Assembly: GCF_008831285.2 (NCBI RefSeq)
Contig: NC_045139.1
Coordinates: 3,418,704 to 3,482,703 of the forward strand
Length of the DNA stretch: 64,000 bases
Direction of reading: 5' to 3'
Source of the DNA: Nymphaea colorata
Lineage: Eukaryota > Streptophyta > Magnoliopsida > Nymphaeales > Nymphaeaceae
Shown: positions 1-64,000 of the stretch, piece by piece
Layout: each line of letters opens with the position of its first letter
Numbering within the stretch: the stretch's first letter is position 1
The notes under the pieces: generated by a model
What the model saw: only the letters and a program-made list of their open reading frames with translations
What the model was told of the DNA's origin: nothing
Database searches by the model: none
Made by a program: the position numbers and the translations under genes

Positions 1-363
1 ATCAGGAAGGTCCATGAGCCTGTGTTGGCATACTCGTTCCTGTATCGTTCGGGTACTTAAGTGGGTATTTGGACACACTTGGGTATTTTTATATTGAAAC
101 TGCTTAATTTTATAGATTAAAACTGCTTAATTTTATTTAATGTATTCTTTTTCTGACTCAGTTTTTATTATGTTGTTTAGAGTTATTGTTCAATGTCCAT
201 TAATATGTAAAATTTTTATTTATATCACTTGTTTATTTTAATGTTGCTCTTTTTTTTTTGCATATATATATATATATATATTCTTTTGCAATCTGATTTT
301 TTTCACATAAAAAATTCATATTTCAGATTTTCATTGAATGTACTCATATTATTGATTACGCAG
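1..363 (+). other. Intron 6 (3' part) of a TNL gene entering from the left
   Basis: This stretch aligns by eye with intron 6 of TNL-1 (about 11855-12795) and of TNL-2 (about 27940-28881), including a shared block about a tgg-cat-act-cgt-tcc phrase and an AT run before the acceptor. It ends in a pyrimidine-poor but clear CAG acceptor at 361-363. The LRR, NB-ARC and TIR exons of this gene must lie left of the window. Confidence 0.7.
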
Positions 364-837
364 GAAGCAGCCTTTGATGATCTCCAGGCATTTAGCATCG
401 GTTCGGCAGCAAGCAGATCGGACGGGGACTGTGTGGATCCAATATCTCTTCCGTTTCCGAGGGGAGGGTGCATGAGGAACGAGCACCTGCAACTTGAAAA
501 AATGGACGTTTTTGTTTGGAAAAATTTAGAGTCTGAAACAATGTATCTTGGGGACAGAGTCCAAGAAGACGATAGCGTGCTAAATGTTGGTGTAGCTGTA
601 GGGTCATGTCTCTTTCCAGCTGCTCGGCCCCAGATGGCCCTACGATTAAGGGCCTCACAGTTAAGGGAGGACTCTCAAGGCCGTTATCGTAAGCGCTCGT
701 ACACAGTCAGGTTCGGGAAGGGCGATGAGATAAATAGGCGCTTGAGGGTGGAGGCAACAAGTGTCCCAATCCTACACATATCTTGCCAAGACCGAACGGT
801 CCTTGTGATGGAAGCTGCAGTATGGATTCACACTTGA
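364..837 (+). CDS. Terminal (post-LRR) exon of a TNL gene, 5' part outside the window
   Basis: The exon begins after the CAG at 361-363 in phase 0 with EAAFDDLQAFSIG and runs 157 codons to a TGA at 835-837. The same exon closes TNL-1, TNL-2 and TNL-3. It carries the family marks ISLPFPRGG, DDSVLNVGVAV and an FGKGDEIN block near the end. By position it is a post-LRR domain of the kind that follows LRRs in many plant TNLs (C-JID/PL-like); that assignment is inference, since I see no diagnostic motif. Function would be in ligand sensing or autoinhibition with the preceding LRRs. The frame is open, so the parent gene may be functional, but only this exon is visible. Confidence 0.75.
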   Translation, partial: EAAFDDLQAFSIGSAASRSDGDCVDPISLPFPRGGCMRNEHLQLEKMDVFVWKNLESETMYLGDRVQEDDSVLNVGVAVGSCLFPAARPQMALRLRASQLREDSQGRYRKRSYTVRFGKGDEINRRLRVEATSVPILHISCQDRTVLVMEAAVWIHT

Positions 838-1111
838 ATCTGTTGTATCCTTTAAATATTTACTCTCTTTTTTTTAATGACACCGAGTAGAAGCGCCTGC
901 CAGTTTTGATGGCACCAAAAGTTCCATAATGTTACTAGTTCCTTTCCATCACCATCATATACATCTTATTTTTTCTCTTATTTGATTGATGACCTGAAAT
1001 CAAGAATATCCTTACGACATTACAACTTAGGTTCCACCAGCTGATGCCTCTAGACTCCTAGGTTGCATTTTTTATAGACTTTGTTCTGAGTTCAGAGACC
1101 GATTTTTAGAA
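838..1111 (+). other. 3' flank of the left-edge TNL gene
   Basis: Directly after the stop, this stretch matches the sequence after TNL-1 (13500-13590), including a T-run and a shared aatgacaccgag block. It is probably 3' UTR or terminator-proximal DNA. No ORF of interest. Confidence 0.5.
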
Positions 1112-1331
1112 ACCGTTCATACACAGCCACGTTGTGGAAGGATCGTTTATACGCACCATGTTTGGGAAGGACAGTTATTGGCGTTCACACACAGGCAGGT
1201 TTGGGAAGGACGATGAGATAAATAAGCGCTTGAGGGGAGAGGCAACAAGTGCCACTGTGTTCGGCTTACACATATCTTGCCATGACCCAACGTTCTGGAT
1301 GGTGCAAGCAAACATATCTTTTCGCACTTGA
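1112..1331 (+). pseudogene. Partial duplicate of a TNL terminal exon
   Basis: The 3' half of the terminal post-LRR exon is repeated here. The open part encodes RSHTGRFGKDDEIN, then a tail matching the last ~45 residues of the TNL-2 terminal exon (HISCHDPTFWMVQANISF) and a TGA at 1329-1331. Upstream of it, 1112-1190 shows two degenerate repeats of the same RSYTGRFGKD-type unit that is expanded in TNL-1. No splice acceptor or start of its own is evident, so it is a fragment rather than a gene. Confidence 0.7.
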
Positions 1332-1846
1332 ACTTGTTCCTTGTATTATTTAAATATTACCATTTTTTTTTAATGACACTGTGTTCGGCTTATCTGCAAT
1401 TTTTTCTCTGAAAAATAACATGCTTACTTCTGTTGGGAAATGTTGGATGAGCATCTAAGAAATTAGCGCTCCTATTGTCACAGCCTTCAAATCCAAAGTC
1501 CAGATAAAAGAGAAGTGAGTCAAGCTGCCTCATTTGCTGCAGATCTTGATGTAAGGCCACCTTGGTACCTTGCCCAGCCTTTTTTTTTGGGGAGGATTGG
1601 TCATCAAGTTTTAGTTTAATACAAACCATTGGTTCCTTTCCCCATATCAGAAAAACACATGTAAGTGTTAAAATTGCCTGATATAATGCATTGCCCTTTC
1701 CTAATTTGGAATAATTAAAAAAGCAAACGCCATTAGAACTCCGATTCAACCCAATATTTTGGGTGAGTCCCAAGGGCTGGATGATGCTTATGGGTCAAAA
1801 GAGAAAACAGGGATCTGAGAATCGCGGAAGCAGGGGAAGCCGGTGC
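1332..1846 (+). other. TNL 3'-flanking sequence, duplicated at 29344-30035
   Basis: This segment aligns with the DNA just after the TNL-2 stop codon, with an internal deletion of roughly 170 bases. The last shared block is a gaatcgcggaagcagggg phrase near 1820. Alignment breaks at about 1847, which marks a recombination joint. I see no coding potential on either strand; the long minus-strand ORF here is fortuitous. Confidence 0.55.
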
Positions 1847-2012
1847 ATACGCAAATATTTATTTGAGGTATTCTCTCTCTCTCTCGCACACATGCGTGCA
1901 TGCCTATGCCACATGCTTAGTTGATGTGGTATTTTTGTTTTACATTTTTCTGTTGGCAATTCAGAATGTGGCGTTTAGAGAATGGGATGAACTCAACTTC
2001 GTTTGAGCATCC
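1847..2012 (+). pseudogene. Relic of TNL exon 4 end, intron 4 and exon 5 start
   Basis: The sequence joins abruptly to a piece matching the last bases of exon 4 (atttatttgag, about 1857-1867), a CT-rich intron like intron 4 of TNL-1 and TNL-2, and then a CAG acceptor followed by codons for NVAFREWDELN (about 1967-2003), the first residues of exon 5. Homology stops after about 2012. It is debris of another TNL copy, not a gene. Confidence 0.65.
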
Positions 2013-2717
2013 AACGGCGTGTTGGAACCGTAGTTGATAAACCCGTAAATCGGGGCACGGATCGGTAGCCAATCGGGTCACTTATTGACTCGTCCGAGTT
2101 AAGTCTTTTATTTTATTTTGGCGGTTTTCAAAAAAGGAAAAATTTGGAGTCTTCAGTCTTTTAAACATTTACTAGAAACGAAATTTTAAAGACTTTCTTT
2201 TGTCGTTTTGAAAGTATTTGTACAAAAATAATTTGTTACTGACGCATCATTACATTTTATTTACATGCTATCACAATGTACTTTTTTAAAAGCTCTCTTG
2301 GTTTCTCGTTACATGCTTTCATAGTGTACTCTTTTTTTGAAAGCACTCTTTTCTCTCTCTCGAGAGAGATAGACGAAGGGAGAGATTGACTTTTACAGTC
2401 GTTGACTGTCCGAGCTAGGTCTTTTTATTTTGACGGGTTTTAAATAAGGATATTTTGAAAAATCAGGTTTAATAAAACTAAAATGTTGAAAACTTTCTTT
2501 TGGTTTTCAAAGTATATGTAAGAAAATTTCTTATTAACTCATCACTGGTTTACCACAAATAAAAATCCGTGAATAAAATGATAAAGGGAAAAATATGCGA
2601 AAAATCAAGTTCTTTTTTGTTTTTTTTAAACGGTATGTTTTTAAAAGTTTTAGACGACTAATTTATTTATCATGTCTTCTTGCATTTTTTTGAAAAAAAG
2701 CGTTTTTTGTGACTATA
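2013..2717. other. Intergenic DNA, no gene recognised
   Basis: AT-rich sequence with two similar stretches (about 2095-2230 and 2405-2545, sharing gac-ggg-ttt-taaa and aaaactttcttttgg phrases) that look like an old partial duplication. There is a short CT-rich palindrome near 2350-2375. Nothing coding is supported. Confidence 0.4.
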
Positions 2718-2838
2718 TTGTCAACACAGCAAAGTTCATGAACAAATAAAAATATGTTGTGATAGTTGGAATGATCATGAAAAGCTATTCTTCTTGGATA
2801 TTTAATGCCTTCTTGCCAACAAAAGTTCAGAGTCAAAG
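2718..2838 (+). pseudogene. Relic of TNL NB-ARC domain (ARC region)
   Basis: About 120 bases match TNL-1 6768-6888. The encoded remnant reads roughly VHEQIKICCDSWNDHEKLF then FLDI-stop-CLLANKSSE, corresponding to EVHEKLRICYDSLKWNERYIFLDIACLLVGKSSE in the intact gene. It contains an in-frame TAA and lacks the P-loop, GLPL and MHD motifs. The surrounding sequence is unrelated, so this is an isolated scrap. Confidence 0.75.
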
Positions 2839-3998
2839 GAAGCCAAGCCCTTGCATGCAGCATGAAATGAATTCTGATCGCAGACAAAGTCTTTTCAAAT
2901 GTTTATGCAGATGAAAACCTTGATACGTATTGGGTTTCACATGTCAGTGGATGCACTTCAGTAATTTCTGATCCCCTGAATTGGTATAATATGTGAACTT
3001 AAGAATTGGGTCGTCATAAGATTAAGCATCACGGCAAAGCACGGAGCCACGAATTCATGGCCATTCAAGTTTGCATGTACAAGAACACATTCTCCGCTAT
3101 GACTAATCTCTGCACAAGCCAAGGCATTCATAGGCTTGGGGAAAAGGGTACTAGCCCCGAAGTTTTACGCCTCCAAGGAGCAATGAGGTCTCTCAAACAC
3201 AGCTGCTGTTTTCCCCCGTCATGAGCAGAGGAAACACATTCCTTGCCCAACTACAGTTGCAACTTGGATCCGCATAAGAGCAGAACCACATAGTTACTAA
3301 CTAGTCATCTGTCAGCAAAATGGCTAACACAAACAGGCGATCGAAACAGACGTTACAGACACACAATTTTCAGTCAGAGCAAAAAGAGAGACCTTCTCTG
3401 CGTGAAACAGAACATACACATCCACTGTGATTCCCAACGTTCTTTCCCTGTGCACCGAACCTGAACCTGTTTACCTTGCAGGCCGTCTGGACCGCCTGTT
3501 CTGGTTAGTCTGAAGTAAAAGCCATGATTAAGTGTTTTTCGTGCGATTGTGTCAAAAAGTTTAAGTTCAATAGAAGCGATTGATTTTTCTAGTCTCAAGG
3601 AAAAGGCACTTGCAAGTGTCAGAATTACCTGAGAATTAAATGCATGACCTTTGCTAAATACCACTCTTCTCAGGTTAAAAATCAAGAAAGGAGAAATCAC
3701 CCAAGTGGCAGAAAACGTTAGAATTTTTTTCTCAAAACCTTTTACGGCACGCCATGGCTTATATAAATGTTCGAGGCACCTTTTATGGTGCCTGGAGTGG
3801 CGCTATTCCTTTAACTTTTTACAGAAGATTGTTGTTTGATTTTTTTTTATTTTCAAAGTACAGAAGATTGATGTTTGAAACAAAAACAGCCTACGAGCTC
3901 CCCCGCCCACCCCTTGTACCAACCCTATTGAACATGCTATTTGGAAGATAATTGAAGTCCCGTCAAACGCTTTAGTTTCCACCCGTCAATAGATAAAT
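2839..3998. other. Intergenic DNA with weak TNL 3'-flank similarity
   Basis: About 3545-3745 aligns weakly with 29620-29830, the flank after TNL-2 (shared phrases around gtgtcagaattacctg and ttttctcaaaacctttt). The rest is unassigned. A 72-codon ORF at 3006-3224 resembles nothing I know and has no supporting structure. Confidence 0.4.
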
Positions 3999-4899
3999 AC
4001 GAAGAGATAAGGATCGTACAATCCTACCTAAGGAAAAACGAGAAGTTTCCTGCCACTTTCTTTTTTTTTTTAATGAATTAACATTAAAAAATTATTCCGT
4101 TGTCATTGTGCAATTAAATTTTTCAAGAAGTTGTAGTTATCCTATCCTTTTATCAATGTCTGTCCTGATCCGATCATATGGTCAGAAACTCCACATCTTG
4201 TTTCTTTTCTATAGATTTTAAAATTTTTTTGTGTAATGACACTCTTATGTTGAAGTGGACTGATGAATAACATAGCTTATTGGTCGTTTGATGTGCTGAA
4301 AACGAGAAGGAAAAGCTTACCTGTTGGGTTCCTAAAATTTTGGGGGAGAAATTGGGGTTTTTGTGAGGACAAAAGAGAGAGAGAGAGAAATCTACTGATT
4401 TGGTAGTGAATTTTTGGAGGTCTTTTTGGTGTGTAAACCTTTCCAACAAAGTACGCTTCAAAAACTTATTCCACTCGTCAAATGCCCTGTTCATGGCATT
4501 TATTGCCTTAGTTTCACGAAAATATTTCATGTCTCACGGGAGATAAATTTTTTGTTAAAATTGAGAGCTCAAAGCTTCTTTTAAATTCTGAAATGCAACA
4601 TGCTGCATTGTGGAATGGAAATTGAAATTTCTTTTAGAAAATGTAACTTAAAAAGATGTCAACACCTTATCAAACTTTAAGAGGACTTGTCTTAATAAAT
4701 TATAAGATAATTGGCTAAGAAGCATCACATGAAATGGACGAAAAAACTAAAAAAATGATAAAAAAAAAAGGAAAAGCCAGTGGAAGCCGCTCTCGAAAAC
4801 AAGCCGGCAAAGAGGAAAGTTCCCTGTCCCCTTTCTTCATAAAATGACTCCATCCACTGTTGTTGCATCTAAGCAGAGCAGGAGCTTTCGATTGAAAAG
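3999..4899 (+). repeat. 5' flank of TNL-1, duplicated upstream of TNL-2
   Basis: This block aligns with 20476-21359, starting at an acgaagagataaggatcg phrase in both, with small indels and scattered substitutions. It includes a leader-like block near 4840-4895 that is also recognisable before TNL-3 (49410-49463) and the decayed copy (33055-33101). It probably holds the promoter and 5' UTR. I cannot place a TATA box or transcription start with confidence. Confidence 0.65.
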
Positions 4900-4909
4900 A
4901 TGGCGTTAA
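4844..4909 (+). promoter_or_regulatory. Upstream ORF overlapping the TNL-1 start codon
   Basis: An ATG at 4844 opens a 21-codon ORF beginning MTPSTVVASKQ that ends in TAA at 4907-4909, overlapping the main ATG at 4900 in a different frame. The same upstream ATG precedes TNL-2 (21304) and TNL-3 (49414), also two bases out of frame with the ancestral main start. If this region is in the mRNA, it would reduce initiation at the main ATG. Transcription of it is not shown by the sequence. Confidence 0.35.
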
Positions 4910-5410
4910 TGCAGAGCAATAAGGCAGGGCCTTCTAAGTCGCCCTTACACAGGAATTTCCATGGCCGCTTCGAGTACGATGTCTTCTTGAGCTATCGAGG
5001 AGAAGATACCCGCAAGAACTTCGCCGGACTTTTCCGTCATATCCTTGATCAGAAAGGCATACACGCCTTCTTTGACGACTTAGATTTGCAGAAGGGGGAG
5101 AAAATTGAGGAGATATTGGAGGCAATAAGCAGGTCCAGGTTCTTGGTTCCCATCTTCTCCCAGAACTATGCTGAATCTAAGTGGTAGAAGTTGCCAAGAT
5201 GGTAGAATGTCGTAAGGATGGTGGGCAAGAGAGGCTTATCGTTCCTGTCTTTTTTGACGTCAATCCGAAGGACGTCCGACACCAGAGCGGCCCATTCAAG
5301 GCCGCCTTTTTGAAGCACAAGAAGGAAAGAAGGGAAGAGGTAGATGGATGGAAGCGCGCGCTGGAATACGTTGGAGGAATTTCCGGCTATGATCTCAAAG
5401 CCTACAATGG
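4900..5410 (+). pseudogene. TNL-1 exon 1: TIR domain, frameshifted
   Basis: The ATG at 4900 matches the TNL-3 start (MAL-QSNKAGPS). TIR motifs YDVFLSYRGEDTR, GIHAFFDD and VPIFSQNYAESKW are present, then the 7-bp deletion. The remainder (EVAKMVECRKDGGQERL to GGISGYDLKAYNG) is intact in another frame to the GT donor at 5411-5412. Intact exon 1 is 518 bases from this ATG; here it is 511. Confidence 0.9.
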
Positions 5411-5995
5411 GTGATTCACGCCTCTCTCACCTTTTCCAATTTTCACTGTTTTAACACCTAATTTTTCCTTTATTCGATACAAATTCTAAAGCAGAGTGTC
5501 TGGAAGAGCATTAGGAAGTGATGGATGCATCGGATTAGACAGATTAAATACAAATTGCTCAATGCTAAATTTGTTCTGGAAATACAACTGTTATTTTCTA
5601 TTCTTTCTTTCCGAGAAAGTCCACTAGTTTTCCATCCATTCTGTCGGAAGCAAATGTTCACTGTGAGCCACAAATAGTACTGGCATGAAATTATATTTCT
5701 ATAATTCGATGAATTATAGAAATAATTCATTTATTAGGCACGTTACTGAACCCATATGTTCTGCTCCTCATAGTCTTGTGAAGGGTATTTCTAATCATTT
5801 TTCAAAAGTTAGACCATTTAGAGAAACTATACTTTTTGCCAATCCCTTTTTTACCATTATAGGGGTGTTTTACCTTTAATAGCTGTGAGATTTTTTTGGT
5901 GAACCTTCCTGGGTTGACTAAGCCTGTGATTCCCCTGATGAAGTTTTTCTTCCCAAACATAAATCAAGTTACTTTCTTTTAATTTTCTTTTGCAG
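5411..5995 (+). other. TNL-1 intron 1
   Basis: GT at 5411 and a TTTTGCAG acceptor ending at 5995. It is apparently identical to intron 1 of TNL-2 (21878-22462); the short intronic ORFs on both strands translate identically. It contains no gene. Confidence 0.8.
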
Positions 5996-7109
5996 AAACC
6001 AAAGCGAACTTGTCAGTTCAATGGTTGAAAAGATTCAGACTGTTTTGGCATCGAAGATGCCCCTTGATCAGGAGGAAGAATATCTTGTTGGTCTTGACCG
6101 CCGTATAGAAAAGATGATGGAGCTTATGGACATCCAAGTAAAAGACGTCCGGATCATTGGAATCCATGGCGTCGGTGGCGTGGGGAAAACTACACTTGCC
6201 AAGGCCATCTATAATAAATGCCATCACAAGTTTCAGGCGAGTAGCTTCATTGAAAACGTAAGAGAGGTTTACAAATCTAAAGGACCAATGGAGCTCCAAA
6301 AGCAGCTTATTCAGGATTTTTCGCATGACAAACATAAAATAAATGAGAATATCTCAAGTAAAGCGGTCGGAATGATTAAACAAAAGGCTAGTAAGAAAAC
6401 TGTTCTTCTTGTTCTTGATGATGTCGATGATAAAAATCAGCTCGATGCTTTGGCTGGCAAGAGAGACTGGTTTCATCCAGGAAGTAGAATCATCGTCACT
6501 ACGAGGCAAGCGGAGATACTTAAATTTGCAGGTTTGCAGGATGATGCTGTTTATATGGTTGAGGAATTGGATGGGGAAGAATCGCTTCAGCTATTCAAAT
6601 ATCATGCATTTGGAGATCAAGAACCCCAAGAAAAGTATACCAAGTTATCCAAGGAAGTCGTATCAATTAGCAATGGGCTGCCATTAGTTGTCCAAGTGTT
6701 TGGTTCACTTTTTAAGACAGCCGAAACGCCAGAGGAATGTGACGAGTTGCTGAAAGACTTGAGATCACGTCGTCAAGTTAGCGAAGTTCATGAAAAATTA
6801 AGAATATGTTATGATAGTTTAAAATGGAATGAGCGGTACATCTTCTTGGATATTGCATGCCTTCTTGTCGGCAAAAGTTCAGAGGACGCCATCTATATGT
6901 GGGATGGTGACAATCTTTTGCCACACCTAGCTATAAGGAGCTTGCAAAATAGGTCCCTTATTAAGATTAACAAGGGAAAGTTTGAAATGCATGACCAAAT
7001 ACGAGACATGGGAAGAGAAATCGTTATGACAGAAAATCCTTCTCACCCTGAAAAGCGCAGCAGATTATGGTGTGAAGAAGACGTGGTGAAAGCTTTAACC
7101 AAGCTTCAG
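5996..7109 (+). CDS. TNL-1 exon 2: NB-ARC domain
   Basis: Open throughout. Motifs in order: P-loop GVGGVGKTT, kinase-2 LVLDDVDD (ending in D, as in TNLs), RNBS-B GSRIIVTTR, GLPL in SNGLPLVVQVFG, and MHD in FEMHDQIRDMG. It is the ADP/ATP switch of the receptor. The translation is identical to TNL-2 exon 2 over 363 residues and also in two shadow frames, so the DNA itself is essentially identical. Donor is CAG|GTAAAT. An in-frame ATG at 6021 could start a TIR-less product. Confidence 0.9.
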
Positions 7110-8776
7110 GTAAATTAAGACTTGATCTGATCAATTTCTCTTTCTCTAAAGATCATCAGTGATTCGATTTGATATTTATTATTTAGTATTTTTGGTCGAT
7201 GCACAACTGATTCGTCAGCGAATCGACTGATTCGATTTATAAACTGATTTTTCACAACATGGGTCATAGCTCAAAGCAATTTTTATATTTTCAAAACAAT
7301 TTTTGTTCTTCAAAAGAATATGATCTTCTATCAGGCAAATCCATTTTTCGAAAGATTGCTCAAAAAGATGTTTTATTCTTTTTATTACTTTCAGTAAGCT
7401 GATCAGTAAGTACGTGATGTGGCTTTCAAATTGCAATTTTTGTAACGCTATGATGGCAATAGAGCATGAATACATGAATTCCTTTACATTAAAAACATCT
7501 GGTAAGATGGCAAGATCAAATTGAATACTTGTAGTATATCTGCTCACGAGAAGTTTACCCACAAGACAAACCTCGGTTTGTCAAAAGCATACAAGTTCGA
7601 GAAAAGAAAAAATATTGAAAAAAAAAACTTAACGAAAAATAAAAATGATGTCTACATAAAATAACAGCCTGTCCGTGATTTAGAAATAAAAATAAAATAA
7701 AAAATTAGTCACAAATAACAAATTATGATAATAAAAAATATAATAAATTGTGGTAAAAAAATATCGTGCTCTATATTATGAAAAGATCGTTAAAGATAAA
7801 ATGATTACTTCGTCAAAGCAAACAAACTTTAAAAATAAAGAACAAGGGTAGGAAATGGAAAAAGTATTGAAAAGCCTTGATCAATATTAAAATGGATACC
7901 TGATGTTATTCAAAACACAAATCCATTTTTCAATTAGAAAATATATGATCTATATTATGAAAATACCATTATTCATTAATTTTAATAAAGTCTACCGCAT
8001 ATTTCACTATTTTATTTTGGGTGATGCTGACATAAACATATGAAACTAATTAGGCTATAGTGAAAGGAAAATTATTAATTATGACCTTTTACAAGCTTTT
8101 GTTTCCAGGGGCATAACATAGTTCGTCGGCTTGGAGGGTTGGTGAAAGCCTGATAGTCATTTTGATTCCTATGGGTACTACACTTCGGCACTACAAATAG
8201 TACATACACAACATTTTAGTTGATGGGCCATATACAACTTCACGCTCTCTCTCTCTCAAAAATGCTGTTTAAACCAAATAAGTGACATTGAAGAAGGGGT
8301 TCAAACAACATGCAAGGTATATGCAAGGTATAATTAAGGACCTGAGTGGGGAAATATAGATAAAGTGAAAGGGTAAGGAAAGAAACTCAATCACTTTTTT
8401 TTAGTAAAAGACGGGAAAAAAAGTGCTTGGTCAGCACATTTGGTCTATCTCAGAGGTGTACGTAACACAAAATAAGTTAACTGGAAGACTAGTAAAACAA
8501 TTTGTGCTGCTATCCTATTTTCCAAGGTTTGACTTGAATTGGGTTTCACCTTGGAACGTGATGCTCATATCTGTTCTGCCCCTTTTGTTTAGCAATCAAA
8601 CTGTACCTTAAGGTCCTTCGAATGATGAGTTTCGATTCCCTTCCAGTTATAATAGATCTTCAGCTGCTTTTACGTGATTTTCTCCAGTCTCACTTTAATG
8701 GATTTTCTTCATGAACAAATTGCTGGAGGGTAAAATATGTCACAAGCAAATATAATATAATTGGTCATGATTCCAG
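7110..8776 (+). other. TNL-1 intron 2
   Basis: A 1667-base intron ending in GATTCCAG. Identity with TNL-2 intron 2 holds to about 7242 and then falls off through many substitutions and indels. It is AT-rich, with no gene or element recognised. Confidence 0.75.
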
Positions 8777-9631
8777 GGAAACAAGATTCAAGGCATCCTT
8801 CTCGACTCACGTGAGGAAAGCAAGGCTAAATTGAGCACTGAAGCCTTTGAATTGATGTCCGAAATTAGAATACTACTTATCAACTCGGCCAACTTCAGTT
8901 ATTCTGAATTTCAGCATCTTCCTACAAGTTTGAAATGGTTAGAATGGAAAGGTTGTCCCTTGCCAACATTTCCACTTGAAAGCAAGTTTAAAAGCATTGT
9001 GGTCCTTAACCTTTCTCGGAGTTTTATCAGCCAATTGTGGACTGAAACAGCAACATGGTCAAAGCTCAATATCCACGAAAGAGGTTTGCATTTGATTCAA
9101 TATATGTATAGTAGTTGGCACTCTAATATAATGTTTAACATTCAAGAGTGTTGCTTATTGACTAACATTCATACACCATTTTGCCTGTTGTTTGATGGAC
9201 TCAAAGTTCTTGACCTCTCCTGCTGTGGTTGTCTCAATGTCACTTCCAATTTTACTATGGCACCAAATCTGGAGAAGCTTATACTTGATGAATGTTACAT
9301 GTTGAAGGAAGTTGATGACTCCATTGGATCTCTAAAAAAGTTGGTCTTTCTCAGCATAAGGGAGTGTGTGTCTCTGGAGAAACTACCCAGTGAAATATAT
9401 GGGTTGAGTTCTCTTGTAGTTTTCAACCTTGAAGGATGCAGCAATCTTGTCGCTTTTCCACAATTTCCACCAACAAATTCCATTATTGGCTTTCCGAAAC
9501 TTGAGCAGCTCATCTTGCGAGATTGCCAAAGCCTTGAAGTTCTACCTGACCTTCACAAGTTTCAGTCTTTAAGAAGCCTGCACATAGATGGCTGCCAATG
9601 TCTTGACCACAGAAGGAAACATTTATTTGAG
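8777..9631 (+). CDS. TNL-1 exons 3 and 4 with intron 3 read through: first LRR block
   Basis: Starts GNKIQGILL, then STEAFELM and the first LRRs, with SLKWLEWKGCPL typical of TNL linker-LRR regions. In TNL-2 a 103-base intron separates exons 3 and 4. Here its acceptor CAG reads CTG (9185-9187), and one extra A in the 9061-9063 run lengthens exon 3 by a base. Exon 3, the former intron (9084-9187) and exon 4 form one open frame of 285 codons. It ends at the donor GAG|GTTCTC after a DHRRKHLFE sequence. Confidence 0.75.
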
Positions 9632-9711
9632 GTTCTCTCTTGTCTTTGTCTCTGTGTTTTTGTGTGTGTGTGAGGGGGATTTTTGTGTTTATGTTTCTGT
9701 TGCCAATTCAG

Positions 9712-10425
9712 AATGTGGCATTTGGAGAATGGGATGAACTCAGCATTTCTGGAACTCGAACACCGTCTTATGAGCAAGAATTTTCTTTCCTGCTTCCAGT
9801 TGGCTCTATTAATGATCCCTTGCTTTTACAACAGTTACAGTGCCATGGTTATGGTGATCCATGCGAGAACAGAACCATAAAATTGCATGTTTGTCATGAA
9901 GATACGGTAAATCGTGGGGTGATTTTGGAGACTATGCATGAAGCTCACTGTGACAATTCCATGTATAAGGACAATGTGTATACTGACAGCTATACAATCA
10001 ATTTTGGTAGGAACGATAAGATAAATGAGGTTCCAAGGGGCAAAACCATAATTATGAAGGTAAGGCCTGCCGACAATTTTGAGCTAAGAAAAGTTGATGT
10101 CAAAGTTCAAAAAAGAAGCAAGTTTAGTGACGAGAACATGAAAACATTCATCAGTGTAAGTAGAAGAGATTTTCAGAATGAACTCTCGATATTCTTCAGT
10201 CTCCAAGAAGTAGATAAACTTCATGCCATTAAATATTCAACGAGGATCGAGAAACGCAAAGATGACATGGACACGCAAATGAGTGTCCAATGCAGAGAAC
10301 AAATGCTGTTTTTTGATTGGACTATTGAGGAACTTATTATCCTTACCATGATTTTTGGTGATATCAAAGCTTCATGGTATGAACAACGACATGGAACTGG
10401 GTTGCCACGACAAGAAACTGCAAAG
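9712..10425 (+). CDS. TNL-1 exon 5: internal non-LRR module
   Basis: 238 codons, phase 0 at both ends, acceptor TTCAG and donor AAAG|GTAAGT. Begins NVAFGEWDELSISG and contains EFSFLLPVGSINDP, YTINFGRNDKINE and an ASWYEQRHGTGLPRQ end. There are no LRR consensus residues. It shares the opening (AF-x-x-L-x-SI) and the FG-x-x-D-x-IN block with the terminal exon, so the two modules are probably related. Likely a beta-rich post-LRR type domain; I infer this from position and composition only. Confidence 0.8.
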
Positions 10426-10503
10426 GTAAGTCATATGTAGCTACTATTGTGAAAATCACATTTTTCCGATGCATAATTGTAGTCCTGCAATCTATTTTTG
10501 CAG

Positions 10504-11598
10504 GTTTTTAACAAATTAAAAGTTCTCAATCTCTCTTCTTGTAAGTTTCTTGTCAAGGCACCTGATTTATCTCAGATCCCAAATTTGGAGGAGTTGATTC
10601 TTGATCATTGTGAATGCTTACTTGAAATTGGTGAATCCATTGGACTGCTGAAAAATCTCATTTTATTGAGCATGGTTGGATGTGCAAATCTAGGTGCTCT
10701 CCCCTATGGAAGTTTGCAACTGAATTCCCTTCAACTACTTAGCCTTGAAGGTTGTTCAAAAATCAAGATCCTACCTGAAGCAGGCATGATGGATGTAAGG
10801 TTGGAGAGTCTACAACGGCTTATACTTGATCATTGCACTTCATTAACAGAAATACCAGATTATGTTGGAGGGCTCAAGTGCCTACATTGCCTATCCTTGA
10901 AAGGTTGTTCCTCACTTAAAGAAATGCATCGCTCCATTGGAAGTTTGGTGGTCTTAGAGGAGCTCATACTTGATCATTGCACTGCATTAATGGAAATGCC
11001 AGATGATTTTGGAGGACTGCTCAAGTGCCTACGTCGCCTATCCTTGGAAGGTTGTTTTTCACTTGAACGACTACCTCTTTCCATTATGAGTTTGGTGGTC
11101 TTAGAGGAGCTCATACTTAATCATTGCACTTCATTAATGGAAATACCAGAAAATGTTGGACGACTCAAGTGCCTACGTCGCCTATCCTTGGAAGGATGTT
11201 CCTCACTTAGATGGCTACCACTTTCCATTATAAGTTTGGTGCTCTTAGAGGAGCTTATACTTGATCATTGCCCTTCATTAACAAAAATACCAGATGTTGT
11301 CGGAGAACTCAAGTGCCTACGTCGCCTATCTTTGCAAGGTTGTTGCTTACTTCGATCCATTGGAAGGTCGGCAACAACACAACCAGATTGGCTAGGCAAC
11401 TTTAAGAGCTTAATTTACCGTTGGCAATTGAAATCAGTGCCCGATCTTTCAAACTTGACAGCATTGGAGGAGCTGAATTTAGAAAACTGCCGGAGACTCG
11501 TCTCAATCCATGGCTTGCAGAAGTTGAGATCACTGAAAGTCCTACACATGAATGGCTGTTGGGATCTTGATGTCCATAAGATTTGGTCGCAGTTGAAG
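10504..11598 (+). CDS. TNL-1 exon 6: second LRR block
   Basis: 365 codons of LRRs, phase 0 at both ends. Starts VFNKLKVLNLSSCKFL and repeats an LEELILDHCTSL / LRRLSLEGCSSL pair. Pairs begin near 10808, 10951, 11098 and 11242, spaced about 144 bases (48 residues, two LRRs), with high DNA similarity: a recent tandem expansion. TNL-2 has fewer such pairs (324 codons) and TNL-3 fewer still (280). Confidence 0.85.
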
Positions 11599-12104
11599 GT
11601 ATTCTTTGCTTCTCTAAAGCTAATGCCATTATATTTTTCGTTGTTACTGATCCATTAATTGGCGAGATCTGGGTACAACCCCGTGTATGTGGTTTAGCAT
11701 GTTGGGCCACACATTTGCTTTGCCACAGACGGTAGTGTACTAATGGGCAAGTACATTACGCCATTGGTGAAGGGCCCTTTGTGGTTGGCTGATACAAGAA
11801 AATGATGAAATGGGGCAGCCACCTAATGTGCGTTCTATGACCTAAGTCAGGAGTACTTCAGAAAGGTCCATGAACCCATGTCGGCATACTCGTTCCTGTG
11901 TCATTTTGGTACTTAGACGCACTTGGGTATTTTTACATTGAAATTGCTTAATTTTGTAAACTAAAACTGTTTAATTTTACTTAATTTAATTTTTTCCAAC
12001 TCCGTTTTTATTTTGTTTTTAGAGTTATTGTTCAATGTCCATTAATATATAAAATTTTTATTTATATCACTTGTTTATTTAAATGTTACCTTCATTTTTT
12101 TCTG

Positions 12105-12158
<54 letters not shown>

Positions 12159-12795
12159 TCCTATCATATTCCTTGTACCCACATTGACGTGCCATACAGA
12201 GCCCTACCCATGACTTAGATTATGACCATTTCCTACAACAGTCATACTTCACTAGTTTGTCTTCCTGTTTGATTTCATCTTTCCTTTTTAAATTGTAATC
12301 TCCTTTTTTTTAACCTCAACAAATCCATCTTTTGAATTTTCAGACCTGTCAGTTTAATTAGAAAGTCAGCCTTAGGAATGATATTGAACTAAAACGAAAA
12401 AGCACATATGATTCTGGAAATGGGGCAGTGATGAACACGTCGTAATGAACACGTCCAGGTGTATTTTCACGAAGCCAAATTTCACTAAATTAAACTGTCT
12501 CCTTGTCAATGTTTCGAACATCCTCATATCTGAAAACTGATGTTGGATGACTGGATCGGATCCGAGGGGGCACAGAGCATATTTTCATGATTATTTAACA
12601 TTGTTTATATATATATTCTTTTGCCATCTGATTTTTTGTTCATATAAAAATTTCATAAAAATTTGATTACGAGCTTGATCCGAAAGGGCACATGGCATAT
12701 TTTCATGATTTTTTAACATTGTTTATATATATATATATATATATATATAGATATATATACTTTTATATAATGTACTCGATTTATTAATTACTCAG
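11599..12795 (+). other. TNL-1 intron 6
   Basis: GT at 11599, CTCAG acceptor ending at 12795. It contains (AT)n runs at about 12105-12154 and 12724-12762. Intron 6 of TNL-2 (27834-28881) and the left-edge intron (1-363) are alignable. A partly duplicated segment mentions gatccgaagggcac twice (near 12553 and 12677). Confidence 0.7.
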
Positions 12796-13500
12796 GAGGC
12801 AGCCTTTGATGATCTCCAGGCATTCAGTATTGGTTCCGCATTCAGTATTGGTTTCAGCTTGGACGGGGAACGTGTGAACACAATATCTCTTCCGTTTTCG
12901 AGGGGAGGGTGCATGAGGAACGAGCCCCTGCAACTTAAAAGAATGGACGTTTTTGTTTGGAAACTGGTCGAGTCTGAAACAATGGACGTTGGAGACAGAG
13001 TCGAAGAAGATGATAGCGTGCTAAATGTTGGTGTAGCTGTAGGGTCACGTCTCTTCCCAGCTGCTCCGGTCCAGATGGCCCTACAATTAAGGGAGGACCT
13101 TGAAGCCCAACAAAGAGAGGGTCCTTATTACCGTTATTGGCGTTCGTACACAACCAGGTTTGGGAAGGACCGTTCTGCCCCAGGTTTGGCCTGGCTTCTG
13201 AAGTTACTCGATGCCCTACTTTGGATTGCGACGGCAGTCATTGCCCTATTAGAGAAGTACGATGATTTCCGTTCATACACAGGCAGGTTTTGGGAGGACC
13301 GTTATTTCCGTTCATACACATACACAGGCAGGTTTGGGCAGGACCGTTATTTTCGTTCATACACAGGCAGGTTTGGGAAGGACGATGAGATAAATCAGTG
13401 CTTGAGAGTAGAGGCAACATATCTTCCCAGGACCCAACGGTCTTGCTGCTGGGAGCTAACATATCGTTTTGCACTTGAACCTGTTGCCTGTATCATTTAA
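12796..13500 (+). CDS. TNL-1 exon 7: enlarged, altered terminal module
   Basis: Starts EAAFDDLQAFSIG as in the other copies but is 235 codons including stop, against 154-160 elsewhere. Additions: a short duplication of the AFSIG sequence; a ~30-residue insert around 13174-13260 whose core (13186-13251, 22 codons) is almost wholly hydrophobic (Leu, Ala, Trp, Ile, Val) and could be a membrane helix; and repeats of a 13-residue RSYTGRF(G/W)xDRYF unit at 13267-13395. Past FGKDDEIN a small deletion changes the frame, so the family ending is replaced by a Cys/Trp-containing tail ending at TAA 13498-13500. Confidence 0.7.
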   Translation, partial: EAAFDDLQAFSIGSAFSIGFSLDGERVNTISLPFSRGGCMRNEPLQLKRMDVFVWKLVESETMDVGDRVEEDDSVLNVGVAVGSRLFPAAPVQMALQLREDLEAQQREGPYYRYWRSYTTRFGKDRSAPGLAWLLKLLDALLWIATAVIALLEKYDDFRSYTGRFWEDRYFRSYTYTGRFGQDRYFRSYTGRFGKDDEINQCLRVEATYLPRTQRSCCWELTYRFALEPVACII

Positions 13501-14597
13501 ATATTTAACTTTTTTTTTTTTTTTTTTTTTTTAATGACACCGAGCAGAAGCGTCTGCCAGTTTTGATGGCACCAAAAGTTTCTTGATCTCGTGAAACAAA
13601 TCATGAGCATATGGAAAAAATGACAAGTGTCTAGCTGAACAGACGGTGCTCAGAATGGTGCGAGCTAGCACATGGTTTCGCCCGCTGATATTATCAAAGG
13701 TCGCTAGTTTAGTAGCAATTGGTCTTTATTGGGATCATTAGGCAGCTAGCTTGGTAGCTGGGGTTTATTGGCATAATTAAATAAGACAGCTAGCTTGGCA
13801 GTTGGCCATTATTGGGATCAATAAAGAAAGCAATTAACTTGGTAGTTGGTCGTAGGGGGCAGAGGGACCTTGTCCGCTTGTTAAAATTTTGAAAATATAA
13901 TTTGGCACCATGAGTGAAAAGTTCCTACTTCCACCTCTGGTTTGCTTTACTGGCATCATTTAAAATTTTTTCCAATAAAGATTTTCTCAAAATCCTTTTT
14001 TTTTTTTTAAGTTTTGATAAACATCTCATCCAAATCGAATATACTGCTATCCCTACAAATATATTTCGCAAACACAATACCAAACAGAACCTTTTTGGAA
14101 CATAACTCTTTTTAATATTTCCACTCCATGGATATTTTTATAATAGATTTGAATGTACTCTAAGTAATCTAACCTGCTACTAAGCGATTAAACGATTTCA
14201 TAAAATGCACTAAAGCAATCTTTTTCATGCTCATACGGATTTTCTTAAGCAAATAAAAAAAATGAACTAGCTATATATATTTATATTTTGTGTGTGTACT
14301 TGTGTATATATATATATATATCATAACAATGAGAGGTAGTGAACACATATAGGTATTCAAATCGAGCCTCTTCATTGATTGCAAGAGTCATTTTGCTACA
14401 CACTAAAGTATCTAAACATGGCAATAGTGTTTTAAAGTTTATTCTATTTTAGTTGTATAACCTGACCATCTTTTATTGTTAAGCCTTTCTTTTTTCAATC
14501 TTGCCAGTTATGCGCTTTTATGACATATTAACTCCTGTGCACTACTTTCATACACAAAAATGGTGTATAGTGCAATATTTCTTTCCATTTTATCTTG
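13501..14597. other. TNL-1 3' flank and unassigned DNA
   Basis: The first ~90 bases match the flank at 840-930. A tctagctgaacagacggtgc block at about 13629 recurs after TNL-3 (about 56911), supporting a shared 3' region. Then several near-repeats of a cagctagcttggtagttgg phrase (13720-13850). 14025-14300 is a direct repeat of 15610-15920. Confidence 0.45.
14025..14300. repeat. Direct repeat, copy 1 (partner 15610-15920)
   Basis: Shares long phrases with 15610-15920, for example aaacagaacctttttgg, ctaagtaatctaacctgc and aatgaactagctat, at roughly 80% identity. The copies flank the GC-rich element. It has no LTR-type ends. Confidence 0.65.
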
Positions 14598-14605
14598 GAT
14601 TAAAC

Positions 14606-15365
14606 TAAGGCTGGGCATCGGGTCGGGCCGGCCCGGCCCGGCCCGATAAAAATGTAAAAATGAAGCCCAATAACCTAAACGGGCCGGCCCGTTTCTAAAC
14701 GGGCTGGGCCGGGCCCAAGTCATATCGGGCCTCAGGCTTCGGTCAAGGCCCGAGGCCCGGCCCGGCCCGGCCCGATTAATAATGGGCCGGGCGGGCTGAG
14801 ATGGGCTTCGGCCCGGCCCGTTATTGAAAAAACTCAGACACAACGAATGCAGGAGGCAGCACAATTTACAGCTTCAGATGATGAAACACCATGGAGTATC
14901 AAGTTCTTTTATAGGCACATTGATAGTTTACAGACTGAAGACCTTCACGGCAGCCGGCACACGGTCACCGGAGAAGGCAGCCGATGGCGACGACGACGAC
15001 CGGAGGAGCAGCCGATGGGCGAAGAGGAGGCAATGCCGCAAATGCAATCTCTCGAGTCTCGACGAGCGACGGTGACGATGGAAGGTCGAAAAGTAAACCC
15101 TAACTCTCTAAGCTCAAGTTCATTTTTATTTAACCCTAGGTCCCTAACGAGTAACGAAGTTCATTTAAAAAAAAAAAAAAAACAACGGGCTTCGCGGGCC
15201 GCCGCCGATCAAAGCGGCTGGCCCGCGCCCGGCCCGTTAGTTACCGGGCCGGGCCGAGCCCGGTAACTAACGGGCCGACTACTATAAAAGTAAGGCCCGG
15301 GCCCGAGACCGAGTCGGGCCGGGTACCGGGTACCCGGCGGCGGCCCGGCCCGATGCCCAGGCTTA
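14606..15365. mobile_element. GC-rich hAT-like non-autonomous transposon
   Basis: Ends are near-perfect inverted repeats: TAAGGCTGGGCATCGGG at the left, and the right end reverse-complements to TAAGCCTGGGCATCGGG. The 8-bp direct repeat gattaaac lies on both sides (14598-14605 and 15366-15373); 8-bp duplications and TA-start repeats fit hAT. Sub-terminal DNA is stacked ggcccg repeats in both orientations, able to form long hairpins. The interior (14840-15180) is unrelated sequence with an A-run and no transposase. It is probably mobilised in trans. Confidence 0.8.
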
Positions 15366-15373
15366 GATTAAAC

Positions 15374-16499
15374 TAAAAGATCTACTGCACGCCCTTTGTG
15401 CTTTTACCCACCGTCTCGTTTTACTTTTACCTCAATGCCCTTTTCACTATTTTCTTTGTAAAAGCCTGCAATCACAAGCAAGCATGGGCTTCTCGACTCC
15501 AATCACAAGCATGCATGGCCTTAATCGAATTCAAATTGGATGTATCTAATTTCTTTATATGATATTAAGATTTTTCCATATCCAATTTTTTGGAAACATT
15601 TTGACCAGGCATCTGGTCCAAATTGAATATATTGAAACCCCTGCAAATATATTTCACAAACACGATATTAAAACAGAACCTTTTTGGGACACAACTTTTT
15701 AATTAATTCAGAATATTTCCCACCCCATGGATATTTTTTAATAGATTTGAGCGTTGCCTAAGTAATCTAACCTGCTACTGAACGATTTTATAAAATACAA
15801 TAAAATTATTCATTTTCATGCTCATAGGTACTTTCTTAAGCAAATTAAAAAGAATGGTCATTTGATAGCAATAACTTGAATGTAAAAAATGAACTAGCTA
15901 TGTATATTTATATTTTGTGCATGTTCTGTATTATATATAATAACAATAAGAGTTAGTGATTGTTATAATTGAAATTCGAGTTGAGCTCTGTGGAGGAGGC
16001 TTGAGCTCGACTCCATACTATAGCGTTGAGTTCGAACTCCGCTCAATTAACTTGTCTACTTGTTTTTAATTATTTAACTGGTTTCTTTTAACTTAAATTA
16101 AAAACGTGTATAAAACGTGAAAAACAAGTCAGTCATATAAAACGTAAAAAACATGTTTTTTTTTAAATATCAAAAAACAAAAAACACGTATACTACCATA
16201 TAATACCTGTACTATATGCGTTTTTTTCTTTTTTGCCATTTTTTTGCATATTTTTATTAATTTTTATTTTTTATAATTTTTAAGATTTATTAAATGTTTT
16301 AAATTTTTTAAAAATTTGCCGAGATATTCCTAATATATACAACTTTTCCGTATTATACCCAAGAAATTCCTCACCGTATAATACCCGAGCACATTTTTTG
16401 TGGCAATGCTTTCAACTAATTCAACTGCAAAGGACCATCTAATAGAAAATCCAAAGAAAAAATGTGCTTAAGAAAAGCATATAAACAAAAAAATCTCCT
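15374..16499. other. Intergenic DNA with dispersed repeats
   Basis: Contains the second direct repeat (15610-15920), then a gagctcgactcg-rich dispersed repeat (about 15965-16085), then AT-rich sequence. No gene. Confidence 0.45.
15610..15920. repeat. Direct repeat, copy 2 (partner 14025-14300)
   Basis: Same order of shared phrases as copy 1, with small indels. The unit spacing is about 1.6 kb, and the hAT-like element sits between the copies, so the duplication may pre- or post-date that insertion. Confidence 0.65.
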
Positions 16500-16665
16500 T
16501 CACAACATACTTATATAGTCGACCTGAGTTGAGTCAATAGGACTGCACAACGAGTCGAGCCAACTCTGGCTCGACTCGAACTTGTTTGAAAAAACTTGGC
16601 TTGAGCTCGACTCATTTGTAAACGAGTTGAGTTCGAGCTCAACTTTGTGTAGTTGATTAACCGGA
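15965..16665. repeat. Dispersed gagctcgactcg-type repeat
   Basis: Two clusters (15965-16085 and 16500-16665) are rich in gagctcgactc / gagttcgagctc words and carry an aactggtttcttttaact phrase found again at 58116. Related stretches occur at 32455-32830 and 58066-58275. Such repeats are common in plant genomes; I cannot assign a superfamily. Confidence 0.45.
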
Positions 16666-16666
16666 C

Positions 16667-17790
16667 CATGTATGTCGGCTTCATAAAGCTCTCTATGGAC
16701 TTCGGCAAGTTCTAAGGGCATGGTATGATAGGTTTGGATTTTTTCTACTCTCAAAAGGTTTCTTTTGCAGCATTTCAGATTCTTCTCTCTATATTTATCA
16801 TCATAAAAAGGGAACCATCATTCTATTATTGTATGTGGATGATATCATCTTGACCGGCAGCAATAATCTTTTCATTCAAGAATTCATCACTGAACTTAGT
16901 AATGAGTTCTTGATGAAGGATCTAGGCAGCTTGCATCACTTCCTTGGTATTGAGGTTCTCAAAACATCTCAAGGTCTTTTTCTCAATCAAAAGTAGTATG
17001 CTTACAGCCTCTTAGAACGTGCTGATCTAATAGCTTGTAAACCAGCTGTAACTCCTCTAGTTCAGAATTTTTGGCCACCTTCTGAAGATCCATTGTTTGT
17101 CAATCCTATACTCTATCACAGCTTGGTAGGTGGACTACAATATCTCACGTTCACTCGTCTTGACATTACCTATAGTGTCAACTATGTCAGCCAATATATG
17201 CAGCATCCTACTCAAAGTCAGTTTATGCTTGTTAAAAGAATCCTTCGATATGTTCATGGGACTATTGAACTCGGCTGTATAATTACACCTCAGTCAGTTT
17301 TTCGCTTGCATGCCTACTCAGATTCAGATTATGTTGGGTGTCAAGAAACATGTCGATCCACAACTGGTTTTTGTACATTCATTGGCACAAATGCTATCTC
17401 TTGGACAGTTAAAAAACAACCAACGGTGGCTCGATCTACAACTGAAGCAAAATAGAGATCGATGGCCTCTGCAGCAGCAGAGTTAACATGGTTTTCCTTC
17501 ATTCTCAAAGATATCAGCATTCATATTACTGATCCCTCGCATTTATACTGCGACAATATGTCCGCCTTACAAGTCAGCATTAAACCAGTGTTTCATTCAA
17601 GAATGAAGCACGTTGCCATTGATTATCATTTTTTACGAGAGAAAGTGGCGTTGGGGACCTTAGTTACTCAATATGTTTCTTCATCTCAGCAGGTTGCCGA
17701 TATTTTTACAAAAGCCTTATCTAGATCCGCCATTGAATATCTCAGAGACAAACTGGGTGTCATTCACCCACCACCCAGTTTGAGGGGGCA
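16667..17790 (+). mobile_element. 5'-truncated Ty1/copia retrotransposon: RT and RNase H remnant
   Basis: Begins inside reverse transcriptase at CRLHKALYGL, has WYDRFGFFLLSKG, the RT active site YVDD, MKDLG...HHFLGIE, and RNase H blocks SDSDYVGC, STTGFC, LYCDNMSAL and HVAIDYHFLREKV. Stops interrupt it near 16996 and 17453. A polypurine tract (tttgagggggca, 17779-17790) directly precedes the LTR. Gag, protease and integrase are absent. Confidence 0.85.
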
Positions 17791-18182
17791 TGATAAGAGT
17801 AAATCAGCACAACGTGATTTTAGGGATATTCAAAATATGAAAGTGGTGAAGATCAAGGAAATCACTCAAGATGTTGAGGATCTTGATGTCAATGGAAAGA
17901 CCAGAATTAAGGAAGACGTTGAGGATCTTGATATCAATAGAAAAACGAAAATCAAGGAAGGTGTTAGGGAAATTGATAAATTGAAATTACTGAAATTACT
18001 TAAAAGGGAGACGCACAGATTTGTTCCCATATAATCCTCCTTTTAAGTAATCCTTCATCCACTCAAAAAATCGTAGATCTTGTAAATCTCTTTTGTACAT
18101 ATACTTGTAATAGCTCATTGAAAATGTAACGTGAGAAATATTCTTTAGTCCTCTCATTTTTCTCAATCCCATCCTTTTATCA
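17791..18182 (+). repeat. 3' LTR of the truncated copia element
   Basis: Starts tgataagagt immediately after the polypurine tract and ends about ttttatca, giving TG...CA with matching TGATAA/TTATCA ends (392 bases). The right boundary is less sure, because a ccttttatca phrase also occurs in the TNL-1 5' flank at 4147. No second LTR is present. Confidence 0.6.
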
Positions 18183-18224
18183 GTTTCCATATCCGATCCC
18201 TTTTTAAACATATGGACAGACACT

Positions 18225-18330
18225 ACATAACTTATTGGTCGTTTGATGTGCTGAAACGAGAAGGAAAAGCTTCCCTATGTGTTGCTAAAATTTTTGGGGG
18301 AGAAATTGAGGCTTTTGTGAGGACCAAAAA
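18225..18330 (+). repeat. Third copy of part of the TNL 5' flank
   Basis: The phrase ttattggtcgtttgatgtgc and the following agaaggaaaagctt and gggggagaaattg blocks match 4258-4365 and 20728-20822. No TIR exon follows it. Confidence 0.65.
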
Positions 18331-19088
18331 AAAAAAAAAGGAGAGAAGTGAGAACCAAGAGTCAAACAAGTAGCTCAAGCTTGCCCCATCACGGGGGCCG
18401 GGTACCCAACTACCCATTAGGTATACTGGGTCTGTTGCCTACACTGGGTAATAGGATTTAAAATTTGGCAGACTATTAAATGGAAATTTTTGCCGAAATG
18501 ATTTAGATTATTTAATTTCATATGCATTATTTGAAGAAAATTTAAATAGCATGGTCTTTTTTCATGATGGAAACTACATATGAACATGTAATTGGAAATA
18601 GTTTCGTGGACTTAATTAATTTCTGCCATTGATACCCGCAAAAGTTCGACCCGCGTAACTTTTGCCAGTGATGCAACATGCCCTAAAGGCCAAGTCACAT
18701 TTGCTTGGATAAAAAGTTCGACCCGCGTAACTTTCAACTAGGATGACTCCAAAACCGGTAATCTGTACCATTGTTCCTACATTCAAACGCACCCTAGAGA
18801 ACTAATACTTGACCGAATAAAATTAGGAGCTGAAGCTTTTTCTTTGTTAAACCATCAAATGTTGAGCGTGTTTTATGAAGTTCACTTGAAAATATCATGG
18901 GGCGATTATTCATAAAATTTCTGCTGAAAGGCATGGCCATATCCATGACCATATACATCCAAGGTGGGTCGAGCCGATCTGAATAGATATGAGGCTGACC
19001 CAATGTCATTGAATAGAGAAAGAAATAACTCAAACATATAGTCCAAAAGTTAGTTGGCAGAAGCGAGCCCCATTCATAAATCATCACT

Positions 19089-19164
19089 GGTCAGGTTGAT
19101 AGTCAATTAATTAATGTCAGTCAAAGGGTCAGGTTGATAGTCAATTAATTAATGTCAGTCAAAG
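19089..19164. repeat. 38-bp perfect tandem duplication
   Basis: The 38-base unit beginning ggtcaggttgatagtcaatt occurs twice head to tail (19089-19126 and 19127-19164) without mismatch. Confidence 0.9.
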
Positions 19165-19648
19165 ATTTCATCAACTAATTTCTTGCTAAATTGTTGGGTG
19201 TATTTAAAAGTGGGGGTGGAGCCATAAATTTAGGTAGTTGAAATTTTAACTCATGAATGGGGGCAAAATGGTCATTTAACATATGCATAGAAGGAACTTT
19301 GACAAGTCAAAAGGGGTCCCTGTCCTACTGGGACTTTTTACATCAAATGGAAACTTTCACCATATTTGTTATTTGAACAAATTTAAATAGCATGGCCTTT
19401 TTTCAAGATGGAAATGGTTTCATGGCCTTAATTAATCTCCACAACTGCTGCTTGGGAAAGTAAGAACCTCTAACTGACCTCTCACTTACTCAACTGTTCG
19501 TTCTTTTGGTTTCCATTAGCTAGCTACTCATCCATCATCCTTTGAATGTCTTAGTTAACCACAGAGTTGGTTTTTTTAATGTCTTAGTTAACCACACAGT
19601 TGTTTCTCAAGACCTTTCTGGCTCCTTGCTGGTTCAACTGGTTCAAGT

Positions 19649-20293
19649 TAAGGGTGGGCATCGGGCCGAGTCGGGTCGGCCCGACCTGCTAAAACCCGGT
19701 CCGAATCAGCTCGTCGGGCTTAAGCCCGGGCTCGGCCCAATAATATTGCTGGGTCTGGGTCGGGCCGAGTACCGGGCCGGGTCGGGCTAGGTACCGGGCG
19801 CCTGACCTCCAAAAGTCAGGCCCAGCCCGGCCCGTTTGGCAGGCCGGGCTGGCTTGCCAGAAGAGGGGAGAGGGGCAGCGGAGAAGAGGGGGACGGGAGA
19901 CGGGAGAGGGGGAGCGGGAGAGGGAACCAAAGGAGGAGACGGAGAGAGGAGGAGACGGAGAGGCAGAAAGGAAGGGGGAGGGAGCGGGTGAGAGGGGGAG
20001 ACGGGAGAGGGAGAAAGGAAGGGGGAGGGAGTGGGGGAGACGGGAGAGGGAGAGACGGGAGAGGGAGAGGGAGAAAGGAAGGGGGAGGGAGAGGGGGAGA
20101 GAGAAAAGAAGGGGGAGGGAGAGGGGGAGGGGGGAGAGGGAACCAGAGGGGAGACAGGAGAGGGAGAGAGTGCAGAGACTCAAAAGGAAACCAGAGGAGG
20201 AGAGAGAGCAGAGAGGGAGAGGGAGTCCGGCCTGGCGGGCCGCCGCCGGGTCGCCCTATTGGCTGGGCCTGCCCAGCCCGACGCCCAGACCTA
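19649..20293. mobile_element. Second GC-rich hAT-like element with purine-rich interior
   Basis: Left end TAAGGGTGGGCATCGGG; the right end reverse-complements to TAGGTCTGGGCGTCGGG. The 8-bp direct repeat gttcaagt flanks it (19641-19648 and 20294-20301). Sub-terminal cgggtcgggcc words match the element at 14606-15365, so they belong to one family, but the interior differs: here 19860-20225 is a G/A-rich minisatellite of gggagag and gaaaggaaggg units. It has no transposase; the ORFs through it are compositional. Confidence 0.75.
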
Positions 20294-20475
20294 GTTCAAG
20301 TGGACTAGCTACTTGTCTTAAAGGAAATTTGAAATGACCTTAGACAATTATGACATGTTTAAACCATATTTTTTTTAAAAAAGCATGAAAAAAACCTGAT
20401 AAGTTATGGTCGTTTAAAACTAAGAAAAACATGTTTTTAACGCATTTTTTCACGTTCTTTCACGTTTTTTCACTA

Positions 20476-21368
20476 CGAAGAGATAAGGATCGTACAATCC
20501 TACCTAAGGAAAAACGAGAAGTTTCCTGCCACTTTAATGAATTAACATTAAAAAATCATTCCATTGTCATTGTGCAATTAAATTTCTCAAGAAGTTGTAG
20601 TTATCCTATCCTTTTATCATCCAGATCCGATCATATGGTCAGAAACTCCACATCATGTTTCTTTTCTATAGATTTTAAAATTTTTTTGTGTAATGACACT
20701 CTTATGTTGAAGTGGACTGATGAATAACATAGCTTATTGGTCGTTTGATGTGCTGAAAACGAGAAGGAAAAGCTTACCTATTGGGTTCCTAAAATTTTGG
20801 GGGAGAAATTGGGGTTTTTGTGAGGACAAATGAGAGAGAGAGAGAGAGAAATCTACTGATTCAGTGACTTGGTAGTGAATTTTTGGGGGTCTTTTTGGTG
20901 CGCAAACCTTTCCAACAAAGTACGCTTCAAAAACTTATTCCACTCGTCAAATGCCCTGTTCATGGCATTTATTGCCTTAGTTTCACGAAAATATTTCATG
21001 CCTCACGGGAGATAAATTGTTAAAATTGAGAGCTCAAAGCTTCTTTTAAATTCTGAAATGCAACATGCCGCATTATGGAATGGAAATTGAAATTTCTTTT
21101 AGAAAATGAAACTTAAAAAGATGTCAACATCTTATCAAACTTTAAGAGGACTTGTCTTAATAAATTATAAGATAATTGGCTAAGAAGCATCACATGAAAT
21201 GGTCGAAAAAACTAAAAAAATGATAAAAAAAGGAAAATAGCCAGTGGAAGCTGCTCTCGAAAACAAGCCGGCGAGGAAAGTTCCCTGTCCCCTTTCTTCA
21301 TAAATGACTCCATCCACTGTTGTTGCATCTAAGCAGAGCAGGAGTTTTCGACTGAAAAGATAGCATTA
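20476..21368 (+). repeat. 5' flank of TNL-2, duplicate of 3999-4899
   Basis: Aligns throughout with the TNL-1 5' flank, with scattered substitutions and short indels (for example a longer GA run near 20830). It probably carries promoter and leader. Confidence 0.65.
21304..21363 (+). promoter_or_regulatory. Upstream ORF ending just before the TNL-2 start
   Basis: ATG 21304 opens MTPSTVVASKQ as in TNL-1. The ancestral main ATG has become ATA at 21360-21362, and the same G-to-A change creates a TAG stop (21361-21363) for this ORF. The next ATG, at 21369, is five bases downstream and in frame with the TIR. Confidence 0.4.
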
Positions 21369-21877
21369 ATGCAGAGCAATAAGGCAGGGCCTTCTAAGTC
21401 GACCTTACACAGGAATTTCCATGGCCGCTTCGAGTACGATGTCTTCTTGAGCTATCGAGGAGAAGATACCCGCAAGAACTTCGCCGGACTTTTCCGTCAT
21501 ATCCTTGATCAGAAAGGCATACACGCCTTCTTTGACGACTTAGATTTGCAGAAGGGGGAGAAAATTGAGGAGATATTGGATGCAATAAGCAGGTCCAGGT
21601 TCTTGGTTCCCATCTTCTCCCAGAACTATGCTGAATCTAAGTGGTGTCTTAGAGAAGTTGCCAAGATGGTAGAATGTCGTAAGGATGGTGGGCAAGAGAG
21701 GCTTATCGTTCCTGTCTTTTTTGACGTCAATCCGAAGGACGTCCGACACCAGAGCGGCCCATTCAAGGCCGCCTTTTTGAAGCACAAGAAGGAAAGAAGG
21801 GAAGAGGTAGATGGATGGAAGCGCGCGCTGGAATACGTTGGAGGAATTTCCGGCTATGATCTCAAAGCCTACAATGG
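21369..21877 (+). CDS. TNL-2 exon 1: TIR domain
   Basis: 169 codons plus two bases. Intact TIR: YDVFLSYRGEDTR, GIHAFFDDLDL, FLVPIFSQNYAESKWCLREV, VPVFFDVNPKDVRHQ, GGISGYDL. It holds the Glu that is catalytic in plant TIR NADases (RUN1, L6, RPP1, ROQ1). Donor at 21878. Confidence 0.88.
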
Positions 21878-24800
21878 GTGATTCACGCCTCTCTCACCTT
21901 TTCCAATTTTCACTGTTTTAACACCTAATTTTTCCTTTATTCGATACAAATTCTAAAGCAGAGTGTCTGGAAGAGCATTAGGAAGTGATGGATGCATCGG
22001 ATTAGACAGATTAAATACAAATTGCTCAATGCTAAATTTGTTCTGGAAATACAACTGTTATTTTCTATTCTTTCTTTCCGAGAAAGTCCACTAGTTTTCC
22101 ATCCATTCTGTCGGAAGCAAATGTTCACTGTGAGCCACAAATAGTACTGGCATGAAATTATATTTCTATAATTCGATGAATTATAGAAATAATTCATTTA
22201 TTAGGCACGTTACTGAACCCATATGTTCTGCTCCTCATAGTCTTGTGAAGGGTATTTCTAATCATTTTTCAAAAGTTAGACCATTTAGAGAAACTATACT
22301 TTTTGCCAATCCCTTTTTTACCATTATAGGGGTGTTTTACCTTTAATAGCTGTGAGATTTTTTTGGTGAACCTTCCTGGGTTGACTAAGCCTGTGATTCC
22401 CCTGATGAAGTTTTTCTTCCCAAACATAAATCAAGTTACTTTCTTTTAATTTTCTTTTGCAGAAACCAAAGCGAACTTGTCAGTTCAATGGTTGAAAAGA
22501 TTCAGACTGTTTTGGCATCGAAGATGCCCCTTGATCAGGAGGAAGAATATCTTGTTGGTCTTGACCGCCGTATAGAAAAGATGATGGAGCTTATGGACAT
22601 CCAAGTAAAAGACGTCCGGATCATTGGAATCCATGGCGTCGGTGGCGTGGGGAAAACTACACTTGCCAAGGCCATCTATAATAAATGCCATCACAAGTTT
22701 CAGGCGAGTAGCTTCATTGAAAACGTAAGAGAGGTTTACAAATCTAAAGGACCAATGGAGCTCCAAAAGCAGCTTATTCAGGATTTTTCGCATGACAAAC
22801 ATAAAATAAATGAGAATATCTCAAGTAAAGCGGTCGGAATGATTAAACAAAAGGCTAGTAAGAAAACTGTTCTTCTTGTTCTTGATGATGTCGATGATAA
22901 AAATCAGCTCGATGCTTTGGCTGGCAAGAGAGACTGGTTTCATCCAGGAAGTAGAATCATCGTCACTACGAGGCAAGCGGAGATACTTAAATTTGCAGGT
23001 TTGCAGGATGATGCTGTTTATATGGTTGAGGAATTGGATGGGGAAGAATCGCTTCAGCTATTCAAATATCATGCATTTGGAGATCAAGAACCCCAAGAAA
23101 AGTATACCAAGTTATCCAAGGAAGTCGTATCAATTAGCAATGGGCTGCCATTAGTTGTCCAAGTGTTTGGTTCACTTTTTAAGACAGCCGAAACGCCAGA
23201 GGAATGTGACGAGTTGCTGAAAGACTTGAGATCACGTCGTCAAGTTAGCGAAGTTCATGAAAAATTAAGAATATGTTATGATAGTTTAAAATGGAATGAG
23301 CGGTACATCTTCTTGGATATTGCATGCCTTCTTGTCGGCAAAAGTTCAGAGGACGCCATCTATATGTGGGATGGTGACAATCTTTTGCCACACCTAGCTA
23401 TAAGGAGCTTGCAAAATAGGTCCCTTATTAAGATTAACAAGGGAAAGTTTGAAATGCATGACCAAATACGAGACATGGGAAGAGAAATCGTTATGACAGA
23501 AAATCCTTCTCACCCTGAAAAGCGCAGCAGATTATGGTGTGAAGAAGACGTGGTGAAAGCTTTAACCAAGCTTCAGGTAAATTAAGACTTGATCTGATCA
23601 ATTTCTCTTTCTCTAAAGATCATCAGTGATTCGATTTGATATTTATTATTTAGTATTTTTGGTCGATGCACAACTGATTCGTCAGCGAATCGACTGATTC
23701 GATTTATAAACTGTTTTTTCACAACATGGGTCATAGCTCAAAGTAATTTTTATATTTTCAAAACAATTTTTGTTCTTCAAAAGAATATGATCTTCTATCA
23801 GGCAAATCCATTTTTCGAAAGATTGCTCAAAAAGATGTTTTATTCTTTTTATTATTTTCAGTAAGCAGATCTGTAAGTACGTGATGCGGTTTTCAAATTG
23901 CAATTTTTGTAATGCTATGATTGCAATAGAGCATGAATACATGAATTCCTTTACATTAAAAACATTTGGTAAGATAGCAGGATCAAATTGAATACTTGTA
24001 GTATATCTGTTCAGGACTGCTCACGAGAAGTTACCCACAAGACAAAGGCCCGCTTTGTCAAAAGCATACAAGTTCGAGTTATTGAAAAAAACCTTAACGA
24101 AAAATCAAAATGATGTCGACATAAAATAGCAACCTGTCCGTGATCTAGAAATAAAAATAAAATAGTAAATTAGTCATAAATAACAAATTATGATAATAAA
24201 AAATATAATAAATTGTGGCAAAAAAAAATATCGTGCTCTATATTATGAAAAGATCGTTAAAGATAAAATGATAACTTCGTCAATGCAAACAAACTTTAAA
24301 AATAAAGGACAAAGATAGGAAATGGAAAAAGTATTGAGAAGCTTTAATCAATATTAAAAAGGATATCTGCATGGCATTCAAAACACAAATCCATTTTTCA
24401 ATTAGAAAATATATTATCTATATTATGAAAAAAACCATTATTCACTAATTTTAGTAAAGTAAATCGCATATTTCACTATTTTATTTTGGGTGATGCTGAC
24501 ATAAACATGTGAAACTAATTAGGCTATAGTAAAAGAAAATTATTGATTATGACTTTTTTACAAGCTTTTGTCTTGGGGGCGTAGCATAATTGGTTGGCCT
24601 GGAATGATAGATAAAGTAAGATAATTGGTTAGCCTGGAATGATAGATAAAGTAATCGAAAGGGTATGTAAAGAAACTCAATCACTTTTTTTTAATAAAAG
24701 ACGGGATCAACTATAACTTTCTATATGAGAATTGAAACCTAAGCTCTAAATTGATGAATGGAAAAAAGTGCTTGATCAATGCGTTTGCTCTATCTGAGAG

Positions 24801-27800
24801 GTGTAGGTAACACAGAATAAGTTAACTGGAAGACAAGTAAAACAATTTGTTCTGCTATCCTATTTTCCAAGGTTTGATTTGAATTCATTGGGCTTCACCT
24901 TGGAACGTGAGGTTCATATCTGTTCTGCCACTTTTTTTTAGCAACCAAACGGTACCTTGAGTACCTTCGAATGATGAGCTTCGACTCCCTTCCAGTTATA
25001 ATATACTTGCTTTTAGGTGAATTTCTCTAGTCTCACTTTAATGGATCTTCTTCATGAACAAATTGCTGGGGGCGAAAATGTGATCACAAGCAAATATAAT
25101 ATAATTGGTCATGATTCCAGGGAAACAAGATTCAAGGCATCCTTCTCAACTCACGTGAGGAAAGCAAGGCGAAATTGAGCACCGAAGCCTTTGAATTGAT
25201 GTCTGAAATTAGAATACTCTTTATCAACTTGGCCAACTTCAGTTACTGTGAATTTCAGCATCTTCCTGCAAGTTTGAAATGGTTAGAATGGAAAGGTTGT
25301 CCCTTGCCAACTCTTCCACTTGAAAGCAAGTTTAAAAGCATTGTGGTCCTTAACCTTTCTCGAAGTTTTATCAGCCAATTGTGGACTGAAACACCAACAT
25401 GGTCAAGCTCAATACCAAGGAAAGAGGTTTGCGTTTGATCTAATATATGTATAGTAGTTGGCACTCTATGTAATTTTTAATATTCAAGAGTGTTGCTTAT
25501 TGACTAACATTCATAAACCATTTTTGCAGTTGTTTGATGGACTCAAAGTTCTTGACCTCTCCTGTTGTGGATGTCTCAATGCCACTCCCAATTTTGCTAT
25601 GGCACCAAATCTGGAGAAGCTTATACTTGATGAGTGTAACATGTTGAAAGAAGTTGATGACTCCATTGGGTCTCTAAAAAAGTTGGTCTTTCTCAGCATA
25701 AGGGAGTGTGTATCTTTGGAGAAACTACCCAACGAAATATATGGGTTGAGTTCTCTTGTAGTTTTCAACCTTGAAGGATGCAGCACTCTTGTCGCTTTTC
25801 CTCAATTTCTGCCAACAAATTCCACTACTGGCTTTTTGAAACTCGAGCAGCTCATCTTGCGAGATTGCCAAAGCCTTGAAGTTCTACCTGACCTTCTCAA
25901 GTTTCAGTCTTTAAGAAGCCTGCACATAGATGGCTGCCAAGGCCTTGACCACAGAAGGAAACATTTATTTGAGGTTCTCTCTCTACCACTGTCTCTGTGT
26001 TTGTGTGTGTATCTACATGTTTCCTTAAGGGGTTTTTGGCTTTTATGTCTCTGTTGCCAATTCAGGATGTGGCATTTAAAGAATGGGATGAACTCGGCAT
26101 TTCTGGAAGTCGAACACCGTCTTATGAGCAAGAATTTTCTTTCCTACTTCCAGTTGGCTCTATCAATGACCCCTTGCTTTTACAACACTTACAGTGCCAT
26201 GGTTATGGCGATCCATGCGAGAACAGAACCATCAAATTGCACGTTCGTCATGAAGATACGGCAAAACGTGGGGTCCTCTTGGAGACTATGCATGAAGCTC
26301 ACTGTGACAATTCTAAGTATAAGGACGATGTGTATGTTGACTGCTATACAATCAATTTTGGTAGGAATGATAAGATAAATGAGGTCCCAAGAGGCAAAAC
26401 CATAATTATGAAGGTAAAAGCTGCCAACAATTTTGAGCTAACAAAAGTTGACGTCAAAGTTCAAAAAAGAAGCAAGTTTAGAGATGAGAACATGAAGCCA
26501 TTTATCAGCATATCTAGAAGGAATTTTCAGATTGGACTCTCCATATTCTTCGATCTCCATGAAGCAGATAAACTTGATGCCATTGAATATTCAACGAGGA
26601 TGGAGAAACGCATAGATGACATATTGATGCAACTGAATGTCCCATGCGGAGAACAAATGCTGTTTTTTGATTGGATTATTGAAGAACTTATTATCCTTAC
26701 CTTGATTTTTGGTGATATTGATGCTTCATGGTATGAGCAACGGCATGGAACACGGTTGCCACGACAAGAAACTTCAAAGGTAAGTCAGTCATATGGTAGC
26801 TACTCTTGTGAAAATCAAAATTTTTCCGATGCATAACTGTACTGGGCAATACTTTTTGCAGGTTTTAGAGAAAATAAAAGTTGTCAATCTCTCTTATTGT
26901 AAGTTTCTTGTCAAGACACCTGATTTGGCTCGGATCCCAAATTTGGAGGAGTTGATTCTTGACCATTGTGAATGCTTACTTGAAATTGGTGAATCCATTG
27001 GACAACTGAAACGTCTCATCTTGCTGAGCATGGTCGGATGTGCAAATTTAGGTTTTCTCCCCTGTGGAATTTTGCAACTGAATTCCCTTCAACGACTCAG
27101 CCTTCAAGGTTGTTCAAAAATCAAGTTCCTACCTGAAGCAAGCAGGATGAATGTAAGGTTGGAGAGTCTACAGCTGCTCATACTTGATCATTGCACTTCA
27201 TTAACAGAAATACCAGATTATGTTGTTGGGCTCAAGTGCTTACGTTGCCTATCCTTGAAAGGTTGTTCTTTACTTAAACAGATACCTTCTTTCATTGAAA
27301 GTTCGGTGGCCTTAGAGGAGCTCATACTTGACCATTGCACTTCATTAACAGAAATGCCATATTATGTTGGACAACTCAAGTGCCTATGTCGCCTATCCTT
27401 GGAAGGTTGTTCCTCACTTCAACGACTACCTTGTATTTTGCTTTCGGTGGTCTTAAAGGAGCTCATACTTGATCATTGCACTTCACTGACACAAATACCA
27501 GGTTATATTGGAAGACATAATTGCCTACGGCGCCTATCCTTGGAAGGTTGTTCCTCACTTGAACGCCTACCTAGTCCCATGGGAAGGTCGGTAAGAACAT
27601 GCCCACATTGGCTAGGCAACTTGAAGAGGCTAACTAAAATGCAGTCTAAGAACCCTAGGAAATTGGCTTCAGTGCCCGACCTTTCAAACTTGACAGCATT
27701 GGAGGAGTTGAGTGTAGAATTTTGCACGAATCTGGTCGCAATTCCTGGCTTGCAGAACTTAAGATCACTGAAAGTCCTATACATGAATGGCTGTTGGCAT

Positions 27801-28738
27801 CTTGATCTCAATAAGATTTGGTCGCAGTTGAAGGTATTCTTTGCTTCTCTAAAACTGCAGTAGTGATGGCTCTTGTGGTCGGGTGATAGAAGAAAATGCT
27901 GAGATGGGGTGGTCACCTGATGTGCGTTCTATTATAACCCAAGGCCTGGGTACATCAGGTCCACATACCCATGTTGTTGTATTCATACAGTGAGTACTTG
28001 TACTAATTTGGGTATTTTTTAGATTGAAACTGTTTAATTTTACTTGATTTAATTTTTACCAACTCAGTTGTTCATTAATATGTTAAGTTTTTATCTATTA
28101 TCACTTGTTTATTTAATTTTTGTTTTCATTTTGATTTTTTTGGTGTTTATTTTGCATATATATATATATATATATATATATACCCACATTTCTAAAGTTA
28201 CCGTACTTATACTGTACCAAAATAGTACCCATACCATGTGACTTAGATTATGATTACTTCCTACAACAGTGATGCCTCACTAGACAAACTTCTCAGTTTG
28301 TTTCTTGTTTGATTTTATGTTTCTTTTTCAATTTGTAATCTCTTTTTCTTTTCTTTTCTTTTTATCCTCAACAAATCTGTCTTTTAGGTGTTCAAACCTG
28401 TCAGTTTTAATTAGAAAGTCAGCCTTAAGAATGATACTGAATTAAAATGAAAAAGCACAGATGATTCTAGAAGCTAGCCCATGACGAACACGTACATTCA
28501 CGAAGGCAATAGCACGAACGCTATCACCTTGCCAATGTTGCTGACATCCTCATATCTGAAATTTTTAGCTGGGCCTGATCTGAAGGGGCACATGGCATAT
28601 TTTCATGATTTTTTAGCATTGTTTTTATATATATTCTTTTCCCATCTATTTTTTTTCACATAAAAACTTCATAGAAATTTGATGTTAATGGTTATGATCT
28701 GAGGGGTACATGACATATTTCTATGATTTTTTAACATT

Positions 28739-28802
<64 letters not shown>

Positions 28803-29343
28803 TTTTGCTATCTGATTTTTTTAAATAAAAATTTCATATTTCTTTTTTTTATTGAATGTGCTTGCTTTATTGATTACGCAGGAGGCAGCATTTCATGATC
28901 TCCAGGCATTCCGCATTGGTTGCAAAAATCGGAGTGGTGTGAAGACAATATCTCTTCCGTTTCCGAGAGGAGGGCGCTTGAAGAGCGAGCGCCTGCAACT
29001 TGAAAAAATGGGCGTTTTAGTTGAAAGAAAGTCCAAGGAAGAAATAATGGATCATGTTGTCAAAGTCCCAGAAGATGATAGCGTGCTAAATGTTGGCGTA
29101 GCTGTAAGGTCACGTCTCTTTCCACCTGCTGATCGGCCCCAGATGGCGCTACAGTTAAGGGAGGACCTTGAATCCCCATATGCTGGTTACCATTCATACA
29201 CGGCCAGGTTTGGGAAGGACGATGAGATAAATAAGCACTTGAGGCTGGAGCCAACAAGTGCCACTCGAGTCCCAACCCTACACATATCTTGCCAAGACCC
29301 AACGTTCAGGATGGTGCGAGCAAACATATCTTTTCACACTTGA
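21369..29343 (+). CDS. TNL-2: intact TIR-NB-ARC-LRR receptor with two LRR/post-LRR units
   Basis: The one uninterrupted receptor here. Exons 21369-21877, 22463-23576, 25121-25426, 25530-25973, 26066-26779, 26862-27833 and 28882-29343 join to 4521 bases, 1506 residues, with GT-AG introns. TIR about 20-165 with catalytic Glu96 in WCLRE; P-loop about 228-236; LDDVDD about 309-315; GLPL 397-400; MHD 501-503; LRR block 1 about 542-791; internal module 792-1029; LRR block 2 1030-1353; terminal module 1354-1506. Cytoplasmic or nuclear immune receptor by family; no signal peptide. The start is the first in-frame ATG, because the paralogs' ATG reads ATA. Unusually long, and with a second LRR plus module pair, compared with typical ~1000-1200-residue TNLs. 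The effector recognised cannot be told from sequence. Confidence 0.85.
21878..22462 (+). other. TNL-2 intron 1
   Basis: 585 bases, apparently identical to TNL-1 intron 1. Acceptor TTTTGCAG. Confidence 0.8.
22463..23576 (+). CDS. TNL-2 exon 2: NB-ARC domain
   Basis: Continues from exon 1 as G-NQSELVSSMVEKIQ. All NB-ARC motifs intact (see gene entry). Identical in translation to TNL-1 exon 2. Donor CAG|GTAAAT at 23577. Confidence 0.9.
23577..25120 (+). other. TNL-2 intron 2
   Basis: 1544 bases, AT-rich, alignable to TNL-1 intron 2 but diverged after about 23709. A ~30-base phrase around agataattggttagcctgg is locally duplicated (about 24595-24650). No gene inside. Confidence 0.7.
25121..25426 (+). 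CDS. TNL-2 exon 3: LRR block 1, first part
   Basis: 102 codons, phase 0. Begins GNKIQGILLNSREESK and includes SLKWLEWKGCPLPTLP and VVLNLSRSFISQLW. Donor GAG|GTTTGC. The in-frame length shows that TNL-1 carries a one-base insertion here. Confidence 0.85.
25530..25973 (+). CDS. TNL-2 exon 4: LRR block 1, second part
   Basis: 148 codons, phase 0, acceptor TTTTTGCAG. LFDGLKVLDLSCCGCLNATP opens a series of LRRs (NLEKLILDEC, KLVFLSIREC, SLVVFNLEGC). The start is clearly homologous to exon 6 (VLEKIKVVNLSYCKFLVKTP). Confidence 0.85.
26066..26779 (+). CDS. TNL-2 exon 5: internal non-LRR module
   Basis: 238 codons, the same length as in TNL-1. DVAFKEWDELGISGSRTP, FSFLLPVGSINDPLLLQ, YTINFGRNDKINEVPRG and a WYEQRHGTRLPRQ end. 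Sits between the two LRR blocks. Confidence 0.85.
26862..27833 (+). CDS. TNL-2 exon 6: LRR block 2
   Basis: 324 codons of LRRs including three LEELILDHCTSL-type pairs (about 27166, 27310 and 27454). Ends SLKVLYMNGCWHLDLNK before the donor AAG|GTATTC. Confidence 0.85.
27834..28881 (+). other. TNL-2 intron 6
   Basis: 1048 bases with (AT)n at about 28155-28181 and 28740-28800, and an acceptor TTACGCAG ending at 28881. A gatctgaaggggcacatg(g)catat phrase occurs twice (about 28577 and 28698). The small ORFs inside are AT-repeat artefacts. Confidence 0.7.
28882..29343 (+). CDS. TNL-2 exon 7: terminal post-LRR module
   Basis: 153 codons plus TGA. EAAFHDLQAFRIG, ISLPFPRGG, DDSVLNVGVAV, YTARFGKDDEIN and a HISCQDP tail. 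It probably represents the unexpanded family form of this exon. Confidence 0.85.
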   Translation, partial: EAAFHDLQAFRIGCKNRSGVKTISLPFPRGGRLKSERLQLEKMGVLVERKSKEEIMDHVVKVPEDDSVLNVGVAVRSRLFPPADRPQMALQLREDLESPYAGYHSYTARFGKDDEINKHLRLEPTSATRVPTLHISCQDPTFRMVRANISFHT

Positions 29344-30185
29344 ACTTGTTCCATCTATTATTTAAATATTACCATGTCTTTTTTTTTTTAATGACAATGT
29401 GTTAGGTTTATTTGCAATTTTTTCTCTGAAAAATAATATGCTTACTTCTGTCGGGAAATGTTTGATGAGCATCTAAGAAATTAGCGCTCCTATTGTCACA
29501 CCCTTTGAATCCCAAATCAAGATAAAAGAGAAGTGAGCCAAGCTACCTCATTTCCTGCATCTCTGGATGAAAGGCCACCGTGGTACCTTGCCCAGTCTTT
29601 TTTTTTTTGGGGGGGACTTTGTCGTGAAGTTTTAGTTTAATACAAACCATTGATTCTTTTTTCGCTTATATGAAAAGCACATGTAAGTGTCAAAGTTGCC
29701 TAATATATGCATTGATCTTTCCTAAATATGCTTCCGATCTCAAGTTAAAATTAAATCAAAACAAAAAAGGAAAAATCTCATCCTAAGTTGTAGACAAGCT
29801 TGGAATTTTCTCAAGACTTTTTTGCCTCCACCATAGGTCCCGTCATCAGTGCTCATATATGATTTTCTGTTTTTTCTTTTCTGATATAAAAAGAATGAAA
29901 TTGGAATAACTACAACGCAAAACCATTAGAACTCCGAGTCAGCCCAATATTTTGAGTGACGCCAAGGGCTGGATGATGCTTATGGGTCGAAAGAGAAAAC
30001 AATGATATGAGAATCGCGGAAGCAGGGGAAGCCGGTGCTGGAAATGATGACAAGATTGGACGAAGCCATGTGAAGCCAAAAACTAAGTAGAAGAAGAAAG
30101 AAAGGTTGCTTTGCTGGCGACCAAGATATGCAGTAGCATGTCCTTTCCGAGTAATTTTTCATCTTTTTAAAAAGTGAGTAGTTTT
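29344..30185. other. TNL-2 3' flank
   Basis: Aligns with 1332-1846 up to about 30035. No gene. A T- and A-rich stretch precedes the copia LTR. Confidence 0.5.
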
Positions 30186-30639
30186 TGTTGGGAGATTTCC
30201 CTCATGTATACACAAAACGAATTTGCCCTAAACAGGATTATGTTATGTTAAATCATTGAAATAAAATCTTAACTGTAGAGGAAGCGTACCTGAATCTATC
30301 TGAACAAATGGACGATCGAATTGCAGTAGGATCTTCCAGGGTCTTTGCATCGCACGTGAGGTCTCTCTCAGATGGGGAAGAGACAACCCTAGAAACAAAT
30401 GTTTCTTTCAATCACCGCACAACCCCAAGGACCACTACCATTTTATATTAAGAGCAATTACGGATTCAACTCATCAAAGAGTTCGTAATTATATATAGGT
30501 ATCTATACATTATAAAATTACTTCATACCATATAAAATGACGTAATATCCCAAAACGTAATCACTTAAGCGGATATTTACATTAAGACAACCATGAAATT
30601 CCTCATAAACATATGTCGACCCACCAAATGATCATTACA
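30186..30639 (-). repeat. 3' LTR of a truncated copia element
   Basis: On the minus strand it runs from TGTAATGATC to CTCCCAACA (454 bases, TG...CA), directly after a purine-rich ccaagtgagagat tract typical of copia polypurine tracts. Confidence 0.6.
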
Positions 30640-31860
30640 ATCTCTCACTTGGACAAAATATGTCTTTATACAATCAGACATTATACAAAACCTTAGGAGT
30701 TCGTAATTGCTATCTTATTAAACGTCATTTTCACTAATCTCGTCCATGATCATATCAACACAACCAAAGCGGCTTTCGCTATATTAAAATTAGCTAAACC
30801 TTCAATGATCACAAATGTTAACACAATCAATAACATAGATCTTATATGGATGTATAGCATGAAAATTACATGTAATGTGATTACAACATGTCTATTCTCA
30901 ACTGGTCCTACTTTAAAACCTTATGGAGATCAAAAAACACATAAACATAGAATGGAACCAAATAACTTTAAAATTTATTATGCAAAAAACTGAATATGTG
31001 TCCATACATAAGATCAAACAAAATACAAACTCTCACTAAACCAGCACATCACCAAAGGCGACACCCCTATATGAACAACATGTTCGTAAAAGACCTTAGA
31101 TGTTAAACTCTTGCTAAGCGGATCTGCAATCATAGAATTTGTCCCAATATACTCTAAAGACACCTGACCATTCTGTATCCTCTCTTTAATAGCCAAAAAC
31201 TTAATGTCGATGTGCTTCGACTTTGATAAATTGCAGCTGTTATTAGAGTACATGACTGCTGAATTACTGTCACACAATAACCTTAGTGGTCTTTCTACAC
31301 TATTCATAATGCACAGCCCCATGACAAAATTCCACAACCATAAAGCATGATTGGATGTCTCGTAACATGCTATGAATTCTGCTGCCATGGTTGAAGTAGC
31401 TACAAGTGTCTGTTTGACATTTTTCCATGATATAGCTCCTCCAACCAATAGAAATATATAGCCTGAAGTAGACTTGCAACTGTCTTGGCACCCAGCAAAG
31501 TCAGAATCTGAATACCCAATGATCTCCAACTGGTCTGACTTCTTTTATGTGAGCATAAAATTTTTTGTTCTTTGTAAGTACCTCAATACCCTTTTGGTTG
31601 CTTTCCAATGATCCATACATGAATTACTTAAGTATCTGCCTAACATTCCAACGATAAATGCAATGTCCGGACGAGTACAAACCTAAGCTTACGTAAGGCT
31701 TCTCACAACAGACGAATAGGGAACCATTTCCATTTCCTTAGATTCGATTTCACTTTTAGGGCACTGTTTGAAACTAAACTTGTCTTTTTTAACAACTGGA
31801 GTATCTCCTGGTTTACAATCCTTCATGCCATATCGTCTCGCCTTGCCAAATCCCGATTAA
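30640..31860 (-). mobile_element. 5'-truncated copia retrotransposon: RT end and RNase H
   Basis: Minus-strand reading gives degenerate RT/RNase H blocks: RYGMKDCKPGDTPV, TRPDIAFIVGMLGRYLS, then an open 171-codon piece (31014-31529) with YSDSDFAGCQDSCKSTSGYI, LLCDSNSAVMYSNN, HIDIKFLAIKERIQNG and IADPLSKSL. Several stops and frameshifts. It belongs to a copia lineage distinct from the other elements here. No gag, protease or integrase. Confidence 0.8.
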
Positions 31861-33101
31861 ATTTTTGTATTGCAACTTAAAAGGAACTCCCTCGTGAAGC
31901 AAGCGGGTCAGAATGGCCTGCTCTTAAACGTAGGTGAATTCATATCCTAAATCTGACATGAACGTGTGCCTAATTCCTTAATCCCATCTAGATAATTATA
32001 CTAAGCTAACTTTATACAGGTTGCTTCACTATGGCACTATTTCTAATGAAAAGTTTAGTCTTAGTGTATTTCTGTTTGAAATTCGTTTGTATCTTAAATT
32101 CATCAATTAAAATTGCTTTTCTCGGTGAAATGACATAACCATCTCTTAAGCAAGGGAAAAAAAAAAAGACCACAGCTCGGCACTTAAGTCGCAAGGACAT
32201 AGCATCTATACAAATCAAACTAAAGACCTGTTTTTTGACATACTCTAATCAGACCAACTATGTTATGCCCCTTAAAACCTAAGAACCATTCTTTTATTAT
32301 GTCTGTCCTGTTATTTATGTCCATAACCATTTTTCTCCTATGATGATAAAAACATCTTTGGCTGGTGAGAAAGTACAAAACTATTGACTTTCTTTACAAA
32401 TTTTTTTGGTGAAAGGGCACATGAAGCTGATGGACTGGTGAGGTATCAAATGTGTGCATAACCTATAGTTGAGCCAGCTCAAGCTCGACCCGAACTTGCT
32501 TGTCAAAACTTGAGCTAGAGCTCGACTCGTTTATAAACGAGACGAGATTGAGTTCAAACATATGCACGAAATGTTAAACGAGTTGAGTTCAAGTTGTAAA
32601 AATTGACTCGGCTCGGCTATATAATGAATGTTGAATGATAATGAACTAATAATTGAAACGAATAACAATTAAACTAATTAAACGAGTTAACAAAAAGAAC
32701 AAGACATGTTCGACATAAACCAGTTAAATGAGTTGATTTCGTGCTCTTCTACCAACCTTGACTCTAGTTTAAGTTGAATTCGAGCCGTTTTTGAGACAAT
32801 CAAGTTCGAGCTGGCCCAATTCCCGTTACCCCTCCCTTCACCAGTTCCTCGACTGGCGTACACCTCTAATTCCTCCGCCCGTCACCCCTCCCTTCGCGGG
32901 CAAGATCGCTTTAACTCGTGCAATAGTGCAGGATTAAAAAAATATGAACAATGACACTGCCCTGGTGGACGGGCTCCTTGGAGAAACTATAAAAATCGCA
33001 AGCAGAAGCTGCCTTGTAATGGAAAATGATTCCTTAATCAAAAGTCCTTGGAAACTCTTTCCACCCACCGTTGATGCGTCTGGGCAAATTCGATTGGAAG
33101 G
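31861..33101. other. 5' flank of the decayed TNL copy, with dispersed repeat
   Basis: About 32200-32450 aligns with the TNL-3 5' flank at 48185-48395 (shared tttatgtccataaccatttt and agctgatggactgg phrases). 32455-32830 is the gagctcgactcg dispersed repeat. The leader block before the old ATG (33055-33101) resembles that of TNL-3, but its upstream ATG is lost. Confidence 0.5.
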
Positions 33102-33171
33102 ATGGTGCTGCAAAGCAACAAGGTAGGACCTTTCAGATTGTTTGTGTCTAGCAACCATGTTGGCTTTGAGT

Positions 33172-33351
33172 CGGTAGCAGAGCCAGAAAAAATTGGTTGG
33201 AGGCGCACTTGTTTAAAAATACTCAAAACTAGTGGGCTATATATATATATGTATATATATAAGTATTTAAGATTTTCATTTAAAAATAAAGAACTTTTAA
33301 AAGACTGGTGTGGACAGTTACCCACCCCAACCACAATGTGGCTACGCTACT
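33172..33351. mobile_element. 180-bp Mutator-like MITE in the TIR exon
   Basis: A 180-base insertion relative to the other TIR exons, flanked by the 9-bp direct repeat gctttgagt (33163-33171 and 33352-33360). The ends form an imperfect inverted repeat (ggtagcagagccag against agtagcgtagccac). The interior is AT-rich with a TATA run. A 9-bp duplication fits Mutator-like elements. No coding capacity. Confidence 0.75.
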
Positions 33352-33578
33352 GCTTTGAGTATGATCTGTGCTTGAGGTTTCGAGGAGAAGACACTCACAA
33401 TAATTTCACTGAATTGTTCTATTAGATCCTCGAGATACAGGGCATACATGCCTACTTTGATGAGGAAGATTTGCACAAGGGAGAGAGAATTGAGGAGATA
33501 TTGGTGGCTATCCAAGATCTTGGTCCCCATCTTCTCCAAGCACTATGCGGAATCACAATGGTGTCTAAGAGAAGTTGC

Positions 33579-34076
33579 TGAAGAAAATAGATGCATTATC
33601 AGTAAGGAAACTCTTTGATCAAGAAAGAAAGGAGGAAAACAGAAGAAGTCAGCGTTACAATGCCAAAGATATAAACAGAGGACTCAATGAAGAAACTCCA
33701 CCCAGCCGTAACAATGAAAACAGTAACGGCTGTAATCACTATAATTACCATGGAAAGAAGGAAACATTGTCATCTGGCCAATCGTGTGAAGCAAGAAATA
33801 CAGAGACTATGGCTGGCCAGGCAGCTGTCAAACAGAGAGACACAACTCAACAAAGAAATAACGACTGTAAATCAGATACCGTTTTTTTTTGTAAAGATCG
33901 ATATAGTTCTTCTAATTCAGGAAATAATAATGCTTGTAATTCTATTATAAATAGAAGAAAGAACCAGGCCTATCGTCACTAAAAAACGATACCTGCCCTT
34001 GTGGATGTAGGTGTGATTTTACACCGAAAACCACGTTAAATCAGGCGTTAGTCCCTTAAATCTCTGTTTTTCTTTA
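33579..34076 (+). mobile_element. Solo LTR in the TIR exon
   Basis: A 498-base insertion starting TGAAGAAAAT and ending TTTTTCTTTA, flanked by the 5-bp repeat gttgc (33574-33578 and 34077-34081). Its end carries the gtggatgtaggtg...ccacgttaaat arrangement common at plant LTR R-U5 regions, and the same TTCTTTA terminus as the LTRs of the copia element next door. No internal region, hence a solo LTR left by recombination, or possibly a small non-autonomous element. Confidence 0.7.
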
Positions 34077-34159
34077 GTTGCAACATGGTTGAATGTTATG
34101 ATGGTGACCAAGAGAGGCAGATTATTCCTGTCTTTTGTCGTCAACCCAAAAGACGTAAG

Positions 34160-34164
34160 GTATC
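34160..34164. repeat. Target-site duplication (left) of copia element 1
   Basis: gtatc here and at 39295-39299, directly outside the two LTRs. Confidence 0.9.
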
Positions 34165-34486
34165 TAAAGAAAAGAAGAACTCAAGCAAATACTAGAGACA
34201 ATCATATACGTGGTTTGGCATTCAATTGCCTACGTCCACGGGAAGGAGGAGCTCTTATTGAATGAGAAATTTTTCTACTACCCTCGTTACATGGTAGAGC
34301 ATCAATTTATAGAGAGTGTAGTTACCGTTACTAGGTAAGAATATTTTGGTAAGCAATAACAAGGGAAGGAAAACAATAGAGATGGCAACCCAGCACAAAG
34401 AAAGCAACTCCAAGGAACCAACGGTCATCTTCAATCATGAATTGGGTTTCCAATTAAAAGAGCCTCCTTCCGTTAACCGCTCAACA
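34165..34486 (-). repeat. 3' LTR of copia element 1
   Basis: 322 bases. On the minus strand it begins TGTTGAGCGG and ends CTTTTCTTTA (TG...TA, not the usual TG...CA). The gag-pol stop codon (34481-34483) lies inside it. Confidence 0.92.
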
Positions 34487-37400
34487 CTCCCCCTCAAGTT
34501 GGGAAGAGTGAAGATTAACAATTCCCAACTTGGCCATGGTGTCGGTTAACTTGTCTTTGGTGACGGGTTTGGTGAATATATCTGCATATTGATCTTCACT
34601 TCTAACAAACGGAGTAATAATGCTTCCATTTTGGACTTTTTCACGGATAAAATGACAATCAATTTCAATGTGTTTTGTCCGTTCATGAAACACTGAGTTT
34701 GCAGCTATATGAATTGCGGCTTGATTGTCACAATATAGTTTCATGGGAGGGGATAAGTTAAACCCCATCTCTGTTATTATCGCCTTGAGCCAAGTCAGTT
34801 CGCAAGCTGTGTTTGCCATGGCTCTGTACTCTGCTTCTGCGCTAGACCTCGAGACGATTTTTTGCTTCTTACTTTTCCATGAAACTAGATTTCCTCCAAC
34901 GGTTACACAATAACCGGTGGTAGATCTTCTATCTGACTTACTGCCAGCCCAGTCGGCGTCTGAAAAACCTTCAATAAAAATGTCCTTATTACGTTTCATC
35001 CAAATGCCTCTACCAGGTGCTCCCTTTAAGTACCTTAGAATGCGATTGATGGCGTGAAAATGTGTACTTTGAGGAGCATGCATATATTTACTTACTTCAC
35101 TTACGACAAATGTTATATCTGGCCTGGTGACTGTCAAATATATGAGTTTCCCAACCATCCTCTGATATCTTTTAATGTCCTTGATAGGCCCGTCATTGGC
35201 AGTCATGTCTAAGTTGTGATTGACCTCAATTGGTGTCATTGCAGGTTTCGATCCCAATTTCCTTGTTTCTTTCAGTAGATCCAGAGTGTATTTTCTTTGA
35301 GATAGAAATATACCTTTCTTTGAATGACTTACTTTAATTCCAAGAAAGTATTTTAATCGTCCAAGATCCTTGATCTCAAATTTCTGATGAAGATATTTCT
35401 TGGTTTCTTCTATCAATTTTTGGGACGTCCCTGTAATGACAATATCATCCACATATACTAATAGCAAGATAGTTTCATTATGTGAACGATAAATGAATAA
35501 AGAATTATCTGAAATGCTGCAATAATATCCAAAGTTTATCAGAGCTGAACTAAGTTTTGAGTACCAGGCACGGGGAGATTGCTTGAGACCATAAATGGAT
35601 TTTTTCAATTTGCAGACCAGATTTTCTTTACCTTTGTGTTCCAATCCTTGAGGAATCTCCATATACACTTCTTCTTGGAGGTCGCCTTGAAGAAAAGCAT
35701 TCTTCACGTCAAGCTGATAACATTCCCACTCAAAATTGCAAGCAATAGATATTATAGTTCTCAAAGTAGTCATTTTTGCAACAGGAGCGAAAGTTTCAGA
35801 GTAATCTACCCTCTCAGTTTGAGAGAATCCACGTGCCACCATTCTGGCTTTATATCTTTCAATCGAGCCATCGCTATGAAATTTAACTTTAAATATCCAC
35901 TTACAAGTCACTGGTTTTTTTCCCGAGGGAAGATGAACGAGATCCCAAGTCCCATTTTTTGTTAACGCATCCAATTCTTCCTTTATAGCTTTTCTCCAAT
36001 GAGGTTCCTGATTTGCTTCTTCGAACGTTTCTGGTTCCACCACACTATCTAATTTCACAAACAAAGCAGCTTGTTTTTGGGAAAACTTGTTGTAGTTTAC
36101 TTGAGCTTCAATAGGATACTTGACTTGACTGCTCATGACAAAGTCTCTAAGTCTTAGAGGTGTCTGACGGGTTCTAACTGATCTGCGCATGGTGGTGACT
36201 TCTTCCATAGGTTGTTCGTTCTGGTTTGGAATTATGTTCTCCTCTGGTTGAAAAGCTGGTGGTTGATAGTTAACTTCCGCGTCTGCTATAGGAGAAACAT
36301 TGGGAAGAGATAGAGAATTTGATTGATGATTTTTCATCTCCCCCTGGAATTGATTTTTGAAATAGGCTTGTGCCTCATCAAACTTCACATCTCGAGATAC
36401 AAACATCCTTTTTGATATAGGGTCAAAACATCGAAAACCTTTTTTTCTGGAAGCATAACCCATAAACACACATTTCATGGCACGAGTTTGAAGTTTATTT
36501 CGATTCTTTGGCGATTTCCAAACATAGACAATACAACCAAACTTTTCTAAGTGATCAATAGAATGTTTACCACCCATGAGAACTTCAATAGGCGCTTTAT
36601 TTTCAAGATTGCGTCTTGGCAATCTATTCATAATATAGTTTGCCGTAGAGAGAGCCTCATTCCAAAAACGTTCAGGAACTTGATTTTGAAATAATAAAGC
36701 GTGTGTCACTTCAAGTAGATGTCTATTTCTTCTTTCTGAAACTCCATTATGTTGTGGAGTTTCTCTGCATGTCGTTTGGTGTTCCATACCAGTTTGATTT
36801 GAGAAAGATTCAAAGTTATGATTAACATACTCAGTTCCATTGTCAGTGCGAAAGATTTTAATTTTAGTTCCAAACTGAGTAGAAACCATATTATAAAAAA
36901 TCTGGAACTTAGAAAACACTTCATCCTTGGACCGAAGAAAGTAAATCCAACTTACTTTGGAGAAATCATCAATAAAGGAGAGATAGTATTTGAAGCCATT
37001 GTAAGAATCAATCGGGGCTGGTCCCCAAACGTCTGAATGAACCAATTCAAACATACTACTAGAACAACTTTCAGAGGAAGGAAAAGGTGGTCGGGTAAAT
37101 TTTGCATACCGGCAAACCTCACAAGTATTGCAATCAAACTTAATTTCAGGCTTCAAAATACTCATTACATAACTGGACGGGTGACCTAACCTGGAGTGCC
37201 AACGCTCCTCTTCATCTTTATTTTTACTGGCAGCAAGAGCCTTATTCACGCTATTCAAGTAATAGAGTCCATGAAATTCAGTCCCTTCACCAATCGTCAC
37301 CCCCGTGGTCCGATCCTGAAACACAACCTTTGAAGGCGAGAAGATCACATAGCAATTGTAAGCTTTTGTAATTTTGCTTACAGACATGAGATTAGAGGCT

Positions 37401-38617
37401 AATTTCGGCATATATAAAGCATCAATCGGATTTCCTTTTTCAAAAAACTGCATTTCTCCTTTACCACAAACCTTAATTTTTCCACCATTAGCAATCGTAA
37501 CAGGTTTAATGTCGACACTATCTTTAATATTAGATAATACACTTTTGAAACCAGTCATATTATCTGAAGCACCAGAATCTATAATCCAAGAATTTTCATC
37601 TAAATGTGATAAGAAACTGCATGTACCTGGTCCGTCGTTGGTGTCCTTGGTGGCTAGGGTTGCAGTGTTTTGTTTTATAAAACCTTGCAACAGTTGTGAT
37701 AGTTTTTCCATCGTCACTGGAGTTTCAGATTCCTCATGAAAAGCTTGTGCTGCTCTGTTTGTCTTTACCATCGGACCCTGTTTTTTGTTCAGCTTCCAAC
37801 ATTTCTCTCGTGTATGATTGTCCTTTTTGCAACAGGTACAGAATAACTTCTTTCTCCCTTTGAAATCAGAGTTAGAAGATGTACCAATGTCTTTTTGTTT
37901 TGAGAACATAGCGGCTTGAGAGTCATCATCATTCTTATTCAAAGGATTCATAACTTGACGACGACATTCTTCACGCATGATGATAGAACATATTGTGTTT
38001 AACTTAGGAAGATCAGCAGTCATAAGTTCCTGGCTACGAAGTTGTTCATATTCTGGCCTAAGACCAGCCAACATTTGAAAGATTTTATCGCTTTCTCTGT
38101 TCTTCGCCAGAGTTGTTGCATCGGTGGCTGCTGGGGTATAAGAGTCCCATTCATCCCAAAGCGCACGTAACTGTCCAAGATACTCAGTATACGACATGTT
38201 TCCTTGCTTTAAATTATTGATTTCTTGAGTAATCTGATATCTTTTGGCAACATTGTATTGCTGACTAAAAAGATCGCGAACAGCTTCCCATATTTCCTTT
38301 GCCGTTTCCAAAAAATAAAAACTTCGAGCAATCTTTGTGTCCATAGAATTAAGAAGCCATGACATAACTGTATGATCGTTTGACTCCCACTCTTCTAGCT
38401 TCGGATCTCCTTCTGGTGGCTTTGGTTTACTACCAGTTACATGACCAAATTTTGCCTTTCCACTAAGGAAAAGTTTAGCAGATTTGGCCCATGTGAGGTA
38501 GTTGAACCCATTTAAAGGTTCGGTGGTGATTTTGAGGGTTGGGTTAGCACTCTCAACCACGTTCGTTTGCTGATGGTATGTTGCATTGTTGCTTCCTGAA
38601 ATTCCGCCTTCGGCCAT
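34481..38617 (-). CDS. Gag-pol polyprotein of copia element 1
   Basis: 1378 residues, one frame. Gag (UBN2-like) to about residue 230; zinc knuckle CTCCKKDNHTREKC near 260; aspartic protease DSGAS near 345; GAG-pre-integrase RWHSRLGHPSS; integrase with HSDVWGP, TDNGTEY and the PQHNGVSERRNRH region giving the D,D,E triad (about 500-640); reverse transcriptase [20 protein letters not shown] and YVDDIVITG (near 1054); RNase H SDADWAGSKSDRRSTTGY (near 1222) and CDNQAAIHIAANSVFHERTKH. Copia domain order (integrase before RT). The length is normal for an autonomous copia element. Confidence 0.95.
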   Translation of the reverse strand: MAEGGISGSNNATYHQQTNVVESANPTLKITTEPLNGFNYLTWAKSAKLFLSGKAKFGHVTGSKPKPPEGDPKLEEWESNDHTVMSWLLNSMDTKIARSFYFLETAKEIWEAVRDLFSQQYNVAKRYQITQEINNLKQGNMSYTEYLGQLRALWDEWDSYTPAATDATTLAKNRESDKIFQMLAGLRPEYEQLRSQELMTADLPKLNTICSIIMREECRRQVMNPLNKNDDDSQAAMFSKQKDIGTSSNSDFKGRKKLFCTCCKKDNHTREKCWKLNKKQGPMVKTNRAAQAFHEESETPVTMEKLSQLLQGFIKQNTATLATKDTNDGPGTCSFLSHLDENSWIIDSGASDNMTGFKSVLSNIKDSVDIKPVTIANGGKIKVCGKGEMQFFEKGNPIDALYMPKLASNLMSVSKITKAYNCYVIFSPSKVVFQDRTTGVTIGEGTEFHGLYYLNSVNKALAASKNKDEEERWHSRLGHPSSYVMSILKPEIKFDCNTCEVCRYAKFTRPPFPSSESCSSSMFELVHSDVWGPAPIDSYNGFKYYLSFIDDFSKVSWIYFLRSKDEVFSKFQIFYNMVSTQFGTKIKIFRTDNGTEYVNHNFESFSNQTGMEHQTTCRETPQHNGVSERRNRHLLEVTHALLFQNQVPERFWNEALSTANYIMNRLPRRNLENKAPIEVLMGGKHSIDHLEKFGCIVYVWKSPKNRNKLQTRAMKCVFMGYASRKKGFRCFDPISKRMFVSRDVKFDEAQAYFKNQFQGEMKNHQSNSLSLPNVSPIADAEVNYQPPAFQPEENIIPNQNEQPMEEVTTMRRSVRTRQTPLRLRDFVMSSQVKYPIEAQVNYNKFSQKQAALFVKLDSVVEPETFEEANQEPHWRKAIKEELDALTKNGTWDLVHLPSGKKPVTCKWIFKVKFHSDGSIERYKARMVARGFSQTERVDYSETFAPVAKMTTLRTIISIACNFEWECYQLDVKNAFLQGDLQEEVYMEIPQGLEHKGKENLVCKLKKSIYGLKQSPRAWYSKLSSALINFGYYCSISDNSLFIYRSHNETILLLVYVDDIVITGTSQKLIEETKKYLHQKFEIKDLGRLKYFLGIKVSHSKKGIFLSQRKYTLDLLKETRKLGSKPAMTPIEVNHNLDMTANDGPIKDIKRYQRMVGKLIYLTVTRPDITFVVSEVSKYMHAPQSTHFHAINRILRYLKGAPGRGIWMKRNKDIFIEGFSDADWAGSKSDRRSTTGYCVTVGGNLVSWKSKKQKIVSRSSAEAEYRAMANTACELTWLKAIITEMGFNLSPPMKLYCDNQAAIHIAANSVFHERTKHIEIDCHFIREKVQNGSIITPFVRSEDQYADIFTKPVTKDKLTDTMAKLGIVNLHSSQLEGEC

Positions 38618-38972
38618 AGAGAAAAAATGATAAAGGCAGCAAGGTTTGAGGAATAAAAAACAATTCTGTCAAGAACCTGGCAAACCAGTTGTATTGAATG
38701 GAGGAGCGGCCTTGAGAAGAATAGGTCCGCGTTGTATGACCCACGGATGAGGCTTCAACAAAGATCACGCACCAAGAGTTCTGATCTCGCCGCGAGCAAA
38801 ACAGAGAGCCGACGTTGGCAGCTACTTCTTCTTCTCGAACCAGAACAGAGGACGGTCCTCAAGAAGTTCCTCGAAAAGGAGAAAAAGAGAGACCGAACCC
38901 AGAAAAACTTGCTGGAAGAAATGCCAATGGCGAAAAATTTCTCACCGTTCTTTGAACCTGGCTCTGATACCA

Positions 38973-39294
38973 TAAAGAAAAGAAGAACTCAAGCAAATAC
39001 TAGAGACAATCATATACGTGGTTCGGCATTCAATTGCCTACGTCCACGGGAAGGAGGAGCTCTTATTGAATGAGAAATTTTTCTACTACCCTCGTTACAT
39101 GGTAGAGCATCAATTTATAGAGAGTGTAGTTACTGTTACTAGGTAAGAATATTTTGGTAAGCAATAACAAGGGAAGGAAAACAATAGAGATGGCAACCCA
39201 GCACAAAGAAAGCAACTCCAAGGAACCAACGGTCATCTTCAATCATGAATTGGGTTTCCAATTAAAAGAGCCTCCTTCCGTTAACCGCTCAACA
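38973..39294 (-). repeat. 5' LTR of copia element 1
   Basis: Near-identical to 34165-34486. Followed on the minus strand at once by the tRNA-Met primer site; the element's promoter should lie here. Confidence 0.92.
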
Positions 39295-40735
39295 GTATCA
39301 GAGCGGCCCATTGAAGCTGCCTTTCAGAAGCACTAGACGGAAAGGAGTGATACCTTGAACGAGGTCAATGCATGGAAGCACACACTGACTTATGTAGGAG
39401 GAAGTTCCGACTTTGATCTAAAGAGCTACAATGGGTACTTCACGCCTTCCCCTTTTCTGTGTCTCATGGACTAATTCCTAATTCCTAATTTTTCTTTTGT
39501 TCTGTGCAAATGTTGAAGAGGACTGTAAAGAAATTAGAACTAGGGACCATGGATTCATTTATTCCAGTGTTTTTTTTTTCATTCTTCATTCTGAAAGTGA
39601 TCTTCATAATCCTTTATAACTCGGTCAGATGCAAATATTCTGACAGCCATGCACACAGATAGTTAAAAGCAGGAATAAAATTGGAATTTGGTGCTTTATT
39701 CACGTAGGAAGCTTGTTTATGGAACGATTGCCAAATGTATATTAGTCTTTCGAGAAGGATCGGTATCTTACCAAGAAAACAGGGAAAAATGTAGGGGGTG
39801 TTTGTTTGATACCTCATATTTTGGTTTTGGCACCAAAATCAGTTCTTTTGGAGCATTTGGGTGTCATTAAAACTCGGTTTCGAAAAAAAGTAAAGTTTTG
39901 ACAAAACCTGGTTTTGTAAAAAGGAACAAAAAAAACTTGGCCCCTTTATTCAAAAACCAGGTTTTGGATTTGTCATCCAAATAAAAAAATAAAGTTTTTA
40001 AAATTCATTAAAAAACTTGACTTTCATGAAATTAAGTTTTCAAAAAACTGAATTAGACGAGGGTGTCATCCCAACGCCCTCTTATAAGGTGCTGTTTGCT
40101 GCTACTACAGCTTTTCTCTGAGTGGCCAAATTTTGATTGATGTCCTGGTTAACTCACCACTCTCTCTCTCCAACAAGTTAGGAATAGAAAATGGAACTTT
40201 AGAATCTTCAGAATTAGGCAGAGATGGTGGAACTTTAGAATCCTTCTCTTTTAACAGGACATGCACAATCTTTTCTCTTCTGTCGGTGAAAATATGTTTT
40301 CTTCTCTCAAGTTTAATGTTTTCCTGAGGCTTGTAGGCTTCCCATTGACCCTTTGATTCACCTCTTGAATTATTTGCTCAATCAGGAAATCAAGTCACTT
40401 TCTTTTAATATGCTTCCGCAGAGACCAAAAGAAGCTTATCAGGTCAATCACTACAGACATCCAGGATATTTTAACAACCAAGATGCTCTCCCCTGTGAAA
40501 TTTTGCTACTGAATTGCCTTCAACTAGTCAGCCTTGATGGTGGTTTAAAATCAAGATCCTACCTGAAGCAGGCATGGTGGATGTAAGGCTTAAGAGGCTA
40601 TAACGGCTCATACTTGATAATTGCATTTCATTAATGGAAATACCAATACCAGATTATGTTGAGGGACTCAAGTGCCTTCGTCGCCTAATGGTTTTTCCTC
40701 ACTTGAACAACTGCCTGCTTCCATTGAAAGGTCGG

Positions 40736-41003
40736 ATATGTAAATTCGGATGCCATGATCGGATACTTACTTGAATCCGAACCCATATTCGAATCCGACC
40801 AGATGTATATTCCTTAAACCGAATTATTTTAAATGGATTTCTTGGATATCTGATCCAAAGCCAAACCATTGACATCCTTAATCCCAACATCGCCATTGTG
40901 TTGGCTGAGCTTTCCTCTCTCTTGTCATCTTAAAACTCGTGCTTGGGGTTGACTATCAGTTTGGAAACAAAGGAAGAATGTACCATTCCATTTTCAGATG
41001 ACA
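40736..41003. other. Unassigned DNA between the TNL relic and copia element 2
   Basis: AT-rich, with gaatccga-type words resembling sequence near 47330-47560. No gene. Confidence 0.4.
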
Positions 41004-41008
41004 CAAAT

Positions 41009-41311
41009 TGTGGAATTCCTTCATGGAGAACGTGAGAGAAGAGAGAGACGGGCGTTGGGCAGGAATGGCGAGTTATTTGTTTCCCCTTTCATTAAATGGT
41101 AATAAATATACAAAGGATTTACAACGTTTAGTTTTCAACGGTAGGAAAAGAAAAGCCTAATTAGGGAGTGCTAAACAAGGAAGGGAAGAAGAGAGACGTG
41201 CTGTCTTGAACGTTGGAAAATCTAGTCGTTTAGAGTATGCGACTTCTTGGTTCAATGTTCAAGACAGCACAACAAAGCTTTACAATTTTCAATTTTATAC
41301 TAAATTTAACA
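41009..41311 (-). repeat. 3' LTR of copia element 2
   Basis: 303 bases, + strand TGTGGAATTCC ... AAATTTAACA. Matches 45826-46128. Confidence 0.92.
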
Positions 41312-41318
41312 TTCCCCC

Positions 41319-44300
41319 TCAAACTGGTGTGTAAAGGTTTGTGACACCCAGTTTGCATAAAAGATGATTAAAACCTTCTTTCCCAAGTGCCTTAGTAAAT
41401 AAATCTGCTATTTGATCTTTGCTTCGAATATAGCATGTTCGTATTATCCCTTGAAGCAGTTTCTCTCGTACAACATGACAGTCAAGTTCGATGTGTTTTG
41501 TCCATTCATGAAACACTAGATTCGCAGCAATGTGTAATGCAGCTTGATTGTCACAATATACTGTTATAGGCGATATTTGACTGAAACCCATATCATGTAA
41601 TAGATATCTTAACCATGTAATCTCACATACTAGATTTGCCATGGATCTGTATTCCGCTTCTGCAGATGATCTGGATACCGTGTTTTGTTTCTTTGTCTTC
41701 CAAGATATAAGTACTGATCCAAGAAAAACACAATAACCGGTGACAGAACGTCGTGTTTGTTGACACGCGGCCCAATCTGAATCGCAGAAAGCACTTAATT
41801 GCATATTGTTTTCTTTGTTCATAAGAATGCCTTGATCAGGATGCTTTTTTAGGTAGCGAATGACACGGAATGCTGCTTGTAGATGTGGTAGTCTGGGTTG
41901 CTGCATGAATCGACTTAACACATGTACAGCATATTGTATGTCCGGCCGAGTAATGCTCAAATATATTAGCCTCCCAACAAGTCGACGGTATTGAGTTGGA
42001 TCCTTAATGAATTCTCCTTGTTCGATCTCTAAATTATGTTTTTGTTCCATAGGAGTATCGGCCGGTTTTGCTCCCAAAAGACCTGCTTCATGAATTATGT
42101 CAGTTGCATATTTTTGTTGGGAAATATATATACCTTTGGCTGAGCAAGCAATTTCAATTCCTAGAAAATATTTAGATTTGCCCAAATCTTTCATGTGAAA
42201 CTTTTTGCATAAGAAAATTTTGAAATTGTCAACTGCCTTTTCTGTGTTACCCGCAATTAATAAATCATCAACATATATTAGGATAGCAATAAAAGTTTTA
42301 CCGCTTCTAAATGTGAATAATGTATGATCAGCTTTGGATTGCGTGAACCCGTATTCTTCAAGAGAAGTTGAGAGCTTGTAAAACCAATTTCATGGGGATT
42401 GTTTCAATCCATAAAGAGATTTGTGCAATTTACATACCTGATTTTCCCCCTGTTTTGCATATCCTTGTGGCATTTGCATAAATACTTCTTCAAGCAAGTC
42501 TCCATGCAAGAATGCATTATTAACATCCATTTGGCACATGATCCAATCTTGATTAGCTGCAATGGTGAGAAAGGTACGTACCGTTACCATCTTTGCAACT
42601 GGTGCAAAAGTTTCGTTGTAGTCCAGCCCCTCTTGTTGAGAGTATCCTTTAGCTACCAAACGAGCTTTATATCGTTCAATAGATCCATCCGATCTCAACT
42701 TGATTTTGTAGACCCATTTGCTCCCAATTGGTTTCACTCCCTTTGGAAGTGTCGTAATGGTCCAAGTTTTATTCTCTTGAAGGGCACGAATTTCGCAATC
42801 CATGGCATCTTGCCATTCCTTGTACTGCACAGCTTCTTCATACTTTTGAGGCTCAGATTTAGACATAAGAGAGGTGAGAAACACAAAATGTCTATTAGAA
42901 AAACGTTGAAAAGAGATAAACTTGTTCAACTCATACCTTGTTCCTTATTTGCGACCTGACATGAGAGGGCTATTGGTTGAAGGTGAGGCGACGAGGGTAC
43001 AAAAGTAGTCATTCAACCAAGTTGTGGGCTTTCTAACTCGAGTGGATCTCCTAATGGGTCCAGAAGTCTGATTTGGATCAAGAGAAGAGTTTGGCTCGTT
43101 GGAATTTAAGGATACAATGAAGTCTTCTTGTTGTCTAATGGATCCGGGTGTTGGATTTGGATCTTGATCAAAAGACGGGTTGAAATTGGTGGGTAAAGTA
43201 GGTTCTTCTAGATGTTCTCTATCAAGATTCAAAGGTTCTTCGATCTCTAAGTGGGTTGTATCTAGTGGTGTACTAAGAAACATTCCATTGGCATCGTCTT
43301 GATAGTTAACTTCATCATGGTTGTAAGGTATGGGTAAAACAATATTATTTTTGTCATTCTTCCTGTTTTGGAAAGGAAAAATATGTTCGTAAAACACAAC
43401 GTCTCGACTAGAAAACACTTTGTGAGTTTCTATATCATACAACTTGTATGCTTTTTGCCCCTCGGGATATCCAATAAATATGCATTTGGATGCCCGAGAC
43501 TCGAATTTATCCTTTTTGTGACTGGTGTTAGTGGCGTAGCATAGCGACCCAAAAATTTTCAAATGTTTAATATTGGGCTTTTTCTTAAACAATCTTTCAA
43601 AAGGGGTTTTTCCATCAAGTTTTAAAGAAGGGATACGATTTATCAAATAGGCAGCCGTTAAAATGCATTCCCCCCAAAATCGTATAGGAAGGTTCGATTC
43701 AAATCGAAGAGCCCTAGCAACCTCGAGGAGGTGTCTATGTTTACGCTCTACTACACCGTTTTGTTGTGGCGTAGCAACACAACTATGTTGATGGGTAGTC
43801 CCTTGATTTTGTAAAAATTCTTTCATTTCGAGTGAGAAAAACTCAGTCCCATTATCGGATCGTAAAGATTTAATTTGGCAATTAAATTGGGTTTTGATTA
43901 AGGCAAAAAAAATTTTGATGACATGAAGTGCTTCAAACTTATGCCTCATTAAGAAAATCCATGTGGCACGGGAAAAGTCATCTACAATACTAAGAAAATA
44001 GTAGGCACCAGAAATAGTGGATTGGGAGTAAGGGCCCCAAATATCACAATGAATCAAATCAAAAGGATGAGTTGTAGAAATATCACTCAAATCAAACTTA
44101 AGTCGTGTCTGTTTTGCACGATGGCACACATCACACATATGATCATTTTTCAAAACAAGACTCAAATCTAAATTTTTGTTCACTAATTTCAAACGAGAAG
44201 ATGAAATATGACCTAATCTCTTATGCCAAAGTTCATGCGAAGAAAGGGAAAAATAGGTATAAGCACAAGTTGGTTCTTGTTGGAGAACATAAAGGCCGCC

Positions 44301-45812
44301 TTTCACCTCACCCCGACCAATCGTCATCTTCGATGCCAGGTCCTGGATAACACAATGATCAAAAAAAAAATTTACAGAACACTTTAAGTTTCTAGTAAGT
44401 TCACTAACAGAGAGCAAATTGACTTTAAATGATGGTATGCATAACACATTGTCCATTTCAAAAGACGACATAGATATTTTGCCCATTTGATGAACTAGGA
44501 GAGTTCTTCTATTTGGTAACGTCACAGGTACATTACACATTTTTAACTCATGGAGTGCATGTGGATTAGAGCATATATGTCGACTGGCTCCCGAATCAAT
44601 AATCCAACTAAGAGAATGTAAATTAGTTGAGTCATTGTTACCTGTGTGAGCTATATTACCTGCAAAATTGATGTTGGCCGGTTGATCCTTCACCAAAGAT
44701 AGAAGTCTATGATATTGTTCAATGGTGAAGGCTGGCGCAATGCTCCTAGTATAGTGTCCTCCACTGTCTTGACCAAAGACGTCATTAGAAAAGCTGGGTT
44801 TCAGATCTGGTTTGGTCTGGTTTTGACTGACGTTGCCTGCAATATTTTGCTTAAATCTTGGATCATAAAGACGATGGCCTGGTGGGTACCCAATCAGCTT
44901 GAAGCATTTCTCTTTAATGTGTCCAACACCTTGGCAAAAACTACAGATTGGTCTGGTTTGTCGTCCTCCTTTGTTTCGTTGGAAACCAGCACCATTCTCC
45001 CATTGGAACCTCTTTTCTTGATTGATTTTCATGATAGCTAGGGCAGCGGTTCCTTCATTTGTAGAACTTGAAAATCGTGCTTCCCGTTGCTTTTCTTCTT
45101 GTAGTACCATAGCATAGACTTTATTGATATTTGGGAGAGGGTCAATAAGTAGAATCTGCCCTCTAACGGAATTGTATGAGTCATTTAGACCCATAAGAAA
45201 TTGCATGACACAATCCCTTTGAATTTGATCCGAATATGCCTTCATGGCACCACAAGAACAAATAGGGATGAGAGAGTAGGAACCAAGTTCATCCCAAAGA
45301 GCTTTTAGTTTAGTATAATATGACGCAATTGACATAGTATCTTGTTGTAGACGACATATGGAACTTTGGATTTGGAAAATCCGGGGAGCAAGACTTTGTG
45401 TGAAGCGCTCTTTCAAATCTTGCCAGACTTCTCTAGCATTAGTCGAGTATTTGATGCTTGCTAAAATATCCTTAGTGACAGAATTCAAGATCCAAGATAA
45501 TACAAGATTATTACATCTAACCCACATACGATGGTTAGAATCACTCTTGTTTGGTTCTATAATTGAACCATCTATGAAGCCGATCTTATTTTTTGCTGAG
45601 AGGGCCATTACCATGGCTCTACTCCATGTTCCATAACTTTCTCCATTAAAACTTTGAGACACCAAAGCATTTCCAGGATTATCGGAATGATGAATATAAA
45701 AGGGATCGGATAGCACCTGGATATCGGCACCATTGATGTTGAGATCTGCATCATCACCAGACGGACAGCCATTATTGATCTCCATATGTACACGTTCTGC
45801 CATTAAATTCAA
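41319..45812 (-). pseudogene. Gag-pol of copia element 2, interrupted by two in-frame stops
   Basis: The pieces 42945-45812, 42390-42929 and 41319-42194 are all in the same frame (1498 codons in total). Gag with a DNPGNALVSQSFNG start, zinc knuckle CSFCQGVGHIKEKC, protease DSGAS, integrase HCDIWGPYS, SDNGTEFF and [35 protein letters not shown] and YVDDLLIAG, RNase H SDWAACQQTRRSVTGYC and YCDNQAALHIAANLVFHEWTKH. A TAA (42945-42947) lies between integrase and RT. A TGA (42390-42392) replaces Arg in the KQSPRAW motif, a CGA-to-TGA change of the kind expected from methylated CpG. No frameshift. Confidence 0.9.
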
Positions 45813-45825
45813 CGCTCTGATACCA

Positions 45826-46128
45826 TGTGGAATTCCTTCATGGAGAAAGTGAGAGAAGAGAGAGACGGGCGTTGGGCACGAATGGCGAGTTATTTGTTTC
45901 CCCTTTCATTAAATGGTAATAAATATACAAAGGATTTACAACGTTTAGTTTTCAACGGTAGGAAAAGAAAAGCCTAATTAGGGAGTGCTAAACAAGGAAG
46001 GGAAGAAGAGAGACGTGCTGTCTTGAACGTTGGAAAATCTAGTGGTTTAGAGTATGCGACTTCTTGGTTCAACGTTCAAGACAGCACAACAAAGCTTTAC
46101 AATTTTCAATTTTATACTAAATTTAACA
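45826..46128 (-). repeat. 5' LTR of copia element 2
   Basis: Matches 41009-41311 with about four substitutions; abuts the tRNA-Met primer site. Confidence 0.92.
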
Positions 46129-46133
46129 CAAAT

Positions 46134-49100
46134 TGTGTGAGTAAAGTGCTAACTGCAACTAAAACAACAAAAGAACGAATCGGTCATAAAGTGACAAAAT
46201 AAAGTGACAAAATTCAGATGGATTTGACGGTGAAAGAACGAATCGGTCATAAAGTGACAAAATTCAGATGGATTTGACGGTGACAGTAAGGCAGGAATGA
46301 ATATGTCAGTTCACGACGAGTCGGGGATTAACTTAAGAAAAGCCTATTTTAGAGTTTAAGCCTCATAAATTTCGTCTAAGTTGGAAAATTTTAATAGTTA
46401 AATTTAGCATATGGAATGTTGTGGTAACTTTATGAATGATTGAATGCATGATGGGAACTATCCCAACCCACCTGGTTGTCATATCGTCCCATGTTCAAAT
46501 TTTGGATAATTTTTCGTAAGGTCCAGCTAATCTTATTGTATCGTGTCTCTCGAAGTGACAACTACAGATCTCTGTGATTGATATAGAACTTAATAAAATA
46601 TGCCTCTTTCAATTATCTAATCTAATTGTTGTTTGTTTTTTTCTCTCGAAGAATTCAGGTAAAAATACACCAAAATCATCCCTTTATATAAGTTCAAAAA
46701 AAAAAGTCACAAAATGGGATGAAAGCTTTTTTTTTTTTTTTAACGACAAAAAGAAAAAGACAAAACAAACACTCTAACACATGAACAATTAATTCAACCC
46801 CAAAAAGGGAGCAGGCCACATCAGTAAGCTATGAAAATGATGAGATTGCTTGGAAAAAAAGGCAAGCAAATGCTTAACAACTCATTGCTTAGAAAATACG
46901 CTCAAACTGATGACCAAATTTTTAGCAGCTGGTCAGTGGGACTAAATAAGATTGTCTTTGGCATAAGATTGTCTCTGACATGCTTGGTCGCCTTTAGAAA
47001 AATGAAGGACTATACGTGTTAACTTAATACTTAAGAGTTGCAAATGAGTCCACTCTGGTGCATGAATTTTGTCAGTACTGGAATTGGAAAAACCCAATTA
47101 GACTTGACTGAGGTCTATTTAATTATCTTGACTTGACCCAGTCGCTTCCTTACTAGAACAATGTTATGGACCCCTGGATTTGAGCGCACAAGGGAGTTTG
47201 TCGGTGCTTTAAATATCCGTCCGCATCAGCTCCTATCCCCTAATACACATCACACGAGCCCTTCTCGTCGGGATTGTGACTTTAATAGTGCAAGTGGATC
47301 TTAATTTATTTGGAACCTTAGATGTCTAACTCGATCCACAGGATGTTAATGGATTGGATTCATATTACATATCCTGCCAAAATGCATACAAAATTTGGAT
47401 ATAGAAAAATTACATATTTAATTAAGATATCAGATCATATTTGAACTTAAGAAAGGAGATCTGATTGGATTTAGATTCAAATTCTGTATCAAATAAAATT
47501 CTGATCAGATTCAAATTTGGATCCAGGTTAATTTTTAAATAAATATTCTCTATCCAAAATCTATTCAAAGTCAGTAATTAACATATCATAATGCAGTTTG
47601 GATACCTTTTTCCTTAGCGAGGCTGAAGGCAACAGATGGTATGACTAAACAAAAATTCCAGAAGATTTATAGAAGGGGCCAATTATATATGTCAACATTT
47701 CTATAAGGACTTTAATTTTTAAATATTTTAAATGGTAAAATTTTACTTTTCAAAACCTAAGGGGTGGCCCCAACTGGCCTTCCTGTCTCGGCCCTTGGAT
47801 GTAAAAAAAAAAAAGAAAATGAAAAGAAAAGAGTATTTCAGACCACATTTGAGTTGTGAATTTAAAAATCAGATTTAGATATGGTATTCGTATTTGAATC
47901 TCAATTCAAATCCAAATATATGAACTTTTAATAAATCATATATAATAAAGGGTACATCTAATTCAAATCCAATCCATTTACATCTCTACTCAACTGGAGC
48001 ATGCCTGAGATTGTAATTCAAATACTTAGAGGCATAATAGATTTAGATTCAAGTGATCCAGGTCTTCTTTTCCCCCAAGGACTCGAGACTTTGAACCATT
48101 CTATCTTGGATCAAGTAATGGCATCAGCATATGCCCTCCAAGTTAGGTGTCATGCAGCACCACTTAAGAAATAGAAGCATGATGTTTTATACGAATCAAA
48201 CTAGAGACACCTTGAAACCCAAGAATCATTTATTTATTATGTGTCTCATTTTATTTATGTCCATAACCATTTTCGATGACAATCAAAGCACCTCTGGATG
48301 GTGGAAAGTCAAAAGCTATCGTTTTTCTTTATAAAATATTTTATGTGCAAGGGGACAATAAGCTGATGGACTGGCGAGGAATCAAAGAGTGTCTTCACAA
48401 TGTCTGACGTAGCCTAAAGCGCGTTTGGAAAACAAGAAGAAGAATTTCTGTTACGTGGTAAAAAAATTTCCCGGGAAAAAAAAAATGAAGGTTTTTAATA
48501 GGAAAAAAAAATTTAAAAAAAAAAAGGAAACTCTACTGATTGGATTCTAAAAAAAAAATTTTTTTGTGGCATGAACTTTTCTTTAGGGGGGTTAAAATTT
48601 TCTATTTCATGCAAGGTTAAAATTTTCTTTAAGATTAAAGTGAGAGGTCAAGGTGGTTTGAATTCTGCGGAGGCTACATGACGCATTGGGAAGCCAAAAA
48701 AAAAATTCTTTAAAACTCTTGTAGTTTGTAACTTTAACTTTGCAGTTTATAGAACTTTAAGTTTGTAAGCAGAATTTTTTTGGAAAAATACATTTAAAAG
48801 AATGGTCTTACTCAATGGTAGTTTAGTCGGAAAGCCCTTCCGTATCTCTTTGCTTTGGCCATCATTTTTCCATTACTTTTTTTATTTTTTTTGTCTTGTT
48901 CATCATTTTTTCTTATTTTTTTAATCTTTCTAGTCTTCCACATGAAAGTGAGAGGAGTATTCCTTCCCCTGCAACTGGCTGACGGCCTTTCTCCCCTCTT
49001 CAACGCCACCGAATCTCTTTCCCCCCTCCTCCCGAACATCTTGGGGGGAGGATGGGGGACATGTTGAGGAGGATGGTGGAGATTCCTCTACCAGTCACCT

Positions 49101-49413
49101 TTGACCTATCCTTCCACGCTGCCCTTCTAGTAAGGGCAGCGAAGGGAGGGGTGCTGCTGTCCCACGGCTGGAGGCTTCCTTTATTCGTGCAATACTCCAT
49201 GATATACACTGATACACATAAAATGAGACGACCCCGGTGCACAGTTTCATGATGCCAACCTGTTCAGAGTCACCGTTCAGGGACCCTTAGCTGGAGACCA
49301 ACTCTAAGGAAAAAAAAATGTGCAACAATGAAAGTCGCAATTGGAAGCTGTCAAGGAATAAAGAACCACTCGATAAACAAAGGTTACGTTCCTTGGGAAC
49401 TGTTGGCTGATAA
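46134..49413. other. Intergenic region and 5' flank of TNL-3
   Basis: 46170-46275 holds a tandem duplication of a gaacgaatcggtcataaagtg unit. 48185-48395 matches the 5' flank of the decayed TNL (about 32200-32450). The remainder is AT-rich with A-runs (48470-48560). No gene recognised; the ORFs at 48812-49252 are low-complexity or unsupported. Confidence 0.5.
46170..46275. repeat. Imperfect tandem duplication
   Basis: A ~50-60-base unit (aaagaacgaatcggtcat, aaagtgacaaaat, tcagatggatttgacggtg) occurs twice; the first copy has an extra aaagtgacaaaat repeat. Confidence 0.8.
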
Positions 49414-49548
49414 ATGACTCCACCCACCGTTGAAGCAGCGTCTGGGCAGATTCAATTGGAACGATGGCGCTGCAGAGCAACAAGGCAGGGCCTTCCAGAT
49501 CGACCTTGTCTAGCAACCATGGTGGCTTTGAGTACGATGTGTTCTTGA
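49414..49548 (+). promoter_or_regulatory. Upstream ORF overlapping the TNL-3 start
   Basis: ATG 49414 opens MTPPTVEAASGQ, 44 codons to TGA 49546-49548, overlapping the main ATG (49464) out of frame. Counterpart of the upstream ORFs before TNL-1 and TNL-2. Confidence 0.35.
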
Positions 49549-49984
49549 GCTTTCGAGGAGAAGACACCCGCAATAATTTCACTGGATTGTTCCATTATAT
49601 CCTCGTGCTACATGGCATACATGCCTACTTTGATGAGGAAGATTTGCACAAGGGAGAAAGAATTGAAGAGATATTGGTGGCCATAACCAGGTCCAAGATC
49701 TTAGTCCCTATCTTCTCCAAGCGCTATGCCGAATCGCATTGGTGTTTAAGAGAAGTTGCCAAGATGGTTGAATGTTATGATGGTGGGCAAGACAGGCAGA
49801 TTATTCCCATCTTTTTTGACGTCGATCCAAAAGATGTAAGGTGTCAGAGCGGCCCATTTGAAGCTGCCTTTCAGAAGCACCACCAGACTGAAAGGAGGGA
49901 TACCTTGAGCGAGGTCAATGCATGGAAGCATGCACTGACATATGTTGGAGGAATTTCCGGCTTTGATCTGAAGAGATACAATGA
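49464..49984 (+). CDS. TNL-3 exon 1: TIR domain
   Basis: 173 codons plus two bases. MALQSNKAGPSRS start, YDVFLSFRGEDTRNNF, GIHAYFDEEDL, VPIFSKRYAESHWCLREV, IPIFFDVDPKDVRCQ. Donor AATGA|GTACTT. Confidence 0.88.
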
Positions 49985-50686
49985 GTACTTCACGCCTCTC
50001 TCACCCTTCCAGTGTTGACTAATTCCTATTGTCTAATTTTTCTTTTGTCCTGTGCATTAACTTGAAGAGGACTCTTAGAAAATTAGAACTAGGGGCCATG
50101 GATTCATCCCATTACACCGCCTCAAATTTATTCCAGTTTTGTTTATCATTCTTCATTCTGAAAGTGATCCTCATGGTCCTTTGTAACTCTTGCAGATGCA
50201 AATATTCTGACAGCCACGGATAGTATGAAATTGGACACGAAGAACATGGTGAAGTTGTTTTATTCATGTTGGAACCTTGTTTATCGAACGATTACCACAC
50301 GTAAATTCACCCTTCAAGAAGGATGGGTGTGTTACCAGGAAAACACACAAAGATTTATAGATGCTACTGCTTCTGCTTGGCCTAATTTTGATCCTTGTCT
50401 TTGTTAACCCAACCACTCTGTGTCTCCAAATTAAGTTACCCATAGAAAATGGAACTTTAGGACCTCCAGAATTGGGCAGAGAAGGTGGAACTTTAGATTC
50501 TTTCGCATATAACAGGAAAATGCATGATGTTTTCTCTTTTGCTATCCATCCGTGGAAATATGTTTTCTTCTCTCAAGTTTAATGTTGTCCTGAGGGCCTG
50601 TAGCCTTCGATTGAGCCTTTGATTCACCTCTTGAAGTTTTCTCTCGAACAGGAATCAAGTCACCTTCTTTTTATCTCCTGTTGCAG
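49985..50686 (+). other. TNL-3 intron 1
   Basis: Alignable with the intron of the decayed copy (39435-40421) but not obviously with intron 1 of TNL-1 and TNL-2 beyond the splice sites. Acceptor CTGTTGCAG. Confidence 0.7.
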
Positions 50687-51797
50687 AGACCAGAGGAAGC
50701 TTATCAGGTCAATCACTGCAGACATCCAGAATATATTGGTGACAAAGGTGCCCCTTTACGAGAAAGAATACCTTGTTGGTCTTGAGTCCCGTGTTGAAAA
50801 GATGCTGAAGTGTCTGGACTTTCAATCGAAGCACGCCCGGATCGTTGGAATCCATGGCATTGGCGGTGTGGGGAAAACAACACTTGCCACGGCCATCTAT
50901 AACAGAAGTCGTTGCTTATTTACAGCTACTAGCTTCATTGGAAATGTAAGGGAAGAATCGAGGTCTAAAGGGCTCGTCTATCTTCAAAAACAGCTCATTC
51001 AAGATATTTGCAAAGGCAAAGATAAAGTGGAGATAAATACCCCAAGTCAAGCGACCCAAAAGATTAGGGATATGGTACGTTTGAGGAGTGTTCTTCTTGT
51101 TCTTGATGATGTCGACGACAAAAAACAGCTAGATGCGTTGGCTGGCGACATAAGCTGGTTCGGTCCAGGAAGTAGAATTATCATCACCACAAGGCAAGTG
51201 GGGGTCCTGCAATCGGCAGGATTGCAGAATGAAGTGATTTATATGCTTGAAGAAATGGATGAAAAAGAATAGCTTCAATTATTCAACCATCATGCATTTG
51301 GAGATGATGAACCTGGAGAGGAATACATCGAATTATCCAAGGAAGTCCTATCAATTAGCAATCGGATACCATTAATTATCGAAGTATTCGGTTTGCTTTT
51401 CGGGACAGAAAAATCTCTGAAAGAATGGAACAAATTTCTGAAAGACTTGAGACTTCGTCAACGCAGTGAAGTTCATGAAAGGTTAAGGATATGTTATGAT
51501 CATTTGAATGATGATGAGAAGATAATCTTTTTAGATATTGCATGTCTTCTTATCAGAAAAAGTTCAGAAGATGCCATCTATGTGTGGGAAGATCAGAAGC
51601 TTTCACCTCATTTAGCTATAAAGAGTTTGCAGAACAAGTCTCTTATTAAGATTAAGAATGGCAAGTTTGAAATGCATGACCAAATAAGAGACATGGGAAG
51701 GCAAATCGTTCTGAAGGAAAGCTACCCGCATTCTGGAAGAAGCTACGTCAGGTTATGGTGTGAAGAAGGCGTAATGGAAGCTTTGACCAAGTCTCAG
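50687..51797 (+). pseudogene. TNL-3 exon 2: NB-ARC with nonsense codon
   Basis: 1111 bases, length consistent with an unbroken frame. YLVGLESRVEKM, P-loop, kinase-2 and RNBS-B precede the TAG at 51270; LQLFNHHAFGDDEPGEE, SNRIPLIIEVFG and FEMHDQIRDMG follow it. Donor CAG|GTAAGC. Confidence 0.85.
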
Positions 51798-52821
51798 GTA
51801 AGCCTTGACCTGGCCAAGCTCAAGCTTAACTAACTCTCAAATAAGACTTGAGCTGGTGGTCTCTCTTTCTTTATGTCTTTGACAATCTCTCCGACCCTTT
51901 CTTTTCCATCACCCATCATATCCACCGTTTATTAAAGGGTTGATTCAAAGTGCCTCCAACTTTTATCCTTTTTTAATAATTTGAAAATTTTATTTTACTT
52001 AATTTTTATATTTTCCTCTTTTAAAAAATAATTATTTAATAATTTTGGCTTATTCACAACTGATTCAACTAAATTGGTGAATTTGACTTCATACATCAGC
52101 CTGATCCATTAGAAGCCGATTTTTCAAAGTTCAGTTTCAAAATAAATGTTAGTCTTTCAAAAACGAGGCAAATCCATTCTCTGAAACAACATTGCTCAAG
52201 ATGATTTTATTTTTTATTATTTTCAAAAAATTGTTTGTTGTTTTATTGCTGTGAGGGCACGTAATCAATTGGGAATGTATTGTTTGAAATATATATATAT
52301 ATATATGCAGCTCTGAAAAAAAATAAAAATGATATCTGCATAAAAAACACTCTAATGATTGATTTAAAAATAAAAATTAGCTTTTAGACTATAAATAAAC
52401 AAACAATTATCAGAATTGCAAGTATAATAATCTATTGTATAAAATATACGGTCGACGTTATGAAAAAGATCGAGCAACATAAAATGCCTACTTTGTCAAA
52501 GCAAACAAATTGCCTCAAAAACAGAAAGCGACGAATATGAATATTGAAAATGAGATGTGAATAACAAGCTTTTATGATTCCATTTAATTTCACTACTTTA
52601 ATTTGCGAGGGTTTTGTAATAGACCTTCTGGCTGCTCCTAAGCGAACCTTTCCAGGTCTCACTTTAATGGATTTTCTTCGTCGAAAACTTTTCTATATTT
52701 CTGTAGGTTCATTTCATCCACATCCAAACCAACAAGTTGCAGGTTGAAATATCGTAACTCTTTCCAACAAATGTTGGAGGCTAGATATCTCGAACGAATC
52801 CAATTGGTTATGTGTTTTCAG
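51798..52821 (+). other. TNL-3 intron 2
   Basis: 1024 bases, AT-rich, with a short (AT)n near 52291-52306. Acceptor TTTTCAG. No gene. Confidence 0.7.
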
Positions 52822-53133
52822 GAAAACACGATAATTAATCGAGGCATCCTTCTCAACTTAAGTGAGGAAAGCAAGATGGAATTAAGCACTGAAGCCTTTG
52901 AAATGATGTCTGAACTGAGATTACTCCTTATCAACTTTGCCATCTTCGATCATTGTGACTTTGGGCATTTTCCTGCAAGTCTGAAATGGTTAGAATGGAA
53001 AGATTGCCCCTTGGAAGCACTTCCACTTGAAATCAAGTTTAAAAGCCTTGTGGTCCTTAACCTTTCTCGGAGTTTTATCAGCCGGTTGTGGAGTGAAACA
53101 ACAATGGGGTCAAGCTCAAAATGCAGGAAGAAG
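52822..53133 (+). CDS. TNL-3 exon 3: LRR block 1, first part
   Basis: 104 codons, phase 0. NRGILLNLSEESKMELSTEAF, SLKWLEWKDCPLEALP, VVLNLSRSFISRLW. Donor AAG|GTTTGC. Confidence 0.82.
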
Positions 53134-53208
53134 GTTTGCACTCAATTCAACCTGTTGCATTGTTCTTGATGCAAATTTCATGCTAATTGACTAACACCAT
53201 TCTAACAG

Positions 53209-53655
53209 ACGTTTGATGGGCTAAAAGTTCTGGACCTGTCTTGCTGCTATGGTCTCAATGCCACTCCCAATTTTGCAGTGACACCAAATCTGAAGAAGCT
53301 GATCCTTGATGAGTGTAGGAACTTGAAAGAAGTTGATGTTTCCATTGGGTCTCTAAAAAAATTGGTTTTTCTTAGCATGAGGGAGTGTGTGTCTTTGGAG
53401 AAGCTACCCAACCAAATATACCAGTTGGGTTCTCTTGTAATTTTCAACCTCGAAGGATGCAGCAACCTTGTCACTTTTCCACAATTTCCACCAACAAATT
53501 CCAGTACCGATGGCCTTTCTTATCTCGAGGAGCTCATTTTGCGAGATTGTGAACGCCTTGAATTTCTACCTCACCTTCACAAGTTTCAGTCTTTAACAAG
53601 GCTGCATATGGATGGTTGCCAAAGCCTTGACCACAGAAGAACACCTTTATTTGAG
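53209..53655 (+). CDS. TNL-3 exon 4: LRR block 1, second part
   Basis: 149 codons. TFDGLKVLDLSCCYGLNATP, then NLKKLILDEC, KLVFLSMREC, SLVIFNLEGC. The donor GAG|GTTCTC is followed at once by a (CT)n(AT)n tract. Confidence 0.82.
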
Positions 53656-53757
<102 letters not shown>

Positions 53758-53819
53758 AAGCCACACGTTTCATTGGTGGTTGTTTTTTTCATTTTTTTAT
53801 GTTTCTTTTGGCAACTCAG

Positions 53820-54599
53820 GATGTGGCATTTAGAGAATGGGATGAACTCAGCATTTCAGGAAGTCGAACACTGTCTCCGAACCAAGAATTTTCTTTCGTG
53901 CTACCGATTGGGTCTATTAATGATCCCTTACTTTTGCAGCAGTTAGAGTGCTATGTTTATGGTGATCCATGCAAATGCGAAACCATGAAATTACATATTC
54001 GTCATGAAGATATGACGAATGGGAGGGTCACGTTAGAGACTATGAGTGAAGCTCATCGTGACTATTCCATTTATGAGGATGATGCATATGGTTACTGCTA
54101 TACAATCTATTTTGGTAGAAGTGATGAAATAAACGAGGCCACAAGGAGCAAAACCATAATTACGAAGGTAACAACTTCCAACAATTCTAACCTAACTAAA
54201 GTCGATGCCAAATTTCAAAGAGGAAGCAAGTTTAGTGGTGAGAACATGAAGCCATATATTTGCATATCTAGAAGGGGAGCCTTCATGAAATCATTGACTT
54301 CTGTTCAATCATCATCATCAAGGAAATCTGAACTTGAATTGTCCATATTTTTCAATCTTTGTGAGGAGGATAAACTTGATGTCATTGAATACTCAACGAG
54401 GCTTGATGACCGCATAGCAAAGACGATGAGGATATTGGACGCCCGATGCGGAGACGATGATGGCCAAGAGGAACAAACGCTACCTTTTGGTTGGTCTGTT
54501 GATGAACTTATTATCCTGACCATGATTCTTACTGATGTCAATGTTTCATGGTATGAGCAACGACATGGAACAAGGTTGCCACGGCAAGCAAATCCAAAG
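53820..54599 (+). CDS. TNL-3 exon 5: internal non-LRR module
   Basis: 260 codons, 22 more than in TNL-1 and TNL-2. DVAFREWDELSISGSRTL, FSFVLPIGSINDPLLLQQ, YTIYFGRSDEINE, WYEQRHGTRLPRQ. Extra residues include a Ser-rich SLTSVQSSSSRKSE stretch. Confidence 0.82.
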
Positions 54600-54678
54600 G
54601 TTTGTCATATAGTATAGCTGTTCCTGTGACATCAAAATTTTTTCAATGTATATTTGTCATGCACTTTTCTTTTTTCAG

Positions 54679-55518
54679 GTTTTTGAGAAAATTAAAGTCA
54701 TCGATCTCTCTCATTGCAAGTTTCTGGTTAAGACTCCTGATTTTTCTGGGATCCCACATTTGGAGAAGTTGATTCTTGATCATTGTGCATGCCTAGTCGA
54801 AATTGGTGAATCCATTGGACAACTGAAAAATCTTACCCAACTGAGCATCGTTGGATGTGTAAAACTACGTGAACTCCCTTCTGGTATTTTGCAGCTGAAT
54901 TCCCTTCAAGTACTCCGCCTCGACAAATGTTCAGAAATCAAGATCCAACCAGAAAAAAACATGACGGATGTTAGTTTGAAGACTCTAGAGGAGCTCTTAT
55001 TTTATTATGTTGAACAATTCAGGAGCCTATGTTGCCTGTCCCTGAGAAGCTGTCGTTCACTTAAACAACTACCAGATTCTATTGGAAGCTTGGTAGCCTT
55101 AGAGGAGCTTATACTTTACGATTGTCCTTCATTAGCAGGACTGCCATATTGTGTTGGACAATTCAGGAGTCTACGTTGCCTATCCCTGAGAAGCTGTTAT
55201 TCACTTGGACAACTACCAGATTCGATTGGAAGCTTGGTGGTCTTAGAGGAGCTCATCCTTGATTTTTGTACTTCATTAGCAAGATTACCAGATTCGGTAG
55301 GCAACTTGAAGTGCCTAACTAAAATGCAAGCTACTGAATGTAAGGGATTGGAGTCGATGCCCGACCTTTCAAACTTGATGGCATTGGAGGAGCTGAATGT
55401 AGGAGGATGCAGGAAGCTCACCAAAATCTCTGGCTTGCAGAAGCTGAGAAAACTAAAGATCCTACATATGAATGGCTGTAGGCATCTTAGTCTCGATTTG
55501 ATTCGGTTGCAGTTTGAG
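54679..55518 (+). CDS. TNL-3 exon 6: LRR block 2
   Basis: 280 codons. VFEKIKVIDLSHCKFLVKTP, LEELILYDCPSLAGLP, SLRCLSLRSCYSLGQLP, and ends LKILHMNGCRHLSLD. Fewer LRR pairs than TNL-1. Confidence 0.82.
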
Positions 55519-56229
55519 GTATCCTTTACATCTCTAAAGCTCCAGCCACTGTTAATGTTACGATCCGAATTAATTTGCATCAGGCCACCACCTGTGTGCG
55601 TTGGCCAGACCTGTCTCACTTTTTTCATATCCCATTTATAAATTTATATCCCCTTTTTTAATCTTAAGATTTTAGACCCCAGTTCGAAAATTGTCTTATT
55701 CTTGATCACAGAATGGTTTTGAATTAAAATGAAAAAGTACAATTGATTTTGAAAACTAGGCCATATCAAAGCACGCAAGTGTATCCAATGTTGTTAAAAT
55801 CAAGACGTCCACTAACGGCTCCGTGAGAAGGGCGGGCCTTAATCTACCTCAGAAACTTTCCAATTTGATGTTGGCTACGCTCAAAAGGGGCACATGGCGT
55901 ATCATGTCTTCAGTGTTATCTTTAATATTTTCTTCAGTTGTTTGTGTTTTCTGCTCCCTCATTTCTTATACAAAATTTGTGCATTTTTAATTTTTATCCA
56001 TTTCACAGCAATTTCCAATGCAATTGATTCATTTTGCTGACTGATTCAATTCAGAAGCCAAGTTTGACGACATTGTCTGCACACTGTAAAACCTCTAAAT
56101 CATTAACAGAAACAGTGTTCTTTCAATATATTAACTGTTCCAACCTTTCAGGCTTAGAGATTCCTATCTAACTGAAGAAAGTAGGAAGACTTTATTGAAC
56201 GTACTTGTTTTACGAATTACGATATGCAG
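55519..56229 (+). other. TNL-3 intron 6
   Basis: 711 bases with acceptor ATATGCAG. A ctcaaaaggggcacatggc block resembles one in intron 6 of TNL-1 and TNL-2. Confidence 0.65.
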
Positions 56230-56709
56230 GAGGCAGCATTTGACGATCTTCAGACATTCAGCATTTCCTTTCCTGCAAGCCGTAGTTTCGTCGGCATACC
56301 CCTTCCCAGAGGGGAGCGCACGAGCAGCAAGCTTCTGCACGTTGAAAAAATTAAGTTTGATGAAAGGGAGTTCAGAATCAATGATAAAAGAATCGATAAA
56401 GAAATCGATCTTTGGATCGAAGTTGCAGTCGATATCGAGCTCCCTGTTTATTCCAAACATGTATACGGACGTAGATTCACAATCAGTTTTAGGGAGAATG
56501 ATCTGATAAATAAGCACCTAAGGGTGTTGGCCGCAAGTAGTGGCGATACCACTAGGGTCTGCACGTTGCATGTATCTTGCAGAACACGTTGCCAGCTGAG
56601 TGGAGCTGATATTTGGTTCCGCCAACCTCTCACACCAGCACCAGAGGCTCACCACCGACCAGAGGATGACGATCTTGCTCCTTCCACAAGCAAAAGGGGT
56701 AAAAAGTGA
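56230..56709 (+). CDS. TNL-3 exon 7: terminal module with charged tail
   Basis: 159 codons plus TGA. EAAFDDLQTFSISFPASRS, IPLPRGER, FTISFRENDLINKHLRV, LHVSCRTRC. Unlike the paralogs it ends in an acidic-then-basic tail (PEDDDLAPSTSKRGKK), possibly a short nuclear-localisation-like cluster; that is speculation. Confidence 0.82.
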   Translation, partial: EAAFDDLQTFSISFPASRSFVGIPLPRGERTSSKLLHVEKIKFDEREFRINDKRIDKEIDLWIEVAVDIELPVYSKHVYGRRFTISFRENDLINKHLRVLAASSGDTTRVCTLHVSCRTRCQLSGADIWFRQPLTPAPEAHHRPEDDDLAPSTSKRGKK

Positions 56710-57913
56710 AGGCTCCGTTCTCACCTTGCCCCTCTTGGTGATTATCGACAGCAACTCCTGTTTTCAGTTTGAATCCCAGTATAAGGTCCATATACAGTTT
56801 TTCATCTTTGGCCTTCTTTAGTTCATCGCCACCATTAACTTAGACTGTCAAAACTTTATGGGCCAACATGATTTTGAACAATCATGTACAGCCTGTAGAG
56901 GATTGGTGCTCTAGCTGAACAGACGGTGCTCAGAATGGCTACTCTTATTTTCCATCTATATTCTGGATTTCTGCTTTTTTATTATCTTGAGGTCAAACAA
57001 TTTCTATGATTGCATGCCTCTTAAAATCTATAGGACTTTATGATTGTGGAACCGTGATATGACTATTGCCCGTTTCTTGTTCCTTCTCTGTTGATTGCTC
57101 TGGTTCCTCTGGACCTAGAAAAGGAAACTGAACGTGCAGAATGCTGCTACTTGACCCCTTTTAGCTTTATCTTATTGTGAAGGAGCCAATGACACTTCTT
57201 AGCCATGAAATGGAGTAAAAGAAGAAGTTCAAATGAAACTTCAGCTTTGTTTGGAGCAGAATATGATAATTGGCTTGACGACATGTAGAATTGCTTTGAG
57301 ATGAAAATAATCGCTTTTTATTATGCTACTCTCCTGGAACAAAGAAGGAAAACATCATGAAAGGTCCTGTTTTACTGCCATTTCCATTCTCTGAGTAGAG
57401 TTTATGGCCCGTAAGATTTTGGAGAAGTAGGTGCAGGAGACGCATAGTTTTTCCCTTTTGAAGTTGCAGCATCAACTAAATTAAACTCAAAGCACGGTAG
57501 TACACCATTTTGCGTTCCGGAATGTGAAAATGATGAGTTTTGTAGTACTAAATGAAAATTGACTAATATTGAATAAGTCCAAAGAAAAAATATATTCAAT
57601 ATCGTTTGATGCATACAGCAATGGACAATCATTTTAAATCAAAAGAAAGAACACCAAGAAATTTTTATACAACTAAATGTACCAACCTCTTTTTTTTTTT
57701 TTCCCTTCAGTCAAGCTCTTGTGGAGCTCATGAAATTGATGGATGGTACCAGAAGACAGAAGAAACCAGGTCATCTGTGGTGGAAATGCAGATAAGGTAG
57801 AAGGAAACGCCCAGCTGCCATACACCAGCCTTTCAATGACCTTGTCAATTTCAATACATAAAAATGAATGCCTATGGACCCAGCTCAGTCAAACAAACAA
57901 GTTAAGTAGGCCG
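56710..57913. other. TNL-3 3' flank and unassigned DNA
   Basis: Includes the tctagctgaacagacggtgc block shared with the TNL-1 3' flank (about 56911). Nothing else recognised. Confidence 0.45.
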
Positions 57914-58064
57914 GGTGATCATGAAAAAATAAGGGTATGTTATGATCGTTTGAATGATCATTAGAAGATAATCTTCTTAGATATTGCACGCCTTCTTATC
58001 AGCAAAAGTTCAAAAGATGCCATCTGTGTGTGGGAAGATCAAAAGCTTTCACCCCATTTAGCTA
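57914..58064 (+). pseudogene. Relic of TNL NB-ARC domain (ARC region)
   Basis: About 150 bases closely match TNL-3 51466-51618: GDHEKIRVCYDRLNDH, stop (57961-57963), KIIFLDIARLLISKSSKDA, ICVWEDQKLSPHLA. Ends abruptly at 58064, where a dispersed repeat begins. The same part of NB-ARC as the relic at 2718-2838. Confidence 0.82.
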
Positions 58065-58065
58065 A

Positions 58066-58275
58066 ACACGCTTAACTTGTTTATGTTAAGTTGTCTCTCG
58101 TGTCTTTCAACTCGTTTAACTGGTTTCTTTTAACTAATTCAACTATGAACGGACATCTAACAGTTAACACTAGTGGAGCCAAGCTGAGTTTAAACGAGTC
58201 GAATTCTTACAACTCAAATTCGACCCATTTAACATTTTGAGTGTAAATATAAGCTCGACCCGGATTCATTTAATC
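58066..58275. repeat. Dispersed gagctcgactcg-type repeat
   Basis: Contains an aactggtttcttttaact phrase and aacgagtcgaattc / aagctcgacccg words shared with 16000-16130 and 32455-32830. Its left edge truncates the NB-ARC relic. Confidence 0.5.
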
Positions 58276-59397
58276 CAGTGTTTGTTTACACTGTGGTACC
58301 ACATAAAGGAGAGTTTCAAATCCGTACTCTCAGATCTAAGATATGAAGCTATCAAACACACCCATTTAAATAATTTCATATCACCATAGATCTTAAATCC
58401 ACAATAAACAATCGCAACCTTAATCAACTAAAATATGTCCAAACACAACCTTGATCAACTAGATAACTCAAATGTGCGTAAGATAGATGGCATTATACAA
58501 GCCACATTCGGACGTGGTGAATATTCCTTTGAAAAAGGTCCCGGGGAGTTGGTGGTTAGTCCCACCTCCTTGTTTTTGGCGTGGATCGTGTGCGATACAA
58601 TTTCTTTATGTTTTTTTTTAATTATTTTCATGACGAGGAACTACTTAGAATCAGAAACTATAAAAACAACCAAGAAGATGGAACAAAGTGCTATTAATTG
58701 ATATGACATTGACAATAAATGAAAATGTGTCGTTCAATTGTTCTGTAATCTTCTAATGTGAGGGTCACTATATGTCAAGTTGGAAGTTCTAGAGTGGTTC
58801 AGCAACTTCATCAGGACTCTCTATTAGTAAGCATACTTAAAATTAATTGGCAATAATAAAATATGCTCCCACGATTTTTATATTACTGAAAAACATCTAA
58901 ATTATGTACCATTGTTCATGATAAATGTTCCATTAGTTAAAGCTAGGTTTATGTCACAGAGTTAAGTTGGGCAACAAAAAACTACTAAAGAGTCCTAATA
59001 TAAAGAATTTTATAATTCATTAGCTTGCATTGAATTAAATATTTCAACAAAGAATTTTGTTTTTGTGCATAAACTTTTTCAACAAAGCAAGGTTCAAAAA
59101 CTTTTCGTGTTCGTCAAATGTCACCCTCTTTAGGCCCGCATTTGATGGCATCAATTATTTCTTTCATGTTATAAAGGTATTTCATGCTGCTAAATTTTCG
59201 AAAAAAAATGGTGAGGGCTGAAATCTTGAATTAAATTCTGAAAACGCAACGCGACACATTACAGAAAAAAGTTTTCCTTGAAATATTTTGCAGTGTGGAA
59301 GTTTAAATTCCTTTCAACAAATGCACTTAAAAAACTTCGGCCCTTATATATAAGTCTTGTAATGGTATGTATAACAATAATGATTGTTGGATTTGTA
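58276..59397. other. Intergenic DNA, nothing recognised
   Basis: AT-rich. The 88-codon ORF at 58435-58701 has a hydrophobic stretch but no homology I recognise and no supporting context. 59050-59330 weakly recalls the TNL 5' flank (tttttcaacaaag...cttttcgtgttcgtcaaatg against 4440-4560). Confidence 0.35.
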
Positions 59398-59855
59398 TAA
59401 GTAAATGCAACGTGATAAGCATAATTGCACAGGAAAGATGCCCAATTTTGATGATTTGGTCTTTGGAGGGTTCTTTACTATTAAAAAAAATTTTGTTGTT
59501 CACGCAGTGTGGTTTAAAGATAAATCGGATCCCATATTCAAATCCATTTAGGCTTTGGATTTCATTATTTGGACATTGATGTTATTTTGGATTCGGACTC
59601 TTTTGCTTAATTGACCCAAGATCCAATTGATTCTTGAATTTACTAAACAAAAGGGTCCAAACCTAAAATAACATCAAAACCCAAATAATCAAATCCAAAG
59701 ACTAAATGGATTTGAACATGGGATCCGATTGATCTTTAAACCACACTGCGTGAATACCAAAGTTTTTTAAAACTATATAAAGAACCCTCCAAAGACCAAA
59801 CCATCTAAATTTAGCCTCTTGCGTGTGGAATTATGATTATCACGTTACATATATC
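59398..59855. repeat. Long inverted repeat, ~200-bp arms
   Basis: The left arm (about 59398-59602) and right arm (about 59648-59855) are reverse complements at roughly 80-85%, with a loop of about 45 bases. Matching blocks include caacgtgataagcataatt with its partner in the right arm, tttggtctttggagggttc, and cacgcagtgtggtttaaag. A third partial copy of the right arm follows at 59857-59966 in direct orientation. Confidence 0.88.
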
Positions 59856-59966
59856 TTAGGTCCAAATCTATCATAACATCAAAGCCCAAATAACCAAATC
59901 CAAAGGTTAACTGGATCCGAATCTGGAATCTGTCCATCTTTAAACCGCACTGCATCAGATATTGAT

Positions 59967-60650
59967 TAGGCATGCAAGGGACGATTGGTCCAAGATCCGT
60001 CTCAGACAAGCAGCATTCATAGGATTGAGATTGAGAAAGCGTGTCCAAATCCCCAATTGACAATCCATTTCTCTTTATCTAGATTCTAAGAAACTTTTCA
60101 GTAAAAATTGACCACATGCTGCATTCTTTATGCCAGAATTTCTCAACTTCAAATTCGATGATGTCGACAAGCTAAAATCTAAAAGGGAAATTGGTCCCGT
60201 TTTAAATAAATCAAGACGAAGACGTAAATAAAATAGAGCCAAGCATGCATGCCCATCGATTCTTATATGAAGTGTGCTTGGATAAAATCATTTAGCCAAG
60301 AAAAGCAAAACCAGTTTTGAAGTTGCATGATGCTCCAAGAGCAATTTCCCAGTTCATCCTGTATTTCTAGATAAAACCTGGAGTATCAACTATCTGGAAT
60401 TCAGCCCCTAGACATAGTGGCGACAAGTGAAAACCACTATGCTGTTGTGAAGTTCCAAGTTGGCAAATTTGTCTGCAAAAAGGCTTAAACTGGGGACCAA
60501 GAAGATCTTGGGGCTTTTCCCTTCACCAACTAAAGGGCAGTTCTCCTTTGGCTTATCCTGTGAATATCTCTACTGTGTATGTCTATCTGCATGTGCAGTC
60601 TGTTCATATGTGGGTGTATGTGCCTGAGAATTTACTTCCTTACCAGGAAG
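59967..60650. other. Intergenic DNA, nothing recognised
   Basis: No ORF, splice pattern or repeat that I can support. Confidence 0.35.
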
Positions 60651-61037
60651 AACATTTAGGAAAAACTTATCTTAGCCACTTTAATGGTGAACAAATCCTG
60701 CAGCAGAATTGATCCTTGGGAGAGATTTCTCGATTCTCGTAATGCTACTGCAGGTAGATAACAGGTAGCAAGAGAGAAATTGTGAAAAGTTACTGAGGTA
60801 CTGAAGATCTGGAATCAGGTTCCAGCAGTACCACTCTGTAAAAGGCCAGAGAACATTTAGGAAAAACTTATCTCAGCCACTTTAATGGTGAACAAATCCT
60901 GCAGCAGAATTAATTCTTGGGAGAGATTTCTCGATTCTCGGTAATGCTACTGCAGATAGATAACAGGTGGCAAGAGAGAAATTGTAAAAAGCTACTGAAG
61001 ATCTGGACTCAGGTTCCAGCATTACCACTCTATGGTA
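60651..61037. repeat. 201-bp tandem duplication
   Basis: Two units start at 60651 and 60852 (aacatttaggaaaaactta) and stay alignable to about 61037 with few substitutions and a short deletion in unit 2. Confidence 0.88.
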
Positions 61038-63228
61038 CCATATGCAGTATGCCTTTTTAATGGGATCGCAATGGCTTCAAGGAGCATAACATAACTGGTG
61101 GTCGAGACATAGTATCAAAATGAAAAGGTACATCGCTACCATCGCTGACACTCAAAAAGCCGAAGACCATAGAATTAAGGAAGGATTCATATGAGTGCTG
61201 CATCTTCAGTTTGTCATGGTGGTGTCGTCGTAAGGCTTAGCAGTAGGATGAAAGATTCATGGGAATCCCCGGCCTGTGTTTCTTTTTCCGGATCTGATCA
61301 GAGCTTTACATAGTATGTAAGACATGCACCATCTTTAGATCTCACGGGCGAAGAAATTAACTCGGATTCTGCAACAACCCACATAGATCCAAACTCTGAC
61401 TCGATAAACCAGAGAGGTGAAAAAGAGAAAAAAGGGGTTTCTTCAATATGGGGGCAAGGCATATGTCAGCACTTAAAATTTTTTGGATTCTCCATTTGTG
61501 GCAACAAGGGCTTGCACGTGAACTGCCAAGATATTCATATTACAAGTAGCAGAGGAAGAAGACAAGGAACAGGCCATCATGATCTCATATGACTGATCCA
61601 AATTGATCTTGGTGCAAGGAGTGGAGGGGGCTCTCTCTCTCTCTCTCTCTCTTTCTTTAGTCCTTACTGCTGCTGCTGCTGCAGCTCCAGGGTTGCTTGT
61701 ATGGTTATTATTGCAGAATCTTTGCCAGCTTTTGCATTGTGTGGCCGCTCTCTGGCTTTTCTCTCTCCCCACTTCCATGGCCGATGCTTGCTGGCCCACC
61801 ACGCCTTCCATCCCAAGAGTGGGCTAACTTTCTTCGTCTCCTTCCTCTCTTCACCTTCCTTTCTCTCCTTCCTCTCTCCAGATATCTTGCAATTCTCTAG
61901 TTTTCCCTGTAAGCCCTTCAATTGATGCAGTAGAGAAGAAAATATCAGAGAGGGAGAAAGAGAAATCACATGCTCATTAGCAGAAACTCACACAAGCACC
62001 AAAGAACAGATATTCTCTGTTCCAAATCGGAACGCCATAGATGTTTTGCTGTTTGAGTGTACAGCTCCTATAACTCTAATCTGAAGAGGAACTATCTAAT
62101 AGGCATGAATAAATAATTGAGGTACATTCTGGGCTTCACATTTGGCGGGAAGAATATTGGGCTATTGGAACATGTATTCTGAGAGCATATGATCCAAAAA
62201 CACCACAGTGTTTGATAGCCTCGGATCTAATTACATGTAAAAAACCATAGATTTAAAGTTGAATGGGGGAAGGGGCTCTGACATTAAATCCACAGAACTG
62301 AGATCCTAATAATTCCAGGTCATTGTAGATTAAAGATCCATGTTAAAACAAACACACCCTTAATCTTATTTCGGGAAACATGATATAAGTATAAATGTTG
62401 TTCCTAAAACTAATAATCAGGCAATGTGGATAACCACATTATATTTCTTCAAGCCAAAACGTATCATTTTTTGAAATATATTGTAAGAATATGTGCTTCA
62501 ATAATACAACGTTCTTCATATAGTATCATCGGTCCGAGTTCATTGGATTCGTCTAACATCTGTTGTCTCCAAGTGTTTGAGCAGGACTACTTTTGGTAGA
62601 GAAGGACAGTGAGCTCGGACCAATTAGAGCAAGATCTTTCATTATAGAACAGGTGTCCTCAAGACTAGCAGATCGGACACACACCGTCCTTGTACCAGAG
62701 TACTCGAGCAGCGGAACCTACGCTATCTCAAATCCGTGTTTGATGAGTGAAACATTCTTCACGTCATCATTTGCTTCAGGTGAAAGAACGATTGTACTTT
62801 AACCATGGCGACACGAACGAGAGAAATTCCCTGATGACTACAACTTCTGCCTTGACGCCTATCTATGTGTTAACATGAGGGTGTACGGAAAAAGACAAAG
62901 TATTAAAAATCTAGATGTCCGACTTTTTGTCACGGTCAAGCTGTCCAGGGAGAAGAACAACCACGATTACTTGTCCTGCCATCAAACATCTCGACGGAGT
63001 GAAAAATACGTAGGTGGAAACTGATCCCACCACCACTTGGCCTCGAGATATTCTCATCCTATAAAACGAACTGCACCACCATGGCATGTTTGCGACTTGC
63101 GACATGCACACTTTCAAGTGATATCTTGTCACCCTTTTACTTAAATGCATGCTACGACTATTTTGTCTCCTCATTCAATGCAGAAAATAACCAGTATAGT
63201 CATGACGTTATTTTTTTTATAGAAGATA
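61038..63228. other. Unassigned region with low-complexity ORFs
   Basis: Contains a (CT)n run at about 61631-61653 and a CTG/CAG-type run near 61668-61684. Overlapping minus-strand ORFs (61473-61811 and 61664-61969) encode Arg/Glu, Ala and Gln runs from these repeats. A plant 5' UTR/first exon on the minus strand is possible (a CA|GTAAGG donor-like site at about 61668), but I cannot identify a product. The rest is unassigned. Confidence 0.3.
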
Positions 63229-63307
63229 GAAGCTCTTTCTCTCTTTCTTTCTTTTTCTCTCTCTCTCTTTCTTTCTTTTTCTCTTTCTCTCTCTTTCTCT
63301 CTCTTTC

Positions 63308-63388
<81 letters not shown>
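63229..63388. repeat. (CTTT/CT)n-(AT)n microsatellite
   Basis: About 80 bases of CT/CTTT repeats run directly into about 75 bases of AT repeats. Confidence 0.95.
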
Positions 63389-63393
<5 letters not shown>

Positions 63394-64000
63394 GTGAGTG
63401 AATGGATGAATAAATGATGATTGACTATTTAAAGACTATTTAACCAGAGTTATTTAGTTGAAGCGTATAAATTAAAATAAAAACAAAAAAAATACAAACT
63501 AATATTAAATAACGAAAATGTCTATTTGTTTTTGTTTTTTTCTTAATTGTTTATCATGTTCGATTAAATGGTATCAAATGATTAGGTTAATTATTTATCT
63601 TGTTCGATTAAACTGTATCGAAAACGTATTCCTGAGCTTAATGCGTGAAAACAAATGGTTAGGTGATTATAAAAAATCATATCACCATTTAATTTTCTTT
63701 AATATATATATATATATATGAGAGAGAAAGAACTTTGAGAAACCTAGACAGTGATTGATGGATGTGCTTGGTTGTTATTTTCTTAGCGATGTAAGTTTGT
63801 CTTTTTTTACACATTTCCAAAGCATTTAAAGGACTTTGTTTTCTTCTTCTCGTGGAGATTTCATCAATTATTTGTGCTGTGGAAACATGTCCATGCTGCC
63901 GTACTGCCGATCGATGGATCCAGGTCATTTTCACGGTTTCACCTTTTAAGTTATTTTTTCTCCAATTGAAATCCATAATGACCGAACTAAAGGGCTCCAT
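63389..64000. other. AT-rich right edge, nothing recognised
   Basis: Contains a short (AT)n(AG)n at 63700-63727. The open minus-strand frame at the edge (63689-64000) has no recognisable motif. Confidence 0.3.

Follow-up and report, generated by a model that had tools for sequence, protein, structure and literature searches.

ROQ1 and RPP1, TNL receptors carrying a C-JID (PDB 7jlv, 7jlu and 7crb), oligomerise and hydrolyse NAD+. In the passages of PMC4851768 that treat post-LRR (PL) domains, Prunus Ma is a TNL with five PL domains, flax L6 is without a PL domain, and the grape protein GSVIVT01037222001 has the predicted order LRR-PL-LRR-PL-LRR-PL. A passage of PMC3782705 describes TNLTNL proteins in grape and TNTNL proteins such as Arabidopsis RPP2A, and has RPP2A working in resistance. 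The idea that a TNL carries at most one post-LRR domain, stated in the preliminary description of the locus presented here, is outdated in view of Ma and the grape protein as reported in that part of PMC4851768. Focusing on a window of 64,000 nucleotides from Nymphaea colorata (NC_045139.1, positions 3,418,704 to 3,482,703, forward strand), we present a receptor gene, TNL-2, whose family is probably a collapsed fusion of two tandem TNL genes, with one engine and a retained second sensor half. Multi-PL TNLs have been published, as have TNLTNL fusions and the grape protein just named; the new element of this family is a putative stub at the end of exon 5.

TNL-2 lies on the forward strand and consists of seven exons with GT/AG borders, which form a stop-free reading frame of 1,506 aa with the domain order TIR, NB-ARC, LRR1, PL1, LRR2, PL2. 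According to the spliced frame and Pfam, exon 1 (21369..21877) encodes a TIR domain with its SKWCLRE motif and exon 2 (22463..23576) an NB-ARC with intact P-loop (GVGGVGKTT) and MHD. LRR1 starts in exon 3 of the spliced frame (25121..25426) and continues in exon 4 (25530..25973); exon 5 (26066-26779, 238 residues) combines PL1 (26066..26479, ~138 residues) with a tail; exon 6 (26862..27833) encodes LRR2, and exon 7 (28882..29343) PL2 and the stop codon. Pfam detected the TIR at 1.8e-40 (exons 1-3 joined, 643 aa), NB-ARC at 2e-36, WHD_ROQ1 at 7e-13 and several LRR models, and TNL-2 belongs to the TNLs, with TIR, NB-ARC and LRR in one open spliced frame. The exon joints, initially all described as phase 0, are so from exon 2/exon 3 onwards.

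The seven-exon plan was found again in all seven cluster loci bearing an exon 5. Four of them have intact end-to-end frames with the same exon phases (T2, i.e. TNL-2, 1,506 aa; T0, 1,507 aa; Tb, 1,447 aa; Ta, 1,607 aa), and three are broken. T0 (TNL-0) is mostly upstream of the window, which includes its PL2 exon (364..837, +). TNL-1 (4909..13500, +) and TNL-3 (49464..56709, +) do share the plan of TNL-2, as first noticed, but both are broken, the former by a TIR-exon frameshift, the lack of an AG at the TNL-2-type exon 4 acceptor and a repeat insert in exon 7, the latter by a TAG in the NB-ARC exon. The frame and phases kept in the four intact genes support the initial proposal of a single gene encoding TIR-NB-ARC-LRR-PL-LRR-PL. 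That exons 1-5 and exons 6-7 are two adjacent transcription units read as one gene appears highly improbable: the TNL-2 intron between exons 5 and 6 spans only 82 bp (26780-26861), so that a separate promoter would have little room there, and splice borders, phase and open frame are conserved across the four intact genes.

Exons 4+5 and 6+7 had been regarded as two copies of one unit. The LRR exons of TNL-2, 4 and 6, do resemble each other (41% identity over 142 aa, E 5e-26). The likeness between exons 5 and 7 is weak and limited to the first ~110-138 of the 238 exon-5 residues. In TNL-2 both contain the predicted FG-x-x-D-x-IN block, and the shared opening attributed to them is a loose one (AFKEWDELGIS vs AFHDLQAFRIG). 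BLASTP related them weakly (E 0.005 in TNL-2 and 0.002 in TNL-3). The HMM-HMM comparison that had been recommended (hhalign) gave 35.8 with several copies (best shuffles 23.4 of 300 by column and 31.4 of 200 by six-column block) and 35.5 with more copies (best of 200 shuffles 24.9), but the lone exon 7 of TNL-2 or TNL-3 reached 28.6 or 30.5, under the best block shuffle. When 2,884 open frames were searched with an exon-7 profile, seven exon-5 frames ranked next after exon-7-type frames (E 0.0011-0.075; six of the seven cluster copies, T0 missing, and the C7 copy). An exon-5 profile similarly placed seven exon-7-type frames (E 0.0015-0.15) next below those of exon-5 type, TNL-2's own exon 7 being absent among the matches listed. 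Tc exon 7 was left out of these profile searches and of the comparison with more copies. Exons 5 and 7 thus appear, weakly but above controls, to share a remote domain.

At the DNA level, comparison of the exon 4-5 and exon 6-7 stretches gave a 66-bp match at 73% (E 8e-4) and three shorter ones of 17-27 bp (E 0.42), a 22-bp match being only the overlap of the two stretches; such sparse likeness argues against a recent duplication. In a tree built from the initial 92 residues, the exon 6 sequences group in a clade of their own (97/99), which falls outside that of exon 4 (89/96), and any duplication would therefore predate the cluster. These two lines of evidence rule out a recent exon-pair duplication. 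An internal tandem duplication of the LRR and PL exons in one TNL gene, with the exon-5 tail as a later extension, would be consistent with the identity of exons 4 and 6, with the remote domain common to exons 5 and 7 and with exon 6 being more distant from the second LRR of fused relatives than from exon-4 types. We nevertheless consider it unlikely, given the age implied by the separate exon 6 clade, introns devoid of DNA-level similarity and, in exon 5, NB-ARC- and TIR-start-like segments in the correct order.

Exon 5 appears to terminate in the decayed stub of a TIR/NB-ARC. Its last ~90 residues contain a segment resembling the start of a TIR (strand A; QIGLSIFFDLHEAD, 26528..26569, +), followed by a 22-residue NB-ARC segment (EYSTRMEKRIDDILMQLNVPCG, 26585..26650, +; EYLVGLDRRIEKMMELMDIQVK in exon 2), which corresponds to the stretch just before the P-loop. 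Compared by hhalign with seven first-half NB-ARC exons (five from the cluster, two from relatives), the seven tail copies scored 27.5 (best of 250 shuffles 24.9), a score reached by 2 of 150 block shuffles and dropping to 24.3 once the relatives' second NB-ARCs were added; the three long-linker copies scored 32.5 (best shuffles 26.9 of 250, and 26.3 of 150 by block). When offsets along the cluster's NB-ARC exon were scanned, this register gave 26.5 and the next of 344 offsets -2.5 (0 of 50,000 permutations), and the register was the best offset in nine of nine tail copies (0-20 of 20,000 permutations); as the segment was chosen from the hhalign match, these offset tests count as independent evidence only in the C7 and C13 copies, held out of the profile yet themselves homologues. 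The P-loop region was not significant in the tail (3,354 of 50,000 permutations), and the stub did not match the relatives' second NB-ARC (hhalign 11.8).

Anchored at the shared SRR, the strand A segment scored 23.7, with a next best of 5.7 over 90 offsets (40 of 200,000 permutations), in three of seven cluster copies compared with two of three relatives, X2 and four short-linker copies being left out. Without the anchor, another TIR strand was nearly equal (16.5 vs 16.0; 3 of 500 shuffles). The linker before this segment showed no likeness (40,008 of 50,000 permutations), and the middle helix and end of the tail were not TIR-like, being matched by 395 and 118 of 500 shuffles. We rejected the whole tail as a decayed TIR, its hhalign score of 14.4 being below the best shuffle (20.1): strand A alone has support, and the segment that follows fits NB-ARC.

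At C2:3.69-3.74 Mb, all three relatives carry a PL1 homologue (E 3e-25 to 4e-17) whose open frame continues without interruption into a TIR (Pfam 1e-17 to 4e-16), with NB-ARC and LRR downstream (~6.5 kb past the second TIR for the NB-ARC of X3), and Ser replaces the Glu of SKWCLxE in these second TIRs. A first TIR-NB-ARC is visible upstream in two of them and was not seen in the 6.4 kb examined upstream of X1; exon-5 and exon-7 profiles found no second PL at domain E <1, the end of the third relative being at the sequence edge. In a C11 relative, the frame ends 19 residues beyond the PL, as it would in an unfused gene. The stub, together with a PL running into a second TIR in three relatives, points to a fusion of two TNL genes as the origin, in place of the exon-pair duplication first put forward. 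The PL exon of the first gene would have been joined to the TIR of its neighbour; of this second gene, the LRR and PL would have been retained, and the TIR and NB-ARC later lost save the ~90 residues ending exon 5. The cluster genes themselves have only the stub where a TNL-TNL fusion has a second TIR and NB-ARC domain. Because the stub does not match the second NB-ARC of the C2 relatives, and their second LRR stands apart from exon 6 in the LRR tree, these relatives may represent a separate or much-diverged fusion.

Substitution rates suggest that the two halves, first put forward as possible twin sensing surfaces, are non-equivalent. Pairwise dN/dS values, pooled with broken copies included (exon 7 of T1 and Tc, Tc exon 3, T1 exon 1 and exon 2 of T1 and Tc left out), were 0.31 for exon 4 (0.09 at exposed LRR positions), 0.44 for PL1, 0.59 for the stub (0.43-0.86), 0.54 for exon 6 (0.66 at exposed LRR positions, interval 0.36-1.36) and 0.53 for exon 7. 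Exon 4 is 148 aa long throughout the four intact genes, in which exon 6 ranges from 264 to 414 aa. With LRR1 conserved and of fixed length, and LRR2 faster evolving and variable in repeat number, the sensor is more likely to be the distal half. This faster evolution, and the three broken copies among seven, could also reflect a second half that is a functionless, decaying relic; we judge this improbable, as four frames are intact and dN/dS stays below 1, with upper bounds of 0.69 for exon 6, 0.71 for exon 7 and 0.86 for the stub.

The suggested comparison of exons 5 and 7 with C-JID gave no PF20160 match in Pfam, either for TNL-2 and TNL-3 at E 1 or, at E 10, for 9 PL1 members; in a whole-genome C-JID search, controls and C-JID alike were without match. 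The PxWF motif, given in PMC4851768 (in the part concerned) as the PL-1 motif of the PL domain of Van Ghelder and Esmenjaud, is absent from exon 5 in seven of seven translations and from exon 7 in six of six, Tc exon 7 not being among them. Models of the PL exons are beta-rich with low confidence (mean pLDDT 43.7 and 59.9), that of PL1 being all-beta. Their Foldseek matches, jelly-roll-like proteins including viral capsids, CBM15 and Eph receptors, with none at E 0.001, hint at a beta sandwich. A C-JID assignment of PL1 and PL2 was not supported by sequence, and the models are too weak to claim a fold.

From the sequences, we tentatively propose that the fusion shed its second engine and kept both sensors as a stable arrangement of one engine and two sensors in series, with LRR1-PL1 as a frozen regulatory platform and LRR2-PL2 as evolving recognition. 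The first TIR/NB-ARC would be the single signalling engine, oligomerising and hydrolysing NAD+ like ROQ1 and RPP1; LRR1-PL1 would pack on the NB-ARC, PL1 and the stub would serve as a connector, and LRR2-PL2 would be the main effector-contacting sensor. This suggests a possible path from tandem receptor genes to a one-engine, two-sensor receptor, whose possible steps (unfused, fused with a second TIR, collapsed) are visible in one genome, and makes testable whether a second LRR-PL serves NLR recognition while the first acts as a regulatory platform. Annotation as an exon duplication, or as two split genes, would hide such a fusion.

Among known systems, ROQ1 aligns with the TIR-NB-ARC-LRR half of TNL-2 (residues 16-780, E 2.5e-138), and the top TIR-only chain among the PDB matches listed is the flax rust resistance protein L6 (7vu8, 6.8e-37). 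As in ROQ1 and RPP1, the LRR is followed by a domain, here probably beta-rich; unlike theirs, PL1 and PL2 match no C-JID in Pfam and no PDB chain convincingly by sequence, and TNL-2 carries an additional LRR-PL. Prunus Ma and TNL-2 both repeat post-LRR domains within one TNL, but Ma, as the passage presents it, repeats PL alone, whereas TNL-2 alternates LRR and PL with a stub between. The grape protein GSVIVT01037222001, known here by description only, shares alternating LRR-PL units with TNL-2 and differs in being named without TIR-NBS and with no stub mentioned in that passage of PMC4851768. Finally, like grape TNLTNL proteins and RPP2A as outlined in their source passage, TNL-2 assembles TNL domains in tandem in one protein, but its second TIR and NB-ARC would have been lost except for the stub.

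Spliced translation across GT/AG borders joined the seven exons of the receptor gene TNL-2 (21369-29343, + strand) into a single open frame of 1,506 aa, with every joint in phase 0 from exon 2/exon 3 on, bearing out the seven-exon plan proposed in the preliminary description. In Pfam, exons 1-3 (643 aa) matched TIR, NB-ARC and a ROQ1-type winged helix, and exons 4 and 6 matched LRR; the alignment of exons 1-4 to ROQ1 spanned residues 16-780 (E 2.5e-138). Exons 5 and 7, encoding the post-LRR domains PL1 and PL2, scored above cut-off for no Pfam model, not even C-JID, and C-JID was absent from nine PL1 members searched at E 10. Against the PDB, phmmer returned nothing for either exon up to E 10, and profile searches reached E values of only 1.7 and 1.4. 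The beta-rich structures predicted for exons 5 and 7 carried low confidence (pLDDT 43.7 and 59.9, respectively), and Foldseek found no match to either at E 0.001. Exon 6 stays open for 9 codons beyond its donor before a stop (27834-27863); PL2 would be missing from any transcript that ended at that point. TA or CT microsatellites occur in the LRR-PL introns of TNL-2 (28150-28182, 28740-28800) and TNL-3 (53660-53755); a passage of PMC4851768 reports microsatellites in this intron for 60% of peach PL-carrying TNLs.

Exons 4+5 and 6+7 had been described as two copies of one unit. This holds for the LRR exons (exon 4 against exon 6: E 5e-26, 41% identity over 142 aa) and, as a remote relationship, for the PL domains, and fails for exon 5 beyond the first 110-138 of its 238 residues, to which similarity with exon 7 is confined. 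BLASTP between exons 5 and 7 gave E 0.005 in TNL-2 and 0.002 in TNL-3, and profile comparison gave a colinear match over exon-5 residues 2-109 (E 2.8e-6). The HMM-HMM comparison upheld the resemblance: hhalign scored 35.8 against shuffle bests of 23.4 (300 column shuffles) and 31.4 (200 block shuffles), dropping to 28.6 (TNL-2) or 30.5 (TNL-3) when exon 7 was a single sequence. A comparison of seven copies of exon 5 with six of exon 7 scored 35.5 (best of 200 shuffles 24.9), and profiles of nine and five sequences matched along 42 columns at the end of the domain (E 1.6e-6). Among 2,884 open frames, the exon-7 profile retrieved, next after its own type, seven exon-5 frames (E 0.0011-0.075), namely the C7 copy and six of the seven cluster copies, T0 not being among the matches listed; reciprocally, the exon-5 profile retrieved seven frames of exon-7 type (E 0.0015-0.15), with the exon 7 of TNL-2 itself absent from the matches listed. 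These reciprocal searches and profile scores make a remote common PL domain likely.

Searching the 408-Mb assembly placed exon 5 in seven loci at C2:3.32-3.49 Mb, all with ordered exon 1-7 matches, some in pieces; such counts are lower bounds. TNL fragments lacking exon 5 also lie in this region and are additional to the seven. Four paralogues are intact with identical phases (T2, i.e. TNL-2, 1,506 aa; T0, 1,507; Tb, 1,447; Ta, 1,607), and T1, T3 and Tc are broken. The same plan had been attributed to TNL-1 and TNL-3 (T1 and T3): their exons 1-7 do match in order, but both copies are broken. Median dS between copies (0.27-0.89 by exon) argues that the plan is no recent accident. TNL-1 and TNL-2 share 100% identity at aligned positions over ~2 kb (21600-23600 against ~5140-7130), spanning the second half of the TIR exon, intron 1 and the NB-ARC exon, with the 7-base gap that breaks TNL-1 as sole exception; further 3' the identity drops to ~80% and less. 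On this pattern the signalling half looks recently homogenised or copied, and the sensor half older. Exon 7 of TNL-1 (12796-13500) encodes an enlarged PL2, in which the SYTxRFGxD block recurs in a series of imperfect copies. A second partial PL2-like piece (1179-1328; 73% identity with part of TNL-2 exon 7) lies ~340 bases past the PL2 exon of T0 (TNL-0), and an exon-7-like frame at C2:3386730-3387173 has no other exons nearby. Between the TNL genes sit open frames resembling, by eye, Copia-type retrotransposon polyproteins or pieces of them (34481-38668, -; 41319-45905, -; 16997-18034, +; 31014-31544, -), one uninterrupted over 1,395 codons.

Three relatives, X1 (C2:3697281), X2 (C2:3711709) and X3 (C2:3728562), match TNL-2 exon 5 over residues ~3-142 only, and in all three the PL frame runs open into a TIR (Pfam E 1.1e-17, 3.5e-16 and 1.7e-16). 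Downstream follow an NB-ARC exon, scanned for X1 (Pfam 1.6e-19), and an LRR exon, with a gap of ~6.5 kb in X3; X2 and X3 also have a first TIR-NB-ARC upstream, and none was seen within 6.4 kb upstream of X1. The Glu of SKWCLxE, which we take to be the catalytic residue, is Ser in all three second TIRs, a sign that decay of the second engine may be under way in open fusions too. Besides these three open fusions on C2, further PL-TIR matches on C11 and C7 mostly carry stops, and the frame of a C11 TNL ends 19 residues past PL.

Aligned with exon 5, these PL-TIR exons suggest that its ~90-residue tail, the stub, is a remnant of a second TIR-NB-ARC. Compared with exons 1, 2, 3, 4 and 6 as a control, the tail matched NB-ARC exon 2 rather than TIR, its segment EYxxxLDxRIxxMMxxLD matching the stretch directly upstream of the P-loop. 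When first-half NB-ARC exons (five of the cluster and two of relatives) served as the target, the seven tails scored 27.5 by hhalign (best of 250 shuffles 24.9; reached by 2/150 block shuffles) and the three long-linker tails 32.5 (best shuffle 26.9 of 250, block 26.3 of 150). With the relatives' second NB-ARCs added, the two values dropped to 24.3 and 29.3; used alone, these second NB-ARCs gave no match (11.8 and 13.2). An offset scan on the cluster NB-ARC exon gave 26.5 at the correct offset against -2.5 for the next of 344 (0/50,000 permutations). The expected offset was best in 9/9 copies (5-10 of 22 identities; 0-20 of 20,000 permutations), including C7 and C13 copies held out of the profile, which are the fairer test because the 22-residue segment was picked after the hhalign match. 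The P-loop region expected next is unrecognisable (3,354/50,000 permutations).

For the TIR part, a strand-A segment anchored at a shared SRR (long-linker copies T3, Ta and Tc against X1 and X3) scored 23.7 against 5.7 for the next best of 90 offsets, reached by 40/200,000 permutations; the linker itself showed no similarity (40,008/50,000 permutations). Unanchored, the strand-A score was reached by 3/500 shuffles, and another TIR strand scored nearly as high (16.0 against 16.5). Neither the 24 residues after strand A nor the exon-5 end was TIR-like (395/500 and 118/500 shuffles), and the whole tail taken as a TIR was rejected, hhalign being not significant. From the strand-A and pre-P-loop tests, the tail reads as a linker, a TIR-start-like segment, an NB-ARC start and an eroded end.

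The two LRR units differ in their evolution. Exon 4 is 148 aa long in every one of the four intact genes, and exon 6 measures 264, 321, 324 or 414 aa in them. Over gap-free columns of seven copies (five for exon 7), broken ones included, pooled dN/dS was 0.31 for exon 4 (0.09 at exposed LRR positions), 0.54 for exon 6 (exposed 0.66, interval 0.36-1.36), 0.59 for the stub (0.43-0.86), 0.44 for PL1 and 0.53 for PL2. We infer a receptor in which the first TIR/NB-ARC would signal, LRR1-PL1 would form a constrained platform, LRR2-PL2 would be the main sensor, and the stub with PL1 would connect platform and sensor; dN/dS does not prove recognition.

The simplest account of the cluster form, judged from sequence, would be that two tandem TNL genes fused and that an internal deletion then collapsed the resulting TNL-TNL gene. 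This one genome holds a TNL ending after PL (C11), PL-TIR fusions and collapsed cluster genes. A single fusion event is argued against by the mismatch between the stub and the relatives' second NB-ARCs, and by a tree of LRRs (22 rows, first 92 residues) in which exon 6 does not group with the relatives' second LRR (clade support 97/99 for exon 6, 89/96 for exon 4); the X1-X3 fusion could be separate from that of the cluster, or fast-diverged.

A literature search lying mostly outside subscription papers turned up no account of two LRR-PL units separated by a TIR/NB-ARC stub, and passages of PMC4709456 (Eucalyptus), PMC10720953 (Melaleuca) and PMC12787737 (integrated domains) do not mention the collapsed form. 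Multiple PLs are described in passages of PMC4851768, with 12 peach TNLs carrying more than one, Ma carrying five and a grape protein arranged LRR-PL-LRR-PL-LRR-PL, and passages of PMC3782705 list TNLTNL in grape and describe RPP2A, a TNTNL, as functional.
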